This document shows positions 1-64,000 of a DNA stretch of 64,000 bases, in pieces. Made by a program: the position numbers and the translations under genes. Position 1 is the stretch's first letter, and the number at the start of each line of letters is the position of its first letter. Source of the DNA: Nocardia asteroides (GTDB taxonomy: Bacteria > Actinomycetota > Actinomycetes > Mycobacteriales > Mycobacteriaceae); contig CP082844.1 in the NCBI GenBank assembly GCA_019930625.1, positions 62,001 through 126,000 on the forward strand, written 5' to 3'. Below the pieces are notes generated by a model that was given only the letters and a program-made list of their open reading frames with translations, had not been told where the DNA came from and did not search any database.

Positions 1-176
1 TGCAAGGCGTCGGAACGGAATGCGGGGCTCCACGCCGTGTCATGGGGTATCCCGGCGGATGCGAGAGCGTCGCACACGCGGCTCATGCTGAGAACGTCCC
101 CCGCTGTCGCTTCGCCGTGCACGAAGCTGGGCCACCCGGTGACAAGTACCCGCATGTCCGGTGCACCGTGGGTCAT
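1..176 (-). CDS. Polysaccharide pyruvyltransferase family protein, N-terminal part (runs off the window)
   Basis: Only the first 58 codons are present; the gene continues beyond base 1. The visible protein contains VLVTGWPSF and GEATAGD, followed by a helix and AWSPAFR, which resembles the start of actinobacterial pyruvyltransferase-like proteins. Those enzymes add a pyruvyl ketal from phosphoenolpyruvate to a sugar. An ATG at 176 follows a GAGGTGG-like ribosome site; a second in-frame ATG at 155 is the alternative. It lies downstream of the aldehyde dehydrogenase on the same strand, beside the glycan operon, so it may modify the same glycan. The family call is from memory of the motif and rests on a short stretch. 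Confidence 0.6.
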   Translation of the reverse strand, partial: MTHGAPDMRVLVTGWPSFVHGEATAGDVLSMSRVCDALASAGIPHDTAWSPAFRSDAL

Positions 177-341
177 TCGGCCACCTCGGCGATCTTTCCG
201 CGCTGCCCTCGACTACCGTCACCGCGGTGCGCGGATCCGCGAGATCCGTCGTGCCGCACGGCGTCCCGGTGCAGGCACCCCGCGAGGTCTGCCGCGGCAC
301 GCGGCGTCTCCGGGACCGTGACGTGGCGCATCGGATGGCCC

Positions 342-1733
342 CTAGATTTTCGCCGGGCGCAGGTGCACGACCTTCGTCTGGGTCATCTCGTCCAGCAACT
401 CGGGTCCGTAACCGAAGCCTGCTCCGCTGGCCCGGCGTGGGTGCGCCGCACCGCCGGGCGCCCCGCCGAACACCGCGTTGATCTTCACCGTGCCCACCGG
501 CAGTTCCCGCCAGGCGCGCTGCGCGTTGGCCATCGACGGAGTGAGCACGGTCGCCGCGAGTCCGTAGTCGTCGTTCGCCGCTTCCGCGATGCCCTGCTCG
601 AACGAATCCACCACCCGCACCGGCGCGACCGGACCGAACGTTTCCTCACGCATGATGCGCATCTTCGGATCGCAGTGGGCCAACACGGTGGCCGGATAGT
701 GCGCGCCGGCACCGTCCGGCACCACGCCGCCGGTCATCAGCTCGGCCCCGTGGTCCACCGCCTCGCGCACGTGGGCGTGGACGTGATCGCGATGGCGCCG
801 GTCGACCAACGGCGCCACCGTCCTGGCCTCGGCTTCGGCGACCAGCGCGGCGAGAAAGGCCTCCGCGACGTCCCGGTGCGCGAAGATCCGCTCGACGGAC
901 ACGCAGATCTGGCCGGAGTTGGCGAACGCGCCGAGCGCCGCCTGACCCGCCGCCCAGACCGGATCGACCCCGGTGTCGACGACGAGCGCGTCGTTGCCGC
1001 CGTTTTCCAGCAATGCCTTGGCACCCGTGGTCGCAGCGCTTTTCGCGATCGACCGTCCGGTGGCCGTGCTACCGACATGCGCGACGACGTCCACATCGGA
1101 ACGTGCGGCCAGCAGCGCGCCGACCCTCCCATCGCCCTGCACCGTCTGCAGAACGCCCTCCGGGAGCGCACCGGCGAGCAGATCGCCCAGCAGCCCGCCG
1201 GTATGCGGCGCGCGTTCACTCGGCTTGTACACGACCGTGTTTCCCGTGACCAGCGCCGCGCCGAGCAATCCGCAGGACACCGCCACGGGATCGTTCCACG
1301 GCGTCAGGGCGATGACGACGCCGCGCGGTTCCCACACCATGAGGTCGGTGGCCTCGAAGTTCCCCTGCAGGCTCTTGCCTCGGTGCACCGGTCCGAGCTC
1401 GGCATATTGCTCCAACGTCGCGGCGCCTGCCGCCACACCCTCCTTGCTCTCGGAGAGTGGACGTCCGGTCTCGACCCGATTGAGCTCGGCGAGTTCATCG
1501 GCACGCTCGCGAAGCAAGGCGGCGCTCGCGCGTAGCGCGGCGGCCCGCTCGCCCGCCGGGGTTCGCGCCCAGACCGGCTGCACACGGTTGGCCAGCTCCA
1601 GGCGCGAATCGATCTCCGCCATACCGGTCATGGCCACCTTGCCGACAGTGGCGCCGGTGGCCGGATCGAGGATCTCGATCGTTTCGGTCGCGTCTTGTCC
1701 TGCGGGAAACGTGACAGCGCTCGGTCCGCTCAT
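342..1733 (-). CDS. NAD(P)-dependent aldehyde dehydrogenase
   Basis: 463 residues, the usual length for the aldehyde dehydrogenase superfamily, which oxidises aldehydes to acids with NAD(P). The cofactor-binding stretch includes VIALTPWND and KPSERAPHTG. The catalytic glutamate lies in ENGGND and the catalytic cysteine in NSGQICVSVERI; EETFGPVAPV is the usual C-terminal motif. The ATG at 1733 was chosen because homology begins just after it; the frame stays open upstream to 1907 with sequence that looks non-coding. It is divergent from the glycan operon, with about 160 bases between them, and is followed by the pyruvyltransferase. The substrate cannot be read from the sequence; a sugar-derived or semialdehyde substrate is only suggested by context. 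Confidence 0.88.
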   Translation of the reverse strand: MSGPSAVTFPAGQDATETIEILDPATGATVGKVAMTGMAEIDSRLELANRVQPVWARTPAGERAAALRASAALLRERADELAELNRVETGRPLSESKEGVAAGAATLEQYAELGPVHRGKSLQGNFEATDLMVWEPRGVVIALTPWNDPVAVSCGLLGAALVTGNTVVYKPSERAPHTGGLLGDLLAGALPEGVLQTVQGDGRVGALLAARSDVDVVAHVGSTATGRSIAKSAATTGAKALLENGGNDALVVDTGVDPVWAAGQAALGAFANSGQICVSVERIFAHRDVAEAFLAALVAEAEARTVAPLVDRRHRDHVHAHVREAVDHGAELMTGGVVPDGAGAHYPATVLAHCDPKMRIMREETFGPVAPVRVVDSFEQGIAEAANDDYGLAATVLTPSMANAQRAWRELPVGTVKINAVFGGAPGGAAHPRRASGAGFGYGPELLDEMTQTKVVHLRPAKI

Positions 1734-1893
1734 ATCGCGGACATTGCCTCGCAGGCGGGGTTTCAAACCGGCTCGTGGCGATAGCTGAAACGCTGTATTT
1801 CTGGACAACCACCAGTTGAACAGCAATAGCCGATGATTCGCTGCGAGCCCGGGCTCGGGTTTGATCCGGCAGTAAAAGGCAAGAGCTATCGAC

Positions 1894-2871
1894 ATGGCCG
1901 AAACCACCGAACGGCTCGGAGTGCTGTTATGGCACGTGCACGGCTCTTGGACGACGTCGTTCGTGCGAGGACCGCACCGCTACCTGATCCCTGTGGTGGA
2001 AGACGGCGGGCCGTGGGGCCGCGGGAGGTGCGGCCGCGACTGGCCCTCCGCCGAGGAGGTGCCCGCAGGCCGGTTGCGGGAAATCGAGCCGGACGTGGTC
2101 GTTCTCCAGCGCCCGGAGGAAATCGCCCTGATCGAGCAATGGCTCGGTCGTCGTCCCGGCGTCGACATTCCGGCGGTCTACGTCGAGCACAACGCTCCGC
2201 GGCCCAGCGCGGCCACCACCAGGCATCCGCTGGCCGAACGCGCCGACATCCCGATCGTGCACGTCACGCATTTCAACAATCTGATGTGGGACAACGGGAG
2301 CACCCCCACCCGGGTCGTGCCGCACGGGATCGTGGACCCCGGCGCGCTGTACACCGGCGAAATCCCGCACGGCGTAGCGCTGATCAACGAACCGGCGCGG
2401 CGCGGAAGGATCACGGGAAGTGATCTGTTGCCCGACTTCGCGATGGCGGGACCCGTCGATCTGTACGGCATCGGAGCGAGCGACTACACGGCGGACAAAC
2501 CGGCCCGCTATCCGATTCGCGGCATCGGCGACTTCGAACAGTCGGCATTGCATCCCGAAATGGCGCGCAGAAGGGTGTATCTGCACACCGCGCGGTGGAC
2601 CTCGCTCGGCTTGTCCCTGCTGGAAGCCATGCACCTGGCCATGCCGGTGGTGGCTCTCGCCACGACCGAGGCCGTCAGCGCGGTGCCGCCGGAGGCCGGG
2701 GCCATTTCGTGCGACGTCGCGTCACTCACCGCGAAGTTCCGCGAATTGCTCCACGAACCCGATCTCGCCGTGCTCGCGGGCAAGTCGGCACGGCAGTTCG
2801 CGCTGGAGCACTACAGCCTCGACGCCTTCCTGCGGCGGTGGGACTCCCTGCTCGCCGAGCTCACCGAATGA
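1894..2871 (+). CDS. GT-B glycosyltransferase, first gene of the glycan operon
   Basis: 325 residues with a GT-B layout. The N-terminal half is a Rossmann-like domain beginning with LGVLLWHVHGSW. The C-terminal half has the nucleotide-sugar-binding region SLGLSLLEAMHLAMPVVAL, which carries the E-x7-E-like pattern of retaining GT1/GT4 enzymes. VVPHGIVDP is the typical start of the second domain. It is somewhat short for the family. It opens an 11-gene plus-strand operon ending at 14299. It probably transfers one sugar of a cell-envelope glycan in the cytoplasm; donor and acceptor are unknown. Confidence 0.75.
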   Translation: MAETTERLGVLLWHVHGSWTTSFVRGPHRYLIPVVEDGGPWGRGRCGRDWPSAEEVPAGRLREIEPDVVVLQRPEEIALIEQWLGRRPGVDIPAVYVEHNAPRPSAATTRHPLAERADIPIVHVTHFNNLMWDNGSTPTRVVPHGIVDPGALYTGEIPHGVALINEPARRGRITGSDLLPDFAMAGPVDLYGIGASDYTADKPARYPIRGIGDFEQSALHPEMARRRVYLHTARWTSLGLSLLEAMHLAMPVVALATTEAVSAVPPEAGAISCDVASLTAKFRELLHEPDLAVLAGKSARQFALEHYSLDAFLRRWDSLLAELTE

Positions 2872-2899
2872 CGGCAGTGTCCCGGACCGGAAAGGCACG

Positions 2900-4168
2900 A
2901 TGATGAAGATCGCGATGGTGTCCGAACACGCCAGCCCGCTCGCCCTGTTGGGCGGCGTCGATGCCGGTGGGCAGAACGTCCATGTCGCGGAGCTGTCCGC
3001 GGCCCTGTGCCGGCACGGGCACGAGGTGACCGTCTACACGCGACGCGAGGACGCCGAGGCGCCGCGCACGGTTACCACCGAACAGGGTTACCGCGTGATC
3101 AATGTCCCGGCCGGACCGGCTCGCGCATTGCCGAAGGACGAATTGCCGCCGTACATGGATGAATTCGGCGACTTTCTGCACGAGCAGTGGCGGCACGAAC
3201 GCCCCGATGTGGTGCACGCGCATTTCTGGATGTCGGGGCTGGCGGCACTGCGTGCCGCTCGGCCCGCGGATATCCCGGTGGTACAGACGTTTCACGCCCT
3301 CGGGGTGGTGAAACGCCGCTATCAGGGCACGCACGACACCAGTCCGGCCGACCGGGTGCGCCTCGAACAACTGATCGCCGAGCGGACCGACCGCATCATC
3401 GCCACCTGTACCGACGAGGTGTTCGAACTGGCCAGGATGGGCGTGCCTCGCTCCCGCACGTCGGTGATCCCCTGCGGCGTGGATCCGGAGCAGTTCACGC
3501 CCGAGGGACCGAGCGCACCGAGGTCGGCCGTGCACCGGATGGTCAGCGTGGGCAGGTTGGTGCCACGCAAAGGTTTCGACATCGCGATCACCGCGCTCAC
3601 CAGCCTGCCCGACACCGAACTGGTTCTGGTCGGCGGCCCGGACGGCGGCGAACTCGCCGATGACCCGGAAGGCGGGCGGCTCCTGGCATTGGCGGACGCG
3701 CTCGGCGTGCGAGACCGGCTCCACATGCTGGGCCGGGTGCCGAGGACACGAATGGCTCCCCTGTTGAGGTCGGCGGATGTGGCCGTGTGCACGCCCTGGT
3801 ACGAACCATTCGGCATGACACCGCTAGAAGCGATGGCATGTGGCGTTCCGGTGGTGGCCGCTGCGGTCGGAGGCCTCATCGATACCGTCGTCGACGGTGT
3901 GACCGGCAGGCTCATCGCCCCGCAGGCCCCCTTGGAATTGGCTGACGCGGTCCGCGATCTTCTGAGTGCGCCCGCACTCAGGCACAGGTACGGTCGCGCA
4001 GGCCGCGAGCGCGTAGAGAAGCGCTATTCGTGGGACCGGATCGCCACGGAGACACTTCGCGCGTACCGCCGGGTGACCGCGGCCGGACGGGCGCGAAACA
4101 ACAGCGAGCCCGGTCGCGGCCGCTCGCTCGACGGCAGCGCCGAGCGACCGGCGACGGGTAGGCGATAG
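2900..4168 (+). CDS. Family 4-like glycosyltransferase
   Basis: 422 residues, typical for GT4 retaining glycosyltransferases. The N terminus has GGVDAGGQNVHVAEL, the acceptor-side loop seen in sucrose-phosphate-synthase-like and MshA-like enzymes. Next come VVHAHFWMSG and VIPCGVDPEQF. The donor site includes VSVGRLVPRKGFD and EPFGMTPLEAMACGVPVVAA with the E-x7-E pattern. Two adjacent ATGs (2900 and 2903) are both possible starts. It lies 28 bases after the preceding transferase and 2 bases before the epimerase-like gene. It likely uses a nucleotide sugar donor, but which one cannot be told. The C terminus has an Arg-rich tail beyond the fold. Confidence 0.85.
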   Translation: MMKIAMVSEHASPLALLGGVDAGGQNVHVAELSAALCRHGHEVTVYTRREDAEAPRTVTTEQGYRVINVPAGPARALPKDELPPYMDEFGDFLHEQWRHERPDVVHAHFWMSGLAALRAARPADIPVVQTFHALGVVKRRYQGTHDTSPADRVRLEQLIAERTDRIIATCTDEVFELARMGVPRSRTSVIPCGVDPEQFTPEGPSAPRSAVHRMVSVGRLVPRKGFDIAITALTSLPDTELVLVGGPDGGELADDPEGGRLLALADALGVRDRLHMLGRVPRTRMAPLLRSADVAVCTPWYEPFGMTPLEAMACGVPVVAAAVGGLIDTVVDGVTGRLIAPQAPLELADAVRDLLSAPALRHRYGRAGRERVEKRYSWDRIATETLRAYRRVTAAGRARNNSEPGRGRSLDGSAERPATGRR

Positions 4169-4170
4169 CC

Positions 4171-5187
4171 GTGTCTCGGCGCTACGAACGTGCGCTGGTC
4201 ACCGGCGGTTGCGGGTTCGTCGGATCGCACCTGTGTGAGCAGTTGCTCGACGCGGGCGCAGCCGTTCTCGCGCTCGACAACTTCGCCACCTCCACACCGG
4301 ACAACGTCGCCCGGCTGCTGGACCGACCAGGGTTCGACCTCGTGCGGCACGACGTCACCGAGCCGTGGCCCGCGGTGGGCTCGTTCGACCTCGTCTTCCA
4401 CCTCGCCTCCGCCGCGTCGCCTCCGGACTACCTGCGGCTGCCGATCGAGACGCTGCGAGCCGGTGCACTAGGAACCGCCAACGCCCTCGACCTGGCCGAG
4501 CGGGATCGAGCTCGATTCGTACTCGCGTCCACGAGCGAGGTATACGGCGACCCGGCCGTCCACCCGCAGCCCGAGAGTTACTGGGGCAACGTCAACCCGG
4601 TCGGTCCGCGCAGCGTCTACGACGAGGCGAAACGTTTTGCCGAGGCTTTGACTATGGCATTTCGCCGGGAACGGGGAGTGCAGACCGGAATAGCACGGAT
4701 TTTCAATACCTACGGTCCGTATATGCGGAGCGACGACGGACGAATGGTTCCGACATTCATCGCTCAGGCCTTGTCCGGCGCACCACTCACCATTGCGGGA
4801 ACCGGCGAGCAAACCCGTTCTCTCTGTTATGTGGAGGACACGGTGCGCGGCCTGATCGCACTCGCTTCCTCCGACCATCCCGGCCCGGTCAATATCGGCA
4901 ATCCGCACGAAATCACCGTCCGGGGACTCGCCGAGGAAATTCGCGCGATAACCGGCAGCCGATCCGTTGTGCATTTTGTCGACGGCGCGATAGACGATCC
5001 GAAACGGCGCTGTCCGGACATCTCGCTGGCTCAGCGCGAACTCGGCTGGCGACCGTTGGTTACCAGGGCAGATGGGTTGCACCGCACGATCGACTGGTTC
5101 GCAGGCGGGGCGTTTATGTCGGCGGAAGAATTACCGCCTGAGCGGCTCGGTACAGCAACCCAGTTTAGCGGCGGCTTCAGCGGGTAG
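4171..5187 (+). CDS. UDP-glucuronate decarboxylase-like (UDP-xylose synthase family) extended SDR
   Basis: 338 residues, GTG start. The nucleotide-binding motif is GGCGFVGSHL and the active-site motif is YDEAK (YxxxK). The stretches TSEVYGDP, ESYWGNVNPVGPRS and IFNTYGPYM match the UXS branch of the extended short-chain dehydrogenases closely, more so than glucose 4-epimerases. UXS decarboxylates UDP-glucuronate to UDP-xylose through a 4-keto intermediate. The last gene of the same operon is a UDP-glucose dehydrogenase that would make UDP-glucuronate, which supports the call. It could instead stop at the 4-keto pentose stage or act on another UDP-sugar. The start lies 2 bases after the preceding stop, so translation is probably coupled. 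Confidence 0.75.
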   Translation: MSRRYERALVTGGCGFVGSHLCEQLLDAGAAVLALDNFATSTPDNVARLLDRPGFDLVRHDVTEPWPAVGSFDLVFHLASAASPPDYLRLPIETLRAGALGTANALDLAERDRARFVLASTSEVYGDPAVHPQPESYWGNVNPVGPRSVYDEAKRFAEALTMAFRRERGVQTGIARIFNTYGPYMRSDDGRMVPTFIAQALSGAPLTIAGTGEQTRSLCYVEDTVRGLIALASSDHPGPVNIGNPHEITVRGLAEEIRAITGSRSVVHFVDGAIDDPKRRCPDISLAQRELGWRPLVTRADGLHRTIDWFAGGAFMSAEELPPERLGTATQFSGGFSG

Positions 5188-5241
5188 CGCCCGTATACGT
5201 CAGCGGGCAGGTCCCGCGCGTCTCGAACAGAAAGGCGACCC

Positions 5242-6864
5242 GTGCGCATTCTGGGAGTAAACGCGGTATTCCACGATCCTGCTGCTGCCGTGGTCGTGGA
5301 CGGCGAGATCGTCGCGGCCGCCGAAGAAGAGCGGTTCACACGTCGCAAACACGGCAAACGGCCGGTGCCTTTTTCCGCGTGGGAACTGCCCGAGCAAGCG
5401 GCAGCATGGTGCCTGGACCGAGCGGGGATACGCCCAGACCAGCTCGACGCGGTGGGCTACTCCTACGACCCGGGGCTGGTCGATCATTCGCTCGGCGGTC
5501 TCGACGACAAAAGCGAGGAGACGCGAACGGATTACGCGTTCAGGGCGCCCGCTTTTCTCCGGGCCGCGTTGCCCGGCCTCGATCCCTCGATCGTGCGCTT
5601 CGTGCGGCATCACGTGGCGCACGCCGCGTCAGCAGCGCTCGCGGCGCCGTTCGGCGACTCGGCGGTCCTCGTGGCCGACGGTCGCGGCGAGAGCCAGTCC
5701 TATCTCGCCGGAGAGTACCGCGACGGCAAGTTCGTGGAGCTGGCGGCACAGCGGCTGCCGCACTCGCTCGGGCTGATGTACGAGGATCTCACCGCACATC
5801 TCGGATTCGCCCGGTCCAGCGACGAATACAAGGTGATGGCCCTCGCCTCCTACGGCACGCCCCGCTTCCTCGACCGCTTCCGGGAACTGGTGTATTCCAC
5901 CGGTGACGGTGGTTTTCGAACCGAACCCGTGGACTGGGAGTGCTTCGCCCCCGCCGCGACCGGCGGTGACCTCGGCGGGGACCACGCCGACCTCGCCGCG
6001 AGCGTCCAACGACGACTCGAGGACGTGTTGCTGGAGTTGACGTCCTGGCTGCATCGTCAGACCGGGCAGCGCAATCTCACACTCGCCGGCGGCATCGCGC
6101 TGAACTGCGTGGCCAACACCCGGCTGCACGACGAAGGCCCCTACGAACGGATCTGGGTGCAACCGGCGGCGGGTGACGCGGGCACCGCCCTGGGCGCCGC
6201 GCTCCAGTTGGCGGCCGAGTTCGGTGAGCGTGCCACCCCGATGTGGGGGGCCGATCTCGGCCGCGAGTGGACGGACCAGGAACTGGAAACCATTCTCCGC
6301 ACGGCGAAGATCCGGTACACCAGGTCCGAAGACGTTGCCGCCGAAGTGGCGCAAGCGCTCGCGGAGGACCGGGTGGTGGCCTGGTTCCAGGGCCGGGCCG
6401 AATTCGGCCCCCGCGCGCTCGGGCATCGTTCGCTGCTCGCGCATCCCGGTCGGGCGGCCAACCTGGAACGCCTCAACGATGTGAAGGGGCGCGAACAGTT
6501 CCGGCCGCTCGCCCCCATGGTGCTCGCCGACCGGGCGTCGGAGATCTTCGGACGCGGACCGTTGCCGAGCCCGTACATGCTGTTCGTCCACGATGTCGCC
6601 CCGGCATGGCGCACCCGGATTCCCGCCGTGACGCATGTGGACGGCACCGCGCGGGTGCAGACCGTCGATCCCGCGGACAACCCGGTCTTAGCGCGGATGT
6701 TGTCGGAGTTCGACCGGCGCACAGGGTTGCCCGTGGTGGTCAACACGAGCTTGAACACCGCGGGCAGGCCGATGGTCGATTCGCCTCGCGACGCCCTCGA
6801 GTGCTTCGGTTCCGCCCCGATCGACCTGCTGGCCATCGGCCCGTTTCTGGTACGGCGGCCATGA
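5242..6864 (+). CDS. O-carbamoyltransferase, NodU/CmcH/TobZ family
   Basis: 540 residues, GTG start. The family uses carbamoyl phosphate and ATP to make carbamoyl-AMP and then carbamoylates a hydroxyl. The N-terminal Kae1-like domain has LGVNAVFHDPAAAVV and EEERFTRRKH, with the metal-site histidines in VRHHVAHAASAA and an aspartate in VADGRGE. The C-terminal domain has GRAEFGPRALGHRS, NDVKGREQFRPLAP and VVNTSLN, all family hallmarks. It lies in the operon between the UXS-like gene and the GT2-phosphatase fusion, overlapping the latter by ATGA. It most likely carbamoylates a sugar of the final glycan; whether the heptose or xylose is unknown. Confidence 0.9.
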   Translation: MRILGVNAVFHDPAAAVVVDGEIVAAAEEERFTRRKHGKRPVPFSAWELPEQAAAWCLDRAGIRPDQLDAVGYSYDPGLVDHSLGGLDDKSEETRTDYAFRAPAFLRAALPGLDPSIVRFVRHHVAHAASAALAAPFGDSAVLVADGRGESQSYLAGEYRDGKFVELAAQRLPHSLGLMYEDLTAHLGFARSSDEYKVMALASYGTPRFLDRFRELVYSTGDGGFRTEPVDWECFAPAATGGDLGGDHADLAASVQRRLEDVLLELTSWLHRQTGQRNLTLAGGIALNCVANTRLHDEGPYERIWVQPAAGDAGTALGAALQLAAEFGERATPMWGADLGREWTDQELETILRTAKIRYTRSEDVAAEVAQALAEDRVVAWFQGRAEFGPRALGHRSLLAHPGRAANLERLNDVKGREQFRPLAPMVLADRASEIFGRGPLPSPYMLFVHDVAPAWRTRIPAVTHVDGTARVQTVDPADNPVLARMLSEFDRRTGLPVVVNTSLNTAGRPMVDSPRDALECFGSAPIDLLAIGPFLVRRP

Positions 6865-8363
6865 CCGGCCATACCGTGGACTACAGCATCGTGATCCCGA
6901 CTACGGGCCGGGAGAGTCTTCGGGTGCTGCTCGAGTCGCTCGACACCGCGGCGGGGCCGAGGCCACAGGAAATCATCGTGGTAGACGATCGGCCCGCAGG
7001 CGGGGAACTGCCGCTGCCCGGCACACGGCCTCCGGTGCGAGTCATCCGCTCGGGTGGTCGCGGACCCGCTGCCGCGAGGAACGCGGGGTGGCGGCATGCC
7101 ACGGGCACGTGGATCGCGTTCCTCGACGACGATGTGCTCACCACGCCGGATTGGCCTGCCCGCTTGGCCGAGGACCTGCACGGTCTGGACGAGAAGACGG
7201 CGGCTTCCACCGCCCGCATCGAGGTGCCGCTGCCGAAATACCGGCGACCGACCGACGAGGAACGAGGAACCGCACGGCTGGCCACCGCGCGGTGGATCAC
7301 AGCGGACATGGCCTACCGCCGGTCGGCGCTGGCCGCGGTCGGAGGCTTCGACGAGCGATTTCCGAGGGCGTTTCGCGAAGACGCCGATCTGGCGTTGCGC
7401 GTCTGCCTCGCCGGTTACGTCATCGCACCCGGGCAACGGCTGACTCGCCATCCGGTCCGCGCGTCCTCGGGGGCCTTGGCCAGTGTGCGAGCACAACGCG
7501 GGAACGCCGACAACGCGTTGCTGCGGCGCAAGTACGGGGCGCGGTGGCGTCAGCGCATCGGTGAAGCCGACGGGCTTCTCCCCCGCCACGCGCTGACCAC
7601 GGCCGCGGGTGCGCTGGCCATGACGCTCGGCATCGCAGGCCGCAAACGCCCCGCCTTCCTGTCGGCGGCGATCTGGATGACGCTGACCGGCGCATTCGCC
7701 ACGCGCCGCATCGCGCCGGGGCCTCGCACGCCCGGCGAAATCGGCCGGATGACGGTGAGCAGCGCGCTGATTCCACCGGCTGCGTGCTGGCACCGCCTGC
7801 GCGGCGAACTGCGCCACCGGCACGCGACCCACACCTCACCGCTGGCGTTGTTGTTCGACCGGGACGACACCCTCATCGTCGATGTCCCCTACCTCGCCGA
7901 CCCGGCCGAGGTTCAGCCGGTGCCGGGTGCCGTCGAAGCGCTGGAGATGGCGCGTGCGGCCGGCATACAGCTCGGCATCGTGAGCAACCAGTCCGGCGTC
8001 GCGAGAGGATTGATCAGCCCCGGGCAACTGGCGGCGGTGAACGCCCGGGTCGAGGAACTGCTCGGACCTTTCGCGACGTGGCAGGTGTGCGTGCACGGCG
8101 AGGGCGACGGCTGCGGGTGTCGCAAACCCGAGCCGGGCATGGTGCGACGGGCAGCCGCGGATCTCGGCGTCGACGTCGGCCGGTGCGTGCTCATCGGCGA
8201 CATCGGCGCCGATATGGACGCCGCCATATCCGCGGGCGCACGCGCGATCCTGGTGCCCACGGCGAGAACCCGCCCCGAAGAGGTGCATCGCGCGCGTCGG
8301 GAAGCGACCGTGGCGCAGAATCTGGCCGAAGCGGTACGGCTGGCGATGGCGGGTTCGCCATGA
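6861..8363 (+). CDS. Fusion: family 2 glycosyltransferase plus HAD heptose-1,7-bisphosphate phosphatase (GmhB-like)
   Basis: 500 residues, two enzymes in one chain. Residues 1 to about 310 form a GT-A family 2 transferase: VVDDRPAG, FLDDDVLTTPDW (metal-binding acidic motif) and FREDADLALR. From about residue 328 an HAD-IIIA phosphatase begins: FDRDDTLIV (DxDxT nucleophile motif), SNQSGVARG, a compact CxH...CxC zinc loop in CVHGEGDGCGCRKPEPG, and LIGDIGADMDAA. Those features fit D,D-heptose 1,7-bisphosphate phosphatase (GmhB), which makes heptose 1-phosphate. The neighbouring GmhA and HldE genes supply the flanking steps. It overlaps both neighbours by ATGA. The histidinol phosphatase branch is a less likely reading given the context. 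Confidence 0.85.
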   Translation: MTGHTVDYSIVIPTTGRESLRVLLESLDTAAGPRPQEIIVVDDRPAGGELPLPGTRPPVRVIRSGGRGPAAARNAGWRHATGTWIAFLDDDVLTTPDWPARLAEDLHGLDEKTAASTARIEVPLPKYRRPTDEERGTARLATARWITADMAYRRSALAAVGGFDERFPRAFREDADLALRVCLAGYVIAPGQRLTRHPVRASSGALASVRAQRGNADNALLRRKYGARWRQRIGEADGLLPRHALTTAAGALAMTLGIAGRKRPAFLSAAIWMTLTGAFATRRIAPGPRTPGEIGRMTVSSALIPPAACWHRLRGELRHRHATHTSPLALLFDRDDTLIVDVPYLADPAEVQPVPGAVEALEMARAAGIQLGIVSNQSGVARGLISPGQLAAVNARVEELLGPFATWQVCVHGEGDGCGCRKPEPGMVRRAAADLGVDVGRCVLIGDIGADMDAAISAGARAILVPTARTRPEEVHRARREATVAQNLAEAVRLAMAGSP

Positions 8364-9403
8364 CGCGCCGGGCGTTGGTGGCACGCATGGACAACATCGG
8401 CGATGTGCTGCTGGCGGGACCGTGCGTGCGCGCGGTGGCCGCGCACGTCGATGCGGTGACGCTGTTGACCGGGCCGCGAGGCCGCGCCGGCGGCGAGCTC
8501 CTTCCGGGTGTGCAACAGGTTCTGACCTGGTGTGCGCCGTGGATCGACCCGGAGCCGCCCGAGATCACCGCGGCGGGCGTGAACGCGTTCATCGAACGGA
8601 TACGCGCACTCGACGTGGACCTGGCGTTGATCCTCACGTCCTTCCACCAGTCGCCGCTACCGCTGGCGCTGCTGCTCAGGATGGCCGGGGTGCGGTGGAT
8701 CGGCGCGATCTCCGACGACTACCCCGGTTCGCTGCTGGATCTACGCCATCGCGTCGAAGGCGATCCCCCCGAAGCCGAACGCGCGCTGTCGCTCGCCGAA
8801 GCGGCCGGTTTCCGATTGCCGCGCGGGGACGACGGGAAACTCGCGGTCAGACAACCACTCCCGAAAGTCGTTGGCCTGACCGGCGAACCGGGCTATGTGG
8901 TGGTGCATCCCGCCGCCTCGGTACCGGCGCGGCAGCCGTCGGCGGCCCGTTCGGCGGCCATTGTCGCCGCGCTGACCGGCGCCGGTCACCGGGTGATCGT
9001 GACCGGGGCCACCTCCGACCGACCGCTCACCGATGCTGTCGCCGGTGTCCACGCCATCGACCTCGGCGGAGCCACCACCCTGCCCGAGCTCGCCGCCGTG
9101 CTCCGCGACGCGAGCGTCGTGGTAGCGCCCAACACCGGTCCGGCGCATCTCGCCGCAGCCGTCGGGACGCCGGTGGTGTCCCTCTTCGCACCGGTCGTGC
9201 CCGCCGAGCGCTGGGCGCCCTACGGCGTGCCGGTGGCGATGCTCGGTGACCAACGCGCGCCGTGCCGGGGCAGCAGGGCCCGGGAGTGCCCGGTCGCGGG
9301 GCACCCATGCCTCGAGTCGATCACCCCCGAGCAGGTCGTCATGGTGGCGGAAGAACTCGGTGCAGGCAAGCGCGAGCGTCCGCGGACAGGAGGTGTGTCG
9401 TGA
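8360..9403 (+). CDS. Family 9 glycosyltransferase (heptosyltransferase-like)
   Basis: 347 residues. The N terminus VARMDNIGDVLLAGPCVRAV is the characteristic opening of GT9 enzymes such as WaaC, WaaF and WaaQ. The C-terminal half carries VVVHPAASVPARQPS, the LPELAAVL segment and VVAPNTGPAHLAAAVGTPVVSLFAPV, the donor-binding core for ADP-heptose. A cysteine-containing tail (CRGSRARECPVAGHPC) resembles the four-cysteine region found in other GT9 proteins. ATGA overlap upstream and GTGA overlap with the sedoheptulose isomerase gene downstream show translational coupling. Together with the heptose synthesis genes it probably transfers a heptose residue in the cytoplasm. Confidence 0.88.
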   Translation: MTRRALVARMDNIGDVLLAGPCVRAVAAHVDAVTLLTGPRGRAGGELLPGVQQVLTWCAPWIDPEPPEITAAGVNAFIERIRALDVDLALILTSFHQSPLPLALLLRMAGVRWIGAISDDYPGSLLDLRHRVEGDPPEAERALSLAEAAGFRLPRGDDGKLAVRQPLPKVVGLTGEPGYVVVHPAASVPARQPSAARSAAIVAALTGAGHRVIVTGATSDRPLTDAVAGVHAIDLGGATTLPELAAVLRDASVVVAPNTGPAHLAAAVGTPVVSLFAPVVPAERWAPYGVPVAMLGDQRAPCRGSRARECPVAGHPCLESITPEQVVMVAEELGAGKRERPRTGGVS

Positions 9404-9963
9404 TCGAGGAGCATTTCGCGGCTTTGCGTACCGCACTGGAGCGCACAAGTCGCTTCGCACCGAATATCCGCAGGTGGGGGCGGGAACTGGCGGAAGTACT
9501 CGACAACGGTGGCAGATTGCTCGCGTGCGGCAACGGTGGCAGCGCCGCCGAAGCCCAGCACCTGACCGGTGAGCTGGTCGGCCGCTTCCGCACCGAGCGG
9601 CGCCCGCTGTCGGCGATCGCCTTGCACGCCGACACCTCGGCGGGCACCGCGATCGTGAACGACTACGGCGCAACCGAATTGTTCGCACGTCAGGTCCGGG
9701 CGCACGGCAGGCCCGATGACGTCCTCCTCTTGCTGTCCACCAGCGGCACCAGCCAGAACGTGGTGGCCGCGGCGAAAGCGGCGCGCGACATCGGCATCAC
9801 CACGTGGGCCATGACCGGACCCGCGCCCAATCCGCTCGCGGCACTGTGCGACGACGCGGTGGCCGTGGAGGCGTCCACCACCGCGACGGTGCAGGAGGTG
9901 CATCTGGTCTTGGTGCACGCCTTGTGCGTGGCGCTCGACGACGCACTGGGGGTACCGACATGA
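9400..9963 (+). CDS. gmhA: Sedoheptulose-7-phosphate isomerase (SIS domain, GmhA-like)
   Basis: 187 residues, a single SIS domain. ACGNGGSAAEAQHLTGELVGRF and LLSTSGTSQNVVAAA match the phosphate-binding loops of GmhA and related isomerases; LHADTSAGTAIVNDYG and the C-terminal HLVLVHALC are also family features. GmhA converts sedoheptulose 7-phosphate to D-glycero-D-manno-heptose 7-phosphate, the first committed step of nucleotide-heptose synthesis. The GTG start at 9400 is supported by an AGGAGG site just upstream and overlaps the preceding stop. DiaA-like proteins share this fold, but the next gene (HldE) decides for GmhA. Confidence 0.88.
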   Translation: MIEEHFAALRTALERTSRFAPNIRRWGRELAEVLDNGGRLLACGNGGSAAEAQHLTGELVGRFRTERRPLSAIALHADTSAGTAIVNDYGATELFARQVRAHGRPDDVLLLLSTSGTSQNVVAAAKAARDIGITTWAMTGPAPNPLAALCDDAVAVEASTTATVQEVHLVLVHALCVALDDALGVPT

Positions 9964-11342
9964 AGCCGTTGGTCGTGGTCGGCGACGTCATTCTCGACGT
10001 CGACATCGAGGGTGTCGCCGACCGGCTATCCCCCGAAGCGCCCGTGCCCGTGGTGGACGTGGATCGCCAGTGGATACGTCCGGGCGGCGCCGGCTTGGCC
10101 GCCGCGCTGGCCGCCCAGTCGGTCGCCGAGGTCGCGCTGATCACCGCGACCACCGACGACCACGACGGCCACATCCTCGCGCGACTGCTCGACCTGCACG
10201 TGCAGGTCGTTCCGATGCTGCTGCGCGGCGAGACGGTACGAAAGACCCGCGTCCGCGCCTCCGGTCAGTCGCTGCTGCGACTGGACACCGGCGACGGGAC
10301 CGCGGACGGCGGTCCGGTGAGCGCCGCGGTCACCAGGACGCTGCGGGCGGCCGGGGCGATCCTCGTCGCGGACTACGGCCGGGGTGTGGCCGCGAATCCG
10401 AGCATCCGGCACCTGCTGACCGACCTGTCCCGGGCCGTGCCGGTGGTGTGGGATCCACATCCGCGCGGTCCGGCGCCCACGCCGGGTGCGTCGCTGGTCT
10501 CACCGAATCTGAGAGAGGCGCGTCAGTTCGCGCCGGGATACGTCGAACCCGACGAGTTGGCGAAGGTGCTTCGCGACGAGTGGTCCGCGGATTCGGTCGC
10601 GGTCACCACCGGATCGGGCGGGGCGGTGCTCGCCAATGGGAAGCGGCTCACCGTGGTGCCCGTGCCCGCCGAGGTGCGTATCGCCGGGCACGCCGGTTCC
10701 GACACCTGCGGCGCGGGCGACCGATTCGCCTCGGCCGCGACCGCCGCGCTCTTCGACGGGTCCACGGTGGCCGATGCGGTGTCGCGCGCCGTGGACGCGG
10801 CGGCCGAATTCGTCGCCGCGGGCGGCGCGGTCACGCTGTCCACGTGCGACAGCGCCGCTGTCACCAAGGCGAGCACCGAGGAAGCGGGCGAGTCGGCGTT
10901 CGAGGTGGCGGCGCGGATCAGGTCGCGCGGCGGCAGACTCGTCGCCACCGGCGGCTGCTTCGATCTACTGCACCCCGGCCATGTGAGCTTGCTGCGCCAG
11001 GCACGCGCCATGGGCGACGCGCTGGTGGTCTGCCTGAACTCCGATGCGTCGGTGCGGCGTCTGAAAGGGCCGCGCCGCCCGATCGTCACCGCACGCGATC
11101 GCGCCCGGCTGCTCACCGAATTGTCCTCGGTGGACGCCGTCGTCGTGTTCGACGAGTCCACACCGAGCGCGCTGCTGGACCGCCTGCGTCCCGATGTGTG
11201 GGTCAAGGGCGGCGATTACTCCGGCGCCGAGCTGCCCGAGGCCGAAGTCGTTCGCGGTTACGGCGGCGAGATCGCGCTCGTCCCCACGGTGCCCAGTTAC
11301 TCGACATCACAGCTGGTCGCCGCGGCCCAGGCCGGCGGCTGA
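9960..11342 (+). CDS. hldE: Bifunctional D-glycero-beta-D-manno-heptose 7-phosphate kinase / 1-phosphate adenylyltransferase
   Basis: 460 residues in two domains. Residues 1 to about 310 are a PfkB-type kinase: VVGDVILDVDIEG, RLSPEAPVPVV (an HldE signature) and DTCGAGDRF for phosphate binding. From about residue 325 a nucleotidyltransferase follows: ATGGCFDLLHPGHVSLL with the HxGH motif, CLNSDASVRRLKGP, and the KGGDY region. The enzyme phosphorylates heptose 7-phosphate at O-1 and, after GmhB action, adenylylates heptose 1-phosphate to ADP-heptose. It overlaps gmhA by ATGA. No separate HldD epimerase is visible in the window, so the product may remain the D,D form. The nucleotide preference (ADP rather than GDP) is inferred from the family. 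Confidence 0.9.
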   Translation: MKPLVVVGDVILDVDIEGVADRLSPEAPVPVVDVDRQWIRPGGAGLAAALAAQSVAEVALITATTDDHDGHILARLLDLHVQVVPMLLRGETVRKTRVRASGQSLLRLDTGDGTADGGPVSAAVTRTLRAAGAILVADYGRGVAANPSIRHLLTDLSRAVPVVWDPHPRGPAPTPGASLVSPNLREARQFAPGYVEPDELAKVLRDEWSADSVAVTTGSGGAVLANGKRLTVVPVPAEVRIAGHAGSDTCGAGDRFASAATAALFDGSTVADAVSRAVDAAAEFVAAGGAVTLSTCDSAAVTKASTEEAGESAFEVAARIRSRGGRLVATGGCFDLLHPGHVSLLRQARAMGDALVVCLNSDASVRRLKGPRRPIVTARDRARLLTELSSVDAVVVFDESTPSALLDRLRPDVWVKGGDYSGAELPEAEVVRGYGGEIALVPTVPSYSTSQLVAAAQAGG

Positions 11343-11362
11343 CCCGACAGCGAAGGAGCACG

Positions 11363-12052
11363 ATGCGAACCCTCGGCAATATCTTGATCACCGGCGGCGC
11401 TTCCGGGCTCGGCGCGGCCGTTACCGCCGCCGTGCGCGAGAACGGGGGCCGCCCGTACGTGATCGACCGGGTGGAGCCCGAGACGCCGGTCGACTTCGTG
11501 CGTGCCGACCTCGCCGATACCGACGCCGCCGAACAGGCTGTGCACGAGATCATCGAGCGTGCGGGCGGGCGGATCGACGGCGTGTTCACCGCCGCCGGAA
11601 CCGACGCGTGCGGCCCGCTGGACAAGGTGCCTACGAAGAAGTGGGAATACGTGGTCCAGGTCAACCTGTTCGGCACAGCCGCCGTGATCCGTGCCGCCCT
11701 TCCGGCCCTGCGGGAAAGCAAGGGAACGGTAGTCACCTGCGCTTCCACCCTGGGCATCAAAGCGGTCGGTGACGCGACCGCCTATTGCGCTTCGAAATTC
11801 GGCGTCGTCGGCTTCACCAGGGCGCTCGCCGCCGAGACGGCGGGCAGCGTCGGGGTGACGTTGCTGATCCCGGGGGGAATGCATACCGCGTTCTTCGATG
11901 ACCGCGACGAGCAGTACAAGCCGCCGCCCGACGCGAAACTCAACCAACCCCACGACGTCGCCGCCGCGGTGGTCTTCGCGCTGAGCCAGCCGCCCGGCTG
12001 CGAGGTCCGGGAGATGGTCGTGTGCGCGTCGGAAGAAGGTTCGTGGCCTTGA
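11363..12052 (+). CDS. Classical short-chain dehydrogenase/reductase
   Basis: 229 residues, a classical SDR. The NAD(P)-binding motif is ITGGASGLGAAV (TGxxxGxG) and the catalytic motif is YCASKFG (YxxxK) preceded by the serine in VVTCASTLG. GAAGSG-like core strands and GVTLLIPGGMHT are typical. A GAAGGAG site precedes the ATG by 7 bases. It sits in the heptose operon between HldE and the second GT9. A sugar keto-reduction or oxidation step is likely, perhaps on a UDP-sugar or heptose intermediate, but the substrate is not deducible. Confidence 0.8.
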   Translation: MRTLGNILITGGASGLGAAVTAAVRENGGRPYVIDRVEPETPVDFVRADLADTDAAEQAVHEIIERAGGRIDGVFTAAGTDACGPLDKVPTKKWEYVVQVNLFGTAAVIRAALPALRESKGTVVTCASTLGIKAVGDATAYCASKFGVVGFTRALAAETAGSVGVTLLIPGGMHTAFFDDRDEQYKPPPDAKLNQPHDVAAAVVFALSQPPGCEVREMVVCASEEGSWP

Positions 12053-12990
12053 CGCACTCGATTCTCGTGCTCCGCGCACTCGGGCTCGGCGATCTGCTGA
12101 CCATCGTGCCCGCCCTGCGCGGACTGAGAAATGCCTACCCGGACGGCCGGGTGGTGCTCGCCGCGCCGGAACCGCTCCGCGAGCTGGTGGGCCTCATCGA
12201 CGCGGTCGATGAACTGCTGCCGACCGCGGGACTCGGTGCGCTGCGGTGGCCGGGCCCGCCGCCGAGGCTGGCGGTCAACTTGCACGGCAGCGGGCCGGAG
12301 AGCATCCGAGATCTGCTGGCGTCACGCCCGAATACCCTGCTGACCCATCACCATCCGGATTTCCCCGAGTTGCCCGGCCTCGAGTGGCGCGAGGACATGC
12401 ACGAGGTGGAGCGCTGGTGCCGCCTGCTCGAATACGGAGGAATCGGCGCCGATCCCACCGCGCTGCTGCTGCCCGCCCCACCGGAGCCCGCCGAGTCGAA
12501 CGTGGTCGTGATCCATCCGGGCGCGGCTTATCCCGCGCGCCGCTGGCCATCCGAACGTTTCGCGCGCGTGGCTCGGGAACTCAGCGGCAACGGCCACCGA
12601 GTGGTGATCACCGGGACAGCCGGGGAGATGCGATTGGCGAACGCGGTCGCCGAGAAAGCGGGGTTGCCGCCCTCAGCGGTGTACGCGGGACGCACCGCCC
12701 TGGCCGATCTCGCCGCGCTGGTGGCCCACGCGGCCCTGGTCGTGTGCGGCGACACCGGCGTAGGGCATCTCGCCACCGCCTTCGGCACACCGTCGGTACT
12801 GCTGTTCGGCCCCACGCCTCCGCACCGGTGGGGACCGCCCGCGGCCGCGAGACACCACGTGACGCTGTGGGCGGGGGAAGCCGGCGATCCGAATACCGAC
12901 CATCCGCATCCCGGACTGCTCATGGTGCGACCGGAACAGGTGCTGACGGCCGCGACCGGGTTGCTCGCAGAGCGGGTGCGCCATGGGTAG
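12049..12990 (+). CDS. Second family 9 glycosyltransferase (heptosyltransferase-like)
   Basis: About 313 residues. ILVLRALGLGDLLTIVPALRGL is the GT9 opening, and VVIHPGAAYPARRWPSERFA plus VCGDTGVGHLATAFGTPSVLLFGP form the ADP-heptose donor site. The start is uncertain: a TTG at 12049 gives a TTGA overlap with the preceding stop in keeping with the other junctions, while in-frame GTGs at 12043 and 12022 are alternatives; GGAAGAAGG at 12031-12039 could serve either. It overlaps the next gene by 8 bases. It likely adds a second heptose or related sugar to the same acceptor as the first GT9. Confidence 0.85.
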   Translation: MTHSILVLRALGLGDLLTIVPALRGLRNAYPDGRVVLAAPEPLRELVGLIDAVDELLPTAGLGALRWPGPPPRLAVNLHGSGPESIRDLLASRPNTLLTHHHPDFPELPGLEWREDMHEVERWCRLLEYGGIGADPTALLLPAPPEPAESNVVVIHPGAAYPARRWPSERFARVARELSGNGHRVVITGTAGEMRLANAVAEKAGLPPSAVYAGRTALADLAALVAHAALVVCGDTGVGHLATAFGTPSVLLFGPTPPHRWGPPAAARHHVTLWAGEAGDPNTDHPHPGLLMVRPEQVLTAATGLLAERVRHG

Positions 12991-14299
12991 TCGCGTCGGC
13001 GTGGTGGGCGCCGGTTATGTGGGGCTCACCAGTGCCGCGTGCCTCGCCCACTTGGGACATCACGTGGTCTGTGTCGACAATGACGAGTCGAAGGTAGCGG
13101 CTCTTCGCGCGGGTACGGTCGCGATCGTCGAGCCCGGCTTGCCGGAGCTGGTGCGCGAGGGGCTCTCGGAGAACCGGCTCTTCTTCACGTCCGACCCAGC
13201 GTCGCTGCACGAATGCGAAGTGGTCCTGTTGTGCCTTCCCACGCCCATGGGCGCCGGCGGCACGGCCGACCTGGGCGTACTCGAGGACGCGCTCGAAACG
13301 TTGTCCACCGTCCTGCCGCCGGATTGCGTGCTCGTGTCCAAGTCCACCGTGCCGGTGGGCACGGCGGCGCGCATTCCCGCGCTGTCCGGCCTCGCGAGCA
13401 CGGCAGTCGTCAGCAACCCCGAATTCCTCCGGGAGGGCCACGCGGTGCAGGACTTCCTGCGTCCCGACCGCATTGTGATCGGTGCGGCCGAGCAGGACCG
13501 GGAGTCGGCCGACCGTGTCGCTGCGCTCTACGCGGGCACGGGCGCGCCGGTGCTGCGATCGGATTCGGCCAGCGCGGAACTCGCCAAGTACGCCAGCAAC
13601 GCGGTCCTCGCGGTCAAACTCTCGTTCGTGAACACGCTCGCCGAACTGTGTGAACGGGTCGGAGCCGATATCACGAAAGTCACCGACGCGATGGGAATGG
13701 ACGATCGGATCGGCCCGGACTTCTTGGCGCCCGGCCCCGGCTGGGGCGGCTCGTGCCTGCCCAAGGACACGCGCGCGCTCTTGCGAGCCGCGGAGACTTC
13801 GGGCGTCGACTTCGCGATCGTCCGTGATGCCCTGCGCGCCAACGACCATCAGCACGCGATGGTGATGCGCAAGATCCGTCGCGCGGCCACCGGTGCGGTC
13901 GACGGCTCACTGGCGGGCACGCGCATCGGCGTACTCGGCCTCGCGTTCAAAGCCGGGACGGGCGACCTGCGCGACTCCCCCGCCGTCGCGGTCACGCGGC
14001 AACTGGCCCATCACGACGCCACGGTCACCGCATACGACCCGTGCGTCCCGGACTCGAGCGCCCGCGACCTGCGCGGCATCCGCGTGGTGGACGACCCGTA
14101 TCTGGTGGCGAAGGACGCGGGCGCGATCGTCATCCTCACCGAATGGCCCGAGTTCCGTTCCCTCGACTGGTCGAGACTCGCGACCGACGTCGACCGGGCT
14201 GTCATCGTGGACACCAGGAATCTGCTCGATGAGCAACTGCTGAGCGGCACCGGATTCACCTTGCTGGGCAACGGTACTGTCGGCTCCTTCAGTGGCTGA
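12983..14299 (+). CDS. UDP-glucose 6-dehydrogenase
   Basis: 438 residues, the usual length. VGVVGAGYVGLTSAACLAHLG is the N-terminal Rossmann motif; the catalytic cysteine is in GPGWGGSCLPKDT; LGLAFKAGTGDLRDSPA opens the C-terminal domain. The enzyme oxidises UDP-glucose to UDP-glucuronate with two NAD. It is the last gene of the operon and would feed the UXS-like decarboxylase at 4171. The GDP-mannose dehydrogenase branch shares these motifs, but the UXS partner favours UDP-glucose. The start overlaps the end of the GT9 gene by 8 bases. Confidence 0.88.
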   Translation: MGSRVGVVGAGYVGLTSAACLAHLGHHVVCVDNDESKVAALRAGTVAIVEPGLPELVREGLSENRLFFTSDPASLHECEVVLLCLPTPMGAGGTADLGVLEDALETLSTVLPPDCVLVSKSTVPVGTAARIPALSGLASTAVVSNPEFLREGHAVQDFLRPDRIVIGAAEQDRESADRVAALYAGTGAPVLRSDSASAELAKYASNAVLAVKLSFVNTLAELCERVGADITKVTDAMGMDDRIGPDFLAPGPGWGGSCLPKDTRALLRAAETSGVDFAIVRDALRANDHQHAMVMRKIRRAATGAVDGSLAGTRIGVLGLAFKAGTGDLRDSPAVAVTRQLAHHDATVTAYDPCVPDSSARDLRGIRVVDDPYLVAKDAGAIVILTEWPEFRSLDWSRLATDVDRAVIVDTRNLLDEQLLSGTGFTLLGNGTVGSFSG

Positions 14300-14394
14300 C
14301 GGAGCTGTCGCTGCCGAACGATCCGCGGTTCGTCTCGCGCATGATCGCGATCATCGAAACCAACGTCCACACGACCGAGAAGTGAATCGGTCGC
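14300..14394 (+). other. Spacer after the glycan operon with a possible C-terminal gene remnant
   Basis: In one plus-strand frame this stretch reads as the tail of a protein (LTELSLPNDPRFVSR followed by about 15 residues) ending in a TGA near 14385, with no start of its own. I do not recognise it. It may be a chance frame or the 3' scar of a deleted gene at the border between the glycan locus and the accessory region. Confidence 0.2.
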
Positions 14395-14634
14395 TCACGG
14401 GCTCCAGCTGAGACAGAGCCAGTTCTGTTCGCTGCTCGAGTCGGCGTAGTGCTCAGTGACAGCACGCGACCGCTGCGGATCGTCACGTCGGATCGCGAGA
14501 CTGCGCAGTCCAGCGGCGGCACTCTCGAACGGACTTCCACCCGGTTCGAATCCTTTCTCGGTCGGGGACGCTCTTATGGTTGTGACACTCGAATCGAGAC
14601 GAGCGACCGCGATCGACGCCTGCGTGGTCCCCAT
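14395..14634 (-). CDS. Hypothetical small protein, 79 residues
   Basis: A complete frame from an ATG at 14634 to a TGA at 14397-14395, divergent from the sigma factor gene with 48 bases between the starts. The product is polar, begins MGTTQASIAVARL and ends in EQNWLCLSWSP. No domain, signal peptide or membrane segment is apparent and I do not recognise a family. It fills most of an otherwise empty stretch. The ribosome site is weak, so this could be a non-coding frame. Confidence 0.3.
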   Translation of the reverse strand: MGTTQASIAVARLDSSVTTIRASPTEKGFEPGGSPFESAAAGLRSLAIRRDDPQRSRAVTEHYADSSSEQNWLCLSWSP

Positions 14635-14682
14635 ATCGCACCATCGCAAGCCCCGCGTCGGACCATCGAGGAGGTGGGTGGA

Positions 14683-15222
14683 GTGGATCGTGGATGGGCC
14701 GGTGAACAGCTGGTAGAAGCGGCCCAGCATGGCGACCGGGAGGCGATCTCCGCGATCATCGATGGGGCACATCCACACGTGCGGCGCTTCGCACAGCACT
14801 TGTGCGCGTCCTCCGCCGACGCCGAAGACGCCGCGCAAGAGGCCTTGATCATCCTGTATCGCAAGATCGGGACCCTGCGCGCCGCGACCGCCATCGCGTC
14901 GTGGATGTTCCGCATCGTCCGCAACGAATGCCTGCGCCGCACCCGATACCTGCTCGACCGCGGACCGCAGTTCGGTCCCGCCGTGCCCGACGCTGTCGCC
15001 TCCGCCGAGGACGAAGTCCTGCGCCGGTTCGACACCGACCAGCTCACCCAGGCGATCATCGCGTTGCCCGATCTCCAGCGCAGAGTCCTGATCATGCGCG
15101 ATGTGCTCGGTTACCCCGGCCGCGCGACTGCCGACGCGCTCGGCCTCAGCACAGCGGCGATGAAATCGCAGCTGCACCGCGCACGCGCCACGATCCGCCA
15201 CGGCCTCAACCCCGATCCCTAG
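14683..15222 (+). CDS. ECF-type RNA polymerase sigma factor
   Basis: 179 residues. Region 2 includes DAEDAAQEALIILYRKIGTL and ASWMFRIVRNECLRR; region 4 includes LPDLQRRVLIMRDVLGYPG and the helix-turn-helix ADALGLSTAAMKSQLHRAR. The GTG at 14683 was chosen because GAGGAGG lies 8 bases upstream; the open frame reaches much further upstream but without homology. No anti-sigma gene is adjacent; instead a redoxin gene follows after 76 bases, suggesting an oxidative or thiol stress role or simple co-transcription. Confidence 0.85.
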   Translation: MDRGWAGEQLVEAAQHGDREAISAIIDGAHPHVRRFAQHLCASSADAEDAAQEALIILYRKIGTLRAATAIASWMFRIVRNECLRRTRYLLDRGPQFGPAVPDAVASAEDEVLRRFDTDQLTQAIIALPDLQRRVLIMRDVLGYPGRATADALGLSTAAMKSQLHRARATIRHGLNPDP

Positions 15223-15298
15223 CCCGCCACGGGACAACGACTTTCGGCCGTCAATCGCGCCATCGCTACCACCCGTACAAATCGAAGGAAACTTCACC

Positions 15299-15772
15299 AT
15301 GCTTGCAACCGGATTTCCCGCGCCCGCAATGGAATTCGAAGACACCACCGGGCAGACTCGGCGTCTGTCCGACTACCGCGGTGAGCACAGCGCACTGCTG
15401 TATTTCATGCGCTCGACGTCATGCCCGATCTGCAACCGGCACGTGCGCGATCTCGTCGCACATCGAGACGAGTTCGACTCCAAAAACATTCGTGTCCTCA
15501 TAGCGGTCCCCGAGGACCGCACCGCAGGCCTGGCCTGGCAAACCGAAAACGGCATCCCCTTCCCCGTCCTGGCCAGCTCGGCGGGCACCCCTCACGAATC
15601 AATCGGCCTGACCCGCAACTTCTTCGGCGCGATGCAGCAGTCCGGCACCATCCTCATCGACTCCGACGGCATCATCCGCCACACCCACAGCGCCACCCTT
15701 CCTACCAACAGCTACGACAGGAAGGGCATCCTCGCGGCCGTCGATTCCCTGGGCAGCCGTACAGGTTTGTGA
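15299..15772 (+). CDS. Redoxin/AhpC-TSA family thiol peroxidase-like protein
   Basis: 157 residues with a thioredoxin fold. GFPAPAMEFEDTTGQTRRLSDYRG is the typical opening, and the peroxidatic or redox cysteines are in STSCPICNRHV (CPxC). GTILIDSDGIIRHTHSA is the conserved C-terminal strand. A GAAGGA site precedes the ATG. It probably reduces peroxides or disulfides in the cytoplasm. It follows the ECF sigma gene and may be its target or partner. The frame directly after its stop codon continues into a toxin-like fragment (see 15773). Confidence 0.85.
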   Translation: MLATGFPAPAMEFEDTTGQTRRLSDYRGEHSALLYFMRSTSCPICNRHVRDLVAHRDEFDSKNIRVLIAVPEDRTAGLAWQTENGIPFPVLASSAGTPHESIGLTRNFFGAMQQSGTILIDSDGIIRHTHSATLPTNSYDRKGILAAVDSLGSRTGL

Positions 15773-16063
15773 CGCTTCGGTTCCATCGAGGTCCACGTCC
15801 ACTGCGGCCGATCTGAGATCGCAGAACACTTGAAGAAGGTTGCCGCGGGAACAGGAGAGATACTCAGAGCGGACCCCGCCCCCGGCCAAGTTGTAACCGT
15901 CGAAGAATATGGACAACGTGAACAATTTCTTTACCACGAGGTCTATTCCGATGGAAAATATGTGCACGATCCCAGACACAGCCCAAACCCAATCCCCATC
16001 GAGCAATGGCGGAAGACTATTATGGGAGATAATCTCGGTGCTACGGTCAAGAAGGTAGGGTAA
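15773..16063 (+). pseudogene. 5'-truncated papain-fold-like polymorphic toxin tip
   Basis: An open frame of 96 codons with no proper start. It follows the redoxin stop in the same frame; the only start-like codon is a TTG at 15830. The product has a cysteine in VHVHCGRSEIAEHL, then YHEVYSDGKYVHDPRHSPN with a histidine and an Asp-Pro. This C...H...D arrangement resembles papain-fold (Tox-PL type) C-terminal domains of contact-dependent or secreted toxins. The base composition is less GC-rich than its neighbours. The next gene overlaps it by one base (TAATG), as toxin-immunity pairs often do. I infer a remnant of a larger toxin's C-terminal tip; family assignment is from motif memory. Confidence 0.5.
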
Positions 16064-16449
16064 TGAATTCTGGCGACTTCATCGCCCGATTGAAGCGGTA
16101 CGGAGACCTGGAGTGGTACCGCCATGCAGGCGGCACCGGCGATGACGGCACTCCCACTCCACCACTAGTTGTCTGGCGCTTTCCCGAACCTCAACCAGCT
16201 GGCCTTGCCGAACTCTTGCACGAAGCCGCTGTCGCCGATAATCGAGAGATCGACTGGTTGTTCGACACTACCCGACGGAACTGGATACTCGTACCTACAC
16301 GAGTAATGGCCGAAAAAGAACGCCACGGGCTGGCAACCGAAGCGCAAGCCGCAAACCTATTGGTGAGAACGGATCTAGATTTCTGCCGACGTTCGGTACG
16401 CGATTTCGAAAGAATACTCGCAGTTCTGGACCAATATTCCGGTAACTGA
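16063..16449 (+). CDS. Probable immunity protein for the adjacent toxin tip
   Basis: 128 residues with no recognised domain. It is overall acidic and soluble, with WYRHAGGTGDDGTPTPPLVVWRF near the N terminus and a helical C terminus. The ATG shares one base with the stop of the toxin-like frame. Small acidic proteins in this position commonly neutralise the toxin by binding it. No signal peptide is visible, so it would act in the cytoplasm. The function is inferred only from position. Confidence 0.45.
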   Translation: MNSGDFIARLKRYGDLEWYRHAGGTGDDGTPTPPLVVWRFPEPQPAGLAELLHEAAVADNREIDWLFDTTRRNWILVPTRVMAEKERHGLATEAQAANLLVRTDLDFCRRSVRDFERILAVLDQYSGN

Positions 16450-16487
16450 CTCGTCGAGTTCGCGCCATCGATATCCGTGAGCAGACT

Positions 16488-16568
16488 ATGCCAAGTGATA
16501 ACGGTTTCGACATTGACGAACCTTTGGACTTCTTCGGTCCGCCGTTCGATGCCGATCCAGGACTGTGA
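16488..16568 (+). CDS. Possible 26-residue acidic peptide
   Basis: A short frame beginning MPSDNGFDIDEPL and ending in DADPGL with a TGA at 16566. It is very acidic and rich in Phe and Pro. It has no clear ribosome site and could be a remnant of the toxin-immunity locus rather than a gene. Confidence 0.2.
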   Translation: MPSDNGFDIDEPLDFFGPPFDADPGL

Positions 16569-16592
16569 CATCGCGAGCATACGGACGGAGGA

Positions 16593-17489
16593 TCACGAGA
16601 CCGCCCGCCACACCACCGCTCTATCGTCCGCTCGCAACGACAGGAGGCGATGTTGCAGTTCTTCGGCCGCCTCGGGCTTGGTCGGCGCGAGCCGGATGTA
16701 GGCGCCGAGGGAGTGCAGTTCGGTGATGTCGCGCAGCAAGGTCCATCCGGGCCAGTCGAGAAGGTCGTAGCCGTAGGCCGCGGCGAAGCGTGCCCGCTCG
16801 TGTTGTGGTTGGTGGAAGTGGTCGGGCAATCCGTTCACCAGGTCGAGTTCGCGTGGCCCGATGCTGCATTGGTCCCAGTCGATCAGCACCCACTGCCTGT
16901 GATCGCAGACGGCGTTCTCGCTCTGGATATCGACATGCACCAGGCCCTCCCCAAGTGGGAATTCGGTCTGGGTGAACTGGCCGACCAGCGCCTCGGCGCG
17001 GGCGCGCAGCCACGCGCGGTCAGAGTCGGTGAGTGCGGGTGTCGTCCGCTCGTCATCGAGGGCTAGGGCTTCGAACAGCCGTCGCAGCGGCTGGTATCGC
17101 GGCACGGGGAACGGCGGCCGCGCCACCGAGTGCAGCCGCCGTACGAGTGTGCCGAGGTCGGCCGGGCTTGGCCGATCTAGCGAGGGGCGGTAGGGCCAGA
17201 ACGCAGCGATCGCGCCGTTGGCGGTGACTGGCTGGGTCCCGGACGCTGGAGTGAGCGCGATGGGTTGGACTTCGGCTGCCAGCCACCGTGTGACGGCGAC
17301 GGCGATGTGAGCGCGCTCGCGGCGGTATGCGGTGCCGGGTGCCAGGCGCACGACGAGATCAGCGTGCGGCAGCAACCACACTGCGTTCGACCGATGATGC
17401 AGCAGTTGCGCGTCGCGGTCGTCGACGCCGAACGCTTGGCACGCGGCGCGCACGTCCGTGCGACCGGGAAGCTGGCTCTCGGTAGTCAT
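16593..17489 (-). CDS. APH-family phosphotransferase (kinase-like)
   Basis: 298 residues. GEGLVHVDIQSENAV carries the Brenner motif HxDxxxxN and VLIDWDQCSIGPRELDL the metal-binding aspartate, both diagnostic of the aminoglycoside phosphotransferase/choline kinase superfamily. FWPYRPSLDRPSPADLGTLVRRLH is the hinge and helix region. The substrate is unknown; most members in actinomycetes phosphorylate small molecules other than antibiotics. The start overlaps the stop of the upstream oxidoreductase-like gene by 4 bases, so the two are one unit. A related phosphotransferase lies at 19519 on the other strand. Confidence 0.8.
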   Translation of the reverse strand: MTTESQLPGRTDVRAACQAFGVDDRDAQLLHHRSNAVWLLPHADLVVRLAPGTAYRRERAHIAVAVTRWLAAEVQPIALTPASGTQPVTANGAIAAFWPYRPSLDRPSPADLGTLVRRLHSVARPPFPVPRYQPLRRLFEALALDDERTTPALTDSDRAWLRARAEALVGQFTQTEFPLGEGLVHVDIQSENAVCDHRQWVLIDWDQCSIGPRELDLVNGLPDHFHQPQHERARFAAAYGYDLLDWPGWTLLRDITELHSLGAYIRLAPTKPEAAEELQHRLLSLRADDRAVVWRAVS

Positions 17490-18043
17490 GATGCCGTAGT
17501 GGCGAGGACCGCTCTTAGATCGCTCCGCAATTCAGCGACAATCGGATCGCTGTCGTGTCGGGTGGCAATACTGTCCAGGTCGCGGAGGCGGACGTAGCAG
17601 CGGGGTGAAGACAGCTCGGTGATCGCCGTGATCGCCTCGCGCCCGTACCGGTTGAGCACGTGGACCCGATGCTCTGCGGCCGACTCGATCACCGCCCGGC
17701 CGACATCGTGCGGGACGCAGACCACCACCAGGTCGAGCGCCTCGGCCTCGAACATCTCGCGATAATCGGCGAAGCCGGGCACATGATGCAGTGTTTCCTG
17801 CTGACGCACCACACTCGCGTCCTCATCACAGACGGCGGCCAGCTCGACATGGGGCGAGGCCACAAGCGCTGGAAGGTGATCATTGATCGCCTGGCGCCCG
17901 AGGCCCACCACACCAGCCCGCAGTGTTGTACTGCGGTGAGCGACACGGCGCGAGGTGCGCCACCCCGATTCGACATCTGGACGGACGATGCGCGACACCG
18001 GTGCTGCACCGAGCGCGCCTCGGACCGATTCACATGGTCTCAT
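17486..18043 (-). CDS. Short Gfo/Idh/MocA-like protein, probably only the Rossmann half
   Basis: About 185 residues. RAGVVGLGRQAINDHLPALVAS and DEDASVVRQQETLHHVPGFADYREMF followed by LDLVVVCVPHDVGRAVIESA match the N-terminal NAD(P)-binding domain of Gfo/Idh/MocA oxidoreductases. Where the family continues with an EKP motif and a second domain, this protein has an unrelated tail of about 55 residues and stops, well below the usual 330 or more. It may be a truncated gene or a specialised sensor. The ATG at 18043 is the nearest start; about 40 residues before the fold are unaccounted for. It is coupled by ATGA to the phosphotransferase. Confidence 0.5.
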   Translation of the reverse strand: MRPCESVRGALGAAPVSRIVRPDVESGWRTSRRVAHRSTTLRAGVVGLGRQAINDHLPALVASPHVELAAVCDEDASVVRQQETLHHVPGFADYREMFEAEALDLVVVCVPHDVGRAVIESAAEHRVHVLNRYGREAITAITELSSPRCYVRLRDLDSIATRHDSDPIVAELRSDLRAVLATTAS

Positions 18044-18141
18044 TCGATCCCCCAACTGATCGTTGTGCAGACGGCCCCTGCATATCGGAGCCGTCGTTCC
18101 AGCCTCACGCACGCGGCGGTCCTAGAAGAGGGCAAGTTACG

Positions 18142-18158
18142 GGGCAGATAATCTGCCC
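18142..18158. promoter_or_regulatory. Perfect palindromic operator candidate
   Basis: GGGCAGATAATCTGCCC has two 8-base arms around a single A. It sits between the divergent oxidoreductase-like gene and the regulator gene at 18216, about 58 bases before the regulator start. The neighbouring regulator is the natural candidate to bind it, controlling both directions. Confidence 0.55.
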
Positions 18159-18215
18159 GACCGAGCGTCGGTGCTGCTGGATAGACTGAACCAACCGATA
18201 TCGGCGAGGGGACGC

Positions 18216-19460
18216 ATGCGACCGAACGTGCAACTCCAGCAGCGACGGGAAGCCACACCGTCGCGGGTGACACCTGGTCAGGTGATGGGTCGCGCCGAGC
18301 TGGCCGAGGCCGTCAACACCTACATCTGGCGCCAGCACGGTCAGCGGCGCGAACTCGATGCCCGCACCATCGCCCGCTACGAGCGCGGCACCGTCCGCTG
18401 GCCCAACGAGCTCTACCGCGAAGCGTTCCGCTCCATCCTGCAGGCCACCGATAGTGAACTGGGCTTCATCCCGAATCGAAGGCGCCGCGAAGCAGCGGCG
18501 CAGCCCGACAGCACGCTGGCGATAAGCCTGTTCAGCCCTTTTGACCCAGGCAGCGGCCCTGCTCACTATTTCGGCCCGAACGTCGACGACAAGCCGATTG
18601 GCCGGGTCGGCACGACCGAAGTCATCGACGTCCAGACAGCGACGCGCACTATCGCTTCGGCGGAGAACCTGCGGGGCGGCGGATCGATCAGCCTCGTCGC
18701 GGGCAGACAACTTGGCCGCTTCGCGCGACTACTGGACGCCAAGGCGTCGCCGAGCACTCGTCGGGCTCTGCTCGAAGCGATTGGCAACTTCGGCAGCGTC
18801 GCGGGATATGCGGCCTTCGACATCGGCGATCACGCCGCGGCTGAGCGGAGGTTCCGGCTCGCTTTGTGGTGCGCCGACACCGCCGGATCCTGGGAGCTGC
18901 GTGCCAGCGCGCTCGCCGACATGGCGCGCAAGATGGCATATATCGGTAACGCTGATGGCGCGTTGTCGCTCATCGAGCTGGCCCACGTGCGATCCGACCG
19001 GCTGTCCGCCACAACCCGCGCCATGCTCAGTGCCCTGCGCGCCCAATACTTGGCCGCCATGAAACGACCCGACGAAGCACTCTCCGAAGTGGCACGCGCC
19101 GACGAATACTTCGCCCAACGCAGCCCCGCCACCGACGCCCCCTGGCTGTGCTTCTACGACGAGGCCGAGCACCTCGGCAGCACCGGCAAAGCCCTGATCC
19201 CGATCGCACAAACTCGACACCGAATCGAATTGGCAGCGCCCAGGATTCAGCAGGCCATCGAGCTTCATGCTGCGGAATACCCTCGGTCCCAAACGTTTTC
19301 GCTCACCCGACTGGCTACCTTGACCATGCAGCTCGGCGATCCGAAGGAAGCAGTCGCCCTTGGAATCCGTGCCGCCACACAGGCGGGCCAGCTCGATTCC
19401 CATCGCATCCACAACAACTACAGCGATTGGCCGCTGCTTCCTCACCTCACCGGCGAATGA
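18216..19460 (+). CDS. XRE-like transcriptional regulator with TPR-type sensor region
   Basis: 414 residues. The N-terminal helix-turn-helix lies around LAEAVNTYIWRQ and DARTIARYERGTVRWPNELY, a form common in actinomycete XRE regulators. The remaining 330 residues are helical with TPR-like repeats (for example YAAFDIGDHAAAERRFRLAL). The ATG at 18216 follows a GCGAGGGG site. It is divergent from the oxidoreductase/phosphotransferase pair, with the palindrome at 18142 between them, and is coupled downstream to a micro-ORF and a second phosphotransferase. It probably senses a small molecule or peptide; the ligand is unknown. Confidence 0.7.
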   Translation: MRPNVQLQQRREATPSRVTPGQVMGRAELAEAVNTYIWRQHGQRRELDARTIARYERGTVRWPNELYREAFRSILQATDSELGFIPNRRRREAAAQPDSTLAISLFSPFDPGSGPAHYFGPNVDDKPIGRVGTTEVIDVQTATRTIASAENLRGGGSISLVAGRQLGRFARLLDAKASPSTRRALLEAIGNFGSVAGYAAFDIGDHAAAERRFRLALWCADTAGSWELRASALADMARKMAYIGNADGALSLIELAHVRSDRLSATTRAMLSALRAQYLAAMKRPDEALSEVARADEYFAQRSPATDAPWLCFYDEAEHLGSTGKALIPIAQTRHRIELAAPRIQQAIELHAAEYPRSQTFSLTRLATLTMQLGDPKEAVALGIRAATQAGQLDSHRIHNNYSDWPLLPHLTGE

Positions 19461-19522
19461 GCGACGTCGTCGAACTACGCGAAGTCATCACCCGCCGATC
19501 TGCGGCGAAAGCAGCACTATGA
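19457..19522 (+). CDS. 21-codon micro-ORF coupled to both neighbours
   Basis: The ATG lies in the ATGA that ends the regulator gene, and its own TGA lies in the ATGA that begins the phosphotransferase gene. The peptide begins MSDVVELREV, continues with ITRRSAA and ends in AL. It has no recognised motif. The double overlap suggests translational relay or a small functional peptide rather than chance. Confidence 0.45.
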   Translation: MSDVVELREVITRRSAAKAAL

Positions 19523-20400
19523 CCGCCACGACGGCATCCAAGGAACTACTGGCGAAGGCCGCCCAACAAGCCGGGCTCGAGCTGCATCACCCGGAGGTGA
19601 TCCGCGAAGGGTCCCACGCCATCTACCGGGTCAGTGACATCGTCGCGCGGATCGGAAGGCCCGGCAGCCTGAAGGATGCCGAGCGAGAGCTGCGCGTGTC
19701 ACGATGGCTCAACAGTTCCGGCATCCCAACGGTGGAGGCGGTATCGGAACTGCTTCAACCGATCGTTGTCGACGACCGACCCGTCACCTGGTGGCAACTC
19801 ATACCGGACCATCGGCCAGCCACGCCTGCCGAGCTCGGAGCCATGCTCCGAGCACTCCATTCGCTGCCACCGCCAGCCGATCCCGACCTGCCGAGACACG
19901 ACCCGTTCGGTGATCTTCCCGCCCGGTTGGCGACTGCGGGCACAGTGGACGACGGTGACCGAACATGGCTGCTGACACGCTACGACGAGCTTCGCAAGCA
20001 ATATGACAAGCTGCCGGATCCCCTGCGCCTCGTGGTCATTCATGGCGATGCCTGGCAAGGCAACCTGGTCGTGCCCCCGTCAGGTATTCCGACGGTGCTG
20101 GATCTCGACAAGGTGTCGCTTGGCCGACCGGAATGGGATCTCATTCAACTCGCCGTCGACTACACCGATTTCGCGCGAGTCCCCGACGCCGACTACCTGT
20201 CCTTTGTGAACGCCTATGGCGGCTACGACGTCACGACCCAGCCAGACTTCCGCGTATTCGCCGATATCCAGGAACTCAGATGGGTCGGGTTTGCTCTTGA
20301 ACGAGCCTGTGGGAGCAGAACTGCTGCGAGGCAGGCGAATCATCGAATCGCTTGCCTCCGCGGAGCAGTGCCGCTGCCGTGGCAATGGGAAGCACTGTAA
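19519..20400 (+). CDS. Second APH-family phosphotransferase
   Basis: 293 residues. LRLVVIHGDAWQGNLVV carries the HxDxxxxN catalytic motif and TVLDLDKVSLGRPEWDL the metal-binding aspartate. PVTWWQLIPDHRPATPAELGAMLRALHSLP is the hinge and recognition helix. The N-terminal region has GSHAIYRV and the conserved nucleotide-binding strand. The substrate is unknown. It shares architecture with the phosphotransferase at 16593, so the two flank the same regulator. Its start overlaps the micro-ORF stop. Confidence 0.8.
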   Translation: MTATTASKELLAKAAQQAGLELHHPEVIREGSHAIYRVSDIVARIGRPGSLKDAERELRVSRWLNSSGIPTVEAVSELLQPIVVDDRPVTWWQLIPDHRPATPAELGAMLRALHSLPPPADPDLPRHDPFGDLPARLATAGTVDDGDRTWLLTRYDELRKQYDKLPDPLRLVVIHGDAWQGNLVVPPSGIPTVLDLDKVSLGRPEWDLIQLAVDYTDFARVPDADYLSFVNAYGGYDVTTQPDFRVFADIQELRWVGFALERACGSRTAARQANHRIACLRGAVPLPWQWEAL

Positions 20401-20434
20401 CGGCGGCGGTCGACCAGAAGGCCCTCGTGTCCGT

Positions 20435-20541
20435 TTAGGCGGCGATCGCGGATTCCTTTCGCGCGTAGTCGGCGTACAAGAGGTCAAGCCAGGGGTAGTT
20501 ACACCGAATCTGGCTCAGAATCCAGCCCAGCAACCCGCTGA
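20435..20541 (-). pseudogene. Possible C-terminal gene remnant
   Basis: A minus-strand frame reading LLGWILSQIRCNYPWLDLLY and then ADYARKESAIAA before a TAA. It looks protein-like but is interrupted by a stop upstream and has no start or ribosome site. I do not recognise the family. Confidence 0.25.
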
Positions 20542-20577
20542 GCTGTCACACCAGTAGGTCTCCGGACTCACCTGGGG

Positions 20578-20700
20578 GATTCACAAACTTTCCGAGTGAT
20601 CGCCGTCGGCGAGGCATACGAATCGAAGGCAGCAGCGCACAAGGGCATCGAATCGATCAAGACGAACGCACCGGGCGCCGAAGTGGTTGACCTGACCTGA
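20578..20700 (+). pseudogene. Remnant of a DUF1508 (YegP-like) gene
   Basis: This frame reads FRVIAVGEAYESKAAAHKGI, then ESIKTNAPGAEVVDLT and a stop. It resembles the C-terminal half of the YegP/UPF0339 repeat (GxAYxSKxxAxxGIESVKxNAPxAxVxDLT). The N-terminal half and a ribosome site are missing; a GTG at 20596 could allow a 35-residue product but that is unlikely. It marks gene decay in this accessory stretch. Confidence 0.5.
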
Positions 20701-20956
20701 ACCATCCGCACCGCGCGGCGACCGGAATGCCACTACAGCGCGGGTGTTCGGGCAGACGACGGCCAGCTGCCCCCGGCTCCGCATCACCGCTTTCTCAACA
20801 CGTTTTACACGCAACATGGTGACCGCCCACCTGGTGTTACGCCTCTGCCTGAGCCATTGTGAGCGGTGTCGATAAACCGATCGGTTCGCGAACACCGTTA
20901 GCGGCAGAGCTGCGGATCGTGTTCTCCCCATGGGGGCGGGGTCGTAGCATTGACGT
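20701..20956. other. Spacer with no supported gene
   Basis: Open frames here are short and lack homology or ribosome sites. The stretch lies between the YegP-like remnant and the zinc-motif gene. Confidence 0.3.
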
Positions 20957-21181
20957 ATGGGAATCTTTCGGCGGTCCAACTCGGCGCGGCGGCGGCCTGT
21001 GGGAGTACCTGACACTTGGTCTGAGTGCTCGGTGTGCGATGGATCCGGTCGCCGCCGAAAGGACCCCGAAAGCAAGCGGGATCTCGATCAGATCAAGTAC
21101 GAAGACTGCGGGGCATGCAACGGCATGGGCTGGCGCTACCCACCGTCCGGGGATCCGTATCGCAACAACAGTGGGCGGTGA
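20957..21181 (+). CDS. Small protein with paired CxxC motifs (DnaJ-type zinc motif)
   Basis: 74 residues beginning MGIFRRSNS. The core is CSVCDGSGRRRKDPE and, after a charged linker, CGACNGMGWRY: two CxxCxGxG-type motifs like one zinc centre of the DnaJ cysteine-rich domain. It probably binds one zinc ion and may contact RNA or a partner protein. Comparable small proteins occur in actinomycetes, but I cannot name a family. It ends about 100 bases before the insertion sequence. Confidence 0.55.
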   Translation: MGIFRRSNSARRRPVGVPDTWSECSVCDGSGRRRKDPESKRDLDQIKYEDCGACNGMGWRYPPSGDPYRNNSGR

Positions 21182-21277
21182 GGGCCTCTCGGCTCCAGGC
21201 TCGGGCGGGTTGCGTCCGGCAGAGTGGTGTACCAGCGATTTCGGAGCGACCGCGTGAGCGTGTCGTAGCCGGGTAGT

Positions 21278-22607
21278 GGGCGGTCACCGCGTGATCCTTC
21301 TTGAACCGCCAAGCTCAACGAAGGAGAAGTTCACGCGATGACCTCTGTCGAGCCTATCGACCCGTCGAAGTTGTTGTCCGATCAACTCGCCGTCGCCAGC
21401 CCTGACCTGCTGCGCACCATGCTCTCGACGTTCATCCAGTCGCTGATGAGCGCCGAAGCCGACGCGGTGTGCGGTGCCGGCTACGGCGAACGCTCGCCCG
21501 AGCGGGTCAACTCCCGCAACGGCTACCGGCATCGTGATTTCGACACCCGGGTCGGCACGATCGATGTCGCGATCCCGAAACTGCGATCGGGCAGCTACTT
21601 CCCGGACTGGCTGCTGGAGCGCCGCAAACGCGCCGAACGCGCACTCACCAGCGTGGTCGCCACCTGCTATCTGCTCGGAGTATCCACCCGGCGGATGGAG
21701 AAGCTTGTCGAATCCCTCGGGATCACAAGCCTGTCCAAGTCACAGGTGTCGATGATGGCCCGCGACCTGGACGCCCAGGTCGAAGCGTTCCGCACCCGTC
21801 CGCTGGATCAAGGTCCATACACCTTCGTCGCCGCCGACGCCATGGCGCTGAAAGTCCGGGAGAACGGGCGGGTGGTGAACGTGCACTGCCTGATCGCGAC
21901 CGGCGTCAACGCCGAGGGCTACCGCGAAATCCTCGGTATCCAAGTCACCTCAGGTGAGGACGGAGCCGGTTGGCTGTCGTTCTTCCGGGACCTGGTCGCC
22001 CGCGGCCTGACCGGAGTCCGTCTGGTCACCTCCGACGCACACGCCGGGCTGGTGGCCGCGATCGGCGCCACCCTGCCCGGCGCGAGCTGGCAGCGCTGCC
22101 GCACCCACTACACAGTCAACCTGATGTCGGTGTGTCCGAAAACGTCGTGGCCGTGGGTGCGGACCCTGCTGCACTCGGTATTCGATCAAGCAGACCCGGA
22201 ATCAGTTGCCGCCCAATACGACCGGATGCTCGACGCGTTGACCGAGAAACTGCCGAAAGTCGCCGACCACCTCGACACCGCCCGCGCCGACCTGCTCGCG
22301 TTCACCAGCTTCCCCAAACAGATCTGGCGCCAGATCTGGTCCAACAACCCCCAAGAACGGTTGAACAAGGAGATCCGCCGCCGCACCGACGTCGTCGGCA
22401 TCTTCCCCGACCGCGCCGCGATCATCCACCTCGTCGGCGCCGTGCTCGCCGAACAACACGACGAATGGATCGAAGGCCGCCGCTACCTCGGCCTCGACGT
22501 CCTGACCCGATCCCGCGCCACCACCGACACCAACCCGAATGAACAGGAGGAAACCACCACCCCAGCCCTCACCGCCTGACCACCAACCGGATCAGCGGTG
22601 ACCGCCC
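21278..22607 (+). mobile_element. IS256-family insertion sequence
   Basis: A transposase gene flanked by inverted repeats: GGGCGGTCACCGC at 21278-21290 followed by GTGATCC, and GCGGTGACCGCCC at 22595-22607 preceded by GGATCA. Some similarity continues outward for about 12 to 18 bases (GTGTCGTAG on the left, CTACACCAC on the right), so the true ends may be near 21260 and 22619. No matching target duplication is evident, which may reflect age or rearrangement. The transposase is intact. Confidence 0.75.
21338..22579 (+). CDS. IS256-family transposase (mutator type)
   Basis: 413 residues, the family's usual length. The DDE residues are in FVAADAMALKVRE (first Asp), RLVTSDAHAGLVAA (second Asp) and NNPQERLNKEIRRRTDVVGI (Glu). 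SRNGYRHRDFDTRVG and the SLSKSQVSMMARDLD helix-turn-helix segment are also typical. An AAGGAGAAG site precedes the ATG. It appears functional in sequence. It cuts and pastes the element at 21278-22607. Confidence 0.92.
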   Translation: MTSVEPIDPSKLLSDQLAVASPDLLRTMLSTFIQSLMSAEADAVCGAGYGERSPERVNSRNGYRHRDFDTRVGTIDVAIPKLRSGSYFPDWLLERRKRAERALTSVVATCYLLGVSTRRMEKLVESLGITSLSKSQVSMMARDLDAQVEAFRTRPLDQGPYTFVAADAMALKVRENGRVVNVHCLIATGVNAEGYREILGIQVTSGEDGAGWLSFFRDLVARGLTGVRLVTSDAHAGLVAAIGATLPGASWQRCRTHYTVNLMSVCPKTSWPWVRTLLHSVFDQADPESVAAQYDRMLDALTEKLPKVADHLDTARADLLAFTSFPKQIWRQIWSNNPQERLNKEIRRRTDVVGIFPDRAAIIHLVGAVLAEQHDEWIEGRRYLGLDVLTRSRATTDTNPNEQEETTTPALTA

Positions 22608-22786
22608 CTCCTACACCACGCCCCCGGACTTGACCGCAAGCCCACCGCGCGCGAACTTCGGTCCACAGAGCGGTCCAGTCCAGGCCCCGCGTCCCCGGCT
22701 GTTTCAGCCAGGGACGCGGGCCACTGATCCGCTCACGGTCTGTGAGGGTTCGTTTGGTTGGCGGCGAAGCCGTGGCATGGCAGGTT

Positions 22787-22921
22787 TCAGGCTCCGGTGT
22801 CTTTCGCGGCGCGGACCCGGTCTTCCCAGCGGGCCTGGCGGCGGTGCCGTAGTTCCGGGTCAGTGAGCTGACCACGTCTGGTGTTAGGGACAAATGCTGT
22901 CAAACGCAGCCCCGTCGACAT
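22787..22921 (-). CDS. Hypothetical 44-residue basic protein
   Basis: A frame from an ATG at 22921 to a TGA at 22787. The product begins MSTGLRLTAFVPNTRRG and continues QLTDPELRHRRQARWEDRVR before a short helix. It is strongly basic and helical; similar short LTDPELRxRRQxRW proteins seem to occur around actinomycete mobile DNA, as far as I recall. It lies between the insertion sequence and tRNA-Asn. It could be a remnant of a larger gene. Confidence 0.35.
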   Translation of the reverse strand: MSTGLRLTAFVPNTRRGQLTDPELRHRRQARWEDRVRAAKDTGA

Positions 22922-23263
22922 CGGTGAACCGCAGTTGCGCGCCTGGGTGCGGTCCTTTCATTCGCGTGACCAGTCACATGCCGGTGGGCCAGCCCGACAA
23001 CTGCGCCAGGGCGGTGTAGCCAGACAGATGCGCAGCCGCTCAGAACGAATAGTCCGCTTCAACTACTCACTGCCGCCCTGAGTGCATCCGGTCGTCTGCG
23101 TTCCCATATTCGATGCGCCCCGCCGAGGGCGCGAGTCTGCCACGTTCAACCGTCGAGCCGGAAGCGACAAGCCGATGGGCCATACCCACAGGGAAACGGT
23201 TGCAACGTAAGGAAGTTTAGACCGGAATTCTTGGCGTATTCTTGGTCGCTGCCCGCAGACTAG
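22922..23263. other. Gene-free stretch before the tRNA terminator
   Basis: I see no convincing gene or repeat here. One plus-strand frame is open to 23081 but lacks homology and a ribosome site. Confidence 0.4.
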
Positions 23264-23298
23264 AACAGGTCAGGCACGATGACCGTGCCTGACCTGTT
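23264..23298 (-). terminator. Strong hairpin terminator of tRNA-Asn
   Basis: Perfect 15-base arms (AACAGGTCAGGCACG and CGTGCCTGACCTGTT) around a 5-base loop, lying 7 bases after the 3' end of the tRNA on the minus strand. There is no strong T run, as is usual in high-GC actinomycetes. Confidence 0.75.
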
Positions 23299-23305
23299 GG
23301 TTATG

Positions 23306-23378
23306 CTCCCCCATCTGGACTCGAACCAGAAACCTGCCGATTAACAGTCGGCTGCTCTGCCAATTGAGCTATAGGGGA
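23306..23378 (-). tRNA. tRNA-Asn (GTT anticodon)
   Basis: The 73-base minus-strand sequence folds into a cloverleaf. The acceptor pairs TCCCCTA with TGGGGGA, with G as discriminator. The anticodon stem GCCGA/TCGGC encloses CTGTTAA with anticodon GTT. The T arm contains GGTTCGAGTCC. CCA is not encoded. tRNA genes are common integration sites, and accessory DNA with an insertion sequence lies on its 3' side. Confidence 0.95.
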
Positions 23379-23581
23379 TTGCCCTCGGCTCGTCCGATTG
23401 GTATCGGGCGGGCCGAGGAGAAACTTTAGCGTATGGCTGGGCGGGAGCCCAAATCGTGTCGCTACCTGCTGACTTGTCCTCGAGGGCGGGGGTGGCGCCA
23501 CGGGGTGTCCGGATCGACAGGCGTGTGGGGCGTCGGGCAGGATGGGGGCGGCGAACTGGCAACTGGGAGGAGCACATCGAG

Positions 23582-23827
23582 ATGCTGCGGTTGATCATCG
23601 GCGTGGCGGCCGGGTATGTACTCGGCAGCAAGGCCGGGCGGGCTCGCTACGAACAGATCAGCGCCGCGACCCGCGCGCTGACCGAGAGCCCGGTGACCCG
23701 CAAGCTCGTGCTCGTCGGCAGGCAGAAGCTGGCGGACAAGCTCAGCACCCGTCCCCGGCTGGAGCCGATGGAGCCGCTCGACGAGCGGACCACCGTCCTG
23801 GTGCCGCACGACCAACTCCGTCGCTGA
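23582..23827 (+). CDS. Small membrane-associated protein, 81 residues
   Basis: The ATG at 23582 follows a GGGAGGAG site. The N terminus LRLIIGVAAGYVLGSKAGRARYEQI has a short glycine-rich hydrophobic segment followed by a basic amphipathic region, like YtxH-type and related actinomycete proteins. The remaining residues are charged and helical. It is convergent with dnaG. The role is unknown; a membrane-anchored envelope or stress protein is the usual guess for this type. Confidence 0.7.
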   Translation: MLRLIIGVAAGYVLGSKAGRARYEQISAATRALTESPVTRKLVLVGRQKLADKLSTRPRLEPMEPLDERTTVLVPHDQLRR

Positions 23828-23851
23828 CCTGCGCCGACACCTGACGTACCC

Positions 23852-23886
23852 ATCCCTCGCACCCTGTCGGATCACGTGCGAGGGAT
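23852..23886. terminator. Hairpin between converging genes
   Basis: Perfect 11-base arms ATCCCTCGCAC and GTGCGAGGGAT with a 13-base loop. It lies between the small membrane protein and dnaG, whose genes converge, and may terminate both. Confidence 0.6.
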
Positions 23887-23910
23887 CGCGGAAACTGACG
23901 AGGGCGGCCG

Positions 23911-25830
23911 CTAGGCTCCGGTGGCGAAATCGCCGTGGTTGCCCATCGCCTGGGTGAGCAGGCTCTTGCGGTACTGCTCCAGGGCGACGAGGTCGCCGAA
24001 GAGGGCGAAGTAGGCGTCCGGTTGTTCGGTCGAGGAGACCCGCTGCAGCTTGGACTTGAGTTCGGCGATCTGCCTGCCGACCCAGGCCTCCTGGGTGCGG
24101 GCCAGCACACCGGCGACGAAGCGCGGGATGTCGGCTTCCGTCTTCACCGGCAGCGGCTCGTTGGCCAGCTCCGACAGCAGGGCGCGCACGGTCAGGTCCT
24201 CGGTGCGATCCGCGACGGCGTTGACCCACTCGGCGCCGCCGAGCCCGGCCGCCGTACCGCCCGCCTCGGCGATCAGGGTGCGAACCATCGCGTAGGCGGG
24301 ATGGGTGAAGGCCTCGGACTCGAGGGCGTCGAAACCCGCTCCCGCCATCGCCGGGTACTGAAGAGCTGCGGCCAGCACCTGTCGTTGCGGCAGGAGCGTG
24401 GGATCGTTCGGCTTCGGCCGGGCCGCCGGATGTTCGGCGACCACTTCGCGCTTCGCGGCCGGACGCGCCGCTCCAGCGCGGCCTCCATCGTTGCGTGGCC
24501 GCTTGGCCTCCTCGCCGACGCGGCGCACCACGGTCTGGATGTCGTCCCAGCCGACCCAGCCGGCCAGTTTGGTGGCGTACGCCTTGCGCAGGGCGTTGTC
24601 CTTGATCTGCGCGACCACCGGCACCGCCCGACGCAGCGCCTCGACCTGCCCCTCCGCGGTGTCCAGGTTGTGGTCGGCCAGCAGGCCGCGGATCACGAAC
24701 TCGTACAGCGGGGTCCGGCGGGCGACGAGGTCGCGCACGGCGGCGTCACCGGAGTGCTGCCGCAGCTCGCACGGGTCCTGCCCGTCCGGTGCGATCGCGA
24801 TATAAGTCTGACCGGCCAATTTCTGGTCGCCCGAGAATGCTTTCAGAGCCGCCGCCTGGCCCGCAGCGTCGCCGTCGAAGGTGTAGATGATCTCGCCGCG
24901 CCAGAAGTTGTCGTCCATCATGAGGCGGCGCAACAAGGCGAGATGCTCGTCGCCGAAGGCGGTGCCGCACGAGGCGACGGCGGTTTTCACCCCGGCCAGG
25001 TGCATCGCCATGACGTCGGTGTAGCCCTCGACCACCACCGCCTGATGACCCTTGGCGATCTCACGCTTGGCGAGGTCGAGGCCGAACAGCACCTGAGACT
25101 TCTTGTACAGCAACGTTTCCGGAGTGTTGATGTACTTGCCGGGCATGGTGTCGTCATCGAAGAGCTTGCGGGCGCCGAACCCGATGACGTCGCCGGAGAG
25201 GTTCCGGATCGGCCACAGCAGACGCCGGTGGAAGCGGTCGATCGGGCCGCGCTGACCTTGCCGGGACAGCCCGGCCGCCTCCAGCTCCTTGAAGTCGAAC
25301 CCCTTGCGGAGCAGGTGCTTGGTGAGCGCGTCCCACCCTGCCGGGGCGTAGCCGCAGCCGAAATGGTGCGCGGCCGCCGCGTCGAAGTTGCGATCGGTGA
25401 GATATTTGCGCGCGGCTTCGGCTTCCGGCTCGCGCAACTGGGCGACATAGAACTCGTGCGCGGCCGCGTTCGCCGCGACCAGCCGGGACCGCGTGCCGCG
25501 GTCGCGCTGCACCGAGGTGCCGCCGCCCTCGTAGTTGATCTGGTAACCGATCCGGTCGGCCAGCTGCTCGACCGACTCGACGAACCCGACGTGCTCGATC
25601 TTCTGCATGAAGGCGAACACGTCGCCGCCCTCACCGCAGCCGAAGCAGTGGAACAGGCCGTGGTTGGGCCGCACGTGGAACGAGGGTGACTTCTCGTCGT
25701 GGAACGGGCACAGGCCCTTCATGGAGTCCGCTCCGGCGCGCTTGAGCGCGACGTACTCCCCCACCACGTCTTCGATCCGGACGCGTTCGCGTATTGCCGC
25801 GATATCGCGATCTGGAAGTCGTCCGGCCAC
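23911..25830 (-). CDS. dnaG: DNA primase
   Basis: 639 residues, full length. The N-terminal zinc-binding domain has CPFHDEKSPSFHV and HCFGCGEGGDVF (CxxH...CxxC). The TOPRIM catalytic core carries VVVEGYTDVMAMH and YTFDGDAAGQAA with the metal-binding acidic residues. The C-terminal region is the helicase-binding domain. The enzyme makes RNA primers for lagging-strand synthesis with DnaB. The neighbouring Mut7-C gene lies 66 bases upstream on the same strand. The position matches Rv2343c in M. tuberculosis. Confidence 0.96.
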   Translation of the reverse strand: MAGRLPDRDIAAIRERVRIEDVVGEYVALKRAGADSMKGLCPFHDEKSPSFHVRPNHGLFHCFGCGEGGDVFAFMQKIEHVGFVESVEQLADRIGYQINYEGGGTSVQRDRGTRSRLVAANAAAHEFYVAQLREPEAEAARKYLTDRNFDAAAAHHFGCGYAPAGWDALTKHLLRKGFDFKELEAAGLSRQGQRGPIDRFHRRLLWPIRNLSGDVIGFGARKLFDDDTMPGKYINTPETLLYKKSQVLFGLDLAKREIAKGHQAVVVEGYTDVMAMHLAGVKTAVASCGTAFGDEHLALLRRLMMDDNFWRGEIIYTFDGDAAGQAAALKAFSGDQKLAGQTYIAIAPDGQDPCELRQHSGDAAVRDLVARRTPLYEFVIRGLLADHNLDTAEGQVEALRRAVPVVAQIKDNALRKAYATKLAGWVGWDDIQTVVRRVGEEAKRPRNDGGRAGAARPAAKREVVAEHPAARPKPNDPTLLPQRQVLAAALQYPAMAGAGFDALESEAFTHPAYAMVRTLIAEAGGTAAGLGGAEWVNAVADRTEDLTVRALLSELANEPLPVKTEADIPRFVAGVLARTQEAWVGRQIAELKSKLQRVSSTEQPDAYFALFGDLVALEQYRKSLLTQAMGNHGDFATGA

Positions 25831-25896
25831 GGCTGAGAGTCTAGGCGAACGCGGGGCCGACGCGCCCGGGCGGCTCGGCCCAGCGGGTCAGGTCCT

Positions 25897-26646
25897 TCAG
25901 GATCGATCGAGTTCCGCGCGGACCGCCGCGACCGTTTCCACCAGCCGAGCCTGGTGCGTGCCCTGCCAGTAGATCCGACCGCAATCGCGGCACTGCCGGA
26001 ACGTGTCGTAATAGCGCCGGGTGAGCGGTTCCAGCCGGTCTTCGACCTCGGCTTTGGCGACCTCGACGACGACACCGCCACAGCGCAGGCAGCGGGTGAA
26101 CGGCGCCAGGCACGCGAGGAGATCGAGCCGCCGGATCAGCTCGAGGACCTGGTCGAACGGCTGCTCGGATCGGATGTAGACGCCGTGCGTGACGTTGCGG
26201 CGTTTCAACAGCCCGCGGTCCCGGGTGAGCAGGATCCGGTGCTCGGCCGCCGAGACCTCGGCGAGTTCGGCGTCCTCGGCGTCCCACCGGCAGAGCACGT
26301 CCAGGCCCAGCAGTCGCATCAGCTTGGCGAGGCCGCCGAGATTCACATCCGCGAGGAAACGTGGCGTACGCAACGGGTGCGGGCGAACCCTGGTCACGCG
26401 GCTGATGTCGAGGGTCTCGAACACGGGATACGCCGTGATCCGCCCGTCGGGGCGCGGGCGATGGTCGAAATCGACCGATTGTCCGTCGACCAGGACCAGG
26501 TCGACCTCGGTGTGTGGAATGCCAGCGGCCTCGATGACGTCCTTCACCGTCTGGTGCGGCCGCGACGGCCGCCGCAGCGCGGTGTACCGCTCGCCCGGCC
26601 GCAGGAAGTCGTTCAGCTCGGCGTAGACCCTCAGCTCGACGCTCAT
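25897..26646 (-). CDS. Mut7-C RNase domain protein with N-terminal ubiquitin-like domain
   Basis: 249 residues. Residues 1 to about 85 are the ubiquitin-like Mut7-C partner domain ([32 protein letters not shown]). From about residue 90, [22 protein letters not shown] and [12 protein letters not shown] form a PIN-like nuclease core with conserved acidic residues. The C-terminal zinc ribbon has CLRCGG and [13 protein letters not shown]. It is predicted to cleave RNA; the substrate is not known. It overlaps the FIST gene by ATGA, forming a pair. Confidence 0.85.
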
Positions 26647-27797
26647 TCGACGAACAACGCCATCGAGGCGGTGAATCCGTGCAACGCGTTTCGGCCCGCG
26701 ATCGGCCCGATCTCGCCCGCGGCGAAGAAACCCGCGAGGGGGATGCCGTCGAGCAGATCCTCGATCGTCGTGGCATCGTGATCGGCGACCCCGAACATCC
26801 GGCGGCCGCGTCCGTTGCAGGTGAACAGCAACGCGCCGGCCGGACGTCCGGGAATTTCCGTCCGCGCCCGCGCCAGGGCCGCTCGCAGGTCCTGGTCCGC
26901 CCCGATCGCGTCGCGGACCTGGAATTGCACGGTCGTGCCGACCTCCACGACCTCGCCGACCTCGATCGCGCCACTGGACGGATCGGCGCCGAGCAGGCCA
27001 CGGACCAGGAAGTCGCCTTGCCCCGGCTCGACCAGATGCTCGTCGACCACGAATCCGATCTGCAAGCCGCGCGCGAGCTGTTCCTGCTGATCGGGTGGCA
27101 GCACGGCGACGATCTCCCGCAAACGCTCGATCGGCGGCTGACCGCCGAGCCCGGTGATCACCGTGCCGTCCGCGCCGGTGACCGTGTAGGGGTAGCCGAT
27201 CGGCCGGCAGCCCTGCGACACGATCGGCACGCCGTGCAGTCCCGGGAGCCGCACGCCGACCGCGCCGGATGTCACCACGGTGTGGTCACGGAACAGCCGG
27301 CTGCCTTCCGGCCCCCGGCCGCCGCTCACCAACCCGCCCATGACGACGGTGCCGGGCAGGTCCGTGTTCACGTACTCCAGCAGCAGGTCGGCCGGGAACG
27401 AGTACGGGTCGGGCAGTAGCAGGTGGAAGTCGCGCGCGGCTTTGTCGAAGCGATAACCGGCCAGCAGCCCGCCACTCGCCGTGCGGAGGAAGTCCAATTG
27501 GAAGGTCTCGGCGGCGGGCAGTCCGGAGGCCAGCCACACCGCCACCGCGGGCTCGTCCTCGATCTCGCGGCGGCCCGCTACGACCGCCTGCGCCACGCAT
27601 CCGATCAGGGCGGGTACCCGGACCGTCCGATGGACGCCGTACAGCACTTCCACGGCGTCGTCGGTGTGCGCGCGGGATGCGAGGAGGACAGCGAGCGACG
27701 GCGCGTCGTCCGCGAGTTGATCGCGGGCGAGCGCTGCGGCCTCCCTGCCCGCCTGCCGCGCATCGGACGCGGTGGAGAGCCCTACTCCGATCCGCAC
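26643..27797 (-). CDS. FIST-domain signal sensor protein
   Basis: About 384 residues with FIST_N and FIST_C domains, proposed to bind small ligands such as amino acids. [20 protein letters not shown] opens the fold, [19 protein letters not shown] and [13 protein letters not shown] lie in the middle, and [16 protein letters not shown] with [20 protein letters not shown] are strong FIST_C motifs. The GTG at 27797 is the best start by homology, although GGAAGG is directly against it; the frame remains open upstream to 27881. It overlaps the Mut7-C gene. Confidence 0.85.
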
Positions 27798-27803
27798 CCT
27801 TCC

Positions 27804-27932
27804 ATGGTAGCCAACCTGGGCGGATGGGGATGTTGTTGCGGCACAGCAGATTTCATCATCGATGACGGAGTTTGCCCGCACTGTGGAGTGTTCTGGCGCG
27901 GTGCCACTCGCTCAGGGAGGCCGTCGGCGTGA
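27804..27932 (+). CDS. Possible 42-residue zinc-ribbon-like protein
   Basis: A frame from an ATG at 27804, 7 bases from the divergent FIST start. The product begins [19 protein letters not shown] and continues [12 protein letters not shown] before a basic tail. Cys-x-Cys and CPHC could bind one zinc ion. The starts are too close for conventional separate promoters, which argues for leaderless transcription or against the gene. Confidence 0.3.
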
Positions 27933-28171
27933 CTGTCTGGTGCACGTCTGGAGCTTGCCGCCTCGGCGGTGCAACATAGATTCGCGATTGTTGCGATCCG
28001 ATTGCTGTTCGACAAATGTGAGCCGCCCGCTATCTTCCCAACCCCGAGAGGTCGGGCGGATCTGAGTCACAATAGCGCCACCACAGTCTGCTTTCGGCCA
28101 CGCGAGATCAGAATGTCGGCGCAGGCCAGTGCACCGCGGCAAGAGCTGGATGAGGACTAGCGGGAGACATC

Positions 28172-31027
28172 GTGAGTCAGCCGTCGCGGATCGACACCGG
28201 CGAACTTCGCGCGATGGTCTCGACACTGGAGCGCCTCATCGCCGAGGCATCCCGGACAGTCGGCGAGTTGAAGGCAACCATCGCATCCGCCGAGACGCTC
28301 ATCGGCGACCACCACGACGATTCCCCGGTTCCGGTGCGAGCCGATGCCCCGCTCGCCCAGGCCCCCGCGGCTGCACCGCCGGGCGCGTCGGAACGCAAGG
28401 CGCTGCCCACCCCGTGGTCTCGCAGAGCCCCGGCGACGCCTTGGTCGCAGCGTGTCGTCAGGCCGTGCCCGACGGTGCCGAGCATCCCGATTCGAGTTTC
28501 CGCGGCGCGCGCGGTGGATTTACCGGCCGCAGAACTGTCAGTACCCTCACGGCAACAAACGTCGCCTCGTTACGCGGAATCCGACCTCCCGCGAGACCGG
28601 GGCAGCTTGGTCGACGACTCCGTGCCGGTCGAGCGAACCGTTTTCACCGGCGATTCCCAACCCACCCCCCGAGTCTTTCTCCCCGCGGACTCGGCACCGA
28701 TCCGGAAGACCGATTACAGAGACCAGTCGGCGGTCATTCCGCCCACCGCGTCCACATCCATCGGGCGGTCCGGGCTCATCGACGACTCGACCCCTTTCCA
28801 GCGCACCGATGCCGTAGGACTCGGCCCACGCATTCGCGACGCCCCGGCGACCGACATCACCGACTTTGCTCCCGCAGGGCAGACCACCGCCGCGCCCCAC
28901 CGCGAATCGGTCCCGAAGACGACCGAGGCCGACGGTTTCACACCTCGCCGACATATCGACTCTGCCGACGAATCCAGCCCGATCCAGCGGACCGGCCCCG
29001 CAGCGCGCACCGCGGCCGTCCAGGCGCCCGACGTCCCACCGGTCCGCCGGACTGGCATCACAGACCACGCGGCCGCGCAGCCGACCGACACCAGCCCGGA
29101 CTCCGCACTGGTCCGGGAGTCCGGCATCGCTGACAACTTCTCGACGAGTCCGAAAGGCCACGCGGAACGTCCTGCGGTAAGCCAGTCGGCCGACTCCCGG
29201 CCCATCCCCCAGCCGAACTCGACTGACGACAGCGACCTCAGCCGACGGCCTGAAGCCACAGGCCCGCCTACGCCGATCGACCTCAACCACCCCGGACCCA
29301 TTCAGCAGGACACCGCTGACGACGCCGCGCCAGCACCGCAGATCGAGACCGAATCGGACTCGGCAGCCGTCCCACGAATCGACATCCCGCACCGCACCGA
29401 AGAGCTCCACCCGATCGGCATCGCGGAGGACGCGGCCTCGACACGCCCACCCGATCCCGGTCCCCCACTCGACACCGCCGCCGAACCGGTGGTCATCGAG
29501 CGAACCGACCCCGCGAGCCGCCCAGCACGCGCCATCGCGGACGAGGCCCCACCGCGAGGCGACAACGAGCGTCGCCCCGAACTGATTTCGCCGATCGACC
29601 TCGCGAACTGCCTGGCATCGGCTCAGCGAACAGTTTCCCGATCCACCGAGTCCGCCACCCCCTGGGGCCTGGCACCCCGCCGGCAGCCCGACAGCACCCA
29701 CGACTCCGCACCCATCCGGCAGGTCGAGGCCGGACACGACATCGCAGCCGACGGGAGGACCGACGCCGGCGCCGCCCTCCAGGAGACCGTCCCCGTCCGC
29801 CCCTCCGCAGTGAGGGACTTCCCGCCCACCCAGCCGGGCGATTTCGCCGACGGCCCCGTACTCAGCCGACGGACCGAAGCCACGAGCCCGCTCGCGCCTC
29901 TGGAACACACCGCGAGCGCCAACCATCCCGGAGGCATCGAGGAGACGGGGGTCGGCGTCCCCCCAGCCTCGATCGACACCGCCACCGGCTCAGCCGCCTC
30001 TCCACGGATCGACGTGTCGCACGACAGCGACGCCATCCCGCCGATCGGTAGTTCGAAAGGTGCCCCCGCGGCCCGCCGGAACGATTCCGGACCTCACCGA
30101 CGGACCGGCAGCACAAGCAACTTCGTGTCCACCCCGCGAACCGACCCCGCCTCCCTCGAGCAGAGCAAGACTCCAGTCCACCGGGAACCGGTACAGCGGA
30201 CCGCTGACCCAGCAGCCCGTGCATCAGATCGGCCGGCCACCGCCGCCCCCGCGCCGCAACGCGACCGCACCCCCGACTCCGCACCCGAGCAACGGAATGC
30301 CCCGGCACCCAGCGAGCAGACAACCACCAGGCACCGCCCTCCACCACCGCGAACCAACACCACCGAGGCCTCCGAGGCCTCCGAGGCGAGCCGGATCGCC
30401 CAGGAGATGGCGGAGCGGCACGACTTGGAAATCGTCGGGTTCGATGCCGGGAACGTCGACAGCCAAGCGGTCCGTGAGATTGTTTCCGCCATCGATGATC
30501 TGCTGGCGAAATACCCGATTCCGTTGCGGGGGATCGAACTCACCGACGATCCGGAATCGCGTCCGAGGCCGAACCCCACAACGATGACGCAGGGACCGGC
30601 TGAGGTTTGGATAGTCCTGGATAAAGCCGCCCCGCATCCGCCGGGCGGGGCGGCTCCACAGCAAACGCGAAGAGTCTTTCGGAGGCGCGGGCCTGTCGAG
30701 CGACCGATGTATACGACGGTCGTCCGCGAATTCGCGAGGGCATTGGACGTCGCGGGTGGTTTTCGAGCTCGTCAAGAAGCGTTGCGTACGTTGATCAACG
30801 AGTCCCTGCTCCGTGGCGGCAGTGGCGCCGGTCTGCTGGACCCCGGCCGGGCTCTGGTGGAGGGCTTCACCGAGGTGGTCCTGCGTGGGGATCGCGCGGG
30901 GGCGTCGGCGAAGGAACTACACGCGGCACTGGTGAAAATGGCGCGCGCGGATTCCACCGATGTGCCGGAGCACGCCGACCCGACGGAGTCCACCGATCTG
31001 CCGGAGGCCACCGACCTGACGGCGTGA
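28172..31027 (+). CDS. Large disordered protein with a degenerate zincin-like C-terminal domain
   Basis: 951 residues, GTG start after a GGGAGA site. Residues 1-50 form a coiled coil (LRAMVSTLERLIAEASRTVG). Residues about 60-730 are Pro-, Asp-, Thr- and Ser-rich, with loose repeats such as DSAPIRKTD and SSPIQRTG. From about residue 740 a folded domain follows: LEIVGFDAGNVDSQAVREIV, VWIVLDKAAP, PMYTTVVREFARALDVAGGF and ALVEGFTEVVLRGDRAG. This matches the actinobacterial zincin pattern HEFGHALD...EALAEAFADV, but the HExxH motif is REFAR, so zinc binding and catalysis are likely lost. There is no signal peptide. It may be a scaffold or an inactivated toxin-type protein; I cannot name a partner. 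Confidence 0.55.
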   Translation: MSQPSRIDTGELRAMVSTLERLIAEASRTVGELKATIASAETLIGDHHDDSPVPVRADAPLAQAPAAAPPGASERKALPTPWSRRAPATPWSQRVVRPCPTVPSIPIRVSAARAVDLPAAELSVPSRQQTSPRYAESDLPRDRGSLVDDSVPVERTVFTGDSQPTPRVFLPADSAPIRKTDYRDQSAVIPPTASTSIGRSGLIDDSTPFQRTDAVGLGPRIRDAPATDITDFAPAGQTTAAPHRESVPKTTEADGFTPRRHIDSADESSPIQRTGPAARTAAVQAPDVPPVRRTGITDHAAAQPTDTSPDSALVRESGIADNFSTSPKGHAERPAVSQSADSRPIPQPNSTDDSDLSRRPEATGPPTPIDLNHPGPIQQDTADDAAPAPQIETESDSAAVPRIDIPHRTEELHPIGIAEDAASTRPPDPGPPLDTAAEPVVIERTDPASRPARAIADEAPPRGDNERRPELISPIDLANCLASAQRTVSRSTESATPWGLAPRRQPDSTHDSAPIRQVEAGHDIAADGRTDAGAALQETVPVRPSAVRDFPPTQPGDFADGPVLSRRTEATSPLAPLEHTASANHPGGIEETGVGVPPASIDTATGSAASPRIDVSHDSDAIPPIGSSKGAPAARRNDSGPHRRTGSTSNFVSTPRTDPASLEQSKTPVHREPVQRTADPAARASDRPATAAPAPQRDRTPDSAPEQRNAPAPSEQTTTRHRPPPPRTNTTEASEASEASRIAQEMAERHDLEIVGFDAGNVDSQAVREIVSAIDDLLAKYPIPLRGIELTDDPESRPRPNPTTMTQGPAEVWIVLDKAAPHPPGGAAPQQTRRVFRRRGPVERPMYTTVVREFARALDVAGGFRARQEALRTLINESLLRGGSGAGLLDPGRALVEGFTEVVLRGDRAGASAKELHAALVKMARADSTDVPEHADPTESTDLPEATDLTA

Positions 31028-31054
31028 CCGCGCTGCCGCCGCACGCCTTCGGGT

Positions 31055-32314
31055 TCAGGCGTCCAGGTGGACGGCGACTTGCTCCAGGCGGCTTTCGGTG
31101 TAGGAGGCGATCTGGTCCACGACGACGCGCACGCGGGCCGCATCGTCGGGCGCGGCATTCCAGAACGGCAGCAATTGCGGATCGAGGCTGTGCGGGGCGG
31201 TGGCCAGCAACCGATCGGCCACGGCGAGGATGCGTTCACGCTGGGCCGCCTGCCGCAAACGGTGCGCCGGGTCGGACATCACGTAGCGCAACGCGACGGT
31301 CTTCAACAGCGCCACCTCGGCGGCGACGATGCGCGGCACCTCCAGGTCGGCGGCGTAGCGGGACAACGGTTCCGGACCGGCCACCTCTTTCGTCGCCATG
31401 ATCGCGGCGGTGGCGAAGCGACCGACGAGCTCGCTGGTGAGGCGCTTGAGCGCGACCGAGGCGGTGAACGTGCCGTCGTAGCCGGACGCCGCCGCGACCA
31501 CCGGGAGTTCCGAGAGTCGTTGTGCGGCGGCGATCAGTTCGTCGGCCGCCAGCGAGTGCTGGAACTGGCCGAGCGCCGCGAGCGCGTCCTGCTCGCCGGG
31601 ATCGGCCAGCGCGCGCAGGTCGATCCGGCCCGCGATGACGCCGTCCTCGACGTCGTGCACCGAGTAGGCCACGTCGTCGGACCAGTCCATGATCTGGCAT
31701 TCGAGGCTGCGGCGCCGGTCCGGCGCGCCCTTGCGAATCCACTCCAGGCGCTCGGCGTCGACCTCGTAGGCGCCGAACTTGGTACCGGGACCGGTTCGGC
31801 CCCACGGGTATTTGATCGCCGCGTCGAGCGCGGCGCGGGTGAGGTTGAGGCCCGCGCTGGTGGCGTCGGGCTCGAGCACTTTGGGTTCGAGGCGGGTGAG
31901 GATGCGTAGGTTCTGCGCGTTGCCTTCGAACCCGCCATAGGCGTCGGCGAAGGTGTCGAGGGCCTTCTCACCGTTGTGGCCGTAGGGCGGGTGGCCGATG
32001 TCGTGGGCCAGACCGGCCAGATCGACCAGGTCCGGATCGCAGCCGAGGCCGTCGGCGATGCTACGGCCGATCTGGGCGACTTCGATGGAATGGGTGAGGC
32101 GGGTGCGCGGCGTATCCCCGTCGCGCGGGCCCATGACCTGTGTTTTGTCGGCGAGCCTGCGCAGGGCCGCGGAGTGCAGCACGCGGGCGCGGTCGCGGGC
32201 GAACTCGGTGCGGTGGCCGGTCTCGAACTCGCTGCGCGGCGGGCCGAGGCCCGCGGTCTTGGCGCCCTCGACGACGAGGCGTTCGGTGTCGTGGTCGGTG
32301 TACCGAGCGCTCAT
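31055..32314 (-). CDS. dgt: Deoxyguanosinetriphosphate triphosphohydrolase-like HD protein
   Basis: 419 residues. The HD-domain metal site is formed by [20 protein letters not shown] and [19 protein letters not shown], matching dGTPase and dNTP triphosphohydrolases. The enzyme hydrolyses dGTP (or dNTPs) to the nucleoside and tripolyphosphate. The ATG at 32314 was chosen because homology begins there. The position matches Rv2344c in M. tuberculosis. It ends convergently with the large disordered gene and lies 7 bases after the YdcF-like gene on the same strand. Confidence 0.93.
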
Positions 32315-32321
32315 CCGGGTG

Positions 32322-33002
32322 TCACTGTCCCGCCGTGTAGGCGAAGTCCGCCGAGAAATGGGTGAGCTGGTACCACAGCAGGGCGCCGGTCTCCCGGGCG
32401 ATGCCGTGCGCCTGGGATTCGCGGGTGTAGACGGCGGGGCCGGTTCTGGTCGGGGCGGTCCACGCCGCCAGCCCTTCGTCCCGGGCCATGGTGCGGGTGC
32501 GCAGCGAGTGCCACGGATCGCTGACCAGCACCGCCGAGGACATGTCCCGCGCCCGCATCGCCGTCGCCACCGCCTCGACACTGCGCAAGGTGTCCGAACC
32601 GGTTTCTACGGCGAGGATCTTGTCACTCGGCACGCCACGCGCCTGCAGATAGTTCTTGCCCGAGGCGGCTTCGGTGAACAGATCACCCTCCTGTTTGCCG
32701 CCCACGGTGATGACACGCGGCGCGACACCGGCCCGGAACAGTCTGTACGCCCGGTCGAGTCGCGCTTCGAACACCGAGGACGGGGTCCCGGAGTACTGCG
32801 CCGCGCCGAGCACCACGATCGCGTCGGCCTTCGTGTAGTCATCGATGCGCGCGACCTGCCACACGCGCAACGCCGTCCCTCCGACCAGCACCGCCCCCAT
32901 CACCACCGAGCCGATGACCAGTCGACGCGCCCAGCGCAGCAACCCCGCCCCGAAGCCGTGCGGCCGGGCTGGGTCGGGAGCCGGGAGAGCTCGGGTGCGC
33001 AT
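32322..33002 (-). CDS. YdcF-like DUF218 membrane protein
   Basis: 226 residues. A single N-terminal transmembrane segment ([15 protein letters not shown]) is followed by a DUF218 domain: [39 protein letters not shown] and [17 protein letters not shown]. The family includes ElyC and SanA-like proteins linked to envelope and peptidoglycan precursor metabolism. The ATG at 33002 is the likely start; a GTG 15 bases upstream is possible. It precedes dgt by 7 bases. Confidence 0.85.
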
Positions 33003-33106
33003 CGTTGGCAAATCCACTCCCCAAGTCTGCCAGGAGCCGCGCAACCCCTGGACCGGCAACCGTCAGAGCCGAATTCTCGCACCGGTCGCCGTGCGAGGAC
33101 GACGGT

Positions 33107-33784
33107 TCACCAGCCGCGCGCACGCCAGTCCGGGAGGTGGGGGCGTTCGGTGCCGAGGGTGGTGTCGTCGCCGTGACCGGGGTAGACGACGGTGTCGTCG
33201 GGGTAGCGGTCGAAGAGTTTGGCCGAGACGTCGGTGAAGAGAGTGGTGAAGTCCTCCGGCGAGGTGGTGCGCCCGACGCCGCCGGGAAACAGCGAGTCCC
33301 CGGTGAACAGGTGGGTGCGTCCCGCCCCGTCGGTGAGCGCGAGGGTGATCGAACCCGGTGTGTGACCCCGCAGGTGGATGACCTCGAAGACCAAGTCGCC
33401 GACCGTGACGGTGTCGCCCTCTGCGAGCAACCGGTCGGGGCGGACCGGGAGCGGGTCGGCGTCGAGCGGATGGGCCGCGGTGGGAGCACCGGTGGCGGCG
33501 GTGGTCTCCCGCAGCGCCATCCAGTGGTCGCGGTGCTGATGCGTGGTGACGATCAGCTGGACTTGCCCGGGCGCCTCCTGCTCTAGGAGCGCCGCGATGC
33601 GCGGCGCCTCGTTGGCGGCGTCGATGAGCAAAGCGGCCCCGGTGCCGGTGCACTGCACCAGGTAGCAGTTGTTGTCCATGCCGCCGACGGACATCTTGAC
33701 GATGCGTGCGCCGGGGACCTCGCGCTGCTGCGGGTTCGAATCCGGGGACACGTGGCCGCTGTAGGAGCGATCGATGGTGATCAC
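33107..33784 (-). CDS. Metallo-beta-lactamase fold hydrolase
   Basis: 225 residues. The zinc-binding motif HxHxDH is in THQHRDHW, followed by HLRGHTPGS, FTGDSLF and YPGHGDDTT, the glyoxalase II-like layout. DNNCYLVQ is the conserved entry strand. It likely hydrolyses a thioester or similar bond in the cytoplasm. It is divergent from the TPM-domain gene with 30 bases between starts. Confidence 0.87.
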   Translation of the reverse strand: MITIDRSYSGHVSPDSNPQQREVPGARIVKMSVGGMDNNCYLVQCTGTGAALLIDAANEAPRIAALLEQEAPGQVQLIVTTHQHRDHWMALRETTAATGAPTAAHPLDADPLPVRPDRLLAEGDTVTVGDLVFEVIHLRGHTPGSITLALTDGAGRTHLFTGDSLFPGGVGRTTSPEDFTTLFTDVSAKLFDRYPDDTVVYPGHGDDTTLGTERPHLPDWRARGW

Positions 33785-33814
33785 GAGACGATGCTAGCGA
33801 GCTAGATTCGTGCC

Positions 33815-35788
33815 ATGTCACTGCCGCCGCGGATCCGCCTCGCTCGCTCGCTCGCGATCAGCGTCCTGCTGGCCGCGATCGCCCTGCTGGTCGCTCCGAT
33901 GGTCGCGGCGGAACCTCCGCCGCGGATGAACACCTACGTGGAGGACTCGGCCGGCGCGCTCGACGAGCGTCAGCGCGATCGGGTGCGCAGTGCGGTGGAC
34001 CAGCTCTACGCCGACCAGCAGATCCGGCTGTGGGTGGTGTACGTGCGCGGCTTCGACGGGCTCGCCCCGCAGGAGTGGGCCCGGCGCACCGCCACGCTGT
34101 CCGGGTTCGGCGAACGGGACCTGCTGCTCGCGGTCGCCACGCAGGACCGCGCGTACTGGCTGGAGGGCGCGCTGCCCAGCGGCGTCCGCGAAGCCGAACT
34201 CGACGGCATCCTGATCAGCGAGGTCGAGCCCGCCCTGCGCGACGGCCGTTGGTCCGACGCCGCAGTGGCGACGGCAGACGGACTGAACGCGGCGATGCGC
34301 GGTGGCGGGGTGAGCCTGCGCGCTTTGCTCGTCCTCGGCCTGCTGGTCGTTCTGGTGGCGGGCGGCCTCGTCTGGTACGCGCGCAAACGGCGCCGCGACC
34401 GGTTCGAGGCCGAGCTGGCGGCGGCGCGGCAACTGGATCCGGAGAATTCCGCGGCGCTGTCGGCGTTGCCGGTGGAGGCGCTGCACGCCCGTTCGCGCGA
34501 GGCGCTGGTGGAGATCGACAACGCGATCCGCACCAGCGGCGAGGAACTCGACCTCGCCATGGGCGAGTTCGGCGCCACCGCCACCACTGTCTTCCGCACC
34601 GCCCTCGACAACGCGAAGGCCGCTGCCGCCGAGGCGTTCGCGATCCGGCAACGCCTCGACGACGCCCTCCCGGAGACGCCGGAGGAACAGCGGTCGCTGC
34701 TGGTCCACCTGATCGGCACGGTGGGGCGCGCCGACCGGGACCTCGACGCGCAGGTCGCCGAATTCGACGCCATGCGCGATCTGCTGCTCGACGCCTCGGC
34801 TCGGCTGGAGGTGCTCACCAGGGACGTCGTCGACGTCACCGCACGGATCCCCGCTTCGGAGGCCGAGTTCGATCGGCTCGCCGCCATCCATCCGGCCGGT
34901 GTCCTCGCGCCGATCGAGGACAACGTCCGGATGGCCCGTGAGCGAATCGCCTTCGCGGAGCAGAACATCGATGCGGGGCACAACGCACTCGCCCAGCCGG
35001 TCGGCAAGCAGGGCGCGGCGGTCGCCGCCATTCGTTCCGCCGAAGCCGCGATCGGTCAGGCCCGCGCCTTGCTCGACGCGGTCGACAACGCGTCGAGCGC
35101 CATCCAGCAAGCCCGCGACGGCCTTCCCGGTGTGCTGGAGGAGTTGCGCCGCGACATCGATGCCGCCGACGAGCTCTCCGGCTACGGCGGGCCGGATCTG
35201 GCGGAGGCTCGCACCGCGGCGCAGTCGGCGCTGACGAAGGCGACGTCCGCAGGAGGCGCCGACCCGCTGGGCGCCTTCCACGACGCGGTCACCGCCGACG
35301 CCGAGCTGGACCGCGCCCTCGCCGCCGCCACCGACCGCAAACTCGCCGCCGAGGACCTGCGCCGCAGGCTCGACCGGACGCTCACCGACGCGCACACCCG
35401 GATCGGTGCGGCCGCCGACTACGTCACCACACGTCGCGGCGGCGTCGACGCCGAAGCGCGCACCCGGCTCTCCGAAGCGCAGCGCAACCTCGACGAGGCG
35501 CAGCGGCTGAGCGCGGGCGATCCGGTCGAGGCACTGCGGCGCGCGGGGACGGCGGCGGAGCTGGCGGGGCGAGCGCTGCACGCGGCTCAGGCGAGCGTGC
35601 GGGCATGGGAGGCGCAGCGGGCTCCCTCCGGCGGCGTCCACACCGGGGCTGTGCTCGGCGGGATCCTGCTCGAAGGACTGCTCCGCGGGGCGGCGGGCGG
35701 CGCTCGGCATTCCGGGGGCGGGTGGAGCCCCGGCTCGTTCGGCGGTTCCTCCGGCTCGCGGCGGATCGGTCGCGGCGGACGATTCTGA
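33815..35788 (+). CDS. TPM-domain membrane protein with long helical region
   Basis: 657 residues. An N-terminal signal peptide (LAISVLLAAIALLVAPMVAA) is followed by a TPM domain, VEDSAGALDERQRDRVRSA and DRAYWLEG. A transmembrane segment (LLVLGLLVVLVAGGLVWYA) at about residues 170-190 leads to about 420 residues of coiled coil. The C terminus is Gly/Ser-rich with GGSSGSRRIGRGGRF. The TPM domain is outside the membrane and is linked to phosphatase activity or photosystem repair in other organisms. It matches Rv2345 in position and type. Its role in actinomycetes is not established. Confidence 0.88.
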   Translation: MSLPPRIRLARSLAISVLLAAIALLVAPMVAAEPPPRMNTYVEDSAGALDERQRDRVRSAVDQLYADQQIRLWVVYVRGFDGLAPQEWARRTATLSGFGERDLLLAVATQDRAYWLEGALPSGVREAELDGILISEVEPALRDGRWSDAAVATADGLNAAMRGGGVSLRALLVLGLLVVLVAGGLVWYARKRRRDRFEAELAAARQLDPENSAALSALPVEALHARSREALVEIDNAIRTSGEELDLAMGEFGATATTVFRTALDNAKAAAAEAFAIRQRLDDALPETPEEQRSLLVHLIGTVGRADRDLDAQVAEFDAMRDLLLDASARLEVLTRDVVDVTARIPASEAEFDRLAAIHPAGVLAPIEDNVRMARERIAFAEQNIDAGHNALAQPVGKQGAAVAAIRSAEAAIGQARALLDAVDNASSAIQQARDGLPGVLEELRRDIDAADELSGYGGPDLAEARTAAQSALTKATSAGGADPLGAFHDAVTADAELDRALAAATDRKLAAEDLRRRLDRTLTDAHTRIGAAADYVTTRRGGVDAEARTRLSEAQRNLDEAQRLSAGDPVEALRRAGTAAELAGRALHAAQASVRAWEAQRAPSGGVHTGAVLGGILLEGLLRGAAGGARHSGGGWSPGSFGGSSGSRRIGRGGRF

Positions 35789-35835
35789 CGCGGCTTGACC
35801 CTGACACCGTGTGAGGTCGTAGACCAGGACTCGTC

Positions 35836-36654
35836 ATGTTGAGTATCGGAGATTTCGCCAGGCACGGACAGGTGTCGGTGCGCATGCTGCGCCACTACGA
35901 CGCGATCGGGCTGTTGCGGCCGGACCGGGTCGACCCCACGAGCGGTTACCGCTATTACGACGCGGGACAACTGGCACGGCTCAATCGCATCGTCGCGCTG
36001 AAGGATCTCGGCTTCACCTTGGAACAGGTGCGCCGGATCCTGGACGAGCGGGTGGGCGGCGCCGAACTGCGCGGCATGCTCATGCTCCGCCGCGCCGAGC
36101 TCGAGCAGCGCATCACCAGCGACCGCGCCCGCCTGACCCAGGTCGAGACGAGACTCCGCATCATCGAGAAGGAGGGCTGCATGCCTGCCCACGATGTGGT
36201 GATCAAATCCGTTCCCGCCGTTCGAGTAGCCGAATTGACCGGTGTGGCAGCCGATTTCGAACCCGGGTCGGTCGGACCGGTGATCGGTCCGCTGTTCGAG
36301 GAACTGTGCGAGCGGCTGGAGCGTGCCCAGGTCGCACCCGTCGGTTCCGGCATCGCCTACTACGAAGAACGCGCCGACGGCACGATGCTCGCCCACGCGG
36401 CGATGCCGGTCGACCTCGATCCGGACGGCGAGCACGATTTCGCGGTGGTGGACCTGCCCGCCATCGACCAGGCCGCGACCGTGGTGCATCGCGGCAGCAT
36501 GGACCTGGTCCTGGAACCCTGGCAGGCGCTCGGACGCTGGATCGACGAGAACGGCTATCGCATCACCGGTCCGAGCCGCGAGGTGCATTTGGTCTACACC
36601 GAGGACGTCGCGGGCTGGGTCACCGAGTTGCAGGAGCCCATCCAGCCGAAATAG
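35836..36654 (+). CDS. MerR-family regulator with GyrI-like effector domain
   Basis: 272 residues. The N-terminal winged helix is MLSIGDFARHGQVSVRMLRHY and GYRYYDAGQLARLNRIVALKD, typical of MerR proteins, followed by the dimerisation coiled coil. From about residue 118 an effector-binding domain of the AraC-E/GyrI type begins (VVIKSVPAVRVAEL, VHLVYTED), as in BmrR. Such regulators sense hydrophobic or cationic drugs. No obvious target gene is adjacent; autoregulation is likely. Confidence 0.9.
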   Translation: MLSIGDFARHGQVSVRMLRHYDAIGLLRPDRVDPTSGYRYYDAGQLARLNRIVALKDLGFTLEQVRRILDERVGGAELRGMLMLRRAELEQRITSDRARLTQVETRLRIIEKEGCMPAHDVVIKSVPAVRVAELTGVAADFEPGSVGPVIGPLFEELCERLERAQVAPVGSGIAYYEERADGTMLAHAAMPVDLDPDGEHDFAVVDLPAIDQAATVVHRGSMDLVLEPWQALGRWIDENGYRITGPSREVHLVYTEDVAGWVTELQEPIQPK

Positions 36655-36661
36655 GTACGCG

Positions 36662-36692
36662 TCGTGGCGGCCGTAACGCTCGGCCGCCACGA
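36662..36692. terminator. Bidirectional hairpin terminator
   Basis: Perfect 12-base arms TCGTGGCGGCCG and CGGCCGCCACGA with a 7-base loop, between the converging MerR and acyltransferase-like genes. Confidence 0.7.
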
Positions 36693-36714
36693 TGCCTCTG
36701 CGTGCCCGCCTGGA

Positions 36715-38004
36715 TCAGCCCGCGCAGACCGCCGCGAGAGCGGTCAGCTCGGCCCGCACTGCCGCGAGCAGGCCTTCGGCGTGCGCGCCGCCACCGAGCA
36801 CGCCGACGGTCAGCTCACCGGCGAAGGTGTAGACGAGATAGGTGACCGCCGCCGACGCGCCCGCGGAGGGACGGGGATGCGCGGAGAGGTAGACGATCTC
36901 GTAGTCGGTCAACTCGAGACCAGCCGGGATGCGGAACGCGGGAACGACGCCGGTGTTGGTCACCGCGATATGTCCGGCGAGCGAGTGCCGCCTGGTCACG
37001 CCGTAGAAGTCCGGGAAATGCAGTACCGATTGCCGCACGACGCCCTCGGCGAGATCGTGCGCCAGCCGGGCCGAAATGCGTTGTGCGAGTTCGAGGAGGT
37101 CGGCCGCCGGATCCACCTCCGCGGCGAAGGAGGCCATGCCCGCCATGTTGGTGCCCGCCGCGGCGGCGACCGGCGGCGTCAACCGGCTGCGCAGGTCCAC
37201 GGGATACAAGCAGCCCAGCGGCGTCGCGCCTCCGGTGGTCTCGCGCGCGTGGGCGCGCAGCAGTGCGGCGGTGAGCAGGCCGTTCACCGTCACGCCCGTC
37301 TTGCGCCCGAGGTCGATGATGCGCGCGGTGGCGGCGCGATCCAGCCGCACACGCAGCGGGCGCGCCAGCGTGCTCGGCGCGGGCTGCGCACCGTCGGATG
37401 GCGCGTCCCTCGCTTCCGGCGGGAGCGGCTTGGTCACGTCCTCGAAGCCGGAGACCGCTGCCCGGGAGATGCCGCGCGCCGCGACATGCCACTCCAAGGA
37501 TTGCGGAATCTCATGTGGGGCAACGCTCGTCCGCCCGCCTTCGACTATGCCGGTGTAGAAGTCCCACAGTCGCGACAGCAGTTCGACACAGTGCCCGGCA
37601 TCGGCGACGCTGTGGTGAGCGAACAGCGTGACACGCCATTCCTCCGCGCTCGCCCTCGCCACTTCCAGATAGGCCAACTGGACCGCGGGATCCGCGGCGG
37701 GGATGCCGACTGCCGCCACGTCACCCTCCCGCACGGACACCGGAGCCCATGCCCGCTGGTCTGCGGCGAGCAGATATCCCTGTCCCGCAACACCTTCCAT
37801 GATGCGGCAGCCGATCACCGGATACGCGCGCCGCAGCGTCGCGAATGCCTCGCGCAGCGCTGTCACGTCGAGCACTCCCCGTACCGACACCGACCGGCCC
37901 GTGTAGGTGCCATGCCGCACGAACCGCTGCTCCGACGGCGCCAATACCCGAATCAGCGCGTCCTCATCCCACAACACCTCGCAAGGGTGCGGCACCGCGG
38001 ACAC
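36715..38004 (-). CDS. PapA-like acyltransferase (condensation-domain fold)
   Basis: About 429 residues, GTG start chosen near the divergent TenA gene. The catalytic HHxxxD motif appears as AHHSVADAGHCVELL, and LRSRLTPPVAAAAGTNMAG with the VTNTGVVPAF segment match the condensation-domain/PapA superfamily. PapA enzymes transfer acyl chains to hydroxyls of complex lipids. With no polyketide or NRPS gene nearby, the acceptor is unknown. Alternative starts exist at 37995 and upstream. Confidence 0.75.
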   Translation of the reverse strand: MSAVPHPCEVLWDEDALIRVLAPSEQRFVRHGTYTGRSVSVRGVLDVTALREAFATLRRAYPVIGCRIMEGVAGQGYLLAADQRAWAPVSVREGDVAAVGIPAADPAVQLAYLEVARASAEEWRVTLFAHHSVADAGHCVELLSRLWDFYTGIVEGGRTSVAPHEIPQSLEWHVAARGISRAAVSGFEDVTKPLPPEARDAPSDGAQPAPSTLARPLRVRLDRAATARIIDLGRKTGVTVNGLLTAALLRAHARETTGGATPLGCLYPVDLRSRLTPPVAAAAGTNMAGMASFAAEVDPAADLLELAQRISARLAHDLAEGVVRQSVLHFPDFYGVTRRHSLAGHIAVTNTGVVPAFRIPAGLELTDYEIVYLSAHPRPSAGASAAVTYLVYTFAGELTVGVLGGGAHAEGLLAAVRAELTALAAVCAG

Positions 38005-38047
38005 AGGTGCAAACCGACCGGGCGGGCGGATGAGGAAGACTGCCGGT

Positions 38048-38656
38048 ATGAGTCTCGCGGCAGAGTTGGAGAAGATCGGCCTGGCTTCGGTGGAGGAGCA
38101 GCTGGCCCATCCCACCGTGGTGGGCATCGCCGAGGGCACCTTGCCCGAATCGGTTTTCCGGTCCTGGTTGGAGCAGGACTATCTGTTCCTGCTCGACTAC
38201 GTCCGAGTGTTCGCCCGCCTCGCCTGGCAGGCGCCTGCAGCCCATCTCGGCGACTTGGTCGATCTCGCGCACGCCACCTACCACGACGAACTGTCGCTGC
38301 ATCGTTCGCTGGCCGCCGAATTCGGCGCCGATCTCGACGGCGCCGTCAAAGGCGCGCCGTGCGCGGCGTACACGGCGTTTCTTCTGGACTCCGCCGCGTC
38401 CTACGGCGAGGGTCTCGCCGCCCTCTACCCGTGCATGTGGGGGTACTCCACGCTCGGCGCGCGGCTGGCGCTGCGCCCGCCCGCCGAACCGCGCTACCGC
38501 CGCTGGGTCGACACCTACGCCGATCCGGGATTCGCCGCCCTCGCCCGTCGATGCGCCCAGATGATCGATGAATCCGGCGCCGACCCGGTGCGCGCGAAGG
38601 AGCTGTTCGGCGAAGGGCTGCGACACGAACTCGCGTTCTGGGACGTGCCCAGCTGA
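38048..38656 (+). CDS. TenA-family protein
   Basis: 202 residues, all helical. VFRSWLEQDYLFLLDYVRVFARL and LAHATYHDELSLHRSLAAEFG match the TenA/PQQ-C fold; ALYPCMWGYSTLG is the C-terminal helix of the TenA_E type. TenA enzymes hydrolyse damaged thiamine pyrimidines for salvage. It is divergent from the acyltransferase with only about 40 bases between, so promoters overlap. No thiamine gene is adjacent, so substrate is uncertain. Confidence 0.8.
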   Translation: MSLAAELEKIGLASVEEQLAHPTVVGIAEGTLPESVFRSWLEQDYLFLLDYVRVFARLAWQAPAAHLGDLVDLAHATYHDELSLHRSLAAEFGADLDGAVKGAPCAAYTAFLLDSAASYGEGLAALYPCMWGYSTLGARLALRPPAEPRYRRWVDTYADPGFAALARRCAQMIDESGADPVRAKELFGEGLRHELAFWDVPS

Positions 38657-38734
38657 TTCATCGAAGGCGAGACCGAATCACATTGCCACCGCAGATCACC
38701 CGGCGCGACCACCCGGGTGACTTAGGCTGACCCC

Positions 38735-39124
38735 GTGAGCAAGGACCACGTGCGGGCATCCGACGCCGATCGCGAGAAGATCGTCGACCAACTGCGGCAT
38801 GCGATGAACGAGGGCAGGCTGACGCTGCCCGAATTCGACGAACGGCTGCAACAGGTGTATGCCGCCAAGACCTATGGAGAACTCACGCCATTACTGTCCG
38901 ACCTTCCCGCACAACGGGAATCGCGACCAGCGCGCGGCACCGGCATTCCCCAGTGGATCATCATCATGTGGACGCCGTGGGTGTTCGTCAACGCGCTGTG
39001 CGTGGCGATCTACCTGGCCACCGGCGCGGGCTACTTCTGGCCGTTCTGGGTCGCGGTGCCGTGGGGTCTGGCGCTGCTCATTCCGACCACGATCGGCATC
39101 GTCACCCGCGGGAAGAGCCGCTGA
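38735..39124 (+). CDS. DUF1707 protein with two membrane segments
   Basis: 129 residues, GTG start. The N-terminal DUF1707 (SHOCT-like) domain is RASDADREKIVDQLRHAMNE and EFDERLQQVYAAKTYGELTPLLSDLP. Two transmembrane helices follow (IIIMWTPWVFVNALCVAIYL and the segment ending ALLIPTTIGIV). This small domain is very common in actinobacteria, often fused to membrane helices; its role is unknown. Confidence 0.85.
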   Translation: MSKDHVRASDADREKIVDQLRHAMNEGRLTLPEFDERLQQVYAAKTYGELTPLLSDLPAQRESRPARGTGIPQWIIIMWTPWVFVNALCVAIYLATGAGYFWPFWVAVPWGLALLIPTTIGIVTRGKSR

Positions 39125-39130
39125 ACGACA

Positions 39131-39162
39131 GCGCTCCGCGGCCGATCACGACCACGGAGCGC
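39131..39162. terminator. Possible hairpin between converging genes
   Basis: Arms GCGCTCCG and CGGAGCGC with a 16-base loop, between the DUF1707 gene and glyS. The long loop makes it weaker than others here. Confidence 0.35.
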
Positions 39163-39171
39163 CGCACCGGA

Positions 39172-40578
39172 TCAGGCGCCGATCAGGTGCTGGGCGAGAT
39201 AGCCCTCGACCTTGTCCAGCGCGATGCGCTCCTGGGTCATGCTGTCGCGCTCACGAATGGTCACTGCTTGGTCGTCGAGCGTCTCGAAGTCGACGGTGAT
39301 GCAGAACGGCGTGCCGATCTCGTCCTGGCGGCGGTAGCGGCGGCCGATGGCGCCCGCGTCGTCGAACTCGACGTTCCAGTTCTTGCGCAGCTGCGCGGCC
39401 AGGTCTTTGGCCTTGGGCGTGAGATCGGCGTTGCGCGAGAGCGGAAGCACCGCCGCCTTCACGGGCGCGAGGCGGCGATCCAGGCGCAGCACGGTCCGGG
39501 TGTCCACGCCGCCCTTGGCGTTGGGCGCCTCGTCCTCGGCGTAGGCGTCGACCAGGAAGGCCATCAGGGAGCGGGTGAGGCCCGCCGCAGGCTCGATGAC
39601 GTACGGAATGTAGCGCTCGTTGGTGGTCTGGTCGAAGAAGCTCAGCTCGGTTCCGGAGTGCTCGGAGTGCGTCTTCAGGTCGAAGTCGGTGCGGTTGGCG
39701 ACGCCCTCCAGCTCACCCCACTCGTTGCCCTGGAAGCCGAAGCGGTACTCGATGTCGGTGGTGCCCGCCGAGTAGTGCGAGAGCTTGTCCTTCGGGTGCT
39801 CGAACAGCCGCAGGTTCTCCGCGGCGATGCCGAGATCGGTGTACCAGGAGAACCGCGTCTCGATCCAGTACTTGTGCCACTCCACGTCCTCGCCCGGCTT
39901 GACGAAGTACTCCATCTCCATCTGCTCGAACTCGCGGGTGCGGAAGATGAAGTTGCCCGGGGTGATCTCGTTGCGGAAGCTCTTGCCGATCTGCGCGATG
40001 CCGAACGGCGGCTTCTTGCGCGCGGTGGTCATCACGTTGGCGAAGTTCACGAAGATGCCCTGAGCGGTCTCCGGGCGCAGGTAGTGCAGGCCCTCCTCGG
40101 ACTCGATCGGGCCGAGGTAGGTCTTGAGCATCATGTTGAAATCGCGCGGCTCGGTCCAGCGGCCGACGGTGCCACAGTTCGGGCACGCGATGAGCTCCAT
40201 CGAGACCGTGTCGGGATCATCGATCTTGTTCTTCAGCGCGTACGCCTCCTGCAGGTGGTCCTGCCGGAAGCGGTGATGGCAGTTCAGGCACTCGACCAGC
40301 GGGTCGTTGAACACGCCCACGTGGCCGGAGGCGACCCACACCTGACGGGGCAGGATCACCGAGGAGTCGAGACCGACGACGTCCTCGCGGCTGGTGACCA
40401 TCGCGCGCCACCACTGCTTCTTGATGTTCTCCTTGAGCTCGACACCCAGCGGACCGTAATCCCACGCCGACTTGGTGCCTCCGTAGATCTCACCGCACGG
40501 GTACACCAGACCCCGGCGCTTGGCGAGGTTGGCAACGGTGTCCACCTTCGACTTGGGTGCCACGCGAGAATTCTCCAT
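39172..40578 (-). CDS. glyS: Glycyl-tRNA synthetase, single-chain alpha2 type
   Basis: 468 residues, the eukaryote/archaea-like homodimeric form. [24 protein letters not shown] is the N-terminal signature. [16 protein letters not shown] and [11 protein letters not shown] could form a zinc site; [15 protein letters not shown] and [20 protein letters not shown] are class II motifs. It attaches glycine to tRNA-Gly. It is divergent from smtB, as in M. tuberculosis (Rv2357c), with palindromes in the shared region. Confidence 0.96.
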
Positions 40579-40602
40579 CCACTGCGAGTCGGATCAGTTG
40601 AG

Positions 40603-40635
40603 TTGAATGTATTCACGTGAATAGATCACATTCAA
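40603..40635. promoter_or_regulatory. Nested inverted repeats upstream of glyS
   Basis: Outer arms TTGAATGT (40603-40610) and ACATTCAA (40628-40635) flank a perfect 12-base palindrome ATTCACGTGAAT (40611-40622). The site lies 25 to 57 bases before the glyS start, between glyS and smtB. AT-rich inverted repeats of this kind are typical for ArsR/SmtB-family binding, so SmtB is the first candidate. Confidence 0.5.
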
Positions 40636-40727
40636 CGGGTCGGCTATAGCCTATAGACCCTGCCCGACCAGATTTCGACCGCACATCCAACCCCTCGACA
40701 GCCGATCTTCCGGCGCGCCCGTTTGAC

Positions 40728-40748
40728 ATGCATACCTGTGCATATGCA
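40728..40748. promoter_or_regulatory. Palindromes in the smtB promoter region
   Basis: ATGCAT at 40728-40733 and TGCATATGCA at 40739-40748 are perfect palindromes, just after a TTGACA (40723-40728) that could be a -35 box. They lie about 40 bases before the smtB start and could be an autoregulatory site. Confidence 0.4.
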
Positions 40749-40782
40749 AACTGGTAATGCTTTCCATTAAGGAGTTGGTGAC

Positions 40783-41133
40783 ATGACCGCCGAGACCGCC
40801 GCGGCACCGCCGCACAACCCGTACCGGTCGCCCGGCCCGGCGCCCGTTCCCTCACGCACCGTACTAGAGGACGCGGGCGAGTTGTTGCGGGCGCTGGCAG
40901 CGCCGGTTCGGATTGCCATCGTGCTGCAGTTGCGCGAGTCGCCGCGCTGTGTGCACGAATTGGTCGACGCGCTCGGGGTCACGCAACCACTGGTCAGTCA
41001 GCATCTGCGTATCCTCAAGGCCGCCGGTGTCGTGCACGGTGAGCGTTCGGGTCGCGAGGTGCTCTACGAACTCGTCGACGACCATCTGGCGCACATCGTC
41101 GTCGACGCCGTCGCGCACGCCGAGGAAGGGTGA
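40783..41133 (+). CDS. smtB: ArsR/SmtB-family zinc-responsive repressor
   Basis: 116 residues. The winged helix is HELVDALGVTQPLVSQHLRILKAAG. The last helix contains DDHLAHIVVDAVAHAEE, an exact DxHx10HxxE alpha-5 metal-sensing motif, which binds zinc in SmtB and releases DNA. An AAGGAG site precedes the ATG. It lies 3 bases before zur, and the pair matches Rv2358-Rv2359 of M. tuberculosis, where SmtB represses zur when zinc is low. That regulation is inferred here from the same arrangement. Confidence 0.92.
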   Translation: MTAETAAAPPHNPYRSPGPAPVPSRTVLEDAGELLRALAAPVRIAIVLQLRESPRCVHELVDALGVTQPLVSQHLRILKAAGVVHGERSGREVLYELVDDHLAHIVVDAVAHAEEG

Positions 41134-41136
41134 TTC

Positions 41137-41571
41137 GTGCCAGACAACACGGCCGCTCCACAGAAACCGGTCGGTATCCGCAGCACCAGGCAGCGCAGCG
41201 CCATCGCCGCGCTGCTCGGTGACATCGAAGAGTTCCGCTCCGCGCAGGACCTACACGACGAGCTGCGCAAACGTGGCGAGGGCATCGGCCTGACCACGGT
41301 CTACCGGACCCTGCAGTCGCTGGCCGACGCGGGCATGGTCGACGTGCTGCGCACCGACTCCGGCGAGTCGGTCTACCGCCAGTGCTCCACCGGCCACCAT
41401 CACCACCTGGTGTGCAGGCATTGCGGCCGCACCGTCGAAGTGGAGGGCCCGACGGTGGAGGCCTGGGCCGAAGCGATCGCCGGCGAGCACGGCTTCACGG
41501 AGATCAGCCACACGCTCGAGGTGTTCGGGACCTGTAAGTCCTGCGGGACGGCACGCCGACGCAACGGGTGA
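41137..41571 (+). CDS. zur: Zinc uptake regulator, Fur family
   Basis: 144 residues. IRSTRQRSAIAALLGDIEEF and GIGLTTVYRTLQSLADAGMV form the winged helix. CSTGHHHHLVCRHCGRTVEV and GTCKSCG supply the sensing and structural zinc sites (CxxC pairs and the His cluster). Zn-loaded Zur represses zinc uptake and zinc-free ribosomal protein genes. It is coupled to smtB. The alternative of an iron Fur is made unlikely by its position and SmtB partner. Confidence 0.92.
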   Translation: MPDNTAAPQKPVGIRSTRQRSAIAALLGDIEEFRSAQDLHDELRKRGEGIGLTTVYRTLQSLADAGMVDVLRTDSGESVYRQCSTGHHHHLVCRHCGRTVEVEGPTVEAWAEAIAGEHGFTEISHTLEVFGTCKSCGTARRRNG

Positions 41572-41798
41572 CCGACCACCGCTGCGACGCGGCCGCACGA
41601 CGCGCGCGTCGGCCGCGTTCCACGCTTCGAGCCGCAGGTCGCAGCGATCCGCCCGGCTCGTTCCTGCGCATGCGGGAGTGCGACTCGATCCGATCCCCCT
41701 GATGTGACGATCGGGCCTGCCCGCTGTCGCCACACGCGAAAGTGACCCGGCACCCCAACGGCCCGGGTCACTCGAACACTCACTTTCCGCACCGCTCA

Positions 41799-41845
41799 GC
41801 ACCGGCAGAGGGCAGTTCCCTTCGAGAACGGCCCTCTGCCGGTGC
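41799..41845. terminator. Bidirectional terminator hairpin
   Basis: Perfect 15-base arms GCACCGGCAGAGGGC and GCCCTCTGCCGGTGC around a 17-base centre that itself contains GTTC/GAAC. It lies 8 bases from the end of the permease gene and after zur, which converge. The 230 bases between zur and this hairpin hold no gene I can support. Confidence 0.75.
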
Positions 41846-41852
41846 CTCCATT

Positions 41853-42824
41853 TCAGCCCACCGGGACCAGGTCCGGCGCCGACGCCGGGTTCTCGGCCGG
41901 ACGACCGCGCAGCGCGGCCACGCCGAGCAGCGCGAGTGCGATCGCACTCCAGACCAGCAGCACCACGAGCGGACCGGCCGCGGCAGCGCCGTCGAAGAAC
42001 GCGACCGAGCGCAGCAGCGAGGCGGCGGCGCCGGGCGGCAGCAACTGCCCGATGACGCCCCACGGCTGCGGCAACAGCTCCGGCGCCGACGTGGCCGCCG
42101 AGAACGGGTTGCCGATGAGCAGCATGAGGAGCGCAGCGAGGCCGATACCCGCGCGACCGATCACGGCGGCGAGCCCGGCCACCGAGCCTGCCACCGCGAA
42201 CGAGACCAGCCCGGCAACCGAGGCGAGCTCCAGGTAGGAGCCGGGCACCACCGACAGCCAACCCTGGACGATCGCCATGCTCAGCAATCCGCCGACGACG
42301 CCGAAGGTGACCAGCCCGATCACCTTGCCGCCGACCGCGGGAACCAGCAACGCCAGGAGCACCCCCGCCGCGATGCCCGCCATCACCAGCGGCAGCACCA
42401 TCGCGCCGAACGCCGCTCCACGCGGATCGTCCGAGTCGGCCGCCACCACATCCCCGACCCGGGCGGTGGGCGCGCCGGAGAGCTGTTGCCCGATCTGGGT
42501 GAGTTGCTGAGCGACGGCGGGACTCGCCCCGGAGGCAACCAGCACACGCGGCGGTCCGTCGCCGGTGACGATCGCCCCGTAGACCTCGCGATTCTCGATC
42601 GCGGCGCGCGCGGCGGATTCGTCCACGGGCGTGGTGATCTCGAAGGCGCCCGGATTGTGCTCGGCGAGCTTGCCGGTGACCATCCCGGCCTGCGGACCGG
42701 TGACGGCCAGCGGCAAGTCACGGGGCGCGATGTTGGCCGCGGGCCAGGCGAACGCGATCAGCATCAGCGCCTGAAGCAGGGCGGCGCCGAAGCCCAGAGC
42801 GAACGCCCGCTGTGTGGTGTTCAT
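41853..42824 (-). CDS. Multi-pass membrane protein, ABC-2/YhgE-like export permease
   Basis: 323 residues. One N-terminal membrane segment (ALLQALMLIAFAWPAAN), an extracellular domain of about 110 residues with DESAARAAIENREVYGAIV, then about five C-terminal membrane helices. The layout matches YhgE/Pip-type and ABC-2 permease-like proteins involved in export. No ATPase gene is adjacent. It is divergent from a TetR gene, with paired operators between, so the TetR probably represses it. The exported molecule is unknown. Confidence 0.7.
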   Translation of the reverse strand: MNTTQRAFALGFGAALLQALMLIAFAWPAANIAPRDLPLAVTGPQAGMVTGKLAEHNPGAFEITTPVDESAARAAIENREVYGAIVTGDGPPRVLVASGASPAVAQQLTQIGQQLSGAPTARVGDVVAADSDDPRGAAFGAMVLPLVMAGIAAGVLLALLVPAVGGKVIGLVTFGVVGGLLSMAIVQGWLSVVPGSYLELASVAGLVSFAVAGSVAGLAAVIGRAGIGLAALLMLLIGNPFSAATSAPELLPQPWGVIGQLLPPGAAASLLRSVAFFDGAAAAGPLVVLLVWSAIALALLGVAALRGRPAENPASAPDLVPVG

Positions 42825-42841
42825 GGCCTTCTCCCAAAAAT

Positions 42842-42855
42842 CGAATGCTCGTTCT
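42842..42855. promoter_or_regulatory. TetR operator candidate near the permease gene
   Basis: TCGAATGCTCGTTC, whose reverse complement GAACGAGCATTCGA closely matches the palindrome at 42903. It lies 18 bases upstream of the permease start. Confidence 0.5.
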
Positions 42856-42902
42856 TTTTGATGGTGACCTTACCGTGACACGCAGTTCGCCGGGTTGTCA
42901 AG

Positions 42903-42916
42903 AACGAATATTCGTT
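42903..42916. promoter_or_regulatory. TetR operator candidate near the TetR gene
   Basis: AACGAATATTCGTT is a perfect 14-base palindrome 13 bases before the TetR start. A similar, slightly imperfect copy lies at 42842, so each divergent gene has its own site. Confidence 0.65.
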
Positions 42917-42929
42917 TTATTTTTGAAGC

Positions 42930-43556
42930 ATGCCCCGAGTCAGCGAAGAGCACCTGGAACGCCGCAAACAGCAGATCCTGGACGCCGCGCGGCGCTGCTT
43001 CGCCCGTAAGGGGTTCCACGAAACGTCCATGCAGGACGTGTTCGCGGAATCGGGACTCTCGGCCGGCGCGGTCTACCGATACTTCAAGAGCAAAGACGAG
43101 CTGATCACAGCGCTCGCCACGCAGACGACGGTATCCCTGCGCGTGGCCATGGACTACGCGATCAACCGCGAGCCGCTGCCCACGCCCGCCGAACTGATCA
43201 TGATGATCGCCGAGGAGGTCGTACGGCGCAGCGGGCCGGACGGACCGGTGCGGCTGGCGCCGCAAGCCTGGGCACTGGCCCTGGTGCACCCAGGGGCGGC
43301 GCTGATGGTGCGCGAGACGATGTTCGCGATGCGCGCGCTGTGGGTGACTTACGCCGAACGCATGCGCGACAAGGGCTGGCTACCCGAAGACGCCGATGTC
43401 GATGCCGTCGCCAAGGCCATCATCGGCCTACTGCCGGGCTTCATTCTCCAGCACCTCATCCTCGAGGATCTGGATCCGGAGACGCTGGCCCGCGGCGTGC
43501 GCATCCTGCTCCCCTACGGCGAAACCGCCATCGCGGCGGCAGGCGAAAGCAGCTGA
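42930..43556 (+). CDS. TetR-family transcriptional repressor
   Basis: 208 residues. The helix-turn-helix is HETSMQDVFAESGLSAGAVYRYFKSKDELI, near identical in form to drug-responsive TetR proteins. The C-terminal ligand domain begins at about residue 85. It is divergent from the permease gene and flanked by matching operators, so it probably represses both itself and the permease until an inducer binds. Confidence 0.92.
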   Translation: MPRVSEEHLERRKQQILDAARRCFARKGFHETSMQDVFAESGLSAGAVYRYFKSKDELITALATQTTVSLRVAMDYAINREPLPTPAELIMMIAEEVVRRSGPDGPVRLAPQAWALALVHPGAALMVRETMFAMRALWVTYAERMRDKGWLPEDADVDAVAKAIIGLLPGFILQHLILEDLDPETLARGVRILLPYGETAIAAAGESS

Positions 43557-43563
43557 CCGCGGA

Positions 43564-43974
43564 TCAGGGCAGCAAACCCTGCCTGGCGCGGCCCGCGTTG
43601 GACAGCACGAGCAGCAGCATCGTGGTGAGGGCCTGGTCGTCCAGGCCCGCGGCGGGGAAGGTGTAGCGCAGGATGACGTCGGCGAGTTTGCCGTGGCCGA
43701 TCACGGTGAGCGAACCGAACTGCAGCGAGTTGTTGCGCTCGGCGACGCGCTTGTGCAGCTGCGGCTTCAGCGGCCGGTCCCAGGCCAGCACGCAGGTCAG
43801 GCTGAGCACGTCCAACCCCGGCGCGAGATTCACCGCGCGCAACGAGGACAGCGCTCCCTCGTATTCGAATCCCAGCGACCCTTCGGGGTCGACGCGCACG
43901 TCTATGCCGTAGCTCGACAGGCAGGCTCCGGCCCGCGCCTGGAGTTCCCGGTCCGGTGTCACCGCTGCGTCCAT
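43564..43974 (-). CDS. YbjN-domain protein (Rv2360c-like)
   Basis: 136 residues. LQARAGACLSSYGIDVRVDPEG, DVLSLTCVLAWDRPL and the helical region TTMLLLVLSNAGRARQG match YbjN/type III chaperone-like folds. The ATG at 43974 follows GGTGAGG; an in-frame GTG at 43992 would overlap the uppS stop. It follows uppS on the same strand, as in M. tuberculosis. The role is unknown; chaperone-like binding is suggested by the fold. Confidence 0.75.
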   Translation of the reverse strand: MDAAVTPDRELQARAGACLSSYGIDVRVDPEGSLGFEYEGALSSLRAVNLAPGLDVLSLTCVLAWDRPLKPQLHKRVAERNNSLQFGSLTVIGHGKLADVILRYTFPAAGLDDQALTTMLLLVLSNAGRARQGLLP

Positions 43975-43988
43975 GTTCGCCTCACCCT

Positions 43989-44804
43989 TCACTTGGTGCC
44001 GCCGAAGCGGCGGTCACGCGACGCGTACTGGAGGCAGGCCTCCCACAGGTCGCGCCGATCGAAATCGGGGAAAAGCGTGTCCTGATAGACGAATTCGGCG
44101 TACGCCGACTGCCAGATGAGGAAGTTGGAGCTGCGGAACTCACCCGATGGACGCAGGAACAGATCCACGTCCGGCATGTCGGGTTCGTCGAGGTACTTCG
44201 CCACCGTCGCCTCGGTGACCTTCTCCGGATCGATCTCGCCCGCTGCCACCCGGCGCGCGATCTCCCTTGCGGCGTCGGCGATTTCGGCACGGCCGCCGTA
44301 GTTGACGCACATGGTCAGCGTCATCACCGTGTTGTCCTCGGTGAGCTCCTCGGCGATCTCCAATTCCTTGATCACGCTGCGCCACAAGCGCGGTCGCCGT
44401 CCGGCCCAGCGCACACGGACGCCCATCTCGTGCATCTCGTCACGACGACGGCGGATCACGTCGCGGTTGAAGCCCATGAGGAAGCGCACCTCCTCGGGGC
44501 TGCGCCGCCAGTTCTCGGTGGAGAACGCGTAGGCCGACAGCCACTTGACGCCGATCTCGATACAGCCCTCGACGGTGTCCATCAGCACCGCCTCCCCCCG
44601 CTCGTGCCCGGCGGTGCGCGGCAACCCGCGCTCCTGGGCCCAGCGCCCGTTGCCGTCCATGACCAGCGCGACATGGTTGGGCACCAGTTCCGGCGGCAAC
44701 TGCGGCGGCCGAGCTCCCGACGGATGCGGCGCGGGCGGGCGGACGCCCGCGGGCTTGGGCTCGGTCGCGGCGGCGGAGTCTCGGCGGAGGATCACGGCAT
44801 CCAT
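43989..44804 (-). CDS. uppS: Z-isoprenyl diphosphate synthase (decaprenyl diphosphate synthase)
   Basis: 271 residues. [19 protein letters not shown] contains the catalytic DGNGRW motif; [16 protein letters not shown] and [21 protein letters not shown] are family hallmarks. The N terminus has a Pro-rich extension of about 38 residues. The enzyme makes the long-chain cis-polyprenyl diphosphate carrier for peptidoglycan and arabinogalactan. It matches Rv2361c. Confidence 0.95.
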
Positions 44805-44926
44805 CCTGCCTGATCGCCTCCGCAGCCCCTACCGCCACGTTGCTTCCTGACGAATTCCGCGGTTCCCACCGGCACGGGTGACTTATTCTTTTCCCTATCG
44901 TGATACTGGGGAGGGGTTTCTCGTAC

Positions 44927-45307
44927 GTGACCGATTTACCAGGCACCGGGACCGCGGCAGGTTTCCGGGCCACACGTGAATTACTCGGCCTTCCGGTCCC
45001 TTGGTGCGCGCGGTTCTTCGCGGTCGCGGAGCGCACGGTCGAGCGCTGGGAGAAGGGGGCCTTCCAGATTCCCGACACCGTGGCTCGCGAACTCGCCGCC
45101 ATCGCGGACGAGACCGAGCAGGTGATCGAGGCCATGGTCGACGCCATCGACGCCGGGGAGATCTCGCCCCGCCTGCACACCTACCGGACCAACGACGACT
45201 ACTGCAAGCACGAACCGGACACCCGCTACCCGGCCACCTGGCATCGCGCGGTGTGCGCCCGCGTCATGATCGAGCTGCCCCAGGTAGAGCTTCAATTCGT
45301 GGAGTAA
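44927..45307 (+). CDS. HTH protein of YdiL/Aca2-like type
   Basis: 126 residues. FRATRELLGLPVPWCARFFAV and ERTVERWEKGAFQIPDTVA form an XRE-like helix-turn-helix typical of DUF1870/YdiL proteins. The GTG at 44927 follows GGGGAGGGG; a GTG at 44900 is the longer alternative. Its 3' end overlaps recO by 44 bases in convergent orientation. Target genes are unknown. Confidence 0.65.
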   Translation: MTDLPGTGTAAGFRATRELLGLPVPWCARFFAVAERTVERWEKGAFQIPDTVARELAAIADETEQVIEAMVDAIDAGEISPRLHTYRTNDDYCKHEPDTRYPATWHRAVCARVMIELPQVELQFVE

Positions 45308-46100
45308 GCGGCTGCCGGGCCTCCGGTCGATCCGGGGCGGCCACAGACGAACTTCCTCCGGCCGTGTCCTTGGACCGCTCGACCAGCGGCAGCGTGCGCA
45401 ACTGACGTTCCAGATGCCACTGCAAGTGCGCCGCGACCAGCCCGCTGGCCTGTCTGCGCACCGCGCCGGGGGTCGCCTCGACCTGCTCCCATTCCCCGCG
45501 CAACAGCGCCACCAGCAGGTCGAGCACGCCGGGGGCGGGCGTCGCCGCGCCCGGTGGACGGCAATGCACGCACACCGCGCCGCCTGCCGCGACATGGAAG
45601 GCTCGATGCGGACCAGGCGTCGCGCACTTGGCGCATTCGTCCAAGGCGGGCGCCCAGCCCGCGAAACCCATGGCGCGCAACAAGAATGCGTCCAGGATCA
45701 GTTCGTGCGGCCGCTGTTTGGCCGCGATGGCGCGCAGTGCGCTCGCGGTGAGCGCGTGCAGCCGGGGGGCGGGCGCGTGCTCCTCGCCTGCCAGGCGTTC
45801 GGCGGTCTCCAGCACGGCGCACGCGGTGGTGTAGCGCCCGTAGTCGTCGATGATGTCGGCGGCGAACGCCTCCATCGTGTGCACCTGGGTGACGGTGTCC
45901 AACGAGCGCCCCGGGTGCAGCTGCACATCGATGTAGGAGAACGGTTCCAACCGTGCCCCGAACCTCGATTTGGTGCGCCGCACCCCCTTGGCGACCGCGC
46001 GCACCAGGCCGTGCTGCCGCGTGAGCAGCGTGACGATGCGGTCCGCCTCACCCAGCTTGTGCTGGCGCACCACTACCGCCTCGTCCCGATACAAACGCAC
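45264..46100 (-). CDS. recO: DNA repair protein RecO
   Basis: 278 residues, GTG start. An OB fold (RLYRDEAVVVRQHKLGEADRIV and FSYIDVQLHPGRSLDTV) is followed by a helical domain and a zinc site with CAKC and CVHC. RecO mediates RecA loading and annealing at gaps. The C-terminal 30 residues are variable and overlap the HTH gene. It matches Rv2362c, between uppS and the amidase. Confidence 0.95.
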   Translation of the reverse strand: MRLYRDEAVVVRQHKLGEADRIVTLLTRQHGLVRAVAKGVRRTKSRFGARLEPFSYIDVQLHPGRSLDTVTQVHTMEAFAADIIDDYGRYTTACAVLETAERLAGEEHAPAPRLHALTASALRAIAAKQRPHELILDAFLLRAMGFAGWAPALDECAKCATPGPHRAFHVAAGGAVCVHCRPPGAATPAPGVLDLLVALLRGEWEQVEATPGAVRRQASGLVAAHLQWHLERQLRTLPLVERSKDTAGGSSSVAAPDRPEARQPLTPRIEALPGAARS

Positions 46101-46189
46101 GTGGTGAGTCTAGTTGCCGCGTCTACGTCGCTGGGTGGTCGCGGCCCCTTGTGGCGAGCCGGCGCGGATGTATGCCGTGCAGGCGGCGA

Positions 46190-46795
46190 TCAGCCGGTCG
46201 GGCGCAGGAGCCCGGAGATGAGGAGCAGCACTGATTGCTGGGTCTGGGCGCGTGCGAGGCCGGGGTCGTCGGCGTGCGCGACGATCAAAGCGGCCTCGCT
46301 GATCACGCTGACGATGAGCTGGGCCAGTACCGGGACGGGGGCGTCGGCGATCAATCCGGCGGCGCGGGCGCGCTCGAGTTGCGCGGTGATCAGGCCGAGG
46401 CCGTGAGCGGCTTCGAATTCGCGCCAAGCCTGCCAGCCGAGCACCGCGGGGGCGTCGGTGAGGGCGATCCGCAGCATCGCAGGTCGCTGGCAGATCTCCA
46501 GGAACAGACCAAGCCCTGCCGCCATGCCGGCCATCACGTCATCGGGATCGACCGCGGCGATGGCGTTCTCGATCTCCGCGGTGGTCTCGACCTCGATCTG
46601 CTCCAGCACCGCGAGGAACAGCCCACGTTTGTCGCCGTAGTGGTGGTGCAGCGCGCCCCGGGTGACCCCGGCCTCGGTGACCAGCTCTTCGGCCGAGATT
46701 CCCGCGAAACCGCGCTCGGTGAACAGGCGGCGTCCCGCCTGTTCGAGCGCGGCCCTGGTCGCGCGCGAGCGGTCTTCCTGGCTACGGCGTGGCAT
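46190..46795 (-). CDS. TetR-family transcriptional regulator
   Basis: 201 residues. The helix-turn-helix is GISAEELVTEAGVTRGALHHHYGDKRGLF. The ATG at 46795 matches the start of homology. It overlaps the alpha/beta hydrolase gene on the same strand by 14 bases, so the two form an operon. The palindrome at 47686 is its likely operator. Confidence 0.9.
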   Translation of the reverse strand: MPRRSQEDRSRATRAALEQAGRRLFTERGFAGISAEELVTEAGVTRGALHHHYGDKRGLFLAVLEQIEVETTAEIENAIAAVDPDDVMAGMAAGLGLFLEICQRPAMLRIALTDAPAVLGWQAWREFEAAHGLGLITAQLERARAAGLIADAPVPVLAQLIVSVISEAALIVAHADDPGLARAQTQQSVLLLISGLLRPTG

Positions 46796-47648
46796 GCAGC
46801 CGAGTGAACTCCAGGATCGATTCCGCGAGCAACTCGGGCTGATCCTCCGGCAGGAAGGTGTAGGAGTCATCGATGAGCCGCAACGTCGCGTTCGGCAGGT
46901 CCCTGGCCAGGCGTTCGGCGAACGACACCGGGAACACCCGGTCCTCGCGCGCCCAAGCCAGCAGTACCGGAGTGTCGATGGCGGCGAAGTGGCGCGCGGC
47001 CTCCAGCGTGTACCGCCGGTGCACCGAGGTCACGAAACGCCGCAGATCTTTTCGGATCGCGGCAGAGTTACGGCTCGGCAGCAGGTAGGAGTCCATGATC
47101 TCGGGCGGGATGGGCCGCTTACTGATATAGCCGAAAGCCAACGGCAGCCGATGCAGCGCGCGGATACGCAGCGCCTCGGTGAAGAGGCGAATCGAGCCGG
47201 GGAGCTTCGCCAGCATCGGAAGCGCCGTGAACGGCTGTGGCAGAAAGCCCTCGTAGCTGTCCACCGCGGCGAGCACCACGCGGCCGATCCTGGACCGGTC
47301 GCGCGTAAGCAATATCTGGGTGATCGCGCCGCCGGTGTCGTTGGCGACCACGGTGACATCGGTGAGGTCGAGGCGTTCGAGGAACGCGGCGACGAGATCG
47401 GCGACCCCGCTCGGGGTGAGATCCGCATGCGGCAGGGGGATCGAGTGCGAGCCGAGCGGCCAGTCCGGCGCGAGGCAGCGGTACCCCGCCGCGGCGACCC
47501 CGGGCACCACTTTGCGCCACAGGTCCGCGTTGGCCAGCAGACCGTGCACGAAGACGACCGGAGCGCCCTCCCCGGTGTCGTGATAGCGAATGCGGCCGCC
47601 GGGCAGATCCACCTCGTGGGTGCGGCCGAGTGATGTGCTGGTTGCCAT
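46782..47648 (-). CDS. Alpha/beta-fold hydrolase, possibly with Asp nucleophile
   Basis: 288 residues. VVFVHGLLANADLWRKV is the oxyanion loop. The nucleophile elbow is VVANDTGGAITQ, with Asp in place of Ser, as in haloalkane dehalogenase and epoxide hydrolase-like members. LLAWAREDRVFP and the C-terminal IDDSYTFLPEDQP supply the acid and histidine regions, though a canonical histidine is not obvious in the latter. The substrate is unknown. It is in an operon with the TetR gene and divergent from the amidase. Confidence 0.85.
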   Translation of the reverse strand: MATSTSLGRTHEVDLPGGRIRYHDTGEGAPVVFVHGLLANADLWRKVVPGVAAAGYRCLAPDWPLGSHSIPLPHADLTPSGVADLVAAFLERLDLTDVTVVANDTGGAITQILLTRDRSRIGRVVLAAVDSYEGFLPQPFTALPMLAKLPGSIRLFTEALRIRALHRLPLAFGYISKRPIPPEIMDSYLLPSRNSAAIRKDLRRFVTSVHRRYTLEAARHFAAIDTPVLLAWAREDRVFPVSFAERLARDLPNATLRLIDDSYTFLPEDQPELLAESILEFTRLHATP

Positions 47649-47685
47649 GAGTCCTCCGAGTCGTTGCGATTCCTCACCACTTTTA

Positions 47686-47704
47686 CATACATACGGTATG
47701 TATG
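47686..47704. promoter_or_regulatory. Perfect TetR-type operator
   Basis: CATACATACGGTATGTATG has 9-base arms around one G. It lies 38 bases upstream of the hydrolase start and about 92 bases before the amidase, within the divergent promoter region. Confidence 0.7.
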
Positions 47705-47796
47705 CCTCCTACCCAGGGTGGATTTCCCGGCACCGTTATGGACGCATGACCAGGTTGGCGTTACGGTTTTTCCGACCACGACGAGACGGAGCTCAC

Positions 47797-49224
47797 ATGA
47801 CGGTGTCCGATCCGGCCCAGGCACCCGACACGCGGGAACTGGGGCTGACCGAACTGGCGGCCGCGATCGCAAGCGGTGCGATCACCTCGACCGCTGCGGT
47901 CGGCGGCGCGCTGGATCGGATCGACGCCGCACAGGGCACGCTCAACGCTTTCCGGATCGTGCGCCGCGAGCGAGCGCTGGCCGAGGCCGCCGACGCCGAC
48001 CGACGGCTGGCCGCCGGGGAACGGCTGCCGCTGCTGGGCGTGCCCGTCGCGGTGAAGGACGACACCGATGTCGCGGGCGAGCCGACCGCGTTCGGATGCG
48101 GTGGCGACTTCGCGCCGAAAACCCGAGACGCCGAATCGGTCCGGCGCCTGCGAGCCGCGGGCGCGGTGATCGTCGGGAAAACCAATACCTGCGAACTCGG
48201 GCAGTGGCCGTTCACCAGCGCCGTATCGTTCGGACACACCCGCAATCCCTGGGACCGGACCAGGACGCCGGGCGGGTCCTCCGGCGGGGCTTCGGCGGCC
48301 GTCGCGGCCGGTCTGGTGCCCGCCGCCCTCGGTTCCGACGGCGCGGGCTCGGTCCGTATTCCGGCGGCGTGGACGAACCTGGTCGGCATCAAGCCACAGC
48401 GCGGGCGGATCTCGACCTGGCCGGAGGCCGAGGCGTTCTACGGTCTCACCGTGAACGGCCCGCTGGCGCGCACGGTCGCGGACGCGGCGCTGCTGCTGGA
48501 CGCGGCGGCCGGCCCGCACCACGGAGACCTGCACACACCGGACCCGATCCACGCCTCCGATGCCGTCGGCCGTGACCCGGGCAAGCTACGAATCGCCCTG
48601 TCGCTCCGCATCCCGTTCACCGCCACCAGAACCGCGCTCGATCCCGGAGTCGAGCAGGCCGTGCGACGCACCGCCGATACGTTGCGCGCACTCGGCCACA
48701 CGGTGACCGTTGCCGACCTGCACTACGGCCTCATGATCGGCGCGTCGTTCCTGCCGCGTTCGCTCGCGGGCATCCGGCGGGTGTACCACCGGATGCCCGG
48801 CCTCGAGGTCGATCCGCGCACCGCCGCCAACGCCAGGATCGGACGCGTGCTCGACGGACCCGCCCTCTACGCGGCACGACGACTGGAACCCTTGCTGCAC
48901 AAGCGGATCGGCAATTTCTTCCGCGATTACGACGTCGTCCTCGCGCCCACCACCGCGACTGCGGCGCCACGCGTCGAGGAGATCGACGGCATCGGCGTCA
49001 ACGCCACCAACAACCTCATCACCGCCGCCTGCCCGTACACCTGGCCGTGGAACGTTCTGGGCTGGCCGAGCGTGAACGTCCCCGCCGGGTTCACCGATTC
49101 CGGCCTCCCCGTAGGCGCGCAGCTGATGGGCACGGCGAACTCCGAACCCCTCCTGATCTCCTTGGCAGCCCAACTCGAATCCGAACTCCAGTGGTACCGC
49201 CACCGACCTGTCCCCTGGTGGTGA
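47797..49224 (+). CDS. Amidase signature family enzyme (AmiA2-like)
   Basis: 475 residues. The Ser-Ser-Lys triad is seen in VAVKDDTDVAG (Lys), GGSSGGASAAVAAG (Ser) and GSDGAGSVRIPA (Ser). LTVNGPLARTVADAALLLDA and the Pro-rich C-terminal strand are typical. It hydrolyses carboxamides. The ATG at 47797 marks the start of homology. In position it matches amiA2 (Rv2363), between recO and era. It is divergent from the hydrolase/TetR operon. Confidence 0.9.
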   Translation: MTVSDPAQAPDTRELGLTELAAAIASGAITSTAAVGGALDRIDAAQGTLNAFRIVRRERALAEAADADRRLAAGERLPLLGVPVAVKDDTDVAGEPTAFGCGGDFAPKTRDAESVRRLRAAGAVIVGKTNTCELGQWPFTSAVSFGHTRNPWDRTRTPGGSSGGASAAVAAGLVPAALGSDGAGSVRIPAAWTNLVGIKPQRGRISTWPEAEAFYGLTVNGPLARTVADAALLLDAAAGPHHGDLHTPDPIHASDAVGRDPGKLRIALSLRIPFTATRTALDPGVEQAVRRTADTLRALGHTVTVADLHYGLMIGASFLPRSLAGIRRVYHRMPGLEVDPRTAANARIGRVLDGPALYAARRLEPLLHKRIGNFFRDYDVVLAPTTATAAPRVEEIDGIGVNATNNLITAACPYTWPWNVLGWPSVNVPAGFTDSGLPVGAQLMGTANSEPLLISLAAQLESELQWYRHRPVPWW

Positions 49225-49440
49225 CCTGAGTTCGAACCCAGTTCAGCCCTTACCATTCCGGGCCGAGCGGGTCAGCGCACGCACGGTGCCGAATCGTGCT
49301 CGGCTTCCACCGGCGCGATGTACCTTGTGAAAGCGCCGAGTCCCCCGCATGTGTCGGTTCGGCCGCCGCGGACCCCACGCGGGTTCTATGCGCCGATGCC
49401 GAATTCCCTCGGCCGACCTTGGAACTCGAGGAGGTGCCCG
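49225..49440. other. Spacer at the left edge of the accessory insertion
   Basis: No gene supported. Relative to M. tuberculosis, where the amidase is next to era, this is the start of about 5 kb of extra DNA. Confidence 0.4.
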
Positions 49441-49545
49441 ATGGCCGATCGTCACGTGTCAGATGTCCATGTCTTGGTCGTGCGCGACGAGGAACTACTG
49501 CTGCCCCAGCGCCGCAGGGCACGTTCCTGGGCCAGTAGCACCTGA
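49441..49545 (+). pseudogene. N-terminal remnant of a Nudix hydrolase gene
   Basis: MADRHVSDVHVLVVRDEELL followed by LPQRRRARSW resembles the first strand pair of Nudix hydrolases, but the frame ends after 34 residues without the GX5EX7REUXEEXGU box. It is preceded by a GAGGAGG site, so a gene start was once intact here. Confidence 0.5.
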
Positions 49546-49583
49546 GATGATGAAGCTGCAGCGATCAGGCCGAGGGCATCGTC

Positions 49584-50426
49584 TTGCTGATCAGATCCGA
49601 GTTGGTTGCACGGGCATATACCCAATTCGCTCAACACTTGAGCAGGCAGATCGCGAGGGTAGCGAGAGCTGATGCCGAACACGGCGTCCGGCCCTTCGCC
49701 CGTGAAGCCCAGAGTGCGGCCGAAGTACTTTCCCAGGCCGACAGAGGATTACGTCATGCTTTCGACACCGGCGACCCGTCGTTCCCGCGTCCGCTGTCGG
49801 AACCCGGCTCAGCGCCGCCGGATCGTTTCTATAACGGAGCACGCCTGTGGCAAGTCGATCAAGTGTTCCCCAGGGCTTTTCGCGGAGACGAAGCCGCAGC
49901 CGAGGAAGGCTATATCCGCACAGCGTCGCACAGCACCGCCGGAGACGTTGTCTACCTCACCGACGGCAGTGACATCGCCGGCGTGTACGGAACGATCACG
50001 AGCTGGACCGATGTCCGCGACGGCACGATGCGGTTCCACCCCGCGGGCATGGTGCTGGGTATCGACGCCAACCGTATCCGGGTGAATCCGATGGCAGAAG
50101 AGGGGCATTCGGCAGCCAACTTCATCGAAGGTGTCAGCGACCGCGTATACACCACCCCGGGCCGCGTAGACACATCCAAGATCGTCAGCGTGGAATTCCA
50201 AACCTACGACGACATCATCTCCAACCCCGACGTAACCCTGGTCGCCGACGGGTTCCCCGGCTTCGAGGGCATTCGGCAAGAGTCGCTACGCGACCCCGCG
50301 GTAGTCGCCGAGCGCCTCACCACCATCGCCGACGCCGTACGCAGAAACTACCCGGCGATCGACGTCACCGTGGGCGCCAACCGTCTCTCCAGCGACGAAG
50401 CCATCAGGACCTTCCTCGCGACATGA
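49584..50426 (+). CDS. Putative cholera-toxin-like ADP-ribosyltransferase toxin domain, possibly 5'-truncated
   Basis: 280 residues from a TTG; no ATG or GTG is available and the frame is open back to about 49554, so the true N terminus may be lost. Residues 85-215 read ARLWQVDQVFPRAF, EEGYIRTASHSTAGDVVYL, GMVLGIDANRIRVN and VYTTPGRVDTSKIVSVEF, resembling the LYRAD / YVSTS / VLGAYSPHPDE layout of cholera-toxin-type mono-ADP-ribosyltransferases. The usual Arg in the first motif is replaced by Gln, so activity is uncertain. No clear immunity gene follows. The C-terminal 60 residues are helical. The assignment is from motif memory and is tentative. Confidence 0.4.
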   Translation: MLIRSELVARAYTQFAQHLSRQIARVARADAEHGVRPFAREAQSAAEVLSQADRGLRHAFDTGDPSFPRPLSEPGSAPPDRFYNGARLWQVDQVFPRAFRGDEAAAEEGYIRTASHSTAGDVVYLTDGSDIAGVYGTITSWTDVRDGTMRFHPAGMVLGIDANRIRVNPMAEEGHSAANFIEGVSDRVYTTPGRVDTSKIVSVEFQTYDDIISNPDVTLVADGFPGFEGIRQESLRDPAVVAERLTTIADAVRRNYPAIDVTVGANRLSSDEAIRTFLAT

Positions 50427-50561
50427 CCAGAGCAACGGCAATCCCGGTCGCGCCGGTCATCGAAGTCCGTACGTGCGGGGTCGGACGAGCGACTCATCGG
50501 TACTTCGCCATTCATCACCCGCACCGCTCCAGCTGGTGGTTGTGCTCGAACAGCACGGTGG

Positions 50562-50780
50562 TCACGGCACCAGGTAAAGGCGTTCATTCGGCAAACGTGG
50601 CAATCCGGCCGGGTCGCCGGGGACCACGGTCACCGCGTCCGGGTAGTGGTGGGCACGCCAGTCCTGTATGAAGCGCGACGCCGCGGTCGCGCAAGCGGCG
50701 AACTCCAGACGGAGATCGTGGAATTGGATGGACAGGTGAACGTCGTCTTCTTCGGGGCGCGGCGACAACTGGGAGTCCAT
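50562..50780 (-). CDS. Hypothetical protein, 72 residues
   Basis: Begins MDSQLSPRPEEDDVHLSIQF and continues with a helical region and a Pro-rich tail. The start lies 4 bases after the stop of the next gene on the same strand, so they form a pair. No domain recognised. Confidence 0.5.
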   Translation of the reverse strand: MDSQLSPRPEEDDVHLSIQFHDLRLEFAACATAASRFIQDWRAHHYPDAVTVVPGDPAGLPRLPNERLYLVP

Positions 50781-50784
50781 GGCG

Positions 50785-51264
50785 TCACCGCCTGCGCTGT
50801 GGTCGGCAAGCTCTGATCGACTCGATGACGGCCATGCCGGATGGGCGGAAGGCGTCGCGTGGTGGTATCACCCAGACGCGGAATCCCGCTTGCCGCGCGC
50901 CTGGCGAGGGCAATGCGATTTGTGCGCCGAAGCGCGACACCGAAACGTTGAGCCGGAACAATTCGGCGAACAGCCTGTTCTCGTCCGGCACGTCCGGCAC
51001 GATCAGGAAGGTCCATCGTTTCGAGCGTGGATGCGAGACGATCGGTCCCAGTCGCACACCCGAATCGTGCATACGTCCCTTCACCGCAGCCCCGAGCTGA
51101 TGCGGCATGGTGATCGCGCCGACGCTGCCCGCAGGCACGATGATGCTTCCGATTTCAGGTTGAATTCTGGCCGGTAGGCCGCAGGTCTCACGATAGAAGC
51201 GGCACCGCGTCGACGGCGTGTCGGCCTGCACCGGCACCAGCACCTGAGTGTCCTCCAACCCCAT
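50785..51264 (-). CDS. Hypothetical conserved-looking protein, 159 residues
   Basis: The ATG at 51264 starts MGLEDTQVLVPVQADTPSTR; the frame is open to 51315. Notable stretches are CGLPARIQPEIGSIIVPAGS and WTFLIVPDVPDENRLFAELF. It looks like an alpha/beta globular protein without a signal peptide or membrane segment. I do not recognise a named family, though similar proteins near XRE regulators in Nocardia are plausible. It pairs with the 72-residue gene and is divergent from the regulator at 51503. Confidence 0.55.
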   Translation of the reverse strand: MGLEDTQVLVPVQADTPSTRCRFYRETCGLPARIQPEIGSIIVPAGSVGAITMPHQLGAAVKGRMHDSGVRLGPIVSHPRSKRWTFLIVPDVPDENRLFAELFRLNVSVSRFGAQIALPSPGARQAGFRVWVIPPRDAFRPSGMAVIESIRACRPQRRR

Positions 51265-51502
51265 CCCCGCATCTCCCTGCTCGTGGTGTGATGAGCACCC
51301 GGCGCCGAGGAGCACGCGCCACCGATCGGCCGCTCACAGCTGATCGGTGTGCCGTTGGCGGGCAACGGCATCGACCCGGCACCGGGTGCTGGAAAAGCGT
51401 GCCCGCAACGAACCAGTGCATAACAGTGCAGAACCGACGTGACAGAGGTTAAGTGCGGGTAGTTTGCTGCTCGGGGTCAGTCGTATAGAGGGGAGCGACC
51501 GT

Positions 51503-52795
51503 ATGGTGGATATCGAGTGGACACCCGTAGAGATTCGCGCGCTCCGTGAAGCAATGCGGCGCAGCCCACTCGAGTTCTCGCGCATGGTCGGCGTAACGAA
51601 GCGGACTCTCAATCTCTGGGAGACCGGACGAACAACAAACCTGCACGAGTCGAGCAAGCGTCTGCTGTACCGCGTTCTGGAGGATGCCGCCGATGATGCG
51701 AAGGAACGGTTCTGGACCTTTCTCACCAGAAGTTGTGGCGGGCCATCCCCGCAGCCGCACAAAGGCGATCTACTTGTCGCGACCGCCGACGAATCGGCGT
51801 CCCTGCTGGCATGGGCTGAGGCGAGTAACGTGGGGCCGCTGACGATCGAAGATTTGCGCCAAAATCTACGGTGGGTGACTCGCGAGTACCTCAGATCGCC
51901 GACGCTGCCGCTTTTTCGGCGTGTGGTCGAGACGCGGGACCAGGCGGTCAAGCTGCTGCAGGGGCGACAACGGCCGCAGCACAGCGTCGAACTGTACGGG
52001 ATTGCCGGATGGTCCATGACGATCCTCGGCTGGATTACGACCGATCTCGGACGCGGGGATATCGCAGAGCGGCACCTCCGCACCGCATGGGCTCTCGCCG
52101 ACAACGCCGACGACAATGAATTGCGCGCCTGGATTCGCGCCGCTCAACGCACTGTGGCTGAGAGGCGCGGGGAGTACGACGCTGCGGCCGCGGCCGCAGC
52201 AGACGGTCTCGGCTACGCCGGTACCGGCTCGGCAGCGCTCCTGCTTGCCAGCGCCCAGGCGATCGACCTCGCTCGCTCGGGCAGAGGGAAGGAGTCCGCC
52301 TCGGCGATGCACTTGGCTCTCGACATCGCGGCTCGGTTGACCGATGAACCAGGACATGACCAGTTCGCAGGGCCGTTCTCGTGCTCACTGGAACGCGCGG
52401 CTGGGTACTGGGCTGACATCGCCCTGGTCAACGGTGACCCGCTGCGGTCGATCGAATACACCTCCACAGCCATCGAGCGATTCCGGAGCACCGCCCCAGC
52501 GCTGCGGAATGTCGGCTCCGAACGTATGGTCCGCTGCCAGCAGATCAAGGGCTATATCGCGCTCGGTGACCTGGACGTCGCTGCCACCGATCTGGCTGAT
52601 ATCGCGGCCACCACACCGGTAGAACACCGGGTTCAACCATTGATCCAGCGAGTAGACGAAATCGCCCAACTGGCATTTGAAGCCGGTGGGGGCGCTGGTG
52701 GAGTGGCCCAGATCGACGAGATCGCAACCGAATTTCGTCAGCTCGCTGATTGGGGAACCTTACCGACGCTGGCGGCCGATCCGGACGGAGAATGA
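51503..52795 (+). CDS. XRE-family regulator with helical repeat sensor region
   Basis: 430 residues. The helix-turn-helix is IRALREAMRRSPLEFSRMVG and VTKRTLNLWETGRTTNLHES. The remaining residues form TPR-like helices (for example AWIRAAQRTVAERRGEYDAA). AGGGGAG precedes the ATG at 51503. It is divergent from the two hypothetical genes and lies 4 bases before the 2H phosphoesterase gene, forming an operon with it. It resembles the regulator at 18216 in architecture. Confidence 0.75.
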   Translation: MVDIEWTPVEIRALREAMRRSPLEFSRMVGVTKRTLNLWETGRTTNLHESSKRLLYRVLEDAADDAKERFWTFLTRSCGGPSPQPHKGDLLVATADESASLLAWAEASNVGPLTIEDLRQNLRWVTREYLRSPTLPLFRRVVETRDQAVKLLQGRQRPQHSVELYGIAGWSMTILGWITTDLGRGDIAERHLRTAWALADNADDNELRAWIRAAQRTVAERRGEYDAAAAAAADGLGYAGTGSAALLLASAQAIDLARSGRGKESASAMHLALDIAARLTDEPGHDQFAGPFSCSLERAAGYWADIALVNGDPLRSIEYTSTAIERFRSTAPALRNVGSERMVRCQQIKGYIALGDLDVAATDLADIAATTPVEHRVQPLIQRVDEIAQLAFEAGGGAGGVAQIDEIATEFRQLADWGTLPTLAADPDGE

Positions 52796-52799
52796 CTTC

Positions 52800-53432
52800 A
52801 TGGCCGAGGATTACACATGGGATCACTGGTGGTGGCGTCCGGGCTGGAAGGCGGGCAAGTCGTTCTACACCTGGCACGTCACCTTCGACAATGATTCCCC
52901 AGCCGGACAACTCGTCGATGCCTTCGAGCCGACTCTTTCACAGATCCCTACGATGCAGCCCGTTGCCCGCGAGGGACTGCACATCACAATCCAGGGCATC
53001 GGATTCACCGACCAAGTGACAGCAGCAGACATACAGCGGATCAGCCAGACAGCCGCAACCTACCTGTCCCGACGTGAACCGTTCGAGGCCCTGATCGGAC
53101 CTCCCTCCGTGGATAACGAGACCATTGGCATGCCGATCGCGAACCCGGAGTGCTTCCGAGCAATCCGCGAAGATCTGCAACGCGCCATCGCTGATGTCTG
53201 GGGCCCCGACCAAGTGCCCGAGCGCGGCGACCGCTTCCGGCCCCATCTGTCGCTCGCCTACTCCACCGGCGTGGCATCAATGCCTGATCTGCGCGACCTG
53301 CTCGCGCGAGATGAGCTGCGCGATATACAGATCGCGCAGGCAGTGACAGCGGTATCGCTCATCGCGCTGAACCGGGACAACCATCGATACGAATGGCGCG
53401 ATATCACCAGGTTTCCGCTGGGTATACGGTGA
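52800..53432 (+). CDS. 2H phosphoesterase (2'-5' RNA ligase-like)
   Basis: 210 residues. The two catalytic motifs are LHITIQG (HxT) and FRPHLSLAY (HxS), spaced about 90 residues apart as in the 2H superfamily. The N terminus has an unusual Trp-rich stretch, YTWDHWWWRPGWKAGKSFYTW. The family acts on 2'-5' or cyclic phosphodiesters in RNA or nucleotides. It is coupled to the XRE/TPR regulator; no RtcB or other RNA repair gene is adjacent. A role in nucleotide signalling is possible. Confidence 0.75.
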   Translation: MAEDYTWDHWWWRPGWKAGKSFYTWHVTFDNDSPAGQLVDAFEPTLSQIPTMQPVAREGLHITIQGIGFTDQVTAADIQRISQTAATYLSRREPFEALIGPPSVDNETIGMPIANPECFRAIREDLQRAIADVWGPDQVPERGDRFRPHLSLAYSTGVASMPDLRDLLARDELRDIQIAQAVTAVSLIALNRDNHRYEWRDITRFPLGIR

Positions 53433-53637
53433 TTCGGACGCAGGCCATGTCACAGCGCTGCGCCGAAATCTCCGTGACCTGACAACCGGCAAGCGATACC
53501 GATCGGCAGCTGTAGGTGTTCTTACGGCGGCTACCCGGGACAGCGGACGGCACTTGCAGAGATCGCCGAGACGAGCCATGCAGCCGGTCAGGGGAGCTGG
53601 CGAGTGCCGGGATGGCCGCCGCGAAATCGCGTCACGG

Positions 53638-54039
53638 TCATGGTTCCTGCCACGTTGTGGCGACCTTGTCGACGGTGACTCTCACGGTGATCCACTGCGG
53701 GTTCGGCCCGGCGAACCCAGGGTAGGGTCCGCCGGTGTACTTGTGCGAAAGCTCAGCGATCAGCACACCGTCCGGATCGTCTTCGAGTGACGCGGTGCCC
53801 TGCACCTGAACGCTGTCGTACGGACTGGCGGCATCGAAGATCACGACAGCCGCCCTGGGATCCCGGCTCAAGTTGACTACCTTGCGGCGACTCTTCGGCA
53901 GCGCGAATACGATGTCGTCTCCGTCGCGCTTGACCCACATCACGGTCGAATGCGGCTTACCGTCCGGTTCGAGCGTGGACAATACAGCGAAGTTCTTGCC
54001 GTCGAACAGCGTTCGTACCTTGTCCGTCAACTGCGCCAT
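53638..54039 (-). CDS. F420-dependent PPOX-class oxidoreductase
   Basis: 133 residues, split beta-barrel. FAVLSTLEPDGKPHSTVMWV and IVFALPKSRRKVVNLSRDPRAAV match the F420-binding FDOR-B/PPOX branch common in mycolata. Such enzymes reduce diverse substrates with F420H2. The 205 bases between this gene and the phosphoesterase hold no gene I can support. Confidence 0.85.
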   Translation of the reverse strand: MAQLTDKVRTLFDGKNFAVLSTLEPDGKPHSTVMWVKRDGDDIVFALPKSRRKVVNLSRDPRAAVVIFDAASPYDSVQVQGTASLEDDPDGVLIAELSHKYTGGPYPGFAGPNPQWITVRVTVDKVATTWQEP

Positions 54040-54169
54040 CAGTCTTCCTTCGGTTCATGTTCCTCTGGTCCGGTGCGCACACTCGGCGGCCCGGTACGAG
54101 TTATGACGATGCGGGCGCGGAGAACTCATCGTCGCGCCGGCAATAACCGACCGGGATGGACAATTCGAC

Positions 54170-54232
54170 ATGACAAGTCTCGAAGACCACACGCAGTACG
54201 TGATCGTTCGAGCACTCCCAGCAGAGATCTGA
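54170..54232 (+). other. Possible 20-codon remnant in the spacer before era
   Basis: A short frame beginning MTSLEDHTQYVIVRALPAEI before a TGA. It may be the head of a decayed gene; no ribosome site is evident. The rest of the 54040-54257 spacer shows nothing I can name. Confidence 0.15.
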
Positions 54233-54257
54233 CAGCTTCAGGTCATTACGGATGCGC

Positions 54258-55175
54258 TCAGAAACCCAGTTTGCCCAGCTGCTTAGGGTCGCGCTGCCAG
54301 TCCTTGGCCACCTTCACGTGCAGATTCAGGTAGATCCGGGTGCCGAGGATGTGTTCGATCTGCTTGCGGGCGTTGGTGCCGACTTCCTTCAGCCGGGAAC
54401 CGCCCTTACCGATGACGATGGCCTTCTGGCTGGGCCGCTCGACGTAGAGCAGGGCGTGCACGTCGAGCATGTCCTCGCGGTCCTCGTAGGGCAGGACCTC
54501 CTCGATGACGACGGCGAGCGAATGCGGCAGCTCGTCGCGGACGCCCTCGAGCGCGGCCTCGCGGATGAGCTCGGCCATGAGCGTTTCCTCCGGCTCATCG
54601 GTGAGTTCGCCGTCGGGGTAGAAGGCCGGACCCTCGGGCATCTTCGAGGCGATGACGTCCACGAGGACATCCACCTGCTCGCCCTTGACCGCCGAAACCG
54701 GCACCACGTCGGACTCCGGACCGAGCAGCTGGGAGACGGCGACCAGTTGCTGGGCGACTTGGTCGCGGCTCACCTTGTCGATCTTGGTGACCACACCGAG
54801 CAGCGTCGTCTTCGGCGCCATCTGCTTGATCTGCTGCACGATCCACCGGTCGCCCGGACCGATCTTCTCGTCCGCCGGGATGCACAGCGCGATCACGTCG
54901 ACTTCCGAATACGTATCGCGCACAAGGTCGTTGAGGCGCTGACCGAGCAGGGTGCGCGGGCGGTGCAAGCCGGGGGTGTCGACCAGGATCAACTGCGCGT
55001 GCTCGCGGTGCACGATACCGCGAATCGTGTGCCTGGTGGTCTGCGGGCGCGAGGAGGTGATCGCGATCTTCGCGCCCACCAGAGCGTTGGTCAACGTCGA
55101 TTTTCCGGTGTTCGGACGACCGACGAAACAGACGAAGCCGGAACGGAATTCGTCGTTCTGCCGCGTGTCAGCCAC
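54258..55175 (-). CDS. era: GTPase Era
   Basis: 305 residues. The P loop is GRPNTGKSTLTNAL, G3 is DTPG, and TKID replaces NKxD; the KH domain has VIGKGGSRLKEVG. Era binds the 3' end of 16S rRNA and helps assemble the 30S subunit. It is the last gene of a minus-strand unit with the Rv2365c-like, CNNM, YbeY and PhoH genes. Its start overlaps the preceding gene by 8 bases. Confidence 0.97.
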   Translation of the reverse strand: MADTRQNDEFRSGFVCFVGRPNTGKSTLTNALVGAKIAITSSRPQTTRHTIRGIVHREHAQLILVDTPGLHRPRTLLGQRLNDLVRDTYSEVDVIALCIPADEKIGPGDRWIVQQIKQMAPKTTLLGVVTKIDKVSRDQVAQQLVAVSQLLGPESDVVPVSAVKGEQVDVLVDVIASKMPEGPAFYPDGELTDEPEETLMAELIREAALEGVRDELPHSLAVVIEEVLPYEDREDMLDVHALLYVERPSQKAIVIGKGGSRLKEVGTNARKQIEHILGTRIYLNLHVKVAKDWQRDPKQLGKLGF

Positions 55176-55554
55176 CGCGCACCTCGCCGGACTCGGCGCT
55201 GACCGCGTCGGCCGCGTCCGCGGAGTCGTCGACGACCTCGAACACCGCGCCGTCGCGATCGGTGAAGATGATCCGCGCCTCGGCCGAAACCTCGCGCACC
55301 GCGGCCACGCCGAAGTCGGACAACCGCCCGCCGACCACCACGGCCGCCTCGAATCCCTCCGCTCCGCTGGACAACGCGGCGGCGACGGCGGCTTGCAGCG
55401 CCGTCAGGCGCAACGCGGTCAGCGTGACCTCGCCGGCGGCGTAGGTACGGCCGTCGGTGTCACGGATCGCCGCTCCGCTCGCCCCGCCGGTGCGGCCGAG
55501 CGCGCCGCGGGCCAGCACGACCAGCTTGTTGTCCTCCGCGTCCAGTTCGGTCAT
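55168..55554 (-). CDS. Rv2365c-like small protein, possible cytidine-deaminase-fold
   Basis: 128 residues. [20 protein letters not shown] and [18 protein letters not shown] recall a cytidine-deaminase-like fold, but no HAE or PCxxC zinc motif is present, so catalysis is unlikely. It overlaps both era and the CNNM gene by a few bases, as in the mycobacterial operon. The role is unknown. Confidence 0.7.
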
Positions 55555-56915
55555 TCGGTGTCTCCGTCCTCGTCGCGATCGGCCGGGATCTCCCGCTCCG
55601 ATCCGTTGGCCTTACGCTTGCCATTGGGATTGTCGCCGTTGGTCTTCCCGGCGGGGACCTTCTCGCGCGCTTTGCGCACAACTACCGTGTTCACCCGCAC
55701 CCGGCCCCGCGCGTCCGCGCCGCCCTCACCGCGCAGCACGAGCCCGTGCGCCTCGATCTTCGACCCCGGCAGCGGCACCCGGCCCAGCTCGTGCGCGAGC
55801 AGGCCGCCGACGGTGTCGACGTCCTCCTCATCGATCTCCAGCCCGTACAGCTCCCCGAGATCCTCCACCGGCAGCCGGGCCGACACACGGTAGCGGCCGT
55901 CGCCGAGATCCTCGATGGGCGGGGTCTCGTCGGTGTCGTACTCGTCGGCGATCTCACCGACGATTTCCTCCAGCACGTCCTCGATGGTCACCAGACCCGC
56001 GATGCCGCCGTACTCGTCCACCAGCAACGCCATGTGGTTACGCCTGCGCTGCATCTCGTCGAGCAGGCTGTCCAGCGGTTTGGAGTCGGGCATGAACACC
56101 GCGGGCCGCATCACCTCGCGCACCCGCACCTTGCGGCTGCGATCGGCGTACGGCACAAGGTCTTTCAGATAGACCACGCCGAGGATGTCGTCGACGTTCT
56201 CGCCGATCACCGGGACGCGCGAATGCCCGGAACGCACGGCCAGCGACATCGCCTGAGCCGCGGTCTTGTCCGCTTCGATCCAGACCATCTCCGTGCGCGG
56301 CACCATCACCGCCCGCGCCGGTGTGTCGCCGAGCTCGAAGACCGACTGGATCATGCGTCGTTCGTCGTCGGCCACCACGCCGCGTTCACTGGCCATCTCG
56401 ACCACCTCACGCAGCTCGATCTCGGAGGCGAAGGGGCCGTTGCGGAAACCCTTACCCGGAGTGATGGCGTTACCGAGGAGAATCAGCAGCCTGCTCAGCG
56501 GACCGAGCAGCGCGCCGATGAACTGCAACGGCAACGCCGCGGCCAGCGCGATGGAGTAGGCGTGCTGACGACCCAGCGTGCGTGGGCCGACACCGATCAC
56601 GACATAGGACACCAGCACCATCACCAGCGCGGTGACCAGCAACGCCCAGTTCTTCGCCCAGACCGTCATCAGGCCCGCCGCCAGCAGCACCGTGGCGCCG
56701 ATCTCGCACAGAATACGCAGCAGCACCATCAGATTCACATACCGCGCCCGGTCGGCGACGATCCGGCTCAGCCGTACCGCACCGGACCGCTCGGCGCGCA
56801 CCAAGTCCTCGACGCGAGCCGGTGAGATCGTGTTCAGGGCGGAATCGACACCGGCGAACACCCCACCCACCGAGATGAGCAGGACCGCGAGCAGAACGAG
56901 GGTCAGGGAATTCAC
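55551..56915 (-). CDS. CNNM/CorC-type membrane protein with CBS domains
   Basis: 454 residues. Residues 1 to about 180 are the CNNM (DUF21) membrane domain, beginning [24 protein letters not shown] pair follows ([41 protein letters not shown]), then a CorC_HlyC C-terminal domain. The family is linked to magnesium and other cation export. The name hemolysin is historical. It overlaps ybeY by 4 bases. It corresponds to Rv2366c. Confidence 0.92.
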
Positions 56916-57466
56916 GCGGGACCCAGGGAGTCACCCGGTGTGGTGAAGCCCGCCTTGCCCAGCAACCGCGCGTCCCGTTCGGCGAGCTCTGCCCGCCGCC
57001 GCGCCTCGCGCAGACTCTCGTACCACTCCTCGAGCAGCCGGGCCTGCAGCGCGAACATCTCCTTCTCCTCCTCCGGCTCGGCATGGTCGTAGCCGAGCAG
57101 GTGGAGCACGCCGTGCACGGTGAGCAAGGCGAGTTCCTGATCGAGGGAATGACCCGCCTTGCGCGCCTGCCCGGCGGCGAACTCCGGGCACAACACGATG
57201 TCGCCGAGCATGGACGGGCCGGGTTCGGGGCTGTCGGGCCGCCCGCCCGGTTCGAGCTCGTCCATCGGGAAGGACATGACGTCGGTCGGGCCGGGCAGGT
57301 CCATCCAGCGCATGTGCAGGTCGGCCATGGTGTCGAGATCCACGAGCACCATCGACAGCTCCGCGGCCGGGTGCACGTCCATCCGGGCGATCACGAACCG
57401 CGCGACGCTGACCAGCTCTTCTTCGGGCACGTCGATACCCGACTCGTTGGCGATCTCGATGCTCAC
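56912..57466 (-). CDS. ybeY: Endoribonuclease YbeY
   Basis: 184 residues. The zinc-binding motif is [20 protein letters not shown], and DVMSFPMDE is the conserved preceding loop. YbeY takes part in 16S rRNA 3' maturation and ribosome quality control. The C-terminal tail is longer than in E. coli. It lies downstream of phoH and overlaps the CNNM gene, matching Rv2367c. Confidence 0.95.
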
Positions 57467-57528
57467 CCGAATAGCCTACGATCCCGGCGATCGTGTCGCC
57501 GGAGCGGAGCCTCGTCCGGCGAGACGAG

Positions 57529-58638
57529 TTAGCGCCGGTCCGCCCGGCTCGCCGCGCGGCGCTGGGCCCGGTTGCCGCCGTAATGCGAAGCGACCGGCGG
57601 GCGCGTCTCGGCTTCGAAGCGGTCGTAGGCGTCCACGATGTCCGAGACCAGCCGGTGGCGGACCACGTCGCTGCTGGTCAGCTCCGCGAAGTGGATGTCT
57701 TCGATTTCGGTGAGGATCTCGCTGGCGGCACGCAGACCCGAGCGGGCGCCGCTGGGCAGATCGACCTGGGTCACGTCGCCGGTCACCACGATCTTCGATC
57801 CGAACCCGAGGCGGGTGAGGAACATCTTCATCTGCTCGGCGGTGGTGTTCTGCGCCTCGTCGAGAATGATGAACGAGTCGTTCAAGGTGCGACCGCGCAT
57901 GTAGGCCAGCGGCGCGACCTCGATGACTCCGGCCGCCATCAGCTTGGGAATGGCCTCCGGATCCATCATGTCGTGCAGGGCGTCGTAGAGCGGGCGCAGG
58001 TACGGATCGATCTTCTCGTTCAGCGTGCCGGGCAGAAAGCCCAGACGCTCCCCCGCCTCGACCGCGGGACGGGTGAGGATGATCCGGTTGACCTGCTTGG
58101 ATTGCAGCGCCTGGACCGCCTTGGCCATCGCCAGGTAGGTCTTGCCGGTACCGGCGGGGCCGATGCCGAACACGATCGTGTTGGCATCGATCGCGTCGAC
58201 GTAGCGCTTCTGGTTCAGCGTCTTGGGCCGGATGGTCTTGCCCCGCCGGGACAGGATGTCCAGGCTGAGCACCTCCGCGGGAGACTCACTGGAGCCCTCG
58301 GTGAGCATCGATACCGTATGCCGCACCGCCTCCGGAGTCACCACGCGGTTGCGGCCGGTGAGCGCGACGAGCTGCTCGATGACCCGCTCGGCGAGCGCGA
58401 CATCGGCCGCCTTGCCGGTGAGGGTCACGGAATTGCCACGGACGTGGATGTCCGCGTCGAGCAGCGTCTCCAGTTCACGAAGGTTCTGGTCGGCCGAACC
58501 GAGGAAGGGGAACACGGATTCGGGAGCGAGTTCGATACTCGAGCGCACGGTGCGCGCTGCGGGACCCGAACCGATGTCGCCGGCGCCGATGCCCGCCGCT
58601 GGGGTGGCCGGGTCGCCGATCTCGCCTTGTGTTCTCAA
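57529..58638 (-). CDS. phoH: PhoH-family ATPase
   Basis: 369 residues. Walker A is [20 protein letters not shown] and Walker B is [19 protein letters not shown]. The N-terminal region includes a KH-like domain. Family members bind RNA and may act as helicases with YbeY. It is the first gene of the ybeY/era unit and matches Rv2368c. A basic Arg-rich C terminus is present. Confidence 0.94.
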
Positions 58639-58746
58639 AAGTGGCTATAGCCTGCTTTCCGGTCTCGACTGCTGCTGTATGGAGAGAAGTTTAACGCGCC
58701 CCACCGACAGCGCCCAGTGAATAAGGCCTCCGGCGGGGCCGGACCC

Positions 58747-59649
58747 TCATGGAATTCCCCCACGTCGCCCTGCCCAATCCTCCGTGAAGTCACGGAAGTG
58801 CCGCACGGCGTCCGGTGGCGTCACCGCGGCGGCCCACACCAACCCGACGGCGCGCGCGGCGCCCGCGTCCGCCAGCGGCACCGTCACCGGGCCGGACAGC
58901 GGCCCAGCGGACAGCGGGTCCTCGCCCGGCAGGATCGCCACGCCCAGTCCCGCCGACACCAGCCCGGCCACCGTGACGAGGTCGCTCGACTCGAACGCGA
59001 TCCGCGGCCGGATATCCGCGGCCGCGCACAGTTCCTCGAAGATGCGCCGCATCCCGAATCCGTGGTGCATCGTGACGAACTCCGCGTCGGCCACCTCGGC
59101 GAGCCGGACCTGCCGCCGTCCGGCCAACCGATGCTCCGGCGGCACCGCCAGCACCAGCGGCTGCCGCAGCACGGTACGCCAGCCGACGCCCGCGACGGCA
59201 GGGCGGGGCGAGACGATGCCCAGATCCGCTTCGCCCGCGAGCACCCGCTCGGTCACCGCTTCGGCCGCCCCCTGCCACAGTGTCACCGTGATCCGGCCGG
59301 AGATCCGCCGGAAGCCGCTGACCAGCTGCGGCACCAGTGATCCGCCGAAGGAGTGCTGGAAGGACAGCCGCACGACTCCCCCTGCCGGATTGGCCCGATC
59401 GGCGAGAGCCTGTTTCGCCGCGTCCAGCTCGGATTGCGCACGACGGGCATGCTCGTAGTAGATCCGCCCGAACTCGTTGAGGACGATCCGTTTTCCGCGC
59501 CGGTCGAACAGTTCGACACCGACCCGGCGCTCCAACCGGGCCAGCATGCGCGACAGGGTGGGCTGGGCGAGGTGCAACCGATCGGCTGCGGCACCCACCC
59601 GCTCCAGCTCGGCGAGTGTCGTGAACCACTCCAGATCCTCGCCGAGCAT
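58747..59649 (-). CDS. LysR-family transcriptional regulator
   Basis: 300 residues. The N-terminal helix-turn-helix is WFTTLAELERVGAAADRLHL followed by AQPTLSRMLARLERRVGVEL. The substrate-binding domain follows with two Rossmann-like halves. It is divergent from an MFS transporter gene with about 100 bases between, the usual arrangement for a regulator of that transporter. Confidence 0.93.
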   Translation of the reverse strand: MLGEDLEWFTTLAELERVGAAADRLHLAQPTLSRMLARLERRVGVELFDRRGKRIVLNEFGRIYYEHARRAQSELDAAKQALADRANPAGGVVRLSFQHSFGGSLVPQLVSGFRRISGRITVTLWQGAAEAVTERVLAGEADLGIVSPRPAVAGVGWRTVLRQPLVLAVPPEHRLAGRRQVRLAEVADAEFVTMHHGFGMRRIFEELCAAADIRPRIAFESSDLVTVAGLVSAGLGVAILPGEDPLSAGPLSGPVTVPLADAGAARAVGLVWAAAVTPPDAVRHFRDFTEDWAGRRGGIP

Positions 59650-59748
59650 CGCCCTACCTCCCTATATGTCTCACAAGCATCGAATTGCTTCCTATTATTC
59701 ATTTCCTTTCCGAAAAACCGCTGATGATGCTGGACGAAAGGAGGAGCC

Positions 59749-61005
59749 ATGACCACCGAGCGCAGCGCAGCGGCAACGGACGTCGCCCACGAACGCAGGA
59801 TCACCACCGCGCTGTTCGCGGCCGGTCTCACGACTTTCGCCTCCATGTACAGCGCCCAGGCTCTGCTGCCGAGCCTCTCGGCCGCGTTCGGCGCGACGCC
59901 TGCGCGGGCGGCGCTGGCGGTGTCGCTCACCACCGGCTTCCTCGCGCTGGCGATCATCCCCGTGAGCGCCCTCTCGTCCCGGATCGGCCGGACCGAAGTG
60001 ATGACCGGCTCCGCGGTCGCGGCGGCGGCGATCGGATTGCTGCTACCGCTGAGCCCGTCGCTGGAGTTGCTGCTCACCGGACGAGCGCTGCAAGGCATCG
60101 CGCTGGCGGGCGTGCCCGCCGTGGCGATGGCCTATCTGGCGGAGGAGATCGGCGGGGACGGGCTGGGCGCCGCGATGGGCGTCTACGTGGCAGGCACCAC
60201 GATCGGTGGGCTGGCCGGGCGATTGATTCCGGCGTTCACCTTGGACCTGGCGTCCTGGCGGTGGGCGCAGGCAGTGGCCGCGATCGCCGCCGCCGGCTGC
60301 ACGGTGTGGTTCCTCCGGTGGCTGCCGCCGTCTCGCGGCTTCGTGCCGCGGCCCGCCGGAATGCGCACGGTGCTCGGCGATCTCGGGAGCCAGTTGCGTC
60401 ATCGCGGGTTGCTCGCGCTGTTCGGGCTGGCGTTCGTCCTGATGGGTGGATTCGTCTCGGTGTACAACTATCTCGGCTACCGGCTGACGGCCGCGCCGTT
60501 CGGGTTGCCGGAAGCACTGGTGGGGCTGGTGTTCGTGCTGTATCTGGCCGGCACCGCGGCGTCGGCGGCGGCCGGCCGGCTGACCGACCGGATCGGCAGG
60601 CAGTGGGTGCTCACCGTGTCGCTGTGCATGATGACGATCGGGCTCGTGGTGACGATTCCCGACCACCTCGGCACCGCGCTCCTCGGCGTATTGCTCTACA
60701 CCGCGGGATTCTTCGGTGCGCACACTGCGGCAAGCGCATGGGTGGGCGCGATGGCGCAAGGCAATCGGGGCGCGGCCTCGTCGCTGTATCTGTTCGCCTA
60801 CTACCTCGGCAGCGCGGTCGTCGGCGGTGCGGCAGGCATCGTCTACGCCCGCGCGGGGTGGCTCGGCCTGACCTGCGGCATCGGTGCGCTGATGGTCATC
60901 GCGGCACTGTTGCTGTGGGTATCGCACCGATCGCAGCGCCGCGCGCGCAGACCATGCACACGAATCCCGCGCGGGAATCGTCGCCGGTCGAGGCTTGACC
61001 GCTGA
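59749..61005 (+). CDS. MFS transporter (YnfM-like)
   Basis: 418 residues, about 12 membrane helices. The first helix region includes FAAGLTTFASMYSAQALLPS. RIGRTEVMTG and DRIGRQWVLTV are the two loop motifs after helices 2 and 8. AYYLGSAVVGGAAGI is in the second half. A GGAGGAG site precedes the ATG. It probably exports or imports a small molecule with protons and is controlled by the divergent LysR gene. Confidence 0.92.
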   Translation: MTTERSAAATDVAHERRITTALFAAGLTTFASMYSAQALLPSLSAAFGATPARAALAVSLTTGFLALAIIPVSALSSRIGRTEVMTGSAVAAAAIGLLLPLSPSLELLLTGRALQGIALAGVPAVAMAYLAEEIGGDGLGAAMGVYVAGTTIGGLAGRLIPAFTLDLASWRWAQAVAAIAAAGCTVWFLRWLPPSRGFVPRPAGMRTVLGDLGSQLRHRGLLALFGLAFVLMGGFVSVYNYLGYRLTAAPFGLPEALVGLVFVLYLAGTAASAAAGRLTDRIGRQWVLTVSLCMMTIGLVVTIPDHLGTALLGVLLYTAGFFGAHTAASAWVGAMAQGNRGAASSLYLFAYYLGSAVVGGAAGIVYARAGWLGLTCGIGALMVIAALLLWVSHRSQRRARRPCTRIPRGNRRRSRLDR

Positions 61006-61125
61006 GCCGAGATGTCCCGGGACACCGCAGCCGAACTATCTGGCCGTGCGCGTATTCGCGGGCCGCTGCCGAGTCGGTTGCCCAGGTGAAGGCTGTGATC
61101 GTTCTCCGCGACTCGGATACCGAGT

Positions 61126-61866
61126 TCACCAACGCGGGGTCAGGGCGCCTAGAGCGCCCAGCGCGACCGCTGCCGCGGTGGAGGTACGCAGCACCGTCGG
61201 GCCGAGCAGAGTCACGTCCGCGCCCGCCTCGGCCAGGGCGGTGAGTTCGGTGTCGTCCAGCCCGCCTTCCGGGCCCACCACGAGGACGATTCCGGTCGCG
61301 TCGGCGAAGGGCAGTTCGGTGAAGCGGGCCGTGCCGGACTCGTGCAGCGCCGCGATGATCGCGCCGTCGGCCTTCGCCGTGCGGACCACCTCCAGCAGGT
61401 CCTTGGTGCGGTGCAGGTCGGCGACCTCGGGGATGTAGGCCCGGCGGGACTGACGGGCGGCCGAGCGGGCGGCGGCCCGCCATTTGCCGACGCCTTTGGC
61501 GGCTTTGCCCTCCCAGTTCGCGACACAGCGCGCGGCCTGCCACGGGATGACGGCGTCGGCGCCCGCCTCCGTCATCAGCTCGACCGCCAGCTCCGAACGG
61601 TCGGACTTCGGCAGCGCCTGCGCGACGGTCACCGGCGGCGCCTGCGGGGCCGCCAGCACCCGGTCGCGCACCGCGAGCTCGAGCCGGTCACGGTACGCGG
61701 CGACGACTTCCGATTCGGCGAGCACACCGCGCCCGTCGGAGAGGGTGATCGGCTCGCCGACCCGGATGCGGCGCACCGTGGCGGCGTGCCTGCCTTCCGG
61801 GCCGTCGAGCACCGCGACCGCGCCCGGCTGGGGCACCTCGTCGAGGTAGAAGACCGTCGCGGCCAC
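61126..61866 (-). CDS. rsmE: 16S rRNA m3U1498 methyltransferase
   Basis: 246 residues. The SPOUT knot is seen in VLVVGPEGGLDDTELTALAE and LGPTVLRTSTAAAVAL, and the N-terminal PUA-like domain in GRHAATVRRIRVGEPITLSDG. It uses SAM to methylate U1498 in 16S rRNA. It lies directly downstream of dnaJ2 (stop and start adjoin) and matches Rv2372c. Confidence 0.95.
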   Translation of the reverse strand: MAATVFYLDEVPQPGAVAVLDGPEGRHAATVRRIRVGEPITLSDGRGVLAESEVVAAYRDRLELAVRDRVLAAPQAPPVTVAQALPKSDRSELAVELMTEAGADAVIPWQAARCVANWEGKAAKGVGKWRAAARSAARQSRRAYIPEVADLHRTKDLLEVVRTAKADGAIIAALHESGTARFTELPFADATGIVLVVGPEGGLDDTELTALAEAGADVTLLGPTVLRTSTAAAVALGALGALTPRW

Positions 61867-63018
61867 CTAGCGTCCGCTGAACGAGGCCCGCAGCCGCGCG
61901 AACAGGCCGCTGTTGTGCTCGGACTGCGCCGACATCACCTCGGCGCGCTCGCGGTCACGCATTCCCTTGTATTTGCGCAGGAGTTCGGTCTGCTTGCTGT
62001 CCAGCTTGGCCGGGATCACGATGTCCAGGTGCGCGAGCAGATCGCCGCGCGCGCCGGAGCGCAGCCGCGGCATGCCGTGACCGCGCAGCACCGAGATCTC
62101 GCCGGGCTGGGTGCCCGCCGGAATGGTCAACTCGGTCGGACCGTCCAGGATGGTGTCGATCACCACGGTGGTGCCCAGCGCCGCGTCGACCATCGGCACC
62201 CGGATGGTGCAGTGCAGATCGTCACCGTCGCGGACGAAGACGTCGTGCGGTTGCTCCACGATCTCCACGTACAGGTCACCCGCGTGACCGCCACCCGGGC
62301 CGACCTCGCCTTGCGCGGCCAGCCGCACCCGCATGCCGTTCGCGACGCCGGCGGGAATCGGCGCGGCGATCTCGCGGCGCGCCCGCACCCGGCCGTCGCC
62401 GCCGCACTTGTGGCACGGGTCCGGGATGGTCTCGCCCGCGCCCCGGCACGTGGGGCACGGGCGCGAAGTCAGCACCTGGCCGAGGAAGGATCGTTGCACG
62501 GACTGGACTTCGCCCGCGCCGCCGCAGGTCTCACAGCGCACCGGCTTGGAGTTGCCGTTGGTACCCGAGCCCTGGCAGATGTCGCACAGGATCGCGGTGT
62601 CCACGGTGAGGTGCTTGGTCACGCCGACCGCGCACTCGGCCAGGCTGAGCCGGGTGCGGATCAGCGAATCGGCGCCCGGCTGGACCCGGCCACGCGGCTT
62701 GCGCGCGCCGGTCGTCCCGCTCATGCCGCCGAAGAACGCCTCGAACACGTCGCCGAGCCCGCCGAAGCCCGCGCCGTTGAAGCCGGCCCCGCCCGCGCCG
62801 GATTCCATCGGGTCGCCGCCCATGTCGACGACGCGCCGCTTCTCCGGATCCGACAGCACCTCGTAGGCGGTCGACACTTCCTTGAACTTGGCCTGCGCCG
62901 CCTCGTCGGGGTTGACGTCGGGGTGGAGCTCACGCGCCAGCTTGCGGTATGCCCGCTTGATCTCCTGATCGGTCGCGTTCTTCGCGACGCCGAGCAGTCC
63001 GTAGTAGTCCCGTGCCAC
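61867..63018 (-). CDS. dnaJ2: Chaperone DnaJ (DnaJ2)
   Basis: 383 residues. The J domain has [17 protein letters not shown] with the HPD motif. A short Gly-rich region follows, then four zinc-binding CxxCxGxG repeats ([32 protein letters not shown]) and the C-terminal substrate domains. It stimulates DnaK. It lies between hrcA and rsmE, matching Rv2373c. Confidence 0.96.
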
Positions 63019-63169
63019 TTGAGTTCTCTAGTCCTTGGTCGTTCTCGACAGTGCCGCCGGTGCCCGCGCCGGATTCGAAACGCGCCGACAACAGCATTAG
63101 TCTTGTGCACTCAACTTTATCCGCCCGAAGGGTCGAGCGTAGCAGTGGCATCGCCGACCGGTGTTCAGG

Positions 63170-64000
63170 TCAGCGCTCGGCGAGGACCTCGCCGATGTAT
63201 CGGGCGACGGCCGCGACCGACGCGATCGTGCCGGGATAGTCCATCCGCGTCGGGCCCAGCACACCCATACCGCCGAGCACCGCTCCCGCCGCGCCGTAGC
63301 CGGTCGACACAACAGACGTCCCGCGCATCTGCTCGACCTGCGTCTCCTCGCCGATGCGGACCGTGACCGTCCCCGGCTGCTGGGCCGCCGCGAGCAGCTT
63401 GAGCACGATCACCTGCTCCTCCAGCGCCTCCAGAACCGCCCGCAAGGAGCCGGGGAAGCCGAAGTCGGCGGCGTTGCGGGTGAGGTTGGCGGTGCCGCCG
63501 AGCACCAATCGTTCCTCGGGATGTTCCACCAGCGTCTCCACCAGTACCGTGGACACCCGCACCAGCACGTCGCGCAGCCGCACCGGCGCGCGCTCGGGCA
63601 GCTCCGCGACCGCCGCCGAGGCCGAGGCCAGGCGTTTGCCGTCCATGGCGCCGCCGAGCATGCCGCGCAGCGCGGCCAGATCCTCGTCGTCGATCACGGC
63701 GCCGAGGTCGACCAGTCGCTGATCGACGCGGCCGGTGTCGGTGATCACCACCAGCAGCAGGCGCGCGGGATTGAGCGCGACCACCTCGATGTGACGCACC
63801 GTGGACGCCGAGACCGTGGGGTACTGCACGACGGCGACCTGCCTGGTCAGCTGGGCCAGCAAGCGGACGCCCCTGCGCAGCACGTCGTCGAGGTCGACGC
63901 CCGACTCCAGGAACTCCATGATCGCCCTGCGCTCCGCCGCCGACAGCGGCTTCACCTCCGAGATCCGGTCCACGAACTGCCTATAGCCTTTGTCCGTCGG
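63170..64000 (-). CDS. hrcA: Heat-inducible repressor HrcA (N terminus beyond the window)
   Basis: The frame is open to the right end of the window; 276 codons are present. Before the first internal Met it reads [20 protein letters not shown], so the DNA-binding domain lies outside. The GAF-like domain has [20 protein letters not shown] and the C-terminal region [20 protein letters not shown], all typical. HrcA represses class I heat-shock genes through CIRCE sites. About 150 gene-free bases separate it from dnaJ2. Confidence 0.94.

Follow-up and report, generated by a model that had tools for sequence, protein, structure and literature searches.

Recognition of the Streptomyces coelicolor cwg operon as a target of envelope stress reportedly dates from 2002. 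In the available portion of PMC6767563 this 12-gene unit (SCO6179-6190) is described as a vancomycin-inducible sigma-E target whose predicted product is a cell wall glycan, with sco6178, encoding a 'putative deacetylase', beside it, and an excerpt of PMC13011467 reports that salt activates both cwgA and SCO6178. The products of cwgB-E and cwgG-J are given in the accessible part of PMC5839063, with that of cwgD named as a dehydratase and most of the others merely as transferases. The second system of relevance is the Escherichia coli pathway to ADP-L-glycero-beta-D-manno-heptose, comprising GmhA, HldE, GmhB and HldD. Unlike E. coli, Nocardia has no LPS. A GDP-heptose route is found in the related genus Rhodococcus, where gmhD of Rhodococcus ruber YYL is needed for capsule/EPS according to excerpts of two reports (PMC12298843, PMC12786566). 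Finally, the SigF regulon of Mycobacterium smegmatis is defined by the promoter consensus GTTT-N14-19-GGGTA and includes hemerythrin and catalase genes, whereas the words heptose and carbamoyl are absent from the main text of its description in the portion available (PMC4694148). Here we analyze a 64-kb stretch of Nocardia asteroides DNA (the window) containing a locus that, by sequence comparison, is a rearranged homologue of the cwg operon. We favor, with moderate confidence, its interpretation as a cwg-type cell-envelope glycan cluster with ADP-D,D-heptose and UDP-xylose as predicted donors and SigF/SigB-type control in Nocardia and Pseudonocardiaceae.

A search of 394 genomes of the class for the published cwgA sigma-E promoter, allowing at most 3 mismatches, gave matches in just two. 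In one of these (G228), which we take to be a Streptomyces and through whose operon our comparison with cwg was made, the match precedes 12 genes in the order UXS, CarbT, GT2, HAD, GT9, GT4, GT4, GmhA, HldE, GT9, GT2, GT2, and a polysaccharide deacetylase gene diverges from them, as sco6178 lies beside cwg; this order is consistent with the products of cwgB-E and cwgG-J in the excerpted PMC5839063. The second genome (G354, 3 mismatches) has no cwg genes at the site, though it has a gene like the G228 deacetylase. All 12 proteins of the G228 operon match the Nocardia locus at 48-69% identity, the cwgK and cwgL homologues lying just outside the window; within a database consisting of the window and the stretches L113 and L108, all 12 best matches fall in the locus and 11 of the 12 are reciprocal. 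The sequence-only reading of the window had taken this gene set to be undescribed, a claim that falls because the set is homologous to the S. coelicolor cwg operon. No structure of a cwg-type product was found in the open literature searched.

The interval 1894-14299 is exactly filled by 11 plus-strand genes with gaps of -8 to +54 bp and five 4-bp overlaps, bearing out the earlier description of a tightly coupled 11-gene operon. In 5' to 3' order these encode a GT4-fold glycosyltransferase, GTa (1894..2871; PF00534; cwgF homologue, 54%); an MshA-like GT4 glycosyltransferase assigned by profile matches and protein comparison (2903..4168; cwgG, 58%); a predicted UDP-glucuronate decarboxylase (UDP-xylose synthase), UXS (4171..5187; cwgA, 62%); an O-carbamoyltransferase, CarbT (5242..6864; PF16861, PF02543; cwgB, 69%); a fusion of a GT2 glycosyltransferase with a GmhB-like HAD phosphatase, assigned by profiles and alignment (6861..8363; cwgC and cwgD, 54% and 56%); a GT9 glycosyltransferase of the heptosyltransferase fold (8360..9403; PF01075; cwgE, 62%); GmhA, the predicted sedoheptulose-7-phosphate isomerase (9400..9963; cwgH, 63%), and HldE, the predicted heptose-7-phosphate kinase/heptose-1-phosphate adenylyltransferase (9960..11342; cwgI, 48%), both assigned by NCBIfam models and alignment with the E. 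coli proteins; a short-chain dehydrogenase/reductase, SDR (11363..12052; PF00106); a second GT9 enzyme (12049..12990; PF01075; cwgJ, 51%); and UDP-glucose 6-dehydrogenase, UGD, which would feed UDP-xylose synthesis (12983..14299; PF03721/PF00984/PF03720). The gene content first read from this interval thus stands, whereas its extent was drawn too narrowly, as the locus continues on the minus strand and past the window. Divergent from the operon lies an aldehyde dehydrogenase gene (342..1730, minus strand), supported by PF00171 at 374 bits and by synteny, followed by the 5' part of a polysaccharide pyruvyl transferase-like gene (1..176, minus strand, start at 176), whose frame crosses the window edge to genome position C1:61268 and matches PF04230 in its outside part; 3' of it, outside the window, are the homologues of cwgK (C1:60387-61256, 52.6%) and cwgL (C1:59486-60382, 58%). 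A major-facilitator (MFS) gene adjoins the cluster. Genes were called with our own codon-score script, with some starts off, and several neighbors were first named by eye and then checked with Pfam.

Thus, in place of a single 12-gene operon in the order A-L, the Nocardia genes are arranged in two divergent units, with GT2 and HAD fused (the G228 cwgD homologue aligns to the HAD part of the fusion) and with an SDR, UGD and aldehyde dehydrogenase added; neither of the two Streptomyces-type loci compared has a counterpart of the SDR. The pyruvyltransferase-like gene lies inside the Nocardia locus but slightly past cwgL in G228. The two systems also differ in their control elements: the Nocardia locus carries a SigF-type motif, whereas sigma-E promoters of the cwgA type have no match with up to 3 mismatches in this genome, nor in the upstream region within the window.

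The presence of this SigF-type promoter motif on the cluster operon is new in this analysis. A motif scan recovered the SigF/SigB-type GTTT-N15-GGGTA on the plus strand at 5163..5186, upstream of the carbamoyltransferase gene, which conforms to the M. smegmatis SigF consensus and is the sole GTTT-N14-16-GGGTA site in the window. The motif precedes the carbamoyltransferase unit in 11/11 Nocardia loci, the GTa unit having only a variant, promoter-like element: on the plus strand at 1859..1882, 11 bases before the GTa ATG, we found GTTTGA-N13-GGCAA, with a SigF-like -35 and a variant -10, and facing the aldehyde dehydrogenase gene at 1744..1768 (minus strand) GTTTGA-N14-GGCAA, which occurs in the N13 form in other Nocardia. 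Having noticed the motif before the GTa gene of Nocardia and Mycobacterium, we then tested it more widely, the GTa rows being the discovery set and the CarbT and UXS rows independent of it. With kinship ignored, of the 150 transcription-unit starts in the clusters 56 carry GTTT-N14-16-GGGTA, as against 2 of 374 control starts, after dropping starts with a same-strand upstream gene less than 60 bp away and stretches of less than 200 bases; the controls were drawn from 18 genomes, for the most part not those of the cluster loci, and the 14 named control genomes include no Streptomyces. Likewise, 58 of 216 upstream stretches contain it, compared with 0.19 expected from shuffles (kinship again ignored); the loci L105, L108, L109 and L113 were excluded before both the 150-start and the 216-stretch counts. 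In equal amounts of cluster and control DNA from the same 18 genomes there are 35 and 5 occurrences, respectively.

In the genome under study the N15 motif occurs 38 times, compared with 6 occurrences of the reversed motif, and precedes a gene start at 22 of 30 sites read, against 13% for a random window position; the genes behind it include an rsbW-like/sigma-factor pair and genes for hemerythrin, Hva1, DUF4383 and DUF326. Upstream of CarbT it was found in just 2/8 Actinomadura loci and in none of those from Nonomuraea (0/10), Mycobacterium (0/11, with G101), Microbispora (0/3), Sphaerisporangium (0/5) and the Streptomyces type (0/2), while GTTT-N15/16-GGGTA stands upstream of GTa in seven of the Mycobacterium-type loci inspected. 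The variant GTTTGA-N13-GGYAA is present at 16 of the 150 unit starts, all in Nocardia, and at 0 of the 374 controls. This genome has 5 sites for it; two of the four others precede, by 40-47 bases, frames of 110-119 codons without identified function, a third is followed just by a TTG-started frame at +62 and the last by no frame. Its support is hence its conservation in Nocardia. Stress-gene families are found within 20 kb of the cluster in 13/18 genomes versus 4/18 control stretches (kinship ignored), counts that are unchanged when only queries from named loci are used and those from test genomes dropped, and that become 8/13 versus 2/13 without the 5/18 genomes of one genus; one of these families, a common SDR type, matches 5 cluster and 3 control genomes. 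A CsbD-like gene upstream of the cluster scores 33 bits, below the Pfam cut-off of 40, and lacks a SigF motif within the stretch inspected. From the enrichment of the SigF-type motif at cluster starts and its position before the rsbW-like/sigma-factor pair, we conclude that Nocardia and Pseudonocardiaceae probably make the glycan under general stress, and that a SigF/SigB-type general-stress sigma factor would switch the cluster on there, replacing the envelope-stress sigma-E of Streptomyces. More tentatively, a large part of the actinobacteria might respond to stress with a single conserved, carbamoylated glycoconjugate that contains heptose and xylose and is made by the cwg genes, with control possibly rewired between sigma-E envelope stress in Streptomyces and, in Nocardia, Mycobacterium and Pseudonocardiaceae, general stress through SigF/SigB.

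One aspect of the locus is unexpected for a wall polymer: membrane-type segments are absent from 6 of the 11 proteins and weak in the other 5, and no flippase, polymerase or lipid-carrier transferase is found among its identified genes. These features would suit a soluble cytosolic or secreted heptose oligosaccharide, for instance a stress protectant that the MshA-like GT4 would assemble on a small acceptor (e.g. an inositol or a sugar phosphate), rather than a wall- or lipid-anchored product, and the closeness of that GT4 to MshA (248 bits, below the cut-off of 462.5), the SigF-type motif with its stress-gene neighbors, the salt activation of cwgA and SCO6178 described in the excerpted PMC13011467 and the adjoining MFS gene all point the same way. 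However, the sigma-E and vancomycin control of cwg, as given in the available part of PMC6767563, points to the envelope, export could rely on general flippases encoded elsewhere in the genome, and a small solute would hardly call for as many as seven glycosyltransferases; on balance we regard such an oligosaccharide as unlikely and retain the cell-envelope glycan, though the product class 'glycan or glycolipid', like its acceptor, is only suggested by the gene content.

Matches to GmhA are present in 89 of the 394 class genomes, and the cluster is widespread across many genera. Both GmhA and CarbT occur in 72 genomes, GmhA only in 17, CarbT only in 8 and neither in 297; the two lie within 15 kb in 67 of the 72, with CarbT orthologues for this count taken at E < 1e-200 (80 of the 81 genomes with CarbT matches). 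Among the 80 named loci, which are the best 80 of at least 423 relatives, HldE is present in 80 (by construction), GmhA in 78, SDR in 77, GT9b in 74, GT9a in 72, CarbT in 69, UXS in 67, HAD in 66, GT4 in 65, GT2 in 64, GTa in 63, UGD in 43 and the aldehyde dehydrogenase in 22, the last including Nocardia, Amycolatopsis, Pseudonocardia and Actinoplanes; 17 of these loci span at most 21 kb, and the longer ones without CarbT are L034, L036 and L082. A search for the 11-gene order in relatives, proposed with the original observation, recovered it among these best 80 in 9 of the 11 named Nocardia loci (both remaining ones lie at contig ends) and in 10 of 11 named Mycobacterium loci; this recurrence argues that the arrangement is not due to chance. 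In two named Mycobacterium loci inspected (L050, L068) a minus-strand GT2 gene lies between GT4 and UXS. The cross-genus comparison thereby defines a core set of isomerase, kinase/adenylyltransferase, phosphatase, two GT9s, UXS, carbamoyltransferase, GT4s and GT2s, and predicts sugar donors and SigF control in several genera outside Streptomyces, so that the question of the cwg product becomes directly testable. We consider it very improbable that the cluster instead yields a secondary metabolite for secretion, one bearing a carbamoylated sugar as in the bleomycin disaccharide; the sugar synthase BlmC of that pathway presumably resembles HldE. The enzyme roles are parallel, with BlmC accompanied by the carbamoyltransferase BlmD, the transferase BlmE, the hydroxylase BlmF and the epimerase BlmG in the accessible part of PMC7017467, but the spread over many genera and the publication of the Streptomyces version as an envelope-stress operon (PMC6767563, in excerpt) speak against it, as does the lack of any NRPS/PKS gene recognized by eye from the first 85 residues of each neighbor in 14 loci.

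Within the envelope-glycan interpretation, GmhA would convert sedoheptulose 7-phosphate to D-glycero-D-manno-heptose 7-phosphate, which the HldE kinase domain would phosphorylate; the HAD domain would then take off the 7-phosphate and the HldE adenylyltransferase domain would yield ADP-D-glycero-beta-D-manno-heptose. As in E. coli, all three functions are encoded with conserved residues: alignment with the MG1655 proteins shows that positions we take to be catalytic and metal-binding are kept in GmhA, the GmhB-like domain and HldE. The nucleotidyltransferase domain of HldE exceeds the NCBIfam cut-off (185 vs 181.5 bits) and is the sole match to that model in the genome, whereas equivalog cut-offs are missed by its kinase domain (131 vs 345 bits), by GmhA (161 vs 209) and by the GmhB-like domain (110 vs 178), the HAD domain passing just the broader histidinol-phosphate phosphatase (108 vs 84) and HAD-IIIA (102 vs 45) models; the original calls of the three proteins are upheld by these residues and the one passing score, with most equivalog scores below cut-off. 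That the homologues act on another sugar phosphate and make no ADP-heptose, as the sub-threshold scores might suggest, is the least probable alternative of all, given the co-occurrence of the three steps, the key residues matching E. coli and the passing HldE nucleotidyltransferase domain. The GDP-heptose route likewise serves a heptose-dependent surface polymer, but it uses a guanylyltransferase; it was rejected here as HldE is of the PfkB kinase plus nucleotidyltransferase (adenylyltransferase) type. A further difference from E. coli, besides the fusion of the GmhB-like domain to GT2, is that no HldD 6-epimerase scores over the cut-off in the whole genome (best 105 vs 274.6 bits), and therefore the donor is probably the D,D form, ADP-D-glycero-beta-D-manno-heptose, used without HldD. 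ADP-D,D-heptose is the ALPK1 ligand of Gram-negative bacteria and an innate-immune signal. Were a Gram-positive mycolic-acid genus to make it when stressed, as the more tentative reading of a shared stress glycoconjugate implies, the view of ADP-heptose as a Gram-negative marker would need revision.

For the second donor, UGD and UXS would supply UDP-glucuronate and UDP-xylose. Among solved relatives UXS is far ahead with human UXS1 (335 bits) over the next SDR family (130 bits), and the best for the carbamoyltransferase are 7xb6 (312 bits) and TobZ (291 bits), in keeping with the decarboxylase and O-carbamoyltransferase calls of the sequence-only reading; its proposal of heptose, pentose and carbamoyl chemistry in a mycolic-acid genus accordingly gains sequence support. 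The two GT9 enzymes are likely heptosyltransferases: both belong to the PF01075 fold family, and neither reaches the NCBIfam equivalog scores of the LPS types WaaC/WaaF/WaaQ (53 vs 170 and 83 vs 185 bits). The GT2 and GT4 enzymes would attach xylose and other sugars, in an order that we can only predict, the carbamoyltransferase would cap a hydroxyl and the pyruvyltransferase-like protein may attach a ketal. Another GT4, encoded elsewhere in the genome (L108), nearly equals the product of 2903..4168 in its match to cwgG (57% vs 58%).

The 11 plus-strand genes fill positions 1894-14299 of the window with intergenic gaps of -8 to +54 bp, bearing out the sequence-only reading of a tightly coupled operon, and the enzyme classes named in that reading were matched by Pfam and NCBIfam models. 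The nucleotidyltransferase domain of HldE scored above the NCBIfam cut-off and is the sole match to that model in the whole genome; the HldE kinase, GmhA, GmhB-like and GT9 proteins all fall below the equivalog cut-offs, with the HAD domain, a GmhB-like phosphatase domain fused to a GT2, passing only broader phosphatase models. Alignment with E. coli MG1655 revealed retention of the equivalents of Glu65 and His180 in GmhA, of the DxD motif and C-x-H...C-x-C metal site in the HAD domain and of GAGD and HxGH in HldE, which we take to be catalytic or metal-binding residues. In comparisons with solved structures the UDP-glucuronate decarboxylase (UXS) scored 335 bits against human UXS1 versus 130 for the next family, and its predicted assignment as UXS is unambiguous; the closest structures to the carbamoyltransferase are 7xb6 and TobZ. 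No HldD was found above cut-off in the whole genome (top score 105 bits versus 274.6), which makes the D,D form the probable heptose donor.

Contrary to what had been supposed, the gene set is not undescribed, being already in print as the cwg operon of Streptomyces coelicolor (cwgA-L, SCO6179-6190), a sigma-E target. The accessible part of PMC5839063 lists cwgB-E and cwgG-J, with cwgH as a phosphoheptose isomerase, cwgI as a bifunctional synthase/transferase, cwgD as a dehydratase and most other products merely as transferases. Scanning 394 genomes of the class for the published cwgA sigma-E promoter, with up to three mismatches allowed, yielded two matches, in genomes G228 (two mismatches) and G354 (three mismatches); the latter was rejected as a cwg locus, the cwg genes being absent there. 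In G228 the match ends about 180 bp upstream of the inferred UXS start (147 bp in print for S. coelicolor), and is followed by UXS, carbamoyltransferase, GT2, HAD, GT9, two GT4s, GmhA, HldE, GT9 and two GT2s, with a polysaccharide deacetylase divergent to the operon, comparable to sco6178 beside cwg. This order agrees with the listed cwg products, allowing for the dehydratase label of cwgD and the bare transferase label of most others; given this order and the deacetylase, G228 is almost certainly a Streptomyces. When compared with a database of the window and two stretches of the same genome, L113 and L108, each of the 12 G228 proteins matched best to the window locus or to the part that continues left of it, at 48-69% identity and reciprocally in 11 cases. 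The cwgD counterpart, which aligns to the HAD half of the window fusion, is a gene separate from the GT2 in G228. The cwgG counterpart is nearly as close to a GT4 in L108 as to the window GT4 (57 versus 58%). A second heptose-related spot of the genome lies in L108 (L108:10134-14737; C1:4016134-4020737 in contig coordinates), where an MshA-like GT4 (62%) and a kinase-only HldE protein (45%) sit next to a PAS-ANTAR protein and a fragment bearing sigma-70 regions 3 and 4. Another Nocardia has a variant cluster (L109:7324-19998) of GT9, kinase-only HldE, GmhA, HAD, GT9, GT4s, SDR and a cwgK-like GT2, along with a separate full-length HldE-like protein (38%); this 20-kb stretch gave no match to the carbamoyltransferase, operon GT2 or UXS.

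The extent first given to the locus holds for its 11 genes but not for its limit, as it continues leftward beyond the window. The minus strand carries the aldehyde dehydrogenase gene at 342-1730, a gene resembling polysaccharide pyruvyltransferases that starts at 176 and runs out of the window and, left of the window, homologues of cwgK (C1:60387-61256) and cwgL (C1:59486-60382). The right flank (14674-22579) encodes an ECF sigma factor, an AhpC/TSA protein, an APH-family phosphotransferase and a Mutator-family transposase; by eye, this content lacks counterparts in the right flanks of the related loci L016, L019, L020, L024 and L025, except for a similar ECF sigma gene in L019 (20282-20848). 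MFS proteins near-alike by eye adjoin the cwgL homologue in this genome (L113:7738-9144) and lie two genes past UDP-glucose dehydrogenase in N. abscessus (L016:15101-16507), possibly as an exporter or a sign of rearrangement.

A SigF-type motif recurs at the cluster. The M. smegmatis SigF consensus is GTTT-N14-19-GGGTA (PMC4694148, in part), and a similar one is given for B. subtilis SigB and its nine S. coelicolor homologues in the accessible part of PMC8346170. Seven Mycobacterium-type loci have GTTT-N15/16-GGGTA 5' of their first gene, and Nocardia loci have GTTTGA-N13-GGCAA there and also facing the divergent aldehyde dehydrogenase. The window has the corresponding conserved divergent GTTTGA-N13/14-GGYAA elements at 1744-1768 and, 11 bases ahead of the ATG, at 1859-1882. 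These suggest that the transcripts are almost without leader and that the promoter is SigF-like, its -10 being a variant. The SigF-type motif itself occurs once in the window, at 5163-5186, overlapping the last codons of UXS. It was found at 56 of 150 cluster unit starts versus 2 of 374 control starts drawn from 36 other 20-kb stretches, and in 58 of 216 upstream sequences versus 0.19 from shuffled sequences; when cluster and control DNA of equal length were taken from one set of 18 genomes, it occurred 35 versus 5 times (reversed motif, 0 versus 2). It precedes the carbamoyltransferase in all loci of Nocardia (11/11), Amycolatopsis (13/13) and Prauserella (3/3), in one locus each of Glycomyces, Pseudonocardia and Saccharomonospora, and more scarcely in Actinomadura (2/8) and Actinophytocola (1/2). 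At this position it is absent from Nonomuraea (0/10), Microbispora (0/3), Sphaerisporangium (0/5), Streptomyces-type (0/2) and Mycobacterium (0/10) loci, the last having it instead 5' of the first, GT4-fold gene in 6 of 10.

Across the whole genome the motif occurs 38 times versus 6 for its reverse, and precedes a gene start at 22 of 30 sites examined versus 13% of random window positions. The genes downstream of its sites include an rsbW-like one (at 27.2 bits marginally short of the 27.4 cut-off), next to which comes a sigma factor gene with regions 2, 3 and 4, as well as genes for hemerythrin, Hva1 and a DUF4383 protein; this makes it very likely that the motif is the organism's SigF-type promoter. 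In 13 of 18 genomes the cluster has members of stress-gene families (SigB/F, RsbW, STAS, CsbD, catalase, topoisomerase IB and others, chosen from loci examined here) within 20 kb, versus 4 of 18 control stretches; the counts were unchanged with queries from named loci alone, and are 8 of 13 versus 2 of 13 on removing five genomes of one genus. In the accessible open-access literature we found no tie between cwg-type genes and SigF and no structure of the cwg product.

The product may be a wall glycan or a glycolipid, in line with the earlier proposal, or a soluble oligosaccharide. An envelope component is favoured by the sigma-E link of cwg, but gene content and membrane scan favour a short product of cytosolic synthesis: the genes identified in the locus include no polymerase, flippase or lipid-carrier gene, and a crude hydropathy scan gave no membrane-type segments in 6 of 11 proteins and weak ones in 5 of 11, including the soluble-type GmhA. 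Most likely, ADP-heptose and UDP-xylose would be made as donors, two GT9, two GT4 and three GT2 enzymes would carry out the assembly, carbamoylation would take place, and general stress would induce the cluster. Induction of cwgA by salt in S. coelicolor (PMC13011467, in part) and upregulation under salt of a Frankia ADP-heptose:LPS heptosyltransferase, which may lie outside this cluster (PMC5563000, in part), agree with such a stress role.

Among the named loci, the best 80 of at least 423 relatives, the cluster is seen in Nocardia, Amycolatopsis, Prauserella, Saccharomonospora, Pseudonocardia, Mycobacterium, Nonomuraea, Microbispora, Sphaerisporangium, Actinomadura, Glycomyces, Actinoplanes and others, with GmhA in 78, the first GT9 (GT9a) in 72, carbamoyltransferase in 69, UXS in 67 and UDP-glucose dehydrogenase in 43. 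The gene order is conserved in Nocardia and Mycobacterium among the loci listed, but reshuffled block-wise in other genera. Of the 394 genomes of the class, 89 have a GmhA match (E 1e-40) and 80 a carbamoyltransferase orthologue (both, 72; GmhA alone, 17; transferase alone, 8; neither, 297), and the two lie within 15 kb of each other in 67 of the 72 with both. HldE at 74% identity or more is present in 13 of 59 Nocardia genomes, counting the source genome and one partial match; the cluster is patchy within the genus. Nocardia is nearer to Mycobacterium than to Amycolatopsis. The window HldE (9960-11342), among the matches listed, is 60-67% identical to Amycolatopsis versus 53-59% to Mycobacterium proteins, which, together with the patchiness, points to possible lateral transfer.
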